Assembly: GCA_029263395.1 (NCBI GenBank) | Contig: JAJCXO010000070.1 | Coordinates: 1-39,867, forward strand | Reading direction: 5' to 3' | DNA length: 39,867 bases | Source: Acidobacteriota bacterium | Lineage (GTDB): Bacteria; Acidobacteriota; Thermoanaerobaculia; Multivoradales; J023 | Shown here: in pieces, positions 1-39,867 of the stretch | Position numbering within the stretch: the first letter of the stretch is position 1 | Layout: every line of letters starts with the position of its first letter | Translations under genes and position numbers: made by a program | Notes under the pieces: generated by a model | Told to the model about the DNA's origin: nothing | What the model saw: only the letters and a program-made list of their open reading frames with translations | The model's database searches: none

Positions 1-1405
1 GGATGGTGCCCTTGACCTTGCGACCGTCGGGGGCATCACCACCCTTGGTGGCTGGGTCGTAGGTGCAGCGCAGCTCGACAATCTCGCCGTTGTCATCCCG
101 CACCACATCGACACAGCGAATGAGGTAGGCGTATCGCAGCCGCACTTCTTGGCCCGGGGAGAGGCGGAAGTAGCCTGCCGGTGGATCTTCTTGAAAGTCG
201 TCACGTTCGATGTAGATGACCCGCGCGAACGGGATCTTACGCGAGCCTTCTTTGGGCACGTCGTGGGGATAATACGGTGCCTCGAGCTCCTCGCCGCTCC
301 CTTCTGGGTAGTTCTCGATCACCACCCGCAGGGGGCGTAGGACACACAAAACGCGGGGCGCCTGGGTGTTGAGATCCTCGCGGATCGCAAACTCGAGCTG
401 CGCGATGTCGATCACGTTGTGGGTTTTGGCGATGCCAATGCGGTTGCAGAAGTTGCGGATCGACGCCGGAGTGTAGCCGCGCCGTCGATAGCCCGAAAGC
501 GTCGGCATACGCGGATCGTCCCAGCCTGAGACGTGACCCTCTTGCACCAATTGCAGCAGTTTGCGCTTGCTCATTACGGTGTAACTGAGGTTGAGACGGG
601 CAAATTCGATCTGCTGTGGATGGTTGGGGACCGGTGTGTGGTCGATCACCCAATCGTAAAGCTCGCGGTTGTTCTCGAATTCCAAGGTGCACAGCGAGTG
701 CGTGATGTCTTCGATCGAGTCGGACAGGCAGTGGGTGAAGTCGTACATTGGGTAGATGCACCAGGCGTTACCGGTTCGGTAGTGATGAGCCCGTCGGATG
801 CGATAAAGGATCGGATCCCGCATCAACATGTTGTTGGCCGCCATGTCGATTTTGGCGCGCAAGACTTGGGTGCCGTCTTCGAACTCGCCGGCCCGCATGC
901 GAGCAAAAAGATCGAGGTTTTCTTCGACCGACCGATTCCGGTAAGGACTCTCGCGCCCGGCCTCGGTCACCGTGCCACGGTATTCACGGATGTCGGCGCT
1001 GCTCAAGCTGCCGACATAGGCTTTACCCTCGCGGATCAGGTGGACGGCGTATTCGTAGAGCTGCTCGAAGTAGTCTGAGGCATGAAATTTGGCGTCCCAT
1101 TCGAAACCCAGCCAACGGATGTCGCGCTCCATCGCCTCGACGTATTCCATGCTCTCGGTGGTGGGATTGGTGTCGTCGAAACGCAGGTGGCAGGTGCCGC
1201 CGAAGTCTTTCGCGATGCCAAAGTTGAGACAGATTGACTTGGCATGTCCGATGTGGGGGTAGCCGTTGGGCTCTGGGGGGAAGCGCGTGACCACTCGGCC
1301 GTCGTTCTTGCCGGCCGCCAGATCGCTGATGATTCGTGCGCGGATGAAATCTGTCGGTGCGGCGGTCTTCTTGCCACCTGCGGGCGGGTCGTGCGGTGTC
1401 GTCAC
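1..1405 (-). CDS. glnS: Glutaminyl-tRNA synthetase, C-terminus cut by window edge
   Basis: Charges tRNA-Gln with glutamine (class I aminoacyl-tRNA synthetase, cytoplasm). The frame is open from a GTG at 1405 to the left edge, giving 468 residues; the family is about 550, so roughly the last 80-90 are outside. Seen directly: RFPPEPNGY then HIGH at residues 51-54, LRFDDTNP just after, [22 protein letters not shown], the KMSKS-type motif VMSKRKL near residue 277, then [18 protein letters not shown], a signature that separates GlnRS from GluRS. The visible end, DGRKVKGTI, matches the C-terminal beta-barrel region. I chose GTG 1405 because GAGG lies 9 bases upstream and the N-terminus then aligns with the family (PTDFIRARI). 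No frameshift is seen. It is downstream of the HNH operon on the same strand, with a 117-base gap, so it is probably a separate unit. Confidence 0.95.
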
Positions 1406-1435
1406 GCTGGCATACCTCAGTCAAAAGTAGTTCAG

Positions 1436-1457
1436 GCGGACGTTGGGGATCGTCCGC
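1436..1457 (-). terminator. Hairpin between HNH gene and glnS
   Basis: Perfect 7-bp stem (GCGGACG with CGTCCGC) around an 8-base loop, 31 bases upstream of the glnS start and 66 bases past the HNH stop. On the minus strand it is followed by a weak T-rich stretch (ACTACTTTTG). It could terminate the HNH transcript or be part of the glnS leader; the sequence does not decide. Confidence 0.35.
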
Positions 1458-1522
1458 GAACGAGCGAAACTTCTCGGAAGCGGTAAAGATACGTAACCAT
1501 CAGGGTTAAGTCTAGGTCTGCG

Positions 1523-2509
1523 TTACGAGTCTCGCACGTCCAGCAGGTCGGCGGGGTTCATACCGAGGGCGGCCAGGTCGGCAAGATCACCGGTAGAGTG
1601 GGCGCCGCGGACCAGTTGACGTTTGAGGGCGAGATAGGGTGCGGTAGGCGCCATCCGTGACTCCAGGCGGTCGAACTCGCGTTTCAGCTGGCGCTCTTTA
1701 CGGGTGATCTTGGCAAGGTTGGACTCTTCGATCGCCTCCGTCAGATCAAGGGCTGCATCGCAGACGGTTTCGAATTGTAAGGTCAGCTCGAGAGCCTCTT
1801 CTTTGCGGGCGTCCACTAGCCCCTTGCGCTGGAGAGCGAAGACGCGAATGGAGGTTTCGGCCTTGGCGCTTGCCGCACCAGCGATCTTGGCCGGTTTGAT
1901 CAGTCCGTCTTCGGTGAAGCGCAGGTGTTGCTCGGTATCGCTGTCGAGGCAGGGATTGAGCAGCAGTCGATACGGTTCCTCCTGGGCCAGGTCTTCGTCA
2001 TGGTGCCGTACTCGGTGGTTTTCGTCGGACAATGGGAATTGGGTCAACTTGCCCATTTTGACCTTGCCGTCGACCCCCGGCGTCTCGTGCTTCTGGGACC
2101 GATTGCAGAAGATGCAAGACAACAGCAGGTTGTCCCAATTGGCGGCTAGCCAGTAATAACCCGGCCGCAGGATACTCGTTCCGGTATCGACTTCACCTTT
2201 TGGCCGAAAATGCTCGATGTCTTGGGGTGCGACGGCATCAAAACAACTCTCACAATAGGCGCACTTGTTGCGGAACACTTGCTTCAGTGCCTCGACGACG
2301 TTCGAGTTGTTGTAGACGCTGAAGCGTTGTTTCTCTCGGGTGAGCTTCTGTTCGTCGCGGTAGTTGGCAGGGTCGGTGAAGAAGGCGATTGCCTTCTCGG
2401 TTTCTTCCTCGGCGCGGGTGACCGGTGTGACGCCGTCGAGTGCTTTCCTTGTCTTCTTGGTAAAGAGGTCGGGGGCAGGTACCTCGGTCGTGCGCGGGAC
2501 GTGGATCAT
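1523..2509 (-). CDS. Stand-alone HNH endonuclease, Septu PtuB-like
   Basis: Predicted nuclease of 328 residues. The zinc/HNH core is complete: C83-A-Y-C86, then D97-I-E-H100-F-R-P-K, then W125-D-N-L and C132-I-F-C135-N136. This Cys-pair plus EHF-P arrangement is that of the PtuB/TIGR02646-type HNH family found in Septu and retron-associated defence modules, where His acts as the general base. The N-terminus (MIHVPR, then LFTKKT) resembles that of the upstream fused protein (MIFVDR, then IFTSKR), so the two HNH parts probably arose by duplication. The C-terminal half is charged and helical, with no recognised domain. It starts 51 bases after the fusion gene on the same strand, so the two are likely cotranscribed. 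No good ribosome binding site is visible. Function in defence is inferred from the neighbour; the nuclease fold call is strong. Confidence 0.82.
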   Translation of the reverse strand: MIHVPRTTEVPAPDLFTKKTRKALDGVTPVTRAEEETEKAIAFFTDPANYRDEQKLTREKQRFSVYNNSNVVEALKQVFRNKCAYCESCFDAVAPQDIEHFRPKGEVDTGTSILRPGYYWLAANWDNLLLSCIFCNRSQKHETPGVDGKVKMGKLTQFPLSDENHRVRHHDEDLAQEEPYRLLLNPCLDSDTEQHLRFTEDGLIKPAKIAGAASAKAETSIRVFALQRKGLVDARKEEALELTLQFETVCDAALDLTEAIEESNLAKITRKERQLKREFDRLESRMAPTAPYLALKRQLVRGAHSTGDLADLAALGMNPADLLDVRDS

Positions 2510-2560
2510 GGCGTGAGGTCACGGTAGGTGGATGACTGGCGGGTGGGGCTCACTACGAGG

Positions 2561-4942
2561 TCAAGGCGTTGTGGAGTCAGGTCTTGTGGAGTCAGGTCTT
2601 GTGGAGTTAGGTCTTGTGGAGGTAGAGCCTGAGAACTTGGACTTCCAGAGCTTGGCGATGCGGTCCACCGCCTCTTGCTTGACGTCATCCATCGTCCGTT
2701 CGGGTCGACGATGACGCTTGTCAGCGAGCAACTTGTCGATCACCTCGTACATCAGCTCTTCCCGAGGTGTGGCGCCGAGGTGTTGGCGGTCAGCAAGTTC
2801 CCCTTTGAGCTCCTCGAGCCGCTCCTGTTGGGTGGCATTGGGAGCTTCGAGAGCAAGGAGCTGGTAATACTCGTTGAACGCCTTTTCGGTGTCCGGATCC
2901 ATCGCGCTGTGCAAGCCGAAAAACTCCGACGTCAGCAATTGGTCGACCCGGAAGTCGTTGGGTGATGGCAGATCGGTGACGGTCTGGACGTTACCGTCGG
3001 TCGAGCGCTTCATCAACACGACCTGGCCCTGCTCGAGACCCCGCAGGCAGAGTGGTTCGTGGGTGGTGACCAGGAATTGCAGGCCGGGAAACGTCTGTCG
3101 CAGTTTTTCGATGATCTGCATTTTCCACCGCGGATGCAGGTGGACGCCGATTTCGTCGATCAGGACAATGCCTTCGGCATCCTCGATCGATGGCCACTTT
3201 GCGGTCAGCACCATCATGATGTCGAGAGTCAACGCCAGCACGGACTGGTAGCCGTCACTCATCTCCTCTAGGCGCTGACTGGAGCCACCAAGTTTGACCA
3301 ACACCCGCCCACGCTGTCTTCGGATCGAGTCGGTTGCAGGATCGAGTAGTAGCAAATCCATCAGAGCGTCACGGACCATGCCGAACTGTTCAGCTGGGAC
3401 CTTCTGGATATCCCCCAACCATTTTTCGACGTGGTTGAGCTTCTCGTATGGATTGAAGAGGTTCTGGATTCGGATCAACCGGCGTTCACGATCCGTCGTC
3501 ACCTCGTCGGTCCAACGCCGCAGCAGTCGGGTGGCACCATAACCGAGGATCAGCACTTTTGGACCGCTACTGGTCGAGCGGAAGTCGACTTGTTTCTTCG
3601 AGAAGGTCAGCTCTATCGGTGGCAGGTTGGTCAGATGCACCTGGACGGAGCCATGCTCCGCATCTTTGTTGACGTATTCTCGTGCGTCGAGGCGAAGGTC
3701 GGCCCGTTCCTTGTCGCCCATCAATGCGAGAGCAATCGCCTTGAGGACGGTGCTTTTGCCGGTGGAGTTTTCACCGATCAAAGCCAACCACGAGCTGTCA
3801 ACCCCGGAACCTTGACCAAGCTCGAGCTCGAGATGGCGGATCACCCGAAAGTTGTTAATGACCACCTTCTCGATGCGCTTGAGACTGCCGAAGTACCTCT
3901 CCCGGGACGCTTTGGTCGTGTCATAAACCGAGTAGTCCGCCTTGGAACGAGCCTTGACTGGGCGCTTCTGGCGGGCAGACCTGCTAGGCTGAGCATCTTT
4001 GGTTTCGCCTACCGCTGCTGATGCTTTCGGCGGTGCATCGTCGGGAGAGCCCGGTGACCGGAAGGATTCCCCGGCACTCGAGGGCTCGGCTTCGATCGAT
4101 AGGCTGAAGGCTAGGTCGATGCGGTCCACAATTGCGGCGAGCCTGAGGCTGGCGATCAGGCCCGGGAAACGAGCATCCAGTTCCGCCCCATGGCGTTGAA
4201 AGAAAATTTCCGCCTGCGCTCGTTTCATGCCCAGGAAGGGACTGTCGTCGTCGAGCGAGCTGCGGATACTGCGCTCGATCGTTGGTTGGGCTGGAGCTGC
4301 TGTATTGACCAGACTGTGCTCCAGCAGCAGCTGAAACTTTTCCCATTCTCCGAACCGGCGTCGGCGCAGGTCCGCTCGATTCAGCCCCAGAATCTCGATG
4401 CTGACTTTGCCGCGTTTGGTCTCCGGGACCATCGCGACCTCTTGGAGCGCCGGGTCGTCGACATAGTAGAAATGCATCTCCTCGAAGTCTCGGGTGAGGC
4501 ACGGGTCGAGCAACAGGGCCTCTTCATTCGCCACCTGACCGCCATATTGCAGCCGCGACCCGTGGACCGGGAAGCGGTTGCGCTTGTAGGTGCGGTTGCA
4601 CTGAGCGCAGGCAAGGTAGAAGTTCGACCATTCGAAAGCCAACCACCAATAACCGGGGGCCATTTTGCCGTCGAGGTTGATCGCCCGCGAAAGCGGTCGA
4701 AACAGCTCGATATCACCGTCACGGCGGGTTGGTAGCTGGGTCTCACAATACGCACATTTGTGGTGGAAGAGACGATGTAATTCAGGTCGGACCCGATTGT
4801 AGAACTTGGTGTTTCGGGTCGGCTTGTTTTGCCCTGCAGAGGCCTCGAGGTTCTGGTCCCGTGCCTCGGCTCGCCAGGCGTCCATGCGTTTGGACGTAAA
4901 AATCGATGGTTCCGGGAGCGCCCGCCGGTCGACGAAGATCAT
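2561..4942 (-). CDS. Fused pseudo-HNH / AAA ATPase, Septu PtuB-PtuA-like
   Basis: A 793-residue fusion. Residues 1-130 are a PtuB-like HNH domain: C63-A-Y-C66, D77-I-E-L80-F-R-P, Y98-W-W-L-A and C112-A-Q-C115-N116. The His expected in the EHF motif is Leu (codon CTG), so this domain probably cannot cut DNA but could still bind zinc and fold. Residues about 280-350 are a Ser/Pro/Lys-rich linker. Residues 357-690 are an ABC-like AAA ATPase of the PtuA/OLD-like group: Walker A G390-ENSTGKS, signature-like MSDGYQS at 561-567, Walker B IVLIDE ending at D596-E597, then HLHP, and the switch His in VTTHEP (H628). The tail carries four 5-residue repeats. The start lies one base after the upstream stop codon, so translation may be coupled. 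Septu systems pair an ATPase with an HNH nuclease; here a separate intact HNH gene follows. Anti-phage function is inferred. Confidence 0.8.
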   Translation of the reverse strand: MIFVDRRALPEPSIFTSKRMDAWRAEARDQNLEASAGQNKPTRNTKFYNRVRPELHRLFHHKCAYCETQLPTRRDGDIELFRPLSRAINLDGKMAPGYWWLAFEWSNFYLACAQCNRTYKRNRFPVHGSRLQYGGQVANEEALLLDPCLTRDFEEMHFYYVDDPALQEVAMVPETKRGKVSIEILGLNRADLRRRRFGEWEKFQLLLEHSLVNTAAPAQPTIERSIRSSLDDDSPFLGMKRAQAEIFFQRHGAELDARFPGLIASLRLAAIVDRIDLAFSLSIEAEPSSAGESFRSPGSPDDAPPKASAAVGETKDAQPSRSARQKRPVKARSKADYSVYDTTKASRERYFGSLKRIEKVVINNFRVIRHLELELGQGSGVDSSWLALIGENSTGKSTVLKAIALALMGDKERADLRLDAREYVNKDAEHGSVQVHLTNLPPIELTFSKKQVDFRSTSSGPKVLILGYGATRLLRRWTDEVTTDRERRLIRIQNLFNPYEKLNHVEKWLGDIQKVPAEQFGMVRDALMDLLLLDPATDSIRRQRGRVLVKLGGSSQRLEEMSDGYQSVLALTLDIMMVLTAKWPSIEDAEGIVLIDEIGVHLHPRWKMQIIEKLRQTFPGLQFLVTTHEPLCLRGLEQGQVVLMKRSTDGNVQTVTDLPSPNDFRVDQLLTSEFFGLHSAMDPDTEKAFNEYYQLLALEAPNATQQERLEELKGELADRQHLGATPREELMYEVIDKLLADKRHRRPERTMDDVKQEAVDRIAKLWKSKFSGSTSTRPNSTRPDSTRPDSTTP
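2569..2628. repeat. Four 15-bp tandem repeats at the 3' end of the fusion gene
   Basis: Units start at 2569, 2584, 2599 and 2614 (plus-strand TTGTGGAGTCAGGTC and variants). The reading frame keeps phase, so each unit adds the pentapeptide S-T-R-P-D/N to the C-terminal tail. The stop codon follows two codons later. Unit-number changes would lengthen or shorten the tail without a frameshift. Confidence 0.85.
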
Positions 4943-4943
4943 G

Positions 4944-6236
4944 TTAGAGCACCACCGAGGCTCGCAGTCCCTGGCGAGCGGCCCGCCGATGTTTCTGCAA
5001 CTGGGCCAGCCCTGCGAAGCCTGTCAAAGCGACCAGCGTCAGGATACCGATCCAGGAGGGAGCAGGCAGAACCCTGACCGCCGGGATACGAAAGATATCG
5101 TTGCTGCCTTTGCCTGCCAGGTAGACCGTCCCGGTGGTGCCGACCGCGATACGGACCGCGCCAGCCAGGGGGTGATCGTCGCCATCGCCGCTGGCATCGA
5201 TGATTTGGGAGATTACGCCGGTCGGAGTGATCCGAAAGGCGTTGTGGCTGGTTTCCCCTGCGACGTAGACGTTGCCGTCGGCGTCGACCGTGATGCCGAG
5301 AGGCCCGGCGAGAGGGTGCTGGTCGCCATCGCCGTCTTGGTCGATGATTACGGTAACGGTGTTAGCGCCTCCGGGATCGGTGATCTTGAAAACGTTGTGG
5401 CTCCGGTAACCAGCGACGTAGACATGCCCCTCACCATCAACCGCTATGCCAGCCGCACCTTGTAAAACCCGGCCGACATCATCGCCGGAGGCGCCGAGGA
5501 TCTCAGTGATGTTGCCATCGGAAGTGATCCGAAAGACGTTGTGGCTTTCTGCGGCAGCGATGTACACCGTGCGCTCGGCGTCGACGGCGATACTCTGCGG
5601 CGCGAGCAGAGGACGCCCGGCACCATCGCCGGTGTGGTTGATGATTTCGGCAATCGAGCCGTCGGTCGCGATCTTGAATGCGTTGTGACTCGCGTGCGCT
5701 ACGACATAAACGTTGCCCGCCACATCAACAGCCAAGTCGGCTGGCCCCAACAGAGGGTTGCCCTGGCGGTCGCCGCTGGCGTCGATGATTTCGGTAAGAC
5801 TGCCGTCGGGGCTGACTTTGAAGACATTGTGACTGGCGCCACCGGCCACATAAACATTTCCCGCTTGGTCGATGGCGATACCTGTCGGTTTCTTGAGCCG
5901 GTGGCCGGCACCATCACCCTCGGCGTCGATGAGCGTGCTGATCGTCCCGTCGGGTGCGATCTTCAATGCGCGGTGACTTTGATCCGCCGACACGTAGACG
6001 TTCTCCGCAGCATCAATCGCGAGGCCGTGGTCCAGTGCCAACGGCTGTTTCGGCGCTGGGGTGTCGTGCGGGTGGAGTGGCTGCCCGACCACGGACCCTG
6101 TTGCGACTGCCTGCAGCAGAGATAGTGCTAGCACCAGGGACCTGGCGAACAGGTAGTCGCGAGCCAGGGCCTTGTGCCGGGCGAGGTGCGGCGTGCGTCG
6201 AAGCTGTCGGGCTGTCGCCACTCTCGATAGGATCAC
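4944..6236 (-). CDS. Exported NHL-like beta-propeller protein with C-terminal membrane anchor
   Basis: A 430-residue protein with a signal-peptide-like segment near residues 28-50 (LFARSLVLALSLLQAVATG). Seven repeats of about 48 residues follow, with the pattern G-I-A-V-D, G-N-V-Y-V-A-G, S-H-N-x-F-K-I, D-G-x-I-x-E-I-I-D, G-D-G; the last repeat is partial. This is typical of NHL/SMP-30-like propellers. The C-terminus has a short Pro-containing motif, a hydrophobic segment and a basic cluster (LPAPSW, ILTLVALTGFAGLA, KHRRAARQ), the three-part layout of PEP-CTERM/IPTL-CTERM-type sorting tails, though I cannot assign a named class. Ligand unknown. It starts with GTG at 6236; a second GTG at 6221 is possible, and neither has a clear ribosome binding site. 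Its stop is one base from the Septu-like fusion start, which suggests one transcript. Confidence 0.75.
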   Translation of the reverse strand: MILSRVATARQLRRTPHLARHKALARDYLFARSLVLALSLLQAVATGSVVGQPLHPHDTPAPKQPLALDHGLAIDAAENVYVSADQSHRALKIAPDGTISTLIDAEGDGAGHRLKKPTGIAIDQAGNVYVAGGASHNVFKVSPDGSLTEIIDASGDRQGNPLLGPADLAVDVAGNVYVVAHASHNAFKIATDGSIAEIINHTGDGAGRPLLAPQSIAVDAERTVYIAAAESHNVFRITSDGNITEILGASGDDVGRVLQGAAGIAVDGEGHVYVAGYRSHNVFKITDPGGANTVTVIIDQDGDGDQHPLAGPLGITVDADGNVYVAGETSHNAFRITPTGVISQIIDASGDGDDHPLAGAVRIAVGTTGTVYLAGKGSNDIFRIPAVRVLPAPSWIGILTLVALTGFAGLAQLQKHRRAARQGLRASVVL

Positions 6237-6519
6237 TAGGGGGAAGCTCGTTGGTAAATGTTGGGGACAAATATCGCCGGCCTACCCGGACCGTACCGGC
6301 AGATCGCTCGCAGCCTCGATCGTCTCTCCTCCCGAAATTGCAAAATGAGACGAACGGATTAGGTAGCCAACTACCGCTCTGGCGATTGTATCGCTCGCGG
6401 TTGGGAAACTCTATCTTCTCGTCACCCACTCACAGCATCGTATCTCATCGTGATACCCGCTCAGCTTGTGGTCGAGAGTGTGGAACCGGTTGACGATGCG
6501 CAGGCTTGAACACGAGGGC

Positions 6520-6564
6520 AAAATGAAAACCGCCGCGACGGTCGCAGGAACCGTACACGGCGGT
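6520..6564 (-). terminator. Intrinsic terminator
   Basis: Nested stem on the minus strand: ACCGCCG with CGGCGGT outside and ACGGT with ACCGT inside, then TTTTCATTTTG. It lies 170 bases past the stop of the Cys-rich exported protein gene and would separate that gene from the NHL-Septu unit, which then needs its own promoter somewhere between about 6237 and 6520. Confidence 0.7.
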
Positions 6565-6573
6565 AGACAGATC

Positions 6574-6705
6574 CATCGAGCTTACGAGCCCCAGCAGGGG
6601 CGAACCGACAGGTCTCGAGGAGGCATCCGGACTCGGGGGAGACCGGCCACAGAGAGGAATAGAGAGCGTCAGTGTTCGTGGCCTGTGGGGCTCGTGAGCT
6701 CGAAG
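6574..6705. repeat. Long imperfect inverted repeat with inner hairpin
   Basis: Arms at 6574-6598 and 6682-6705 match at about 22 of 25 positions (core CGAGCCCCA). Between them GGTCTC (about 6613) can pair with GAGACC (about 6640). The region sits in the 3' flank of the 6734-7795 gene, just before the terminator. The whole stretch 6237-6733 has no convincing gene. Confidence 0.6.
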
Positions 6706-6733
6706 TTCTGAGCGTTGCGGCAAAGTTTGCGTT

Positions 6734-7795
6734 TTAGGGGAGCGTGTTGCAGCGAGCGTCGAAATTGCAGTCGGTGATACGACTGAACTCACCCTCGAGA
6801 GGTTTGGTCTCGAGGAATAGCCCGATACCGTTGGCGTAGAACTTATGCTCGAAGGGTCCTGGATCTAAGGGCGAGAAGTCCCTGGTGACGACGCAGTCGC
6901 CAGCACCACAGAAGTAATTCGCCAGATCCTCAGGAACGAAGGCGTCGAGCGCGGGATCGTTGCCGTAACTGTAAGTGGTCGAAACCACCAGCGCCATATC
7001 TTCCGCGTTGCTGGCCGACCACTCTTGACGGTAGAGGGCGCCGACGATTGGAGTGCCGAGGAAAAGGGTGCCGGGTTTGTCGCCATCACGACCCGCTTTG
7101 AACGAGCCATCAATAGCGATCAGCTCGGGAATTGCTGGCATATCACCATCAAAACTTTCGAAGTCGGTGACAATTTCACCACAATAGTCCAGGGTGCCGT
7201 CGAGACGTTGGGCGAACCAATCGTCGGTATCCTCGCGGAACTCGCCATTCTCTCGCACCACATCGTTGACCACGATGCAGTTTACGCCGTCGATCAGTTT
7301 GGTTTCGCTGAGGACTTGAACGACGGTTGTTTCGTCGCCGGACTCATACTCCCAGACATTGCCGATTGCGATCGGATAAAAGGAGTTGACGGCGGTGGAG
7401 TAGTCGTCAACAAAACTTTCAGCATCGAAGTCCGGGTCGTAACGATCTTCGCCGAGGTCTTCACAGACTTCGAAGCGAGCAGCCAGTTGGTCGTGGCAGA
7501 GTTCTTTCTCCTCGCGTCGACTCTGGCGAGCGTCGTCTTCGCATTCGTCACGCTCGTCTTCGTCGGACAAATTGATGCAGATCGCTTTGGCGATGAGAAA
7601 GTCGCTACGGGCCGCAGCCTTGCAGCCGAAAAATTGATCAATTGCTGTCGTAGAACAGAAGCCACCGCCATCGGAATCACTATCGCTATCGTCATTTGCC
7701 CAGGCTGGAGCACCCACCAATAACAACATCAGTGTGATAGCCAATACAGTCCAACGGAGGTTCGAACGCACACGGATCCCTTCATGTTGTGACAT
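6734..7795 (-). CDS. Cys-rich, acidic exported protein of unknown function
   Basis: A 353-residue protein that I do not recognise. Residues 12-33 are a clear signal peptide (WTVLAITLMLLLVGAPAWA, cut before NDD), followed by an Asp/Ser-rich stretch. The region about 45-115 has six Cys at spacings of about 10-15 (FCSTT, FFGCK, AICIN, DECED, ELCHD, EVCED) and is very rich in acidic and basic residues, suggesting a disulfide-bonded helical region. Residues about 140-353 look like a beta-rich domain beginning FYPIAIGNVWEYESG, a phrase common in exported proteins of unknown function from many soil and marine bacteria. ATG 7795 has AAGGAG at a good distance and a hairpin just upstream. It is divergent from the SGNH hydrolase gene and appears to be a single-gene unit with its own terminator. 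Confidence 0.75.
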   Translation of the reverse strand: MSQHEGIRVRSNLRWTVLAITLMLLLVGAPAWANDDSDSDSDGGGFCSTTAIDQFFGCKAAARSDFLIAKAICINLSDEDERDECEDDARQSRREEKELCHDQLAARFEVCEDLGEDRYDPDFDAESFVDDYSTAVNSFYPIAIGNVWEYESGDETTVVQVLSETKLIDGVNCIVVNDVVRENGEFREDTDDWFAQRLDGTLDYCGEIVTDFESFDGDMPAIPELIAIDGSFKAGRDGDKPGTLFLGTPIVGALYRQEWSASNAEDMALVVSTTYSYGNDPALDAFVPEDLANYFCGAGDCVVTRDFSPLDPGPFEHKFYANGIGLFLETKPLEGEFSRITDCNFDARCNTLP

Positions 7796-7814
7796 GACTT
7801 TCGCTCCTTGGTCT

Positions 7815-7847
7815 TCTCGACGCGGTCTCTTGGGCTCGCCGTCGAGA
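7815..7847 (-). promoter_or_regulatory. Leader hairpin just upstream of a ribosome binding site
   Basis: TCTCGACG at 7815-7822 pairs with CGTCGAGA at 7840-7847. On the minus strand the stem ends a few bases before AAGGAG of the 7795 gene, so folding could affect ribosome access. Another inverted repeat, GTGATCA and TGATCAC, lies at 7875-7907 in the same divergent gap. No promoter hexamers are clear. Confidence 0.4.
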
Positions 7848-8008
7848 CGGTTGCGAATTAAAGGTTTACTTTCAGTGATCAGCCGCCGGCAGGCAGGTCA
7901 TGATCACCGTCTCGACCAAGAATGAGTCAAAGGTCGAAAGAATCCTTCGCACTGGACAAAGATGAAGAGCAATAGGTCTCTGAGCGCACGGGCTACAATA
8001 CCGACACG

Positions 8009-9592
8009 ATGAAGATTCCCGTGCGCCTGATTGCGACGTTGCCGCCCCTTCTCATCTTGGGGGGGCTGGCAGTGCAATTTGATGCCCACCGTGCCACGAT
8101 CGAGCAAGCTGAGCTTTTGGCCCAGAACTTCCATGTCTCCAGCGAGGCGATCCGCAACGCGTTGATCGTTGGCGGCCTTCTACTGCTGGCTTGTCTGGCT
8201 TTCAGCCTTCGAGATCTTCGCCGAGAGGCATTGGGTGTTGAGGCACCTTACCGAAATCCGTGGCTGGCATTCCGGTGGCTATTCGTTGCCGCCACTCTCG
8301 GCCTGGGGCTGTATGTTGGTTTCCTTCAGCCGTTTCGGAAGCCGACGTTCGATGTGGCGCTGGCGTTGCTTTTTGGGGTCTGGGCATTGGGACTTTTGAT
8401 CGTGCGCTGGGTTCCCACCATCGCTGGGTTGCGAGGGTTCCGAGTCCTCGACGTCATGCTGTTCAACCTCTGCCTAACGGCGATCTTGGTAGAGGCTGCG
8501 CTACGGATCGCAGCCTACGTTTCGCCTTCGCCACTCTTGGTCCAAGACGACGTGCGGGCGACTGAACTGATGCGTGCCAAAGCCCAGCAGCAACAACCCG
8601 GTCAGCTGCGCTTTGGCTTTCCCTTTAATACCCAGGGGTACTATGACACGGACTTCACCAACCCATCACCGACAGGAAAGCGCATCGGCTCAATCGGTGA
8701 TTCGTTCAGCATCGGTGTGGTGCCGCATTATTTCCATTTCACGACTGTCGTTGAGCGCCAGTTGAGCGCGTTCGGCGTCGAGGTCGAGAATTTTGGTTAT
8801 CCGGCGATCGGGCCCTTCGAATACCTGCATCTCCTGCGCACCGACGTGTTGCCCAGAAAACCCGATCTGGTTGCCGTCAACGTCTTCGTTGGCAATGACC
8901 TTTCCGAAGCGAAGCGCCTCGAGATCGAGCATCCTATTTTACGCCTGTGGCTCGATCGCGACAATCTGCTGGTTTATAAAGTTCCGCAGCGCTTGACACT
9001 TTTGCAGCGAGCTCGTGGCGCTGGAGCACCAGAGATCACTGGCGGCAAGATTGCTCTCGGCAGCGTCGCAGGTGAGGACAGCGCAGAGCGGTTGAACACG
9101 CCAGAGGCGCTGACCTCAGCCTATCCTTGGCTCGCCGACTCGACCCGGGAGGAGCCCTCGTTTCCTCTCCCTGGTGTCTACCTGCACATCGAGGCAGAAC
9201 GAGCGCAAGAGATCTGTGACCCTGAGTTGATCGATCCCGGGGCATTGTTCGCGTCGCTGCGCATCATGCGCCGTCTGACGGGAAGCACTCCCTTTGTCGT
9301 CCACCTGTTACCTGATGACTTTCAACTCGATGACCAACTGTGGCACGACATCCTCGAACACACTGGACGGACAGATTTGGTGCGCGAACTACCGCAGCAG
9401 CTGATCGTTCCCTGGCTGGAATCGGAAGAGATTCCCTACCTCGATCTGTTGCCCATCTTTCGTCAGCAGTGCGCCGACCATCAAGGAGACAGCCACTGCT
9501 ACCACCGGTGGGACAGCCACTTCAACGCCCGCGGCAACCGTCTGGCCGGTGAAGCCATGGCACGGTTTCTAGCGCCTCACTTGGGCTTCTAG
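8009..9592 (+). CDS. Membrane-anchored SGNH/GDSL hydrolase-like protein
   Basis: A 527-residue protein. The N-terminal 170 residues hold about five hydrophobic segments (about 7-23, 50-67, 88-107, 114-133 and 148-170). The rest is an SGNH-type esterase/acyltransferase-like domain, predicted outside the cytoplasm. The blocks are visible: G-S-I-G-D231-S232-F (nucleophile Ser), N-F-G263-Y-P (oxyanion Gly), V-G295-N296-D (Asn), and W-D502-S-H504-F-N near the end (Asp and His). Proteins like this often act on or modify polysaccharides, but the substrate cannot be read from sequence. The ATG lacks a strong ribosome binding site; a TACAAT element lies 10 bases upstream. A 72-base gap separates it from the substrate-binding protein pair downstream, so a common transcript is possible. 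Confidence 0.8.
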   Translation: MKIPVRLIATLPPLLILGGLAVQFDAHRATIEQAELLAQNFHVSSEAIRNALIVGGLLLLACLAFSLRDLRREALGVEAPYRNPWLAFRWLFVAATLGLGLYVGFLQPFRKPTFDVALALLFGVWALGLLIVRWVPTIAGLRGFRVLDVMLFNLCLTAILVEAALRIAAYVSPSPLLVQDDVRATELMRAKAQQQQPGQLRFGFPFNTQGYYDTDFTNPSPTGKRIGSIGDSFSIGVVPHYFHFTTVVERQLSAFGVEVENFGYPAIGPFEYLHLLRTDVLPRKPDLVAVNVFVGNDLSEAKRLEIEHPILRLWLDRDNLLVYKVPQRLTLLQRARGAGAPEITGGKIALGSVAGEDSAERLNTPEALTSAYPWLADSTREEPSFPLPGVYLHIEAERAQEICDPELIDPGALFASLRIMRRLTGSTPFVVHLLPDDFQLDDQLWHDILEHTGRTDLVRELPQQLIVPWLESEEIPYLDLLPIFRQQCADHQGDSHCYHRWDSHFNARGNRLAGEAMARFLAPHLGF

Positions 9593-9664
9593 TGCGCCGT
9601 CGGAACCGTTGACAGACAGGCTGTCGAGGACCGCGCCTAGATTGTCGAATAGAATGGTTGGTGA

Positions 9665-10882
9665 ATGGGAAGGCGAGCCAAGAGTTTAGAGGCCGCCGCA
9701 ACGTTTCGCAGCTGGGATGTCGGGCGTAACGATGCGGTTTCTCTGTGCTTGTGTCTGGTTGTTTGCTTTGGCTTTGTCGTCGGTTGTAGCGGGCGGGACA
9801 CGGCGCCGGCAGAGATCCGAATCGGATTTCTCTTCGACGAGCCCTCTTCGATTGCCCGTGTCACTCGCGAAGCTGCTGACCTGGCAGTGGCGGCGATCAA
9901 CGCCGCGGGCGGCATCGAAGTGGATGGACGGGCTCACAAGGTGGTCATGGTGGTTGGGGACACCGACAACACTCCCGAGGGCGCAACCCGTGCCAGCCTC
10001 GAGTTGATCAATCGAGAGCAGGTGGTCGCCATTGTCGGTTCGAGCTTCAGCCGCAATGCCATCCCGGCTGGCGGGGTTGCGGAACAGGCCGGTATCCCGA
10101 TGATCTGTCCGGGATCCAGCAATCAGCAAACGACGTTGGACAGAAACTTCGTCTTCCGGGTCACCTTCGTCGACGCCTTCCAGGGCCGTGTGATGGCGCG
10201 GTTTGCCCGCAGTGAGCTCGGCCTGGCGACTGCGGCGGTGCTCTATGATGTCGCGGATACCTATAGCCGTGACATCGCGATGGTGTTCAGTCAGGATTTT
10301 GAGGACTCTGGTGGAGAGGTGTTGGCCTTCGAGGCGTTCACCACCGGTGACCAAGATTTTGTCCCCGCTCTCGAGCGCATCCGCGAAACCGAAGTCGAGG
10401 TTCTCTTCCTGCCCAACTTCAGGGTTGAAGTTGTCTTACAGGCGCAACAGGCCCGCGCCTTGGGGATCGATGCGGTGCTTCTGGGCGGCGACGGCTGGCC
10501 GTCGGAGAAGCTGAAGATTCCTGAGGAGCTCGAAGGCGCCTTCTTCTCCCTTGCTTGGCATCACGCCATGGCGTCGGTGAATCTCGAAGCTGCAGAGTTC
10601 ATCGAGAGTTATCAGGATACCTTCGGTATGGCTCCCGAAGATCTGGCGGCAATGACCTATGACGCATTCGGTCTGCTGTTCGATGCTGTTGCCACCGCCT
10701 CGAGCGTTGACCCGATGGATATCCGCGATGCGTTGGCCCAGACCGAGGGTTACCGAGGAGTGACCGGCCCGATCACCTTTCGTGGCACCGACGGCGATCC
10801 CCGTCGGAGTGCAGCGATTGTTCAGATACGAGACCAAAGTGTTCATCTTTTCAAAACAGTGGACGCGGAGCTGACGCCGTGA
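9665..10882 (+). CDS. Substrate-binding lipoprotein, branched-chain amino-acid type (copy 1)
   Basis: A 405-residue periplasmic-binding fold of the Peripla_BP_6/LivJ-like group. The n-region is long, then the hydrophobic stretch ends in lipobox V38-V-G-C41, so it should be a lipoprotein. The mature part begins with EIRIGFLFD and shows the family pattern AADLAVAAINAAGGI, then VVAIVGSSFSRNA, AEQAGIPMICPGSS, FVFRVTFVDAFQGRVMA, AAVLYDVADTYSRD, and a C-terminal DALAQTEGYRGVTGPITF. Such proteins bind small molecules, often amino acids, amides or urea, and feed an ABC permease or act as receptor modules. No permease or ATPase gene is nearby. Its stop codon overlaps the GTG start of copy 2 by 4 bases, so the two are translationally coupled. 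Confidence 0.88.
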   Translation: MGRRAKSLEAAATFRSWDVGRNDAVSLCLCLVVCFGFVVGCSGRDTAPAEIRIGFLFDEPSSIARVTREAADLAVAAINAAGGIEVDGRAHKVVMVVGDTDNTPEGATRASLELINREQVVAIVGSSFSRNAIPAGGVAEQAGIPMICPGSSNQQTTLDRNFVFRVTFVDAFQGRVMARFARSELGLATAAVLYDVADTYSRDIAMVFSQDFEDSGGEVLAFEAFTTGDQDFVPALERIRETEVEVLFLPNFRVEVVLQAQQARALGIDAVLLGGDGWPSEKLKIPEELEGAFFSLAWHHAMASVNLEAAEFIESYQDTFGMAPEDLAAMTYDAFGLLFDAVATASSVDPMDIRDALAQTEGYRGVTGPITFRGTDGDPRRSAAIVQIRDQSVHLFKTVDAELTP

Positions 10883-12060
10883 GCTGCAACAAGAGGCGTT
10901 GGCTGCAGCAGGCGTCTGCGGTGTTCGCCAGTCTTGCGGTGTTTGCCAGTTTTGCGGTGCTCGCCAGTCTTGCGGGCTGCGGTCCGGGGGATCCGCCAGC
11001 TGTGGTCCGCATCGGCGTGTTGGCGAAGCTCAGTGGTACGGCTGGGCAAGTCACAACCGAGGCGGCTCGGTTGGCGGTCGAGTCGGTCAACGCTGCTGGC
11101 GGCCTCGAGATCGATGGCCGGCGACATCGGGTCGAACTCCTTTTCGAAGATACCAACGCAGCCCCGAATCAAGCGATCGCTGGCGCCCGGCGACTCATTC
11201 AGCAGCAGGTTGTCGCTATCGTCGGTCCCAACCGTAGCCGGGACGCGATTGCCGCTGCTCGGGCTGCGCAAAATGCCAGAGTACCGATGATCAGCCCCAA
11301 TTCGACTCATCCTGAGACCACGGCTGGTTTACGGTATTCCTTTCGGATGACCTGCACAGATGCCTTTCAGGGACAAGCGCTGGGCCGTTTTGCGGCCGAA
11401 ACCCTGGGCGCCACCTCGGCCGCGGTGCTCTACGATGTGGCGAGTGCCTACAATCAGAGCCTTGCAACAGTCTTTCGACAGGCTTTTGAAGGTGCGGGTG
11501 GCAAGGTAGTGGCGTTCGAGAATTATACCACCGATGAATCGACCTTCGAAGAGCAGCTCGGGCGCATCCGCGACCTACAGCCACAGGTCCTCTTGCTGCC
11601 CAACTACCAAGAGGAGATCCCAGTCCAGGCTCTACAAGCCCGTGCGTTGGGAGTCGAAGCCATCCTGCTGGGAGGTGACAGCTGGGCCTTGATGCCATTT
11701 GCTGAATTGCCCCAGCTCGAGGGTGCCTTCTTCGGTCTACATTGGCATCCTGCCCAGACCGAAACCAATCCTCTCGCTCGTGACTTTGCGATTCTGTTTC
11801 GTGAAGCTTATGGGCATGATCCGACAGATCTGGCGGCGCTGATTTATGATGCTTTCAGCGTCCTCTTCGATGCCATTGAACTTGCTGGGCCCGATCCAGA
11901 CAAGATTCATCAAACGCTAGAAGACCTCGAGGGTTATCGTGGGGTGACCGGCTTGATCAGTTACCGCGGCACGGAGGGTGATCCTCCCAAGGCACTGATC
12001 ATCGGCCAGGTAAAACAGGGCGAGGTTGTCCTGTATGAAGAGGTTGAGCCGTTGCCATAG
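10879..12060 (+). CDS. Substrate-binding lipoprotein, branched-chain amino-acid type (copy 2)
   Basis: A 393-residue paralogue of the preceding protein, similar over its whole length (VRIGVLAKLSGTAGQ, then LAVESVNAAGGLEIDG, VVAIVGPNRSRDAI, NARVPMISPNS, DAFQGQALGRF, AAVLYDVASAYNQ, GYRGVTGLISYRGTEGDP). The signal peptide ends in lipobox L31-A-G-C34. Its hydrophobic core is built from three 6-residue repeats (V-F-A-S-L-A and variants). The GTG start overlaps the previous stop (GTGA). The tandem arrangement is clearly a gene duplication; the divergent ligand-side residues suggest different ligands or a heteromeric receptor, which is inference. It converges on the large sensor kinase gene at 12170. 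Confidence 0.88.
   Translation: MSCNKRRWLQQASAVFASLAVFASFAVLASLAGCGPGDPPAVVRIGVLAKLSGTAGQVTTEAARLAVESVNAAGGLEIDGRRHRVELLFEDTNAAPNQAIAGARRLIQQQVVAIVGPNRSRDAIAAARAAQNARVPMISPNSTHPETTAGLRYSFRMTCTDAFQGQALGRFAAETLGATSAAVLYDVASAYNQSLATVFRQAFEGAGGKVVAFENYTTDESTFEEQLGRIRDLQPQVLLLPNYQEEIPVQALQARALGVEAILLGGDSWALMPFAELPQLEGAFFGLHWHPAQTETNPLARDFAILFREAYGHDPTDLAALIYDAFSVLFDAIELAGPDPDKIHQTLEDLEGYRGVTGLISYRGTEGDPPKALIIGQVKQGEVVLYEEVEPLP
10921..10974 (+). repeat. Three 18-bp tandem repeats inside a signal peptide
   Basis: Units at 10921, 10939 and 10957 (GTGTTCGCCAGTCTTGCG and near copies) encode V-F-A-S-L-A, V-F-A-S-F-A and V-L-A-S-L-A. They form the hydrophobic core directly before the lipobox Cys at 10978-10980. 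Confidence 0.9.
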
Positions 12061-12130
12061 TGAATACTGACGGGTGAATACCGACGGGTGAATAGCGACG
12101 GGTGAAGAGTGACGGGTGAAGAGTGACGGA
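12061..12130. repeat. Five 14-bp tandem repeats, intergenic
   Basis: Exactly five units of 14 bp (TGAATACTGACGGG and variants) start on the base after the stop of the copy-2 binding protein. The first three carry AATA and the last two AAGA, so the copies have begun to diverge. The units lie between two convergent genes, and no classical terminator is evident there. Confidence 0.9.
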
Positions 12131-12169
12131 GGGACTTCCTGTCTCCTGGTCATCGGACCGAGCTAGCTC

Positions 12170-15100
12170 CTACCGACGCTTGACGACCACAATCGTGACG
12201 TCATCGGTCAGAGTGTCGTCGGGCTCGATCAGCCCGAGCAGGCCGTCGAGGATGTTTTTGGAAGACCCTCCGCCGCATTGTTGAACCATCGCGGCGACGA
12301 TGTCATAACCGCCGCGCCCGGCTCGTCCGTCGATGAGCTCGGGCAGGCCATCCGACAGCAGAACCAGCGCGTCACCGGACCCCAGGGTCCGCATCTGGCG
12401 ACTGTAGTGGCTGTCCGCCATGGCCCCCAGGGGCAGGCCGGGAATCAGGATTTCCTCGACCTCCTGGCTTGAAAATCTGTAGAGGAAAGCGGGTGGCATG
12501 GCTGCCGACGACAGGCTCATCTGATCGTCGGTCAAGTAAACGACGTTGAGCGCCATCTGCATGCGGGTGAGATCAACCGCCCGCATCACCGCATTGAGTT
12601 GCCCAAGGAGGACATCGGGGGCCCGTACGTCGAGTGCCTTGAGCGCCGACTTGGTCATCGAGACCATCATCCCGGCCGAGATGCCGTGACCGGTGGCATC
12701 ACCGGTCACGATGTAGAGTGAGCCATCCACTTGGGAGAAGAAGTCGTAATAGTCGCCTCCGACCTCGGTGGCGGTTTCGAGATGGCCAGTAATGTCAAAC
12801 AGAGGATGGGTGGGAGGTGCCTTGGGTAACAATGAGATCTGGATCGCACGAGCTTGTTTCATCTCTTCGCTCTTGCGTTCGTTTTCGGCCTCTACCGTGT
12901 GGGCTCGGGAGAGATTCAGATGGGTCCTCACCCGTGCCAGGAGCTCCTGCTTGGAGAAGGGTTTGCTGAGATAGTCGTTGGCGCCTGAGGACAGACCCTC
13001 CACCAGATCGGAGACCTGGTTCTTGGCGGTGACCAGGAGGATCGGAAGCTTGTTGGCTAGGAAATCCTCGCGAATCTTCTTGGCGACTTCGAAGCCGGTC
13101 ATGCGCGGCATCATCACGTCGAGCAGGATGAGATCCGGCAGCATACCCTGGCGCAGCGTCTCGAGGCATTCGAGACCGTCGTTGGCGCGCTGCACGGTAT
13201 AACCCTCGAAGGTCAGGAGGTTCTCGAGCACCTGGAGGTTGATCGGCTCGTCGTCGACACACAGAATGTGACCGTTGGTCGAGCCGTCCACCGGCCCACC
13301 CGGTGCAGACACGGGTTGCGGCTGTGACTCTGGCTGGCTGGTGGTTGGTTGGCCGATCGTCGTTGCAGTAGTGGAAGCGGGGAGTGTCACATTCGGTGAA
13401 CGATCACGGACCTGCGACAATTCTCGACGACCACTGTCGGAGCCTGCGAGGTTGCCAACCTCACCTTGCCAGACCGGCAGCGTGAACACGAAGCGCGAGC
13501 CTTCGCCGAGCGTCGAGGTGACCTTGATGGTCCCGCCGTGAAGCTCCACCAACTGGCGTGTGATGGTCAGACCGAGACCGGTCCCCCCAAACTCACGGGC
13601 AGAGGACGCGTCAGCCTGTTGGAATGACTCGAAGATGTGCTCGAGTTTGTCGGCCGGAATACCGACGCCGGTATCGGAGACGCTGACCGCCACCCAATCA
13701 CCGTCGCGCTCGGCGGAGACCCGGACGGTCCCTTGATGGGTGAATTTGATCGCATTGCCAACCAGATTGTGGAGGATTTGTGCCAGCCGGTCCTCATCAG
13801 CCCGGACAGAGGGTAGGTCTTCGGCATGGATGGCGTTGATCAACGCGAGCTCGCGCCCAGCGGTCAACGGCTGACTCAGAGTCAACGTGATTTCGACCAG
13901 CTCCCGTAACGCGACCGCATGCTCGCGCAGCAGAATCTCATGGTTCTTGAGCTTCGCGAAGTCGAGGATGTCGTCGACCAAGTGAGCCAACCGGCGGCCA
14001 CTCGAGGCCACCATCTGGAGATTGTCTCGGGTTGCTGGACTGACTTCGCCGGTTGCACCATCGAGCACCGTTTCAGTGATGCCGATGATGCCGTTGAGGG
14101 GTGTCCTCAGCTCGTGGGACGTGTTGGCGAGAAACTCGTCCTTCATCCGATCGATCTGTTTCAGCCGCTCCGCTTCCTGCCGGTGACGCTCGATCTCTTG
14201 TCGGTGGGCGAGGGTTTTGGTGCGAACGTAGCCGGCGACCCCACCGATTGCCAGCACGAGGTAGAGGCTGTAAGCCCACCAGGTCTTCCAAGGCGGTGGG
14301 ATCACGCGCACTGCGATGGTTGTGCCTTCCTCGTTCCACCGGCCGTCGGCATTGGTCCCGCGGACCCGGAAGAGGTATCGACCACCATCGAGATTGGTGT
14401 ACTGAGCGAAGCGCCGATGGCCACTGTCGATCCAGTCGTCGTCGAAGCCGTCGAGGCGATAGGCATAACGGTTGCGTTGCGGGCTGCTCAAATCGAGCGC
14501 TGCAAACTCGAACGCAAAACCGAGGTCGCGGTGGGTGATGACCACCTCTTCCAGATCGGCGAAGACTTTGATGGTTCGACGCTTTGAGCCCAGAGTGCGA
14601 AACGATGTCAGGACAACGGGGGCGTGATAGGTGCTGCTGGTAATCTCGTCGGGGCGGAAGCTGTTGAAGCCGTTCAGGCCACCAAAAAACAGCTCACCGT
14701 CACGACTGGCGAAGAAGGCGCGATCGTTGAATTCGTTGCTCTGCAGCCCGTCCTCGACGTCATAGGTGCGGACCTCGCGGGTACCGGGATCAAATCGAGC
14801 CAAACCGCGATTGCTGCTCAGCCACAAATAGCCGGCGTCGTCCGGCTGCACGCTGTAGAGGGAATCGTTGGGCAGTCCATCGTGGGTTGTGAGCCGGGTG
14901 AAGACCTGGCTTTCAGGCTCAAAATGGTTCAGACCACCACCATAGGTTGCGAGCCACAATGATTCGTCAGGGGCCTGCCAGATATCCATCACGCTGTCGT
15001 GCCCGAGGCTCTTGGGATTGTTGGGATCGGCGCGCAGGCAAGTGAATTTGCCAGTGTCACGGTCGAGTTGGCAGAGCCCCTCGTCTGTTCCTAGCCAGAA

Positions 15101-16864
15101 CCGCCCTTGCCGGTCTTCGAGGAGCTTCCGAATGCGAGGCTGTGGCAGCCTGGTTTCGGGGGTTTCCGGGTTGACGGTCAGGCGCTCGAAGCTTCCCGTC
15201 GAACGGTCCATGCGGTCGAGTCCGCGGCGGGTTGCGACCCAGAATGTGCCGTCTCGGTCCTCGAAAAGAGCAGTGATGGCATTGGCTGAGATCGAGCTCG
15301 GGTCGTCAGGGTTGTTGAGATAGCGGCGCGTGACCTTACCCTGATCGCGGTCGATCAAGGCTAGGCCTCCGCCGGTGGTTCCTGCCCAGAAGCGATCCTC
15401 GCGATCCTCGAAAAGGACCTGGGTGTAGTTGGTCCCTAGGTCGTGGGGTGTTCCAGGAGCGAGAAAAAATCGATCGATCAGCGATCTGCGATCTGGACCG
15501 TAGCGATGCAGACCACCTTCCTGAGTGCCCACCCAAAGATCGCCTCGACGGTCGAGCAAGAGAGCAAAAACGGTGTTGCTGCGCAGACTATCGGGGTCGT
15601 TGGAATCGTGGCCAAAATGCTGGAATTTGTGCTTCGTTCGACTGAAGCTCGACAGGCCTCCACCAAAGGTGCCGAAGTAGAGGATTCCCGATGGACCTTC
15701 GTAAATCTGATTGACGATGTTGTTGCTGAGACTTCGAGGATCGGTCGGGTCGTGCACAAAAACTTCGAAGGTGTCGTCGTTGGGCAGGTACCGATTGACC
15801 CCACCGTCGGTTGCGATCCAGATGTCGCCAACGCGATCCTCGATTACGCCTTGAATGTTGGGGCTGGCGAGGCCACGCCGCGAACCACGCTCAGCCTGAT
15901 GGTGCCAGGTTTGGCCGGTTGCACGGTCGAGAATCGAGGCACCACCGAAAGTTGCTATCCAAAGCCGGCCGCGGCGGTCGATGAGTCCTGGGAAGGCAAA
16001 CGGGTCTTGGCCGTTGCGGTCCTGTTCTCGGACCGGATAGGCATCACCTTGGAAGTACCGTTGACTACGACCGGTGGTTGGCTCGAAGCGAGCGAAGCCC
16101 TGGTTGGTGCCGACCCACAGAGAACCCTCGGGATCCTCGAGCAACGAGATTACTCGATCGCTTGGGAGGCTCGTTGGGTCTTCGGCATCGTGACGATAGG
16201 TTGCGAACCGTTCGGTGCCGTCGGTGGCGGGAGGTAAACGTTGTGCCAGACCGCTGGCGGTGGCAACCCACAGAGTGCCATTTTCGGTCTCTAGGGTTCG
16301 GTTGATGCGGTCGTCGGGCAACGACTCGGGATTCTCCGGGTTGTGATGCACCCGGTCGACCTTCAAGGTGGCAGGGTGGATGAGATTGAGCCCGGCGTCC
16401 TGAGTTGCGAGCCAAACCCGGCCCTGCTCGTCTTCGAACGCATCGCTGGCGGCGAACTGACTGGCTGCCGCCAGCGACTCCGGGTCGTTGGGGTCGTGAA
16501 GCAAGCGTCGAAAAGTCAGCCGAGTCGGATCGAGCAGCGTCAAGGCCCGGCCACCGGGATGAAAAATCCAAATCGTCCCGTCACTGCCCTCTATGAGAGC
16601 GGCGATGAAGTTGTCGGCAAGTGAGGCCTCGTCCTCGATGTCCCGCTTGAAGACTTCGATCTCATAGCCATTCCAGCGATTGAGGCCATCTTGGGTGCCG
16701 ATCCAAAGGAAGCCTTGGCGATCTTGGAGGATGGCGTTGGCCGAGCCCTGGGAGAGCCCGTCGGTCAGCGTCAGGCGGTCGAATTTGACCTTCTCGGCAC
16801 CTGCGGCCGCCGCCACCCAGAGGGCTAAGAGTCCCCCAAAGAGAACGGTTCGGAGCGATCGCAT
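12170..16864 (-). CDS. Propeller sensor hybrid histidine kinase with receiver and SpoIIE-type phosphatase
   Basis: A 1564-residue multi-domain signalling protein. In order: signal peptide (1-22); two-component-regulator propeller repeats (about 25-765; repeating L-W-I-G-T/A and G-L-x-R motifs); Y_Y_Y domain (about 775-858, RYAYRLDGFDDDW); a membrane segment (about 861-880); coiled coil; HisKA with H917-E-L-R-T-P; HATPase with N1033, D1064-T-G-V-G-I-P and GGTGLGL; an Ala/Pro/Gln-rich linker; a receiver with D1204/D1205, phospho-acceptor D1249 and K1301; and a PP2C/SpoIIE phosphatase from about 1338 with GGDYYD, GDATGHG, SDG and TDDVT metal-binding motifs. A periplasmic signal would thus steer phosphorelay and Ser/Thr phosphatase output in one chain. 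I chose ATG 16864 (AGAGG upstream, and it fits the signal peptide) over GTG 16897. Confidence 0.9.
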   Translation of the reverse strand: MRSLRTVLFGGLLALWVAAAAGAEKVKFDRLTLTDGLSQGSANAILQDRQGFLWIGTQDGLNRWNGYEIEVFKRDIEDEASLADNFIAALIEGSDGTIWIFHPGGRALTLLDPTRLTFRRLLHDPNDPESLAAASQFAASDAFEDEQGRVWLATQDAGLNLIHPATLKVDRVHHNPENPESLPDDRINRTLETENGTLWVATASGLAQRLPPATDGTERFATYRHDAEDPTSLPSDRVISLLEDPEGSLWVGTNQGFARFEPTTGRSQRYFQGDAYPVREQDRNGQDPFAFPGLIDRRGRLWIATFGGASILDRATGQTWHHQAERGSRRGLASPNIQGVIEDRVGDIWIATDGGVNRYLPNDDTFEVFVHDPTDPRSLSNNIVNQIYEGPSGILYFGTFGGGLSSFSRTKHKFQHFGHDSNDPDSLRSNTVFALLLDRRGDLWVGTQEGGLHRYGPDRRSLIDRFFLAPGTPHDLGTNYTQVLFEDREDRFWAGTTGGGLALIDRDQGKVTRRYLNNPDDPSSISANAITALFEDRDGTFWVATRRGLDRMDRSTGSFERLTVNPETPETRLPQPRIRKLLEDRQGRFWLGTDEGLCQLDRDTGKFTCLRADPNNPKSLGHDSVMDIWQAPDESLWLATYGGGLNHFEPESQVFTRLTTHDGLPNDSLYSVQPDDAGYLWLSSNRGLARFDPGTREVRTYDVEDGLQSNEFNDRAFFASRDGELFFGGLNGFNSFRPDEITSSTYHAPVVLTSFRTLGSKRRTIKVFADLEEVVITHRDLGFAFEFAALDLSSPQRNRYAYRLDGFDDDWIDSGHRRFAQYTNLDGGRYLFRVRGTNADGRWNEEGTTIAVRVIPPPWKTWWAYSLYLVLAIGGVAGYVRTKTLAHRQEIERHRQEAERLKQIDRMKDEFLANTSHELRTPLNGIIGITETVLDGATGEVSPATRDNLQMVASSGRRLAHLVDDILDFAKLKNHEILLREHAVALRELVEITLTLSQPLTAGRELALINAIHAEDLPSVRADEDRLAQILHNLVGNAIKFTHQGTVRVSAERDGDWVAVSVSDTGVGIPADKLEHIFESFQQADASSAREFGGTGLGLTITRQLVELHGGTIKVTSTLGEGSRFVFTLPVWQGEVGNLAGSDSGRRELSQVRDRSPNVTLPASTTATTIGQPTTSQPESQPQPVSAPGGPVDGSTNGHILCVDDEPINLQVLENLLTFEGYTVQRANDGLECLETLRQGMLPDLILLDVMMPRMTGFEVAKKIREDFLANKLPILLVTAKNQVSDLVEGLSSGANDYLSKPFSKQELLARVRTHLNLSRAHTVEAENERKSEEMKQARAIQISLLPKAPPTHPLFDITGHLETATEVGGDYYDFFSQVDGSLYIVTGDATGHGISAGMMVSMTKSALKALDVRAPDVLLGQLNAVMRAVDLTRMQMALNVVYLTDDQMSLSSAAMPPAFLYRFSSQEVEEILIPGLPLGAMADSHYSRQMRTLGSGDALVLLSDGLPELIDGRAGRGGYDIVAAMVQQCGGGSSKNILDGLLGLIEPDDTLTDDVTIVVVKRR

Positions 16865-16953
16865 CGTCGCCTCTTTTGGGTGTTGCTTGCCTTTCACTGC
16901 GGTCCTTCAGGCAGTCTCCTGGCACGGATCCTCAGCTCAGCCTATCCGATTTT

Positions 16954-19155
16954 CTACGATGCTGCCGCGTCTCTAATGGCGTCGCTTGCGATCCACCGCT
17001 TGAGCACTGTCTTCAGCACCTCCACTCGCACCGGCTTCGTAATGTAGTCGTTCATTCCAGCCGCCATACAATTCTCACGATCGCTGGTCATCGCGTGCGC
17101 TGTCATGGCGACGATCGGGAGGTTGACCAAAGGCGGGCGCCGCCGAATTGTTCTCGAAGCCTCGTAGCCGTCCATTTCCGGCATCTGACAATCCATCAGG
17201 ACAAGATCATACGGCGTGCACTCCAGTGTTTCTAGCGCCTCCAGGCCGTTGGCGACAACGTCAGCCCGGTAGCCGAGATTTCGCAACATGGCGACCGCGA
17301 CCATTTGGTTGACGTGATTGTCCTCGGCTACCAGGACTCGGCCTCGAGGATTGGCATCGACATCGGTTGGTGCCAGGGGTGGAGCAACCTTGGTCGAGCG
17401 CCCCCTCGCCAGAATCTCGGCCAAGCAACTGCGTAACCGGCCATACCGAACCGGTTTCGCCAGGATGGATGCCAATCCTGCAGCCTCGAGGGACGGTGTC
17501 TCGAATCTGTTGCCGATCGGGACGAGCAGGACCACAAGAATCTTCGGCAAATCCCGATCCTCGTGGATCGCCTGTGCCAGCTCGAGCCCAGTGCCGTCGG
17601 CCATCTCGAGATCGACGATGACGAAGGGGTAGGCGTCCTTGGCAGCGGATTTACGTAGCCGATTTAGCGCCTCGCTCGAAGTTGCCACAGCATCAGCTTC
17701 AATTCCCAAGATGGCCGCTGACTGGATGAGACTCCGCCGGCAGTTGGGATTGTTGTCTACTACCAGCAGCTTACCGCCAATATCGAGAAAGGAAGACGTC
17801 AGCTCGCCAGCATGATGTTCGAGGCGAACGGTAAAGGAGAATGTGCTGCCTTCTTCGAAGGTACTTTTTGCCCAGATCTCACCCCCCATGATCGTGGTCA
17901 GCTGGCGGCATATCGCAAGTCCCAAGCCGGTGCCTTCATGCTGTCGCGAGGTTGATTCCTGGACCTGCGAGAATGGTTCGAAGATCGTCTCTAGACCGTC
18001 GAGAGGGATTCCGATGCCCGAATCGACGACATCGACCTGGACCAGAAACGTGGTGTCTTGCGGGTCGTCTGCCACGTCGGGCCGGCCGGCCCGAGCATGG
18101 ACCACAACTTCGCCCGCTTCGGTGAACTTGATGGCGTTGCCAATCAGGTTAGTGAGGATCTGGCGGAAGCGTCCAGCATCACCAAGAAGCAACGGTGGGA
18201 TGTCGTCCGACACCAGGCAGGTTAGCTCGAGACCTTTGCCGTAAGCCGCCTCGGCCAACAATTCGACGATCTCATCGATTTGGTCACGCAGGCTGAAAAC
18301 GCTCGCTTCGAGTTCGACTTTGCCCTCTTCGATTTTAGAAAAGTCCAGGATGTCATTGATGATCTCGAGCAAGGCATTACCCGATCGGCGAATCGTCTGA
18401 ACATAACTCTGTTGCTGAACTGTCAAATCCGTGTCGAGCAACAGTCCGTTGACACCAATCACGCCGTTCATCGGAGTCCGAATCTCGTGACTCATTCGGG
18501 CAAGAAAGTCCGATTTGGCCTTGTTGGCGGATTCGCTGATGTTCAGGGTTCGGATCCGCTCGAGCTCATAGATCGTTGCGATCGACAGCAAGAGCAGAAC
18601 AAAAGCCACAAGGCCCGTGATGTCGAGGAGATGCATCTGGCTCTCGGTCATCTTGAGAGTCGGGCCTGAGCCCCATGCCACGGCGAGCCCGAGGGCTAAG
18701 AATTTGGCGATCACAAGACTCACCCAGACCAGAGCAGCTCTAAGGCCGAGGAGAAAGATCGCCAACATGGGGATCGCACAGCTCCACATCAACCCGGAGA
18801 CTGGATAGCCGCCGCGCGCTATTGTCACCGCCATCACGATCAGAAACAGAATCGAGAGCAGTGTGTGGCTGGCGAGAGTCAAGCTGCGGGAGCGGTGGAG
18901 AAGCACCGGAATCAGGAGTGTTGAACACCCAGCGGTCAGCAAAGCGATTCCTGCGCCGGAGGAATTGAAGACGAAAAAGTAGAGTGGAGCGAAGAGCGGT
19001 CCCCAGACGAATCCGCTGGCGGAGATGAGGATCAGCAATCGTCCCTTCCAGGTCGATTGATCATCGCCACGTAGGTTGGGCGGAATCAATCGATCGACGA
19101 GTGATAGCAAACGATGGCGCAGCCTGCCCCCTCCAGTAGATTTCTTGATGTCCAT
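16954..19155 (-). CDS. Membrane hybrid histidine kinase with two receiver domains
   Basis: A 733-residue protein. Residues about 38-195 hold six or so membrane segments. HisKA has H223 ([11 protein letters not shown]); the HATPase has N340, D378-S-G-I-G-I-P and EGTGLGL. Receiver 1 (about 461-585) has phospho-acceptor D515 and K567, but the acidic pair is D467-N468 rather than D-D/E-D, so metal binding may be weakened. Receiver 2 (about 605-725) is complete: E611-D612, D655 and K707. There is no DNA-binding or HPt domain, so it must pass phosphate to another protein. It lies just upstream of the propeller kinase gene on the same strand (89-base gap); the two may be read together. The start at 19155 has only a weak ribosome binding site. 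Confidence 0.9.
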
Positions 19156-19172
19156 TTTGATTGCCTAGCCAA

Positions 19173-19209
19173 GACGTCCAACATCACAATGACGTCTCAA
19201 CATCACAAA
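19173..19209. repeat. Two direct repeats with AACATCAC core, upstream of the kinase gene
   Basis: GACGTCCAACATCACAAT at 19173-19190 is followed directly by a near copy at 19191-19209. They lie 18-54 bases upstream of the kinase start at 19155. The AACATCAC core is the same as in the 41-bp array at 38002, and the following ACTCTA also resembles unit 1 there. Confidence 0.7.
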
Positions 19210-19235
19210 CTCTATGACGGAGCTTCAGAGACTAC

Positions 19236-19256
19236 GCTCCGCAGGCTACGCGGAGC
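19236..19256 (-). terminator. Stem-loop after the DUF885 gene
   Basis: GCTCCGC and GCGGAGC form a perfect 7-bp stem around a 7-base loop, 18 bases past the stop at 19274. There is no T-run after it on the minus strand, while on the plus strand ACTTTTG follows, so it is at best an imperfect terminator. It could instead belong to the adjacent AACATCAC repeat element. Confidence 0.4.
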
Positions 19257-19273
19257 ACTTTTGCCACGGCTTG

Positions 19274-21061
19274 TTAGCCTCCCGATTCGACCCAGCGTTC
19301 GATCTTCTGCTGCAAGATGCCGAGCGTCACCGTGCCGTCTTCTATCACCCGATCGTGGAAAGTTCGAATGTCGAATTTGTCGCCGAGCCGTTCCTCAGCC
19401 ATTCGACGTAGACGCTGGATCTCGAGATTGCCGGTCATGTAGGACAACGCCTGTCCAGGGACGGCAAGGTAACGGTTGATCTCGTAGTTGGCTTCGGCTT
19501 CGGACAGGACGGTCGCTTCGAGCAGAAAGTCGACGGCTTGTTGCCGAGACCAGCCCAGAGCGTGCATACCGGTGTCGACCACCAGCCGTGCGGCCCGCCA
19601 GGCTTCGTTCGACAACAGACCGAGGCGGTCGAGGTCGGAGGAGTAGAGACCCATCTCGTCAGCCAACCGTTCAGTGTAGAGCGCCCAGCCTTCGCCGGTG
19701 CCGGAGAAGTACAGGTAACGCAAGATCGGGTGAACGCCGTCGCGCTCGAGGCCGGTCATGACTTGCAGGTGGTGCCCTGGGTAGGTTTCGTGAAACGTGG
19801 TGGCTTCCATACCCGCTTTGGGAATGGTCTCAGGCTGCCAGGTGCCGAGTTCATAAACCCCCGGTCGGCTGCCATCGGCAGTGCCCGGGTTATAGAAGCC
19901 GCCACCGGAGCGTTTCATGAAATCTGGATAGGGTCGGATGATGACCTGCGAAGTGGGCATGGTGCCGAACCACTTGGGTACGGCATCGTGGGCCCGATCG
20001 ATGGCAGCCTGGGCGTAGGCGATCACTTCCTGAGGACTCGAGAAGGTGTACTGCGGTTCGCTGCGCACCGCCGCGAGGAGCTTGCGGGTGTCGGTGGTGT
20101 CGAAGCTGCGCTCGGCGATGCTGCGCATCTCGTTGTTGATGCGCTCCAGCTCCTTCAGGCCGCTGTCGTGGACCTCCTGCGGCGTCAACGGCAATGAGGT
20201 GTAGTAGCGGATCGAGTTGCGGTAACAGGCTGCGCCGTCTGGGTTGGCGCTGACGCCGGGCTCCGACCTTGCGTTATCGAGGTACTCATCGGCGAGGAAG
20301 GCTCGGTAACGTTCGATGGCGGGAGTGATTTCGGTCTCGACAATCGCCAGCAACGCTTCGCCGAACGCTGGCGTTGGGTCGCGGCTGGCGGGCCCATAGA
20401 ACGGTGACTCCTTCGGCTCCGCTTCGAGCAGCCGGTCAACCTGGCCGAGCACTGCGTCGACGTTGTTACGCGGTGCGGCGTAACCCAGACGCAAGCCCTC
20501 ACGGAGGTTGACTATTTCGGTATCGATGAAGCGCACCGCATCCCGGGCTCGAGCCACGGCGTCCTCGCGGGCAGCTTCGCTGCCCACGGGCTGTTGCTGG
20601 AAGGTCGACGCCAAGGCACTTTGCCAGCCGGTCCAGGCTGGACTGACGTTCCACAGCTCGATACGGCAAGCTCTCAGATCGGCCTGAGCAGACATGCGGT
20701 CGAGGGCATAGTCGTAAACCACCGCGGCATCGGTGCCGTCGAGCGTTGCACGATCGATGGTGCGCAAGCTTTCTAGCCAGGCGTCCACCCGCTGTTGCCA
20801 GGTTGCCAACGCGTCGAGACTGTGATCGACCAGACGCGCATAGTCGAGATCGGTGTAGCCCGAATCGTAGGCTTGGTCGGTGAAGTCTTGGTAGTAGCCG
20901 TCGACATATGCTTCGGCAATCTCGAGGGTTTGAGCGACCGCGTCGTCCGCGTCGGGTGGCACGTTGACCTCAGCGTCCTGGCTGCAGGCAAAAAGTAGTA
21001 GCGTGAGACCGCCGATGACGAGGGGTCTGGCGAAGGGATGGTGGCTATGCATCAGGGACAT
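19274..21061 (-). CDS. DUF885 family lipoprotein, gluzincin-like metallopeptidase
   Basis: A 595-residue protein of the DUF885 family. The signal peptide ends with lipobox L23-F-A-C26, so it is probably a lipoprotein. The zinc-site motif is seen at H424-E-T-Y-P-G-H430-H-L-Q, followed by GTGE457-GWALYTERLADE, the downstream glutamate segment typical of this family. Length and layout (helical N-terminal half, catalytic C-terminal half) are normal for the family. Members are predicted metallopeptidases; few have known substrates. ATG 21061 has AGGAG at 6-bases spacing. It is divergent from the large beta-sandwich protein gene, with a perfect palindrome between the two. Confidence 0.88.
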   Translation of the reverse strand: MSLMHSHHPFARPLVIGGLTLLLFACSQDAEVNVPPDADDAVAQTLEIAEAYVDGYYQDFTDQAYDSGYTDLDYARLVDHSLDALATWQQRVDAWLESLRTIDRATLDGTDAAVVYDYALDRMSAQADLRACRIELWNVSPAWTGWQSALASTFQQQPVGSEAAREDAVARARDAVRFIDTEIVNLREGLRLGYAAPRNNVDAVLGQVDRLLEAEPKESPFYGPASRDPTPAFGEALLAIVETEITPAIERYRAFLADEYLDNARSEPGVSANPDGAACYRNSIRYYTSLPLTPQEVHDSGLKELERINNEMRSIAERSFDTTDTRKLLAAVRSEPQYTFSSPQEVIAYAQAAIDRAHDAVPKWFGTMPTSQVIIRPYPDFMKRSGGGFYNPGTADGSRPGVYELGTWQPETIPKAGMEATTFHETYPGHHLQVMTGLERDGVHPILRYLYFSGTGEGWALYTERLADEMGLYSSDLDRLGLLSNEAWRAARLVVDTGMHALGWSRQQAVDFLLEATVLSEAEANYEINRYLAVPGQALSYMTGNLEIQRLRRMAEERLGDKFDIRTFHDRVIEDGTVTLGILQQKIERWVESGG

Positions 21062-21115
21062 AGTAGGCTCCTAGAGGCGTAAAGTAGGACGAGTCCACCG
21101 ACGGTATCATCCAAG

Positions 21116-21137
21116 GTTGTCGCGACAACGCTATGAT
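21116..21137 (+). promoter_or_regulatory. Candidate operator palindrome plus -10 element
   Basis: A perfect 14-bp palindrome, GTTGTCGCGACAAC (21116-21129), is followed two bases later by TATGAT (21132-21137). A palindrome in the -35/-10 spacer is a usual repressor position. It would put the transcription start near 21144, which favours the GTG start at 21196 for the downstream gene. Confidence 0.45.
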
Positions 21138-21195
21138 GAACGACACAGTTCGAAGAGTCCCAGCTATGGCAGGCGATCGAACGTGGAGTGCGGAT

Positions 21196-24100
21196 GTGAT
21201 CTATCGTGTTGTTGTGACGTTGACTGGGTTGCTGATGGCAGGAGCCGCTGTTCTGCTGCCTGTCGAAACCATCAGGGCTACCCCCACGACTACCGAGATC
21301 CCAATCAGCGGCTATGTCCTGGCGCCGGATGGTGAGCCGCTGTCCAAGGCTGATGTCGTCCTCGAGCCCATCCCCTCCACTTATGAGCGTGCTCGTTTGC
21401 GACTGGCCGGGCTTGTCGGGCCGGAGCCGGTGGCGCTTACCCAGACCGATGCCGACGGCGCTTTCCAACTGGGTGCACCCTCTGCCGGGATGTGGAAGGT
21501 GGTGGTCTCCTCCCCGACGTTGCTGACGATGGAGCGTCGGCTACTGCCGTTGGTTGCGGAGATGGTGCTGCCGCCGGTTGAGATGATGCCGAAGTCAGAG
21601 CTCGAAGTTCGGGTGGTTGACCGGCAAGGCAAGCCACGCCCTGGGAGAGTTGGCGCCTACGCGTTCAGTGTGCGCTACGAGAGGGTCCGCAATGAAGGCT
21701 GGCGTCCTCGGATACGCCTGGCGACCGCTGGCGACGACGGCCTCGCTCGCCTGCCGTTGGGGCGCGACGAGGAGATCCAGCTCGAAGTGCTGGCCGAGGG
21801 GTATCCCTTGGTGGTGACTGAGGTATCCAAAGCGAAACCCGTCATCGTCGAGCTACCGATCGGTGCTGCCGGTACGGTGAGGGCTATCGGCCGCAAGAAT
21901 CGGCCACTTCGAGCGGCGATCGTCCTCCAGGGCAGCTTCGTCTTGCCGCTCGGCTTGACCAATGACGAAGGACGCCTCGACTTGGTGGTGCAGGCTGACG
22001 AGCCGGACCCGATCCAGGTTTTCACTGCGGATCGCTGGAGCGGATCGTTGGTACCCGATCTCGATGCCGTCGAGATCCAAGACCTTCGACTCGATCCGCC
22101 AAAGACTGTGTTTGGCCGAATCCTAGATCTTACGACCCGTGAGCCGATCGCCGGGGCTTTGGTATGGGCAGTCCAGGGTCAAGTCGCGGTGACCGATAAG
22201 CAAGGTAGTTACGAGCTCGCGGTCGACCTGGTCAAGCCTCATCGGATGGGAGCGGCGGCCGCTGGGTATCTGCGCGACTACGCGCAGATGAGCCATTCAG
22301 CAGAGCCCGAATCCCTTGCGATTGGGCTGGCTCCAGCCGCCGCGGTGTTGAGTGGCAAGGTACGCGATGCGACCGGGGCGGTGCTCGGGGGCGTCATGAT
22401 CACTGTTCGACCCAAACCACGGAGTGGCCAGCAAGCTTTAGCGGTCCAGTATGCGATAGCCCGTGGCTGGCAAACTCGGACCTCCGACCGTGGCACATTC
22501 CGAGTGCCGGGCTTACCGGCTCACATGGCGTTCGGGATGACCTTACAAGCGGCAGGTTTTGCTGCTCACAGCTTTACCATCGAACCTCTCGAACCCTTCG
22601 AGCGACGGGCCGATCTCGAAGTTGTGATGTCGCCCGCACGGCATGCTGTCGGCTGGGTGGTTGACGAGGACGAGGTGCCGATCGCCGGTGCCGCAGTGAG
22701 TTTGGTGGCACCCCCGCTCACCAACGACCTGCAGGCCAGGAATTGGATCAGTAGGCGTCAGGACGATGGCCAGCTTCCGACGGTGCTCACCGATCAAGAC
22801 GGACAATTCGAGATGTCTGATCTTGCGGCGGGATATTACGATCTCGAGGTGGCAGCGAGTGGTTATGCGCCATCCCGTATCCCTGGTGTCCAGGTCCTTG
22901 AGATGACGGGAGATGATGCAACGAAGTCCGTCGATCTTGGCGTGGTTGTGATGGTTCCGGGGGTGTCGGTCGAAGGCCGAGTGGTCGATCTCGACGGTGC
23001 GGCGCTTCACGATGCCAAGATCCAAATCAAGCGACCAGGGAGTTCGAACTACGGCGCCCCGCGGAGCGCCCGGGAGCCGTTGGCGACCGGCCCTGAGGGG
23101 CGTTTTGTCGCGCCCGACCTGAACCCTGGACGACTGATCTCGATCTTGATCAGCAAGTCAGGGTTCGTTTCCAAAACGGTGGAGGAGGTGCAACCGCCAA
23201 CCATAGAGCCGCTGACCATCATTCTGCAGCCGGCCGGGCGTCTACGAGGGCGAGTGGTCGATCAACAAGGTGATCCACAGCCCAACTCGGACATTTATAT
23301 GCGACTGGACTCGCGGTCCAACGTGTTGTTCGGCGGCTCTCAACGCTGGAGTCAACTGAGGCATACCTCGACCGACGCCGACGGTCGTTTTCTGATCGAG
23401 GAAGTGGAACCTGCAACCTGGTGGGTGGCCGCCAGGAGCAAGGGGTATCAGCTGCTTGTGGAGGAAGGCGTCGAGGTACAAGCGGGGGCCACCACCGATT
23501 TGGAGCTTGTGCTCGAGGTTGGGGCAGTGGTAGAAGGCACAATCCTGACGGCCGATGGTGAACCCTTGACACAAGCCTCCATCAGTATTGCGGAGGCCGA
23601 AAACCTCTCAAGCAGGCAATCGGGCACGGTAAGCAGCTTGGCTGATGCGGAGGGCCACTACCGGGCGGTGGGCGTTCCGGTCGGTCTTGCGACGGTGACT
23701 GTTTTCCAAAATTCGACCCGGCGTTTGGGGAAGAGTATCGAGGTGCGTCCAGGGACAAATGTTGTCGACCTGCTGCTCGAGTCCGGCTTTGAGATAGGCG
23801 GTCAGGTGGTGGCGCCAGATGGGACTCCGATCGGTGATGCTGCGGTGACCCTCGACGTCGACCCCGAACGTCGGACGAGCCGTTCGCCATTCAACTCGTC
23901 GCGAGACCAGACTGCCGCGGATGGATCGTTTGTTTTTGCTGATGTCGTGGCTGGGGCCTACCGGCTCACCGCGTCGCGGGACGACTTTGCTCCAGCAAGC
24001 ACCGAATCTTTCGAGGTGGCAAGCGATGTGGCGGGTCTGGTGCTGCAGCTCGGCCTGGGCGCTACTCTGAAGGGGCGTATCGTGGGTCTCGAGATCGACG

Positions 24101-25344
24101 AGCTTGGCGTCTTGGAGTTGACGGCCTACAGCCGGCAAAGTGGGCGGGCGGCTCGAGTGCTGGCACCAGGTGACTATCAATTCGATCAACTAGCGGCTGG
24201 CGTTTGGCACCTGCGGGCGGAGGTGAAGGGCTCGAGCCGCTCATTGGCGCTCACGGTCGACATCCCGGAGGGGGTCACCGAGGTGGTCAGGGATATCGAA
24301 TTTGGGCCCACGCTCACGCTTCGTGGCATCGTGCTCGATAACGATCGTCCGGCAGCAGGTGTTGGTGTCAGCGTCAGTGGTGCCGACTCGAGCTCGGGAT
24401 ACGACCAGACCGATTCCGACGGGCGTTTCCGCATCGGCAACCTGCCGGCAAACCACTACACGGTGATGGTCTCGGCGGGCATGGGAGCCAGAAAGGCCGA
24501 GGAGCTCGAGCTGACTGGTGACCACGAGTTGCGCATCGACATCGCGACCGGTGCCCTGAATGGGGTGGTGCGAAGCGCCATCGACGGTGAGCCTGTGTCC
24601 GGGGTGGGCATCGCCTTTGCACTGCTCGATCGCAGCGATCCGGCCGAGGCTCGGCGCAATAGCCTCAGCGAGCGGATGACAACCGACGCCCGGGGAGGGT
24701 TCGGCGTGGCTCGGATCCGTCCGGGCCGTTGGCGGCTGGTCGCCTCCAAATCAGGGTACGCGCCCAGTGAGGTGGTGGTTGCTATCGCTGCCGAGGGAGT
24801 CTCGGATGCTGAAATCCAGCTGACGCCCACGGAAGGCGTGAGTTTTGAAGTTTCGTTGGCATCAGGTGCTGAGGCAACGTGGGCCCGCGTCTCGATCCTA
24901 GATGCCTCCGGGCGTCACTTCAGCGGTGGTAGTTACCCTATCGTCGAAGGCCGAGTGCACGTGCCGACGGTGCCGTCGGGACGCTGGGAGCTGGTGGTCC
25001 AAGTTGGCGACAGCGCCGCGACCCGCGTGGTAGTCGATTCGCCAGGAGATCAAGGGCGAATCTTCTTGCCCACCAGCGGCAGGCTGTCGCTCAGTGTTCC
25101 CGAGCTTGCAGCGGAGCCTTGGGCTCTGGTCTTCCTCACCGGGCCGGATGGCAAGCCGCTGGTTCATGTTGGCGGTTCGGCGTTCGATCCTGGAGCCTGG
25201 CCCCTGATATCGGGGCAAGCGTCGGTGCCCAGCCTCGCACCAGGGGTTTGGACCCTTATCGTGGAACATGATGGTCGCACTTGGAACGGCAGCGCGACGG
25301 TGGTGGCTGGCAGGACGTCTGAGGCCGCAGTCGTTAGTCGTTAG
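21196..25344 (+). CDS. Exported multi-unit carboxypeptidase-regulatory-like (Cna-B type) protein, copy 1
   Basis: About 1382 residues. A signal peptide (IYRVVVTLTGLLMAGAAVL) is followed by about 13 beta-sandwich units of some 80-110 residues. Each is marked by V-x-G-x-V-x-D-x-x-G-x-P-L-x-x-A-x-V opening strands and by DADGxFxLxxLxxGxYxLxVxAxGY phrases, the pattern of carboxypeptidase regulatory-like/SdrD-B-like folds. No catalytic domain and no C-terminal anchor are visible, so it is probably secreted or surface-associated scaffold or adhesin material; function is unknown. I chose GTG 21196 because GGAG lies 8 bases upstream and the start aligns with that of copy 2 (YRV); ATG 21133 is an in-frame alternative but overlaps the candidate promoter. 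Its 3' end overlaps the protease gene on the other strand by 11 bases. Confidence 0.8.
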   Translation: MIYRVVVTLTGLLMAGAAVLLPVETIRATPTTTEIPISGYVLAPDGEPLSKADVVLEPIPSTYERARLRLAGLVGPEPVALTQTDADGAFQLGAPSAGMWKVVVSSPTLLTMERRLLPLVAEMVLPPVEMMPKSELEVRVVDRQGKPRPGRVGAYAFSVRYERVRNEGWRPRIRLATAGDDGLARLPLGRDEEIQLEVLAEGYPLVVTEVSKAKPVIVELPIGAAGTVRAIGRKNRPLRAAIVLQGSFVLPLGLTNDEGRLDLVVQADEPDPIQVFTADRWSGSLVPDLDAVEIQDLRLDPPKTVFGRILDLTTREPIAGALVWAVQGQVAVTDKQGSYELAVDLVKPHRMGAAAAGYLRDYAQMSHSAEPESLAIGLAPAAAVLSGKVRDATGAVLGGVMITVRPKPRSGQQALAVQYAIARGWQTRTSDRGTFRVPGLPAHMAFGMTLQAAGFAAHSFTIEPLEPFERRADLEVVMSPARHAVGWVVDEDEVPIAGAAVSLVAPPLTNDLQARNWISRRQDDGQLPTVLTDQDGQFEMSDLAAGYYDLEVAASGYAPSRIPGVQVLEMTGDDATKSVDLGVVVMVPGVSVEGRVVDLDGAALHDAKIQIKRPGSSNYGAPRSAREPLATGPEGRFVAPDLNPGRLISILISKSGFVSKTVEEVQPPTIEPLTIILQPAGRLRGRVVDQQGDPQPNSDIYMRLDSRSNVLFGGSQRWSQLRHTSTDADGRFLIEEVEPATWWVAARSKGYQLLVEEGVEVQAGATTDLELVLEVGAVVEGTILTADGEPLTQASISIAEAENLSSRQSGTVSSLADAEGHYRAVGVPVGLATVTVFQNSTRRLGKSIEVRPGTNVVDLLLESGFEIGGQVVAPDGTPIGDAAVTLDVDPERRTSRSPFNSSRDQTAADGSFVFADVVAGAYRLTASRDDFAPASTESFEVASDVAGLVLQLGLGATLKGRIVGLEIDELGVLELTAYSRQSGRAARVLAPGDYQFDQLAAGVWHLRAEVKGSSRSLALTVDIPEGVTEVVRDIEFGPTLTLRGIVLDNDRPAAGVGVSVSGADSSSGYDQTDSDGRFRIGNLPANHYTVMVSAGMGARKAEELELTGDHELRIDIATGALNGVVRSAIDGEPVSGVGIAFALLDRSDPAEARRNSLSERMTTDARGGFGVARIRPGRWRLVASKSGYAPSEVVVAIAAEGVSDAEIQLTPTEGVSFEVSLASGAEATWARVSILDASGRHFSGGSYPIVEGRVHVPTVPSGRWELVVQVGDSAATRVVVDSPGDQGRIFLPTSGRLSLSVPELAAEPWALVFLTGPDGKPLVHVGGSAFDPGAWPLISGQASVPSLAPGVWTLIVEHDGRTWNGSATVVAGRTSEAAVVSR

Positions 25345-28300
25345 CTTCAGAACACGGTAAATTGGTGCAATCGAAAGTGATTACCGCGGTGCCGTTGGCG
25401 CCCAAGGGATCGGTAACCTCTAGCTCGACCCGATACGGGACATTCGGCGTCGGAGCATAAAAGAAGGCATTCGGTAGGGTGTGGTTGAAGATCGCAAATT
25501 CGATATCCAACGGACGCCAGTGATAGGTGAGCGCTGCTCCTTCCGGGTCGATGCTGGCACTGCCATTGAGTTCGACGAGACCCCGATCGACCCTCGAAAC
25601 AAACGTGGCAGTCGCCACCGGCGGGGCGTTGGGGTTCACCGTCAGGTCGACCCCAGTGCTGTCCACGCCACCGCGGCCGTCCTCGACTGTCACTTCGAAA
25701 CTGAGGACCGTTGATGATGCCACCGTCGGTGCAGTGAGCTGTGCCACCGCGGTGGCCGGATTCGAAAGGGACACCCCTGGCCCGGCCTGTTGGATCCATA
25801 GGTAACTCAAGGGATCGCCGTCTGGATCGCTACTCATGGTGGCGTCGAGAGACACGGTCTGCCCGGTGGTTGCCGAGGTAGGCATGGCGACAGCAGCTGC
25901 CACCGGTGGTGCGTTGGGCTCTACGCCATCAAGCTCGAGGGCGGCCATCAGTACGCTGCCTGGAAAACCCGAAGTACGATCACGCAGTCGCAAGGTCCAG
26001 GTGCCTGCACCGTTCAAGCCGGTGAGGATGTCAAAATCGCCGTGCGGGGAATGAAGATCGGGGAAGAGGGCGAAGAGCGGCCCAGCCGTGAAGCTGTTGA
26101 CCTCCGCCAGCCGCACCGTGGGCGCGCCGCCGGGGGCGATGAGATCAATCTCGAGGTCGCCCCGACGAAAGTGCGAGATGTCGAGATAGAGACGCGCCGC
26201 GGTCACGGTGCCGAAGCCTGCAATCGGCAAGGGAATCTCCACGCCGGTCGGGTCATCATCGGGGATGACAACTCCCTCGACGGTTTGATCCAAAGGATTG
26301 ACCAACAAGGGGATGTCGGCAACCGCCCGGGTGTAGGTTTGGTCGAGTCCGTGGCTAGAAGCCACCACAAAGCCCTGCACTGGCACCGCTGGGTCGCCGA
26401 CTTCGGTGCCGGCGACCCGCACCTGCCAAAGACCGGCAGCCGGAGCAGCGATCCACACCTGCTCTGTATTGTCCCGGTGGTTGGGAATGATCTTCCCAAA
26501 TCCGCTGCTTTGGACCGCCGAGGCAAAGGGCTGGCCTGGGTTGAGTCGCCACGGGCCGTACCGCATACCGTTGGGTGCAACCAACTCGAGATCGAGATTG
26601 TGGACTAGTTGCCCAAGGGCCGTAGCGCTGCCCATGGGGTCGAGCCAGCCCAGGGTCACTGTCAACGGTCCGCTGCCCGCTGCGACATCGAGGGTCGAGA
26701 TCGTCCAGGTTTCTCCCTCCCGCACCGCACCGCGCACGATGTGGCGCCCCGGACCCGCGACGTCGGCCAGGATCAGATCTGCCGCCGCTTCGACGTCGGC
26801 GATCCCCCAGCCGGTGCGGTAGTCCGGCCCGGTCAGGGTAATGTCCTGTGCGGAGTGCGTGAGCAGGGTACGCACCAGGTCCGGCGCCATGCGCAAACCG
26901 TCGTGCTCGCGTCGGTAGAGCTGCTCGAGCAGCACCACCATGCCGGTCACCGCTGGCGCCGCAAAGGAAGTGCCGCTGACCCAGGCATAACCGTTGTCGC
27001 GAGTGGTGGTGTAAACCCCGCCACTCTTGGCCATGACATCGGGCTTCAGGCGGCCGTCTTGGGTTGGTCCCCAAGCGGTCTCTGGCCACGGCATGCCGCC
27101 CAGGACGACACCTCCCACCACCACATTGTTTTTCAACGTCGAGTCAGCATGGAGCGAACGCGGCGTGTTCGGAGCGCCAAAATTCCCCGCCGCCTTCACC
27201 CCTAACAAGAGATAGTCCCGGGCATCCATGTCGAATAGTTCCGCCTCGAGGTTGTAGCTGTTCGATGGCACCGGATCGGCCGTCCAGGAATGGTTGTCGA
27301 CGGCATGGTAGAGGGATCGGCGATTGTTACGGCGCTCATGCTCTAGGGTGTTGCTGCCGCTGTTTGAGATCGACACTGAGAGCAGCTCAGCCTCCGGCGC
27401 ATATCCGCAGGCCCGCGGGTCGTTCAGCCCCGAACCGAATAGGGTACCCGTGACCTGGGTGCCATGTTCGGCACTGTCACCCGACTGAATCAGGACCCGC
27501 GACATGTCGAAGTCGGGGTGGGGGTGCAGGGTGCCGACATCATAGATCCCCACCCGCACTCCGTCACCGGTGAGCTCATAAGGCACAGCGCGCACCAGGT
27601 CTGCACCGCTCATTTGCCGTGAGCCTTGGTTGAGGCCCACCACGGTTCCGCGTCGATGAATGGCCGCCACAAAGGGCGAGGTGGCCAGCGTGTCGACTAC
27701 CATTGCGTCCGCACCTGGTCGCGACACGTGCCGCCAAGGGCCGACTCGTGCCGTGTCTACCGAGGGTAAGAGCAGGCCTGCCGTAGCCGATGTCCCCACC
27801 ACAGCCTGCAATTCTGCCACTGTGGTTTCGGGCCAGAAGGTGATTTCGACGTCGAGTGCCGCCACATCCTCCGCGGCGGTATCTTCTGTGGCCGTATCTT
27901 CCGCGGTCACTATCGCTGCAACCTCCGGCATGAGCCGATCTGCCGCCAGCACCGACGCTGTGCCTAAGATCTGTGGCATCGCGCCCAGCGTATTGCGTTG
28001 GCCCACGGGATCGTCCGTCGCGACGAGAAAGACATAGGTCCGTCGATCCTGCAACCCCAAGTAGCGCAGGCCACGGTCGGCGAAGGTTGCCAAGTGGTCG
28101 TTGTCGAGGGCTGCGTCGACGAAGAGATAGAAACTCTCCCCCGCAGCCGGCAGCGGCAGGGCGGGATCAGCAAGCACGTCTCGGCCATGCAGGCGCGTGC
28201 CCCCGTCCACCCGTTCCCAGGCCGGACGATCCATAGGTCCGTCCTCCGCCCCCGGCGCTGGCCCGGCCGCTAGCACCAGGACCGGGTGGAGGAGCATGAG

Positions 28301-28357
28301 CAGCAGGCCCGAGACCGCTGTTACCAGCAAGTTTGGATTCCAGTACATTCGTTGCAT
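25334..28357 (-). CDS. Exported subtilisin-family serine protease with P-domain and PKD-like domains
   Basis: A 1007-residue protein. Signal peptide at about 10-31; long propeptide-like region to about 255; S8 catalytic domain with D273 (GIYDVGTLHPHPDF), H298 (AEHGTQVTG), oxyanion N392 (AAGNFG) and S464 (SGTSFAAPAVTG). A jelly-roll region follows, then a proprotein-convertase P-domain (about 690-820; ISHFRRGDLEIDLIAPGG, then GTWTLRLRD). Two PKD/cadherin-like units come next (NAPPVA at each start, then SSDPDGDPLSYLW). It ends at CSEAND with no anchor. The propeptide contains a short Ala/Glu/Asp/Thr repeat. It probably digests extracellular protein. It is flanked by the two large beta-sandwich paralogues: convergent with copy 1 (11-base overlap) and divergent from copy 2, so it might process them, which is inference only. 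Confidence 0.92.
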   Translation of the reverse strand: MQRMYWNPNLLVTAVSGLLLMLLHPVLVLAAGPAPGAEDGPMDRPAWERVDGGTRLHGRDVLADPALPLPAAGESFYLFVDAALDNDHLATFADRGLRYLGLQDRRTYVFLVATDDPVGQRNTLGAMPQILGTASVLAADRLMPEVAAIVTAEDTATEDTAAEDVAALDVEITFWPETTVAELQAVVGTSATAGLLLPSVDTARVGPWRHVSRPGADAMVVDTLATSPFVAAIHRRGTVVGLNQGSRQMSGADLVRAVPYELTGDGVRVGIYDVGTLHPHPDFDMSRVLIQSGDSAEHGTQVTGTLFGSGLNDPRACGYAPEAELLSVSISNSGSNTLEHERRNNRRSLYHAVDNHSWTADPVPSNSYNLEAELFDMDARDYLLLGVKAAGNFGAPNTPRSLHADSTLKNNVVVGGVVLGGMPWPETAWGPTQDGRLKPDVMAKSGGVYTTTRDNGYAWVSGTSFAAPAVTGMVVLLEQLYRREHDGLRMAPDLVRTLLTHSAQDITLTGPDYRTGWGIADVEAAADLILADVAGPGRHIVRGAVREGETWTISTLDVAAGSGPLTVTLGWLDPMGSATALGQLVHNLDLELVAPNGMRYGPWRLNPGQPFASAVQSSGFGKIIPNHRDNTEQVWIAAPAAGLWQVRVAGTEVGDPAVPVQGFVVASSHGLDQTYTRAVADIPLLVNPLDQTVEGVVIPDDDPTGVEIPLPIAGFGTVTAARLYLDISHFRRGDLEIDLIAPGGAPTVRLAEVNSFTAGPLFALFPDLHSPHGDFDILTGLNGAGTWTLRLRDRTSGFPGSVLMAALELDGVEPNAPPVAAAVAMPTSATTGQTVSLDATMSSDPDGDPLSYLWIQQAGPGVSLSNPATAVAQLTAPTVASSTVLSFEVTVEDGRGGVDSTGVDLTVNPNAPPVATATFVSRVDRGLVELNGSASIDPEGAALTYHWRPLDIEFAIFNHTLPNAFFYAPTPNVPYRVELEVTDPLGANGTAVITFDCTNLPCSEAND

Positions 28358-28593
28358 CGTGTCGCTCCCTTGGTGAAGTCATGTCGTAAGTATGCTCTTG
28401 TGGGAACGGTACGAGATGGCCACGACAAATGTCTCGGCCCAGGGATCAACTGCGAGCCTGGGGCGACAGAATGATCCTCCGCCTGGACACGCAAGCCGCA
28501 TTGGCAACCGACTGATTGATCAGGCACGCCAGCATGTTGCCGGTAGGTCCAGGGGAACTATCTGAGGCGAACACCCGGGCTAGCCAGTGCTGG

Positions 28594-28624
28594 TTGAACA
28601 AATAGCCTGGCTGGGGCGTACAAT
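28594..28624 (+). promoter_or_regulatory. Candidate promoter for copy 2
   Basis: TTGAAC at 28594-28599 and TACAAT at 28619-28624, spacer 19 bases, 43 bases before the ATG at 28667. The divergent gap 28358-28666 holds nothing else that I can support. Confidence 0.4.
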
Positions 28625-28666
28625 GAGTCGAGTCTCTAATCTGTCACTCCATCGCGGGAGGTGGAT

Positions 28667-31600
28667 ATGTCCTATCGTGTCGCGATCCTAACGTTGCTGT
28701 TTGTTCTGTCGTCGGTCACCGTACCTGCGGTCGCCGTACCTGCGGCCGCCGTATCGTCGGCCGGTATTCCGATCCTCGGCCTTGTTTTAGGGCCCGATGG
28801 TGAACCGCTGGCGAAGGCCGAAGTCCATCTGGAGTCGATGCCATCGACCTACGAGCGGGCTCGACTCCGGTTGGAAGGGCTGCCCGGTCCGGAGCCGGTG
28901 GTCCGTTCGCGGACCCGTGCGGACGGAACCTTCGAACTCGCCGCGCCCGCAGCCGGTATGTGGTCAGTGGTGGTGGCGGCCCCGGGGTTGTTGACAATGG
29001 AGCGCCGCCTGATCCCATTGGTCGAAGAGGTAGTGTTACCTGCAATCGAGTTGCAGCCAGCGTCGAAGCTCGAGGTCCGAGTGGTCGACGCCAAGGGCCA
29101 GCCGCGGGCTGGTGTTGCAGGGGTTGTAACACGTCGGGTCCGCAACGATGCCTGGCGACCTCGAACGCGTCTGGCGGTGGTTGGTGAGAATGGCAAAACT
29201 CGTTTCTCGGTGGGGAAAAGTGAGGAGATCCAGCTCGAGGTCCTAGCGGATGGTCATCCGCTAGTGGTCGCCGAAGTGAGCGATGAGACGAAGGTGACGA
29301 TCGAGGTACAGCCAGGAGTAGCCAAGACGGTGCGGGTCATCGATCGTCAGAAACGGCCTTTGGCTGCTGCCCTGGCCTTCCAAGGCAGCGCCCTGCTGCC
29401 TGTGGGTCTTACCGAGACTGACGGCCTGCTAGCCTTGACGTTGCCGGCCAAGGGGTTGTTGAAACTCGAGGTTTCGACGGCGAACCGATGGAATGGCACC
29501 TTCCAACTCGATCCCGCTTCGGTCAAGGAGGGGCTCAAGGATTTGCGGCTCGATCCTCCGGCAACAGTCGAGGGCAGGGTACTCGACCTGTCGAGCCGTG
29601 ATCCGATCGCCGGTGCCTTGGTATGGTCGGTGCGAGGCGAGTCGACAGTGACGGACAAACACGGTGGATACACGGTCGAGATCGGCGTTTATAAGTCGGG
29701 TTGGGTGCATGCTGCGGCGGGAGGCTATCTCAGAGGCTTCAGCAAACTGAAAGGAAGCGGTGATCAAGACAGTACCGGGATCGCTCTGGCCCCCGCCGGC
29801 AGCTTGACCGGCAAGGTAGTCGACGATGCTGGCGGCCTGCTTGCAGGGGTCTCGATCGAGCTTCAGCTACAGCCGCAGAGCGGCCGCATCTCCAGAGCGG
29901 CTCAACGTTTCATGCGCGACGGTTGGCGTGGCCGGACCTCCGAGCGGGGGGTGTTTCGGGTTGCCGGGCTGCCGGCTGACGTCGGCTTTCAGCTCACCTG
30001 TAAGGCAGAAGGCTATGCACCGCAGACGTTTGTGGTTGAGCCCCTCGAGGCTTTCGAGACTCGCTCGAAAATCAAAGTTGTGATGCGGCCCGGCCATCTC
30101 GCCTTTGGTCTGGTGGTCGACGAGGGTGATTTGCCCGTCACTGGGGCCGAGGTTCGGTTGATTGCTCCACCGCCTACGGACGATTTGCGGGCCATGATGC
30201 GGATGAGGCGTTCTTCTCAGGACGAGACCAATGATCCCGTCGGACTGACCGATGCCGACGGGCGTTACGAGATCCGTGATTTGGCCGGTGGACGCTACGA
30301 TCTCGAGGTCCGAGCCAGCGGTTTTGCACCCGCAAAGATCCCCGGTGTGCGGCTAGAGGAGGCCGGCGGACCGGTCGACTTGGGCACCGTGGTCATGGTC
30401 GAAGGTGCGAGGATCCAAGGACGAGTCGTCGATCCCGATGGCGTTGCTATCGCTGGCGCTGATATCAATACTGATTTGGGACGACGGACGATGAGCATGG
30501 TGCGGCGCGATACCGGCAATCAGACGCAATCTGATTCCGAAGGGTATTTTACGTTGGGCGACTTGCTGCCCGGAATGCCCGTCACACTGCTGATTAGCCG
30601 CAAGGGATTTGCCTCCGAATCGGTGAGTGACTTACGACCACCCACGGAGGAGCCGCTGGTGATTGTGCTGCGTCCGGCAGCGCAAATCGAAGGGCGGGTC
30701 GTCAACCGCGAAGGTGACCCGATTCACCGTGCGATGGTCAATGCCCATCCGGACTTTCGGGCCGCCCGCGGCGTGCGCCACTTCAGCGGTGCGTCCCACG
30801 CCGAGACCGACGCTGAGGGGCGGTTTGTGCTCGAAGATGTCGAGCCCGGAGTCCTCCAAGTCACGGCGATGGCCGAAGGTTACCAACAGCAGGTGCAGCA
30901 AGGAGTCGAAGTGGCAGCCGGTGCCAAGCACAAGCTCGAGCTCGTGCTCGAGACCGGCGCCGTGGTCGAAGGTACGGTGACGACCGCTACTAGAGAGCCG
31001 CTGATCCAGGCGACGGTCAGCATCACCGAGACTCAAGATAGCTTCTCGATGGGGATGCGGGGCTCCGCTAGTGGTCAGACCGATGCCGATGGGCACTACC
31101 GTGCCACCGGGGCAGCTCCTGGGACGGCGACGATCACGGTCTACCATCAAAACACCGTGCGGTTGACGAAGAGCATCGAGGTCAAGCCCGGTAATAACGT
31201 CGTCGACCTAGTACTGGAGCGGGGCTTCGAGGTCAGCGGTCAAGTGGTGTCTCCAGACGGTGAACCGGTGAGCGGGGCTGCGGTGTCGATCCAAGAAGGC
31301 TCTCAGCCAGGTTTTATGCATTTCTCCTTAAGTGGGCCCCAGGTCACCACTACCGGAGACGGCACCTTTACTTTGACTGATGTCTCGGCCGGTCAGTACA
31401 GGGTTGCGGCTGGGCTGGAGGGTTTCGCCCCGGCAACCTCTGAACTTCTGGAGGTCGCCAACGATGTTTCAGGCGTGCTGTTGACGTTGCGCCTCGGTGC
31501 TACCCTCAAGGGCCGTGTCATTGGCCTCGAGCTCGACGAGCTCGGTGCCTTGGAGCTCATGGCCTACAGCCAACAAGGAGGCATGCGACGCGGTCATGTC

Positions 31601-32782
31601 GATTTCTCGGGGGACTACATGTTCGACTCGCTAGCGGCCGGGGATTGGCACGTACAGGCTCAGGTCTCGGGTTCGGGACGCTCGTCATCGTTACAAGTCG
31701 AGCTCCCCGAAGGGGCGTCGGAGGTGGTCAAAGACATCGAGTTCGGTACTGGCTTTACGCTGACGGGCGTGGTGCTGGACAACGGCGAGCCAGTGCTGGG
31801 CGCAACCATCGCTGCCAACAGCTCAACGTCCAATTCTGGTCATGGAACAACCGGTGCTAATGGTCGGTTTCGGATCGAGAACCTGAAAGGCGGCAGCTAT
31901 CAAGTGATGGTGATGGCCGGGATGGGCCTGCAACAGGTCGAGCCTATCGAGCTCACTGGGGATCACGAGTTACGGATCGAGGTCTCGACTGGCACCTTGT
32001 CTGGCGTCGTGCGCAGTACCGCCGATGGTGAGCCGGTATCCGGTGCTACCATCGCCCTCGAGCTGATCGCGGAAGGTGATGCCTTGTTGTCGCGGCAGTT
32101 CGGATTCGGCAATCGGTCGGTGACCGACTCGCGGGGCCGGTTTAGCCTGCTGCAAGTACGTCAGGGCAACTGGCGGGTCGTCGTCACCAAGCCTGGCTAC
32201 TCGGTGGGTGATGCAACGGTCACCGTCACCAGCAGCGTCGCGCCGGAGATCGAAATCGCGTTGACACCTACCGAGGGGGTGTCTATTGGCCTCGCCCTGC
32301 AATCGGGTGCCCCTTTGTCGTCAGCTCAAATCGCCATTCTCGATCCTTCGGGGCGCCAACTTGCCTCTAGCACGTATCCAGTGATCGAAGGCCGGGTCAA
32401 GGTGTCGACTGTACCACCCGGATCTTGGACGTTGGTCATCCAGGCCGGCGATGGCGCCGCCACCCGTTTTGCCGTCACCGCACCCGGTGATCAAGGCCGG
32501 GTCGTGTTGCCCACCGCCGGGACCTTGCATCTGCGGGTGCCGGAGCTGAAGCAGGAGTTGTTGGCGAAGGTCCTACTCACGGGGCCCGACGGGCAGCCCT
32601 ACGCTGGCGTCGCCGGCATGAACTTTGCTCCCGGAGAATGGGTGATGTCCTCTGGCCAGTCGGTAGCCACCGGTCTCACCCCTGGCGTCTGGAACTTTTC
32701 AGTCACCCACACCGATGGCCGAACCTGGAGTGGCAGTGCGGTGGTGAATCCAGGCGGCACGACGGAAGTCAGCCTGCCTTAG
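28667..32782 (+). CDS. Exported multi-unit carboxypeptidase-regulatory-like (Cna-B type) protein, copy 2
   Basis: A 1371-residue paralogue of the 21196-25344 product, similar end to end (shared stretches include STYERARLRL, LLTMERRL, EEIQLEVLA, DLRLDPP, LVVDEG/VVDED, LTGDHELRI and LTPTEGVS). It has the same order of about 13 beta-sandwich units after a signal peptide (MSYRVAILTLLFVLSSVTV). The start is ATG 28667, with GGAGG 5 bases upstream; GTG 28661 is in frame but overlaps that site. There is no enzyme motif, membrane anchor or known sorting signal. A promoter-like TTGAAC/TACAAT pair lies upstream and a 13-bp stem-loop 55 bases downstream. Copy number two, with full-length similarity and a protease between the copies, indicates duplication followed by retention; the role is unknown. 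Confidence 0.85.
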   Translation: MSYRVAILTLLFVLSSVTVPAVAVPAAAVSSAGIPILGLVLGPDGEPLAKAEVHLESMPSTYERARLRLEGLPGPEPVVRSRTRADGTFELAAPAAGMWSVVVAAPGLLTMERRLIPLVEEVVLPAIELQPASKLEVRVVDAKGQPRAGVAGVVTRRVRNDAWRPRTRLAVVGENGKTRFSVGKSEEIQLEVLADGHPLVVAEVSDETKVTIEVQPGVAKTVRVIDRQKRPLAAALAFQGSALLPVGLTETDGLLALTLPAKGLLKLEVSTANRWNGTFQLDPASVKEGLKDLRLDPPATVEGRVLDLSSRDPIAGALVWSVRGESTVTDKHGGYTVEIGVYKSGWVHAAAGGYLRGFSKLKGSGDQDSTGIALAPAGSLTGKVVDDAGGLLAGVSIELQLQPQSGRISRAAQRFMRDGWRGRTSERGVFRVAGLPADVGFQLTCKAEGYAPQTFVVEPLEAFETRSKIKVVMRPGHLAFGLVVDEGDLPVTGAEVRLIAPPPTDDLRAMMRMRRSSQDETNDPVGLTDADGRYEIRDLAGGRYDLEVRASGFAPAKIPGVRLEEAGGPVDLGTVVMVEGARIQGRVVDPDGVAIAGADINTDLGRRTMSMVRRDTGNQTQSDSEGYFTLGDLLPGMPVTLLISRKGFASESVSDLRPPTEEPLVIVLRPAAQIEGRVVNREGDPIHRAMVNAHPDFRAARGVRHFSGASHAETDAEGRFVLEDVEPGVLQVTAMAEGYQQQVQQGVEVAAGAKHKLELVLETGAVVEGTVTTATREPLIQATVSITETQDSFSMGMRGSASGQTDADGHYRATGAAPGTATITVYHQNTVRLTKSIEVKPGNNVVDLVLERGFEVSGQVVSPDGEPVSGAAVSIQEGSQPGFMHFSLSGPQVTTTGDGTFTLTDVSAGQYRVAAGLEGFAPATSELLEVANDVSGVLLTLRLGATLKGRVIGLELDELGALELMAYSQQGGMRRGHVDFSGDYMFDSLAAGDWHVQAQVSGSGRSSSLQVELPEGASEVVKDIEFGTGFTLTGVVLDNGEPVLGATIAANSSTSNSGHGTTGANGRFRIENLKGGSYQVMVMAGMGLQQVEPIELTGDHELRIEVSTGTLSGVVRSTADGEPVSGATIALELIAEGDALLSRQFGFGNRSVTDSRGRFSLLQVRQGNWRVVVTKPGYSVGDATVTVTSSVAPEIEIALTPTEGVSIGLALQSGAPLSSAQIAILDPSGRQLASSTYPVIEGRVKVSTVPPGSWTLVIQAGDGAATRFAVTAPGDQGRVVLPTAGTLHLRVPELKQELLAKVLLTGPDGQPYAGVAGMNFAPGEWVMSSGQSVATGLTPGVWNFSVTHTDGRTWSGSAVVNPGGTTEVSLP

Positions 32783-32836
32783 CGGAGACCACGGCAAACG
32801 TCAGGCCGCGCTGACTTTGCGTTACGAAACCTCAGC

Positions 32837-32871
32837 CCTCACGCAGAGCTACGGTCGTGCTCTGCGTGAGG
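32837..32871. terminator. 13-bp perfect stem-loop between convergent genes
   Basis: CCTCACGCAGAGC (32837-32849) and GCTCTGCGTGAGG (32859-32871) pair perfectly around a 9-base loop. Genes converge here (copy 2 from the left, darG from the right), as expected for a shared bidirectional terminator, but neither side has a T-run. The rest of 32783-33053 shows no gene. Confidence 0.6.
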
Positions 32872-33053
32872 TCATCGATGGTCAATCGAACGATCGCGGT
32901 TCCGGGTTGATTGGTTTGACCGTGGTCGAGACGCAAAAGGGCCTGGACCGCCTTGATGCCCGACAAGGTTCGTCGACATAACTAGACTAGAGCGGTGCAG
33001 ATCAGCCGTTCTAGGCCGTGTTCCGTGGTGTCGTTTGTCATGGTTGGCCCGCC

Positions 33054-34100
33054 TCACTGAAGGTCTGGGATCCAACCTTTTCGGGAGAGAACGCCGATCG
33101 CTAGCTCGAGCTGGCGTCGGGAAAACTGCTTCTTCCGGTCGTTCCAGGCGTAGGTCCTTGCGACTACGTCATCCGCGGTCTGGACCCTCTCGTTACTGAC
33201 GATCCAGTGGACGGTCGCCAGCAACTCGAGCCCGAATGGTGATTCGAAGCCTTCGACGAGATCACTGACTTTCTCAAAGCGGGCTTGGGTTTCGGGCTCG
33301 CTGTCAAGCAATGCACGCGCATCTCCGAGAGCTCCAGGCACTAGCTCCAGCTTCTTATCTGGAGCGTCGCCTCCGTCCGCATAGCCAGCGATCAAGTGCC
33401 CCTCTACTGCGTTCAGTACATGCCGAAGATTCTCAGCGTAGGGGCCATAGTGAGCCTTCTTGAATTTAAGCTGTAATGGTTGGTTGGCGACCTGCATGAA
33501 GTACATCAGTTTGTGAACTTCCAGCAGTGTGACGAACGGATCGAGCAGCCCGTCCAGGTAGCGGTGCATCAGGCCGACCAGTGCTGCTCGGCCGGGAGTC
33601 ATCTTGGGTACCTTGGTGGAACGGTTTGTACGTGAGTCCGAGGGACCGCCGCCTGGTTCGAAGATGATCACGTTCAGGTCGTCGAGCCCAACCATTGCTG
33701 CTTCGATGCGGGGGCGCACTTCGGCCCAGTCTAGGCCACCCAACCCGCTGCCAAGCGGCGGAATCGCAATGGACCGAATTCTTCGCGAACGAATTTCTTC
33801 AGCCAAAGCCTCGAGTCCGGAGTCGATATCCTCCATACGGCTCTTGCCACGCCAGTGGCGCTTGGTGGGGAAGTTGACAATGAATCGCGGATTCGTCAGG
33901 CGTCCGGTCTCGGAAACGAACATTTTTCCTGGAGTGACCTCGCTCCTTTTGCAAGCCTCTGCGTAGGACTTGAAGTTCTCCGGGAAGGATTTTTTGAACT
34001 GAAGTGCGATGCCACGGCCCATGACGCCGACACAGTTGACGGTATTGACCAGGGCTTCGGCGTCCTCTGAGAGAATGTCGCCTGTCTTGAATTCGATCAT
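33054..34100 (-). CDS. darG: DarG-like macrodomain antitoxin
   Basis: A 348-residue protein. Residues 1-150 are a macrodomain: GDIL, A-L-V-N19-T-V-N22-C-V-G, V-M-G-R-G-I-A-L-Q-F-K-K and P-P-L-G-S-G-L-G-G-L at about 114-123. This is the DarG/DNA ADP-ribosylglycohydrolase type that removes ADP-ribose from thymidine bases. Residues 165-348 are the helical DarG C-terminal region (VGLMHRYLDGLLDPFVTLLEVHKLMYFMQ), which in the family can bind and block DarT directly. I chose ATG 34100 because GGAGAG lies 5 bases upstream and the family starts there; a TTG at 34121 would overlap the toxin gene. It is directly downstream of darT with a 17-base gap. Known role: antidote of the DarTG toxin-antitoxin/anti-phage pair. 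Confidence 0.92.
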   Translation of the reverse strand: MIEFKTGDILSEDAEALVNTVNCVGVMGRGIALQFKKSFPENFKSYAEACKRSEVTPGKMFVSETGRLTNPRFIVNFPTKRHWRGKSRMEDIDSGLEALAEEIRSRRIRSIAIPPLGSGLGGLDWAEVRPRIEAAMVGLDDLNVIIFEPGGGPSDSRTNRSTKVPKMTPGRAALVGLMHRYLDGLLDPFVTLLEVHKLMYFMQVANQPLQLKFKKAHYGPYAENLRHVLNAVEGHLIAGYADGGDAPDKKLELVPGALGDARALLDSEPETQARFEKVSDLVEGFESPFGLELLATVHWIVSNERVQTADDVVARTYAWNDRKKQFSRRQLELAIGVLSRKGWIPDLQ

Positions 34101-34117
34101 CGGACTCTCCATCGCTA

Positions 34118-34765
34118 TCAATAGTACCAGTCGGGCACTATTTCGACCCGAGGCTTGTGAGTTGCAGCTTGTAGAGCCGTGAGAACCTGCCCATAGGTTG
34201 GCTGTTCCAGAACTCCGATACGTGAAACCAGATTCCAGGGGAAACTGTATTCAACCAGGAATTCTGCCTGCTTGCCGTCCTTGCAGTGCTGCCAGCTTGT
34301 GGCCTGAACGGCACTCCAGTCAATCTCACCCAGCTGTGCAAGATCGCACCGATCTTCGAAGTAGTAGGACCCGGCATTCGAGAGAGTGAAAGCCCAGCGT
34401 TTGCGGTTCTTCTCCGCCCAGGTGACAGACTGGCCCAGATCTGCCTCGAGATGAACGATAGGCTTCTGGCCTCCTCGGTAGGACAAACCAGGATGGTTAG
34501 CCTGACTGATCAAGTAGAGCATGATGGATCGAGGGCAGAAGTAGAACGGAACACAGTCGCCAACATGCAGGTTCGGGTGGCTTGTCAGCGTCAACTCTTT
34601 GAGCCGCCGTTGCTTGATCTCGTTCATGCCGATGGATGTCCCTGGCGTCGAGTCCTGAACGATCTTCGCGTCACACCACAGATTATTGGCCTCAATCATC
34701 GGGGATAGGCGATCGACGTGGACGATGTGGTAAATCTTTGGTGCAACGGGTACCGGCATGATCAT
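34118..34765 (-). CDS. darT: DarT-like ssDNA thymidine ADP-ribosyltransferase toxin
   Basis: About 215 residues, typical for DarT (DUF4433). Seen: K-I-Y-H-I-V-H-V-D-R-L near the N-terminus (NAD-binding His), S-I-G-M-N-E-I-K-Q-R-R-L, V-P-F-Y-F-C-P-R-S-I-M-L-Y, Y-R-G-G-Q, and the catalytic-glutamate motif Q-A-E-F-L-V (E168 counting from ATG 34765). DarT uses NAD+ to ADP-ribosylate thymidine in single-stranded DNA, stopping replication; in phage-infected cells this is reported as a defence. The start is uncertain among GTG 34771, ATG 34765 and ATG 34759; AAGAG upstream slightly favours 34765. It is first in a two-gene operon with darG. All key motifs are intact, so the toxin should be active. 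Confidence 0.92.
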   Translation of the reverse strand: MIMPVPVAPKIYHIVHVDRLSPMIEANNLWCDAKIVQDSTPGTSIGMNEIKQRRLKELTLTSHPNLHVGDCVPFYFCPRSIMLYLISQANHPGLSYRGGQKPIVHLEADLGQSVTWAEKNRKRWAFTLSNAGSYYFEDRCDLAQLGEIDWSAVQATSWQHCKDGKQAEFLVEYSFPWNLVSRIGVLEQPTYGQVLTALQAATHKPRVEIVPDWYY

Positions 34766-34921
34766 TCGCACTCTTGGATTATCGGGGGCTGAGAAATCTT
34801 AGCACCCAGGAAACCAGGGACCGTTTGGGGCTTCGCGTTCTCTCGTTGAGGCGTCCACAGCTCGGCTTGGCGGTTCGACTACCAACGCGTGGCGCCAGCT
34901 CTGACCAGCTGTTCCCCGGCG

Positions 34922-35761
34922 TTAGGCCATCACTGCGACCATATGCAGGATCTTCGAACCCAGGCTTTCGTCACCTTTGATCTGTAAGCGGTGTCGCGCT
35001 GTGTCGGCATCGATACCCTTGGTGAACAAGCGCCAGGCAGTATCTTGATCGAGGGTGGTGTGGGCCAGACCGGTAGCGCTCACACCATGGAAGAGCTGCC
35101 AAGCACCTTCTGTTCTGACCAACGACCAGTCGCCTCCCGCCTCGCCTTTGATCGTGACGGTGAGACTCGCTCCTTCGTCGGCCGAGGTCTCTCGATAGAC
35201 GTGGGGTAAGGCCCGCATGAAGGTGTCGAGGACCGGGTACAACCATTCGCGCGAGGTCAAACCCGGCCGCCCGACGGCGTCGCGAATCTGTTGCTGATGG
35301 AGCCACTTTTCGGTGTACTCCCGGGCAATGTCAAACCAGTTGAGCGAGCTTTGGTCCCCGGCCCAGGCTACCGGAAACAAGGCGGTTCCCTCGGGGGCCA
35401 ACGATTCCAATAGCTCGCAAACTTTGGGCCCGATGAAGGCCAGCAGTTCGGTCAACAGGATCGGGCTGATCCGTTGAGCTGACCGTACCCAGTCGGCATT
35501 CAATTGATTCAAGAAGCCGACCAGATCTTGATAACTTTCGATTGGCGTCTCGGGAGCCAGCGGCACCAAACCATCACGCTGAAACGACAGGCGCCGGATA
35601 TCGGTATCGAGCAAGTGGGCCGCGATGTCCTTCACCGACCACAATGCGCAAGCGGTCGGTCGTGACCAGTCGTCGGCGTCGAGGCTGCGTAGCAACGCGA
35701 CTAGCTCGGGGCCGAGTCGAGAGAACAACGGTAGAGTATCGAGGGGTTGGACGGGCTTCAT
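34922..35761 (-). CDS. DinB / mycothiol-maleylpyruvate-isomerase-like protein
   Basis: About 279 residues, with an N-terminal four-helix DinB/MDMPI-type domain: W-S-V-K-D-I-A-A-H49-L-L-D, and later R-E-Y-T-E151-K-W-L-H155. The triad H49, E151, H155 has the spacing of the metal ligands in the family. The C-terminal part is a separate domain of about 100 residues (SLTVTIKGEAGGDW). Members are metal-dependent thiol transferases or proteins of unknown role; the reaction here is unknown. The open frame runs back to 35923, but ATG 35761 fits the family start and has GTAGGT upstream; the extra 54 residues would be encoded partly by a tandem repeat and are probably leader sequence. It is a single gene, with a promoter-like element at 35934. 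Confidence 0.75.
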   Translation of the reverse strand: MKPVQPLDTLPLFSRLGPELVALLRSLDADDWSRPTACALWSVKDIAAHLLDTDIRRLSFQRDGLVPLAPETPIESYQDLVGFLNQLNADWVRSAQRISPILLTELLAFIGPKVCELLESLAPEGTALFPVAWAGDQSSLNWFDIAREYTEKWLHQQQIRDAVGRPGLTSREWLYPVLDTFMRALPHVYRETSADEGASLTVTIKGEAGGDWSLVRTEGAWQLFHGVSATGLAHTTLDQDTAWRLFTKGIDADTARHRLQIKGDESLGSKILHMVAVMA

Positions 35762-35894
35762 GGTGCAGTACCTACGGACAGGGTTGGTGATTTGCTGTCG
35801 TGCTCGAGCGGTGGAGTGGTTTTGCGCCTCCAAACATGCAATGAAGCCAATTGAGGTCAACCCGGTTGTTCTCGAGTCGTTGTTGGGCTCGACG

Positions 35895-35939
35895 TTCGAA
35901 TGTGGCACGTTCGAATGCGGCACAATAGAGCAATTATAG
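35895..35939 (-). promoter_or_regulatory. Candidate promoter with tandem 15-bp operator-like repeat
   Basis: On the minus strand, TATAAT (35934-35939) is followed by two adjacent 15-mers (35910-35924 and 35895-35909; GTGCCGCATTCGAAC and a copy with one change). Each holds the palindrome TTCGAA. The repeats would start at about the transcription start, a usual place for a repressor site. No good -35 is visible. The leader to ATG 35761 is about 165 bases. Confidence 0.45.
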
Positions 35940-36009
35940 CGTGTTGACGTACTGCCTTTGAGTTTGGACCAGTGTCCCTCGTCGTGAGCTTCCCTGGTTC
36001 CTTGAGCGC

Positions 36010-36037
36010 AAAAAAGGCGGGTCCGAAGACCCGCCCG
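36010..36037 (-). terminator. Intrinsic terminator with UUCG loop
   Basis: On the minus strand, GGCGGGTC, loop TTCG, GACCCGCC, then six T. An 8-bp GC-rich perfect stem with a tetraloop and T-tract, 55 bases past the stop of the 36092-36907 gene. Confidence 0.9.
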
Positions 36038-36091
36038 CGTTAATAATGAATTCGCGGTTGCGTCACTCAGCAGTGAGGCGCCCGCTGGTGG

Positions 36092-36907
36092 TTACGGTAC
36101 GGTTGACGGCTCGACACCGGGAATGGTGTCGGGCTCGGCGTCCGGGGGTGGCGACTGAGTGTCATCGGTCAACGTGTCGTCGCTCGGCGTTTGCCGCTTT
36201 GGACGCAGCGCGAGCCGGATTCGCTTCGCCAGGTCGGGCCGACGAGCGAGCAGGTAGAAGCCCGAGATGATGCGGCTGCTAGCCACGATCAGTTGATCAT
36301 GGTCGGTCATCGCATCTTGCTTCGTTTGCAGGCTCGTGATTGCAGACCGACTTTGCCGCTCGACTGCCTTGATGGCCGCCTCGAGACGGGTCACCAGCGG
36401 TTCGAGCTCGTCGGCGAGCGTCTGAGAGTCGATGACGACGGACGCTGTTGATGCCGTAGGTAGCCGCAGATCTGGAGACCGTAGGCGACTCAGCGTATGT
36501 TCGGCTTGACGCCACAGGAGCTCCGGTTGACGACCGGTATCACCCTCGATAGCGACGATTTCGACCGCCCGCTCGAGACCGAAGAGGCCCTGCGCGATAC
36601 GACGGGTCTCGATCAGCTTTTGGCGCACCGCCTCCACCAAGTTGTCGCGCTCCATACGGGGCGCGATGTGGCTGGTGAGCTCATCGAAATGAGCCTTGTC
36701 GGCGGCAACCATCTGCTCGAAGCTCGTCTCGATCATCCTGCTGAGCACACGCTGTAGCAAGGAAAAGTCGAAGAGAACCTCGCCTTCCTGGAGGAAGGAA
36801 CCGGTACGTTCGCCGATTTCTGGCGCGACAAATCCGCTGAAGCTATCTAAAGCCGAGAGGATCGTTTTAGCCAAACGTTGACGAAGGACTACGAGTCTGG
36901 ATGCCAT
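36092..36907 (-). CDS. Helical protein of unknown function
   Basis: A 271-residue protein that I do not recognise. It looks almost wholly alpha-helical, with many Leu/Arg/Glu heptad-like stretches (about 1-240), and ends in a Pro/Asp/Thr-rich tail of about 30 residues. There is no signal peptide and no membrane segment. The start at ATG 36907 is set by AAGGAGGTGATATCC directly upstream; the open frame extends to 37048 but without support. It has its own terminator and is divergent from the sigma-like gene at 37104. The strong ribosome binding site and terminator suggest high expression; a structural, gas-vesicle/encapsulin-like accessory or nucleoid-associated role could be imagined, but nothing in the sequence shows one. 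Confidence 0.75.
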   Translation of the reverse strand: MASRLVVLRQRLAKTILSALDSFSGFVAPEIGERTGSFLQEGEVLFDFSLLQRVLSRMIETSFEQMVAADKAHFDELTSHIAPRMERDNLVEAVRQKLIETRRIAQGLFGLERAVEIVAIEGDTGRQPELLWRQAEHTLSRLRSPDLRLPTASTASVVIDSQTLADELEPLVTRLEAAIKAVERQSRSAITSLQTKQDAMTDHDQLIVASSRIISGFYLLARRPDLAKRIRLALRPKRQTPSDDTLTDDTQSPPPDAEPDTIPGVEPSTVP

Positions 36908-36908
36908 G

Positions 36909-36923
36909 GATATCACCTCCTTT
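36909..36923 (-). promoter_or_regulatory. Near-perfect Shine-Dalgarno sequence
   Basis: AAGGAGGTGATATCC precedes the ATG at 36907. AAGGAGGTGAT is fully complementary to the usual 16S rRNA 3' end over 11 bases, far longer than at any other start in this window. Two small hairpins (ACTCG/CGAGT, and GCGGGA/TCCCGC near 36998-37014) lie further upstream in the same leader. Confidence 0.85.
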
Positions 36924-37103
36924 TGAGTCAAACTTCGGAGAGTCGTTGAGCCTCGTGTGGCAGGTTTCGATGCTGCCCTCGAGGCGACTCGACCGAGTGC
37001 GGGAGTGTCCCGCTTGTTTCCAATACTCATCAGATGGAGAAAATACACAGGTTAAGATGAATTGATTCTGTTAGGGGGCGTGATTTTCTTTATAGTAGAT
37101 CCC

Positions 37104-37799
37104 ATGAACTTCTCGATGCAGCGTCGCCTCGAAGCTGGGGACTCAGGTAACGACCGTGTCAATGTGGGTAGCAGTGATGTGGGTAGCGGTGATGTCGGTC
37201 GCATTGATGTGAGCAGCAGCGCGGTCCACAACCGTGCTGAAGTCGAATATGCGGTGCGGACCCTCGGCGACGAGGACACTGTCCGGTTGCGAGCAACAGC
37301 AGTCCACTTGATCCGCGGCTTCTACATCGATCGTGTACAGCGCGACCACGACGACCTACTCTCCGAAGCGCTCAGCCGCCTATTGTCGGGCGAGCGTAGT
37401 TGGCGACAAGGGGTCGACCTCGTTTACCAGCTGATTCAGATCATGCGCAGCATCGCCAGCGATTGGCGTCGACGGGTTGTTTTTCGATCCGAGCAAGGAA
37501 TGTTAGAGCGGCGGGAGGCAGATCTACCTTGGCAGCCCGATGACAGCACCAACCCATTCCAACGGGCGCGAGCCACGGAGTCCACGCCTGAGGCGTCGAG
37601 GATCGCGACCGTGGAAGTCGAGCGGATCAAACGGAGACTCGAGTCCGATCGGGAGGCGATTGCGGTCATCGCCGGTCTGGAGAAGGGGCTGTCAGGCGCC
37701 GAGATCCAGCAACAAACCGGCATGTCGAAGCGCCAGTGGTTGACCACCATGCAACGGATTCGGCGCAAGGTGCGCCGTTGGCGGCATGATGATGATTGA
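37104..37799 (+). CDS. Sigma-factor-like DNA-binding regulator
   Basis: About 231 residues from ATG 37104. The N-terminal 20-40 are low-complexity (V-G-S-S-D repeats). Residues about 55-110 resemble sigma region 2 helices (HLIRGFYIDRVQRDHDDLLSEALSRLL, then YQLIQIMRSIASDWRRR). The C-terminus has a helix-turn-helix of region-4 type (LSGAEIQQQTGMSKRQWLTTMQRIRRKVRRW). I call it sigma-like with moderate confidence; it could be a divergent ECF factor or a phage- or element-type sigma-like activator. A TTG at 37062 opens the frame earlier, but a TATAGT element at 37091-37096 lies inside that extension and would place the transcription start at the ATG, giving a leaderless message. It is divergent from the strongly expressed 36907 gene. 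A hairpin (GAGCCCC/GGGGCTC) overlaps the stop codon. Confidence 0.65.
   Translation: MNFSMQRRLEAGDSGNDRVNVGSSDVGSGDVGRIDVSSSAVHNRAEVEYAVRTLGDEDTVRLRATAVHLIRGFYIDRVQRDHDDLLSEALSRLLSGERSWRQGVDLVYQLIQIMRSIASDWRRRVVFRSEQGMLERREADLPWQPDDSTNPFQRARATESTPEASRIATVEVERIKRRLESDREAIAVIAGLEKGLSGAEIQQQTGMSKRQWLTTMQRIRRKVRRWRHDDD
37164..37223 (+). repeat. Four 15-bp tandem repeats in the sigma-like gene
   Basis: Units at 37164, 37179, 37194 and 37209 (GTGGGTAGCAGTGAT and variants) encode V-G-S-S-D, V-G-S-G-D, V-G-R-I-D and V-S-S-S-A, in frame and therefore tolerant of copy-number change. Confidence 0.85.
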
Positions 37800-38001
37800 G
37801 CCCCGCAACGCTCGGGGGCTCGGCAGCAACTAGAATTCCCTCGCGGGAGTGGCTTCGGATGGGGGTCGATTCACTGGCTCGGAGCGTCGCGTGCGGGAGA
37901 GCGCCGAGACTGCTGATGAGCGGCTATAGCTCCCGTTGCTGCTCGTGATCTGCACGGCGTGGCGTCGGCAAGGTAAAGAAGGCTGCTAGAAAGCCGTGGC
38001 T

Positions 38002-38206
38002 AACATCACACTCTAGTTGCCTGCAGGCGTGAGATAAATAGAAACATCACGGGTGCAGAGCCTGCGACCGTGATGTTTTTCTCAACATCACGGTCGCGGG
38101 TAACTAGAGTGTGATGTTTCTCTGAATGTCACGTCCGCAGGACCTGCGGCCGTGATGTTCGTTCAGAGTTGCCGTTCGCAGGTCTTTCGGCCGTGAGGTA
38201 GTTTTG
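38002..38206. repeat. Array of five 41-bp hairpin repeats
   Basis: Units begin at 38002, 38043, 38084, 38125 and 38166: an exact 41-bp period. Each unit has a left arm AACATCAC(GG), a variable 15-20-base centre and a right arm (CC)GTGATGTT; the right-arm GTGA occurs at the same offset in all five. Units 2 and 4 have a second inner stem (GCAG/CTGC; CCGCAG/CTGCGG); unit 5 is degenerate. Arms of neighbouring units can also pair, and AACATCACACTCTAGTT at 38002 pairs with its perfect complement at 38102-38118. There are no unique spacers, so this is not CRISPR. It lies in the 37800-38457 stretch, which holds no gene that I can support. Confidence 0.85.
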
Positions 38207-38240
38207 GACATCGGAGTGACAGGTAGCGATCGACGGTTTT

Positions 38241-38328
38241 CGTGTGTCGGGTCACGCCTTCTGGGGGCCTGCTCGGAACCTCGGAACCTGCTCGCCGGGG
38301 ATCGAACCCACCGCGGGACCGACACACG
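38241..38328. repeat. 10-bp inverted repeat enclosing 68 bases
   Basis: CGTGTGTCGG (38241-38250) is complementary to CCGACACACG (38319-38328). The enclosed part has two copies of CCTGCTCG and a tRNA T-arm-like GGTTCGATCCCC on the minus strand, but no tRNA can be folded. Confidence 0.5.
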
Positions 38329-38457
38329 GCGAATGAGAACCTCGTCGCTCCCGGTCTTCTCGGAGAAGAGTACCGGTTCGGGTGAGTAAGCTCGGGGCGG
38401 CGCCGCTGCGGCCGAGGATCTCGAGCCGGTCGGCGCAGTTGCTCATTCCGGCGTACT

Positions 38458-39867
38458 TCATGGGATCGAGACGATCGCTTGCAAGGATTCTAGATAGTGC
38501 TGCAACGATCCGCCGTGCTGCTGCAGCCTCGCGGCGAGCGCTTCCGGCTCGTGGGGTAGGTTCTCGCAGATCTGGCGAGAACCTCGCTGAGAGTACGCAA
38601 TAGCCCAAGGAGGGCCGAGATGGGGCACGGTTGTCTCGGTCCGGGGTACTGCTGTCTCGCTCTGCTGAAATGGGATTGATGATGTGGGCTCTAGCGTCGG
38701 GTCATGGATCAACACGGCATTGTGACCGGCTTGCAAGGCGGAAGTCGCCTGCTGCAAAACCTCCTGGAGCCATGTCAGTTGTGCGATCCTGGCGTCGATC
38801 AATAGCACCGTGTCGAAACCTAGATTCAGGGCTCGTTCGACGAGACGCCGGTGATTCAGGGCCGTGCGCAGCTCGGGGGGCGCAACCACATCCGTCGCGG
38901 GCTCGTGGTAGCGCAGCAGCTTGGTGAGACCCGTCTCTTTGCAGGTGGCGGAGAAGCGTCGCTGTATCCCGTCGCGACTGAAGTCGACGTCGTCCGCGTC
39001 GTCGAGCCCGATGGCATAAATGCCGTCGAACGCCCACCATGGGTTTGCCATTTCGGCTCTGGTCTCGGCCTCGGCGTGCTGGTAGACCTGGTCGCCGACG
39101 AACGAGCGAAAATGAGCCTCGAGGTCGTCGGTCGCCAGACCGAGCTCCTGATGCCCGATCAGATAGTTGCGAATTCGGTCTTCCCAGGTGTTGCCGAAGG
39201 GGACGCCGCCGGGGCGTTGGAAGCGGTGCAGCCAGCGTAGAAAGGGTAAACAGAGGACGTGTCCGCCGCGCTGTCGAAACTTCTCGTGTAAGTAGCCTTC
39301 TTCGCCGCCGAAGCCGCGAAAACGTGGATTCAAGCCCGGCCAGGCTCGGGCGTGACAGGCGAAGAGGCCGAGTCCCTGCATCGGGATCTCGAACGGAGGT
39401 GCTTCGGTGTCCAATCCACGAGTGTCGGTGGCCCAGACCCCATACATGCCTGCGGACCACACCGGATCGAAGTGGGTCGACAGTGAACGATGATCGTCAT
39501 AAAGCAGTGGGCCTTGGATCAAATCAAGGCAGTCTGGCCGTGCTTCGAAGTACTCCACCAAGCGGAGCAAGGCGCCCGGCGGTAACAACACGTGGGAGTC
39601 GATGCAGAGCACAGTCGGAGCTCGCGCCTCACGGAAGATGACATCTCGCACCGCGGTGCTGCGGATCTCGGTGAAGGCGAGATAACGGGCGCCTGGCACG
39701 GCTTCCGCCAGGCTCTGCAGGGCGCTCGCCGCCGGTCCTTCAGGGTGGTTGTCGACGACCAGGATTTCGAGGCTGGCCGCAATCTCCGGGTGGTTGAGCA
39801 CCAGGGATTGAACGGTGAAGAAGACACCGTCATAGTCGTCGTAGGTCGCCATGCCGACGGTCAGCCG
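38458..39867 (-). CDS. Glycosyltransferase family 2-like protein, N-terminus cut by window edge
   Basis: 469 visible codons, open to the right edge. The frame continues upstream of ATG 39852 with LTVG, the usual GT2 strand before MATYDDYDGV, so the true start is outside. The GT-A part shows L-E-I-L-V-V-D-N, A-P-T-V-L-C-I-D-S-H (metal-binding DxD-like site), GLGLFACHARAW, FRGFGGEEGYLHEKFRQRG and WLHRF. A second domain from about residue 250 (WWAFDGIYAIGLDDADDVDFSRDGIQRRF) resembles a GT25-like start, INLD..R..R; this is weak similarity. It probably transfers sugars in envelope or glycan assembly; donor and acceptor are unknown. The 38252-38457 stretch downstream has a short open frame (70 codons) that overlaps the stop as ATGA; I do not trust it. 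Confidence 0.8.
   Translation of the reverse strand, partial: RLTVGMATYDDYDGVFFTVQSLVLNHPEIAASLEILVVDNHPEGPAASALQSLAEAVPGARYLAFTEIRSTAVRDVIFREARAPTVLCIDSHVLLPPGALLRLVEYFEARPDCLDLIQGPLLYDDHRSLSTHFDPVWSAGMYGVWATDTRGLDTEAPPFEIPMQGLGLFACHARAWPGLNPRFRGFGGEEGYLHEKFRQRGGHVLCLPFLRWLHRFQRPGGVPFGNTWEDRIRNYLIGHQELGLATDDLEAHFRSFVGDQVYQHAEAETRAEMANPWWAFDGIYAIGLDDADDVDFSRDGIQRRFSATCKETGLTKLLRYHEPATDVVAPPELRTALNHRRLVERALNLGFDTVLLIDARIAQLTWLQEVLQQATSALQAGHNAVLIHDPTLEPTSSIPFQQSETAVPRTETTVPHLGPPWAIAYSQRGSRQICENLPHEPEALAARLQQHGGSLQHYLESLQAIVSIP

Follow-up and report, generated by a model that had tools for sequence, protein, structure and literature searches.

The window analysed here, a stretch of 39,867 nucleotides from an Acidobacteriota bacterium, carries an ATPase gene with a built-in HNH-like region directly beside a second, free HNH gene, which raises the question of whether this pair is a Septu-type unit and whether both of its HNH domains are working nucleases. 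We consider it probable that the pair is a Septu variant whose fused HNH domain is mostly dead and whose free HNH domain is active.

The two genes and their families

The HNH-ATPase fusion and the second, free HNH gene that the earlier note had described were both recovered as open reading frames on the minus strand. The features used below were as follows.

1523..2509, minus strand: free HNH gene, ptuB-like (ORF of 328 aa, ATG start)
2210..2212, minus strand: His100 codon of the free PtuB, in the motif DIEHFRPK
2561..4942, minus strand: HNH-ATPase fusion gene, ptuA-like (ORF of 793 aa, ATG start)
2569..2621, minus strand: 15-bp tandem repeat, 3.5 copies, encoding the STRPD-type C-terminal tail of the fusion
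3149..3163, minus strand: Walker B motif LIDEI, residues 594-598
3245..3259, minus strand: ABC signature SDGYQ, residues 562-566
3752..3775, minus strand: Walker A motif GENSTGKS, residues 390-397
4595..4756, minus strand: zinc/HNH core of the fused domain (CAYCE ... CAQCN), placed by motifs and alignment, all four Cys kept
4703..4705, minus strand: codon CTG for Leu80, where the catalytic HNH His would stand, placed by motif and alignment

The free gene lies 51 bp downstream of the fusion on the same strand, and a promoter-like scan of positions 1350-5300 returned 0 sites, the same as in shuffles. In the fusion, an HNH-like region at the N-terminus is followed by an ABC-type ATPase at the C-terminus, the latter with Pfam matches to AAA_21 (6e-16) and AAA_15 (1.3e-14). 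The PADLOC PtuA1 profile PDLC00292 spans residues 1-768 end to end (E 9e-215), the PtuB1 profile PDLC00339 matches residues 1-244 (E 1.6e-43), and the free protein matches the PtuB1 profile PDLC00319 (E 6e-98). The Walker A residues G390, E391, N392, G395, K396 and S397 were invariant in an alignment of 12 fusions, and the STRPD-type tail repeat was absent from the fusion of G410, a congener of the window's organism.

We found that these profile matches bear out the Septu-like identity proposed earlier and point to Septu, not to housekeeping repair. The fusion remained far under the cut-offs of recN (27.5 of 407.85 bits), recF (25.3 of 172) and Rad50 (18.2 of 1087), which rules out a housekeeping repair ATPase; it was also below the SMC_N cut-off (32.7 of 40 bits) and passed those of the broad Pfam domains AAA_23 (38.2 of 27) and DUF2813 (22 of 21). 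For TIGR02646, also raised by the earlier note, the free protein exceeds the curated cut-off (56.1 vs 52.15 bits) and the fused domain falls below it (30.5 bits). A PtuA profile match together with Walker A, signature and Walker B motifs was found in the fusion, as is the case for PtuA of Septu type I, and the adjoining HNH gene has the intact catalytic residues of PtuB, with E99, H100, N127 and N136 all present. Canonical Septu type I has an ATPase without HNH and its HNH only as a separate protein; because the window's ATPase carries an N-terminal PtuB-like domain, we refer to the pair as a Septu variant and not as a plain member.

Structure models were weak for both proteins. The model of the free PtuB (pLDDT 65.6) had no PDB match at E <= 0.001, and the model of the fusion (pLDDT 56.3) matched PtuA chains among its best folds at TM-scores, taken on the model, around 0.2-0.25, which would speak only to a kinship of the ATPase with PtuA and to no further structural conclusion.

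Recurrence and common descent of the fused ATPases

A free HNH gene was found directly downstream and on the same strand in all 27 intact fusions recovered with fused-protein queries, and in 26 of these 27 loci the earliest start available to the free ORF overlaps the fusion stop or lies at most 3 bp from it. Two further fusions with a free gene, L111 and L113, were found by a free-PtuB query, which gives 29 intact fusions; L028, L077 and L094 stand outside this number, and L112, a near copy of L111, is in no count. Where an annotated start fell within the HNH domain or after the beginning of the open frame (L025, L026, L071, L072 and others), the longer frame was used. At L094 no free gene was detected on a contig that ends about 0.8 kb past the broken ORF. 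The two-gene arrangement therefore recurs in other genomes, as the earlier note had proposed to check; the 27 of 27 pairing rules out a chance neighbourhood, and the profile matches of the window's two genes are far beyond chance.

An intact fusion was present in at least 3 of the 396 genomes of a phylum sample, the window's included, with the best two candidates per genome scored. Among the matches listed, the genome-contig scan gave at least seven loci, at least four of them fusions. Three plasmid searches returned 39 records, of which 27 were examined and nine of the other 12 look like copies by match length and identity; NZ_CP006991, NC_018742 and NZ_CP006879, which are partial or ATPase-only matches, stand outside the plasmid sample. 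Fusions were also present on two distinct viral contigs. A viral-contig scan with the fusion sequence alone gave no relative, and one with the fusion alignment gave 12 weak loci among the matches listed, none a fusion. The long fused reading frame is kept in hosts as distant as Rhizobium, Priestia and Kordia, although the Rhizobium rows L032, L071-L074 and L077 are close relatives and their counts are not independent.

In the ATPase tree, built without the near-copies L026, L071, L072, L073 and L078, the 24 fused rows split from the 23 unfused rows (19 distinct loci) with support of 100/99 and in 100% of bootstrap trees. The fused ATPases are thus one clade of common descent. Because the Septu-like two-gene unit recurs and its fused ATPases form a single clade, the distinct subtype suggested by the earlier note appears reasonable. 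The HNH tree, built without two fused rows (L094, L028) and one free row (L087), did not recover the fused domains as one group: it shows three label changes, and among 200 bootstrap trees 0% can do with a single change. Given this scatter of the fused domains, a single HNH duplication is not supported, and domains may have been exchanged.

Purifying selection acts on the fused domain. Its dN/dS was 0.13 for both L032/L071 (dS 0.50) and L073/L072 (dS 0.66) and 0.14 for the window and G410 (dS 1.49); the low-dS pairs come from one Rhizobium cluster, and their ratio of 0.13 is above the ATPase's 0.09 and 0.05. It was noted that the fused domain diverges faster than both the ATPase and the free PtuB (mean distance 1.77 vs 1.38 and 1.31). 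Distances of the ATPase and the free PtuB correlate at 0.72, and at 0.39 without near-copies, with 0 of 2000 permutations as high in each case, which speaks for their co-inheritance, and those of the fused domain and the free PtuB correlate weakly without near-copies (0.26; 4 of 2000 permutations as high).

The statement that Septu is known as separate ptuA and ptuB was not quite right for the databases. Three PADLOC PtuA1 profiles, PDLC00292, PDLC00288 and PDLC00291 (726, 733 and 773 positions), are full-length fusions with the same HNH plus ATPase architecture, and 10 of the 10 fused proteins tested match at least one of them over nearly their whole length. The architecture is therefore already collected in databases and is not new there. 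The descriptions of these profiles read PtuA1 and "AAA ATPase domain", and the fusion, the lost site and a subtype go unmentioned. In the literature searched on Septu, PtuA/PtuB and fused or inactive HNH domains, which took in a minority of subscription papers, we found no description of the variant and no phage assay for the fused clade.

Loss of the active site in the fused HNH domain

Two HNH domains are present in the operon, as had been noted earlier, but the two cannot be equated: in the fused one the catalytic His is gone, at a site that the earlier note had missed. The fused motif reads DIELFRP, with Leu in place of this His and Glu and Phe beside it, vs DIEHFRP in the free protein. 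The codon at this position is CTG in the window and CAC in G410; since the two differ at two bases, a single sequencing error is unlikely, and the His is missing in 23 of 32 fused domains as well.

We compared these 32 fused domains, which include L028 and L077, whose fused gene is divided between frames, and the broken L094, with 42 free proteins. The latter include the intact free PtuB of L080, a locus with an ATPase shortened beside an IS630 element that was counted among free proteins only, and leave out L115-L117 and the free HNH genes of further unfused loci in the ATPase tree. The E/D, H, N and N catalytic positions and the four zinc Cys were kept in 42 of 42 free proteins. Among the fused domains, His occupies the aligned column in nine (one of them, L094, uncertain), E/D is found at position 99 in 16, and N136 is kept in 12; the 20 losses of N136 and 26 losses of K104 compare with 0 of 42 for each in the free proteins. 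Asn127 is kept in 32 of 32 and the four zinc Cys in 31, and nearly all aligned rows retain the motif's Arg-Pro. The replacing residues vary (L, Q, R, Y), and eight fused domains have a His just before the catalytic column that might in principle take the place of the lost one.

At least one catalytic residue was lost in 29 of the 32 sampled fused domains, and the remaining three (L091, L092 and L113) keep all four positions. Because the domain of G410 is among these three, the fused HNH is not dead throughout and the window's loss would be recent. With the catalytic His lost in the window and at least one residue lost in most relatives, the fused HNH of the window is unlikely to be a second working nuclease, judging from its residues. 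A passage on a studied Septu reports that PtuB H75 or N91 mutants and PtuA Walker mutants abolished immunity (PMC13096335), and, within the stretch aligned, an H-to-A change at the catalytic His distinguishes the PDB chains 22bv_F and 22bu_F. The viral scan also gave the distant HNH proteins L115-L117; read by eye, they keep Glu-His and have a different Cys pattern.

Possible roles of the fused domain

The fused HNH would be a kept, PtuB-derived copy that retained its zinc fold but, both in the window and in most of its relatives, lost catalysis. In the most likely scenario, the ATPase forms a multimer by which the free PtuB would be kept under control and let loose on phage infection. The nucleic acid would be cut by the free PtuB alone, with phage DNA or a tRNA as candidate targets, as in studied Septu-type systems. 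The pseudo-HNH may then serve as a built-in docking or gating platform for the free PtuB, one per ATPase chain, and we put this specific mechanism forward tentatively, at somewhat less than an even chance. Solved PtuA:PtuB complexes have fewer PtuB than PtuA, at 4:2 and 2:1 by their PDB titles. A passage of a review describes a hexamer with two PtuB and terms the PtuAB activation signal unclear (PMC12198126).

Several other explanations were weighed against a Septu variant with one working nuclease. Both HNH domains might cut, the fused one through a rearranged site that uses the earlier His or another residue, which would make the unit a double-nuclease Septu. The eight earlier His residues, the nearly universal zinc Cys and the three complete E/D-H-N-N sets, with the window's nearest relative among their bearers, would fit this; the Leu between Glu and Phe in the window, the frequent losses of N136 and K104 and the loss of immunity on mutating the PtuB His or Asn in the studied system make it quite unlikely. 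A non-cutting nucleic-acid clamp that brings substrate to the free PtuB, in place of a protein dock, would be expected to keep a fold or surface that is used without cutting, as the zinc Cys, Asn127 and Arg-Pro are kept, but Lys104, a candidate contact residue by our guess, is invariant in the free proteins and mostly lost in the fused domains, and this reading seems unlikely to us.

The fused domain might be left over from an old fusion, decaying and without a present role, which would account for its faster divergence, its differing substitutions at catalytic positions and the split or broken fused genes at L028, L077 and L094; the low dN/dS in the usable pairs, the retained zinc Cys and the long frame maintained across distant hosts make this highly improbable. 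The operon might also have no part in phage defence and be a unit for housekeeping, or one resembling a toxin-antitoxin pair, with parts in common with Septu. The genes adjoining it in the window, a Glu/Gln-tRNA synthetase gene and an NHL-repeat gene, are not defence genes, G410 keeps the two-gene unit beside the same NHL gene, and the base composition of the operon resembles its surroundings. Against this stand the full-length Septu profile matches, the patchy spread within the phylum sample, the fusions on viral contigs and the plasmid relatives (18 conjugative and 7 mobilizable among 37 matching records, fused and unfused together), and we regard a non-defence role as improbable.

More broadly, a Septu variant of this kind may represent a widespread branch, of single origin by its ATPase tree, in which a nuclease copy was welded to the ATPase, switched off several times with its fold kept, and now acts as a regulator or dock, that is, as a pseudonuclease in an immune complex, with the PtuA N-terminus as a general slot that also takes TIR or SIR2 domains; we judge this picture evenly balanced. 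The fused clade offers a natural experiment for learning how PtuB is retained and let go, and its fused domain may point to a site that a PtuB-like fold can occupy without cutting. For annotation, it is suggested that a long PtuA1 match should not be taken as a second working nuclease unless the HNH residues are checked, and that a free PtuB should be sought beside it.

Septu type I (PDB 8eea, 8ee4, 8sux) likewise has an ABC-type ATPase followed by a TIGR02646-type HNH gene. The PtuA of the unfused loci seen here lacks an HNH domain, whereas the fused ATPases, a separate clade, each carry a PtuB-like domain, in most of them with the active site lost. In the TIR-PtuA and SIR2-PtuA units of L041 and L052, another domain precedes PtuA and a PtuB-like gene lies downstream in the same way, but the added domain is TIR or SIR2-like and no HNH copy, and both fall outside the fused-HNH clade; the L052 ORF begins right at the edge of its locus and could be truncated. 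The effectors of type I-A retrons (Ec78/Eco7, Ec83; Septu type II) are PtuA/PtuB pairs related in sequence and fold, to which the retron adds a reverse transcriptase and msDNA. Against the NCBIfam retron Ec78 equivalogs (NF041760/NF041761 pair), the fusion scored 124.3 of 500 bits as PtuA and the free protein 64.5 of 150 bits as PtuB, both below cut-off. No reverse transcriptase gene was found beside the window's pair among the window's ORFs and neighbouring genes, which rules out a type I-A retron there. At annotated plasmid loci, two of the fused pairs, L025 and L082, have a reverse transcriptase gene listed nearby.

Gene arrangement and profile matches

ORF finding confirmed the span that the earlier note had reported for the two genes, with the fusion transcribed first and the free gene following after 51 bp:

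4942-2561, minus strand: HNH-ATPase fusion gene, 793 aa
2509-1523, minus strand: free PtuB-like gene, 328 aa
Neighbour of the pair: Glu/Gln-tRNA synthetase gene
Upstream neighbour of the fusion: NHL-repeat gene

Pfam identified an ABC-type ATPase in the fusion (AAA_21, 6e-16; AAA_15, 1.3e-14). The PADLOC PtuA1 profile PDLC00292 spans the protein end to end (residues 1-768 against profile positions 1-717 of 726; E 9e-215), and its N-terminus (residues 1-244) also matches PtuB1 PDLC00339 (1.6e-43), which bears out the proposed PtuB-like domain ahead of a PtuA-like ATPase. The free protein had no Pfam match below E 0.1, and it was assigned to PADLOC PtuB1 PDLC00319 (6e-98). It also exceeded the NCBIfam TIGR02646 cut-off (56.1 against 52.15 bits), and the second PtuB-like gene that had been claimed was thereby upheld; the fused domain scored 30.5 bits, below that cut-off. 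Among proteins of known structure, the fusion resembled retron and Septu PtuA and the HNH resembled PtuB, and both proteins scored below the retron-specific PtuA and PtuB cut-offs of NCBIfam. A repair-family identity was rejected, as the NCBIfam repair models scored far under their own cut-offs.

It was noted that the stop of the NHL-repeat gene lies 1 bp ahead of the fusion start (4943) in the window and 367 bp ahead (5248-5614) at locus L091 of the congener G410, so that one has lost an upstream stretch or the other has gained it. At its 3' end (2569-2621), the fused gene carries 3.5 copies of a 15-bp tandem repeat, which encode an STRPD-type tail absent from the congener's fusion.

Recurrence and origin of the pair

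To find relatives without selecting for a free partner, the fused protein, or an alignment built from it, served as query in 396 genomes of the window's phylum, 148 of its class and 162 of the class of G181 (a genome of the phylum sample), and in plasmids (39 records in all, 27 of them examined); the genome-contig search gave at least seven loci. ORFs at these loci were scored with ATPase, fused-domain and free-PtuB profiles. A PtuB-like ORF lay directly downstream on the same strand of 27 of the 27 intact fused ORFs found by fused-protein queries, which shows that HNH-ATPase fusions do recurrently adjoin a free HNH gene elsewhere, as the earlier note had asked. Intact fusions on two viral contigs (L111 and L113) have the same arrangement; both were found through the free PtuB alignment, so their pairing was selected for and they were counted apart from the 27. 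Named hosts of the pair included Rhizobium, Sinorhizobium, Roseovarius, Paracoccus, Phaeobacter, Sphingomonas, Gluconobacter, Klebsiella, Janthinobacterium, Pseudomonas, Priestia and Kordia.

Judged by its earliest possible start, the free ORF overlaps the fusion stop or begins at most 3 bp from it in 26 of the 27 loci, the window's 51 bp being the sole exception; the likely start of the G410 free gene, judged by eye, is about 40 bp downstream of its first possible start. The distribution of the intact fusion is patchy, with occurrences in three of the 396 phylum-sample genomes (the window's own G000, G181 and G238) and in the congener from the class search. Degraded copies were also encountered: the fused gene is split between frames at L028 and L077 and broken at L094, and at L080 the ATPase is truncated next to an IS element; the free PtuB is retained at L028, L077 and L080. 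The window's genome holds a second Septu-like pair, which is unfused (L098; G000:C190:1-3500) and whose PtuB-like ORF is cut off by the end of the contig.

The ATPase tree placed 24 fusions on one side of a branch and 23 unfused PtuA rows, representing 19 distinct loci nearly all from the window's phylum, on the other (support 100/99; 100% of bootstrap trees). Two smaller trees, built with a different choice of unfused rows, gave the same split; in one of them, the rows labelled unfused that fall inside the fused clade are the fusions that are split or cut short (L028, L077 and L080). In the sample examined, it is thus well supported that the fused ATPase arose once. In the HNH tree, the fused and free labels needed 3 changes against 21.5 for shuffles, and a single duplication received no support, a single-change labelling occurring in 0% of 200 bootstrap trees. 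The fused domains of the window, G410 and L024-L026 were placed among free ones, and this mixed placement could derive from domain exchange or long-branch pull.

Catalytic residues and selection

The motif of the aligned PtuB proteins is mostly D-[IV]-E-H-x-R-P-K, then Asn, then C-x-x-C-N; by likeness to other HNH enzymes, we take the Glu and second Asn to be metal ligands and the His to be the base. The window's free protein has the complete motif. Its fused domain reads DIELFRPL, with Leu80 in place of His (codon CTG, 4703-4705), and the corresponding G410 codon is CAC, which differs at two bases. Within the aligned stretch, PDB chain 22bu_F has Ala here where 22bv_F has His, and 22bu_F is presumably a deliberate mutant. 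Immunity of a studied Septu is reported to be abolished by changes to the His or Asn of PtuB or to the Walker motifs of PtuA (PMC13096335).

We aligned 32 fused domains with 42 free proteins: the 29 encoded next to intact fusions, those of L028, L077 and L080, and ten from unfused loci. Each of C83, C86, E99, H100, K104, N127, C132, C135 and N136 was present in 42 of 42 free proteins. The fused domains retained N127 (32/32) and the four Cys (31/32), with Glu or Asp at 99 in 16, N136 in 12, His in nine (one of them L094, whose alignment is uncertain) and K104 in six; all four catalytic positions (E/D, H, N, N) were intact in three, namely L091, L092 and L113. Substitutes for His were Arg (14), Gln (5), Leu (3) and Tyr (1). 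These losses are not independent events, since several rows are closely related (Rhizobium set L032, L071-L074, L077). On the ATPase tree the "His lost" label took 6 changes, 4 of them forced by well-supported branches (shuffled labels, 10.9), which fits several separate losses, with regains also possible.

dN/dS of the three parts of the system, with dS of the fused domain in brackets; four other pairs are left out, their fused-domain dS being saturated or infinite
Pair; fused domain; ATPase; free PtuB
L032/L071; 0.13 (0.50); 0.09; 0.12
L073/L072; 0.13 (0.66); 0.05; 0.08
Window/G410; 0.14 (1.49, high); 0.11; 0.11

Both pairs with low dS belong to a single Rhizobium cluster that already carries Arg in place of the His, so it is the dead form that is maintained there. 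ATPase and free PtuB distances were correlated (0.72; 0.39 without near-copies; 0 of 2000 permutations as high in each case), and the correlation of fused domain and free PtuB without near-copies was weaker (0.26; 4 of 2000).

Proposed working and wider PtuA architectures

The nuclease is most likely the free PtuB, and control of it would lie with the ATPase, as it does in other Septu systems. Retained but mostly non-cutting, the fused domain would be a permanent structural partner, most simply read as a dock or gate holding the free PtuB. A hexamer with two PtuB is reported for a known complex (PMC12198126), and PDB titles give 4:2 and 2:1; as these contain fewer PtuB than PtuA, we infer that, with a PtuB-like fold on each ATPase chain, sites left empty there would be filled or reshaped. 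The target of the free PtuB may be DNA or tRNA, both reported for PtuAB systems (PMC11555353, PMC13096335).

PADLOC's three long PtuA1 profiles matched 10 of the 10 fused proteins compared, so the architecture has already been collected there, without comment. The accessible text of PADLOC's paper calls the retron form Septu type II and names no fused type (PMC8565338). The literature searched, of incomplete coverage, yielded no description of a fused HNH with lost catalysis in Septu. Other domains occupy the position that the HNH takes in the fusion: a TIR domain at L041 of genome G454 (Pfam 2.2e-15) and a SIR2-like domain at L052 of genome G456 (4.1e-14; the ORF starts at the locus edge) each precede a PtuA-like ATPase followed by a PtuB-like HNH gene. 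From these arrangements, the PtuA N-terminus may be a general slot for domains.

At L082, a Priestia megaterium plasmid locus, a retron St85-family reverse transcriptase gene (5976-6989) lies on the opposite strand about 200 bp past the fused pair, a possible retron link of the fused clade. In six annotated plasmid loci, the Septu pair is followed by a gene for a patatin-like phospholipase; five of these loci belong to the fused clade (L071, L072, L074, L075 and L077, the last with the split fused gene) and one is unfused (L088).

Elsewhere in the window, a DarT/DarG pair (33054-34771; DarT Pfam 5.9e-62; PADLOC DarG 9e-138, DarT 4e-64) is, by these profile matches, its second known defence or toxin-antitoxin unit. 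Two adjoining periplasmic-binding-protein genes (Peripla_BP_6; 9665-12060) share a 4-bp overlap and have 45% identity, which indicates a tandem duplication. Two very large proteins (21133-25344 and 28661-32782), each with about ten carboxypeptidase-regulatory-like domains, are 50% identical, and a subtilase gene (25334-28357) lies between their genes on the other strand.
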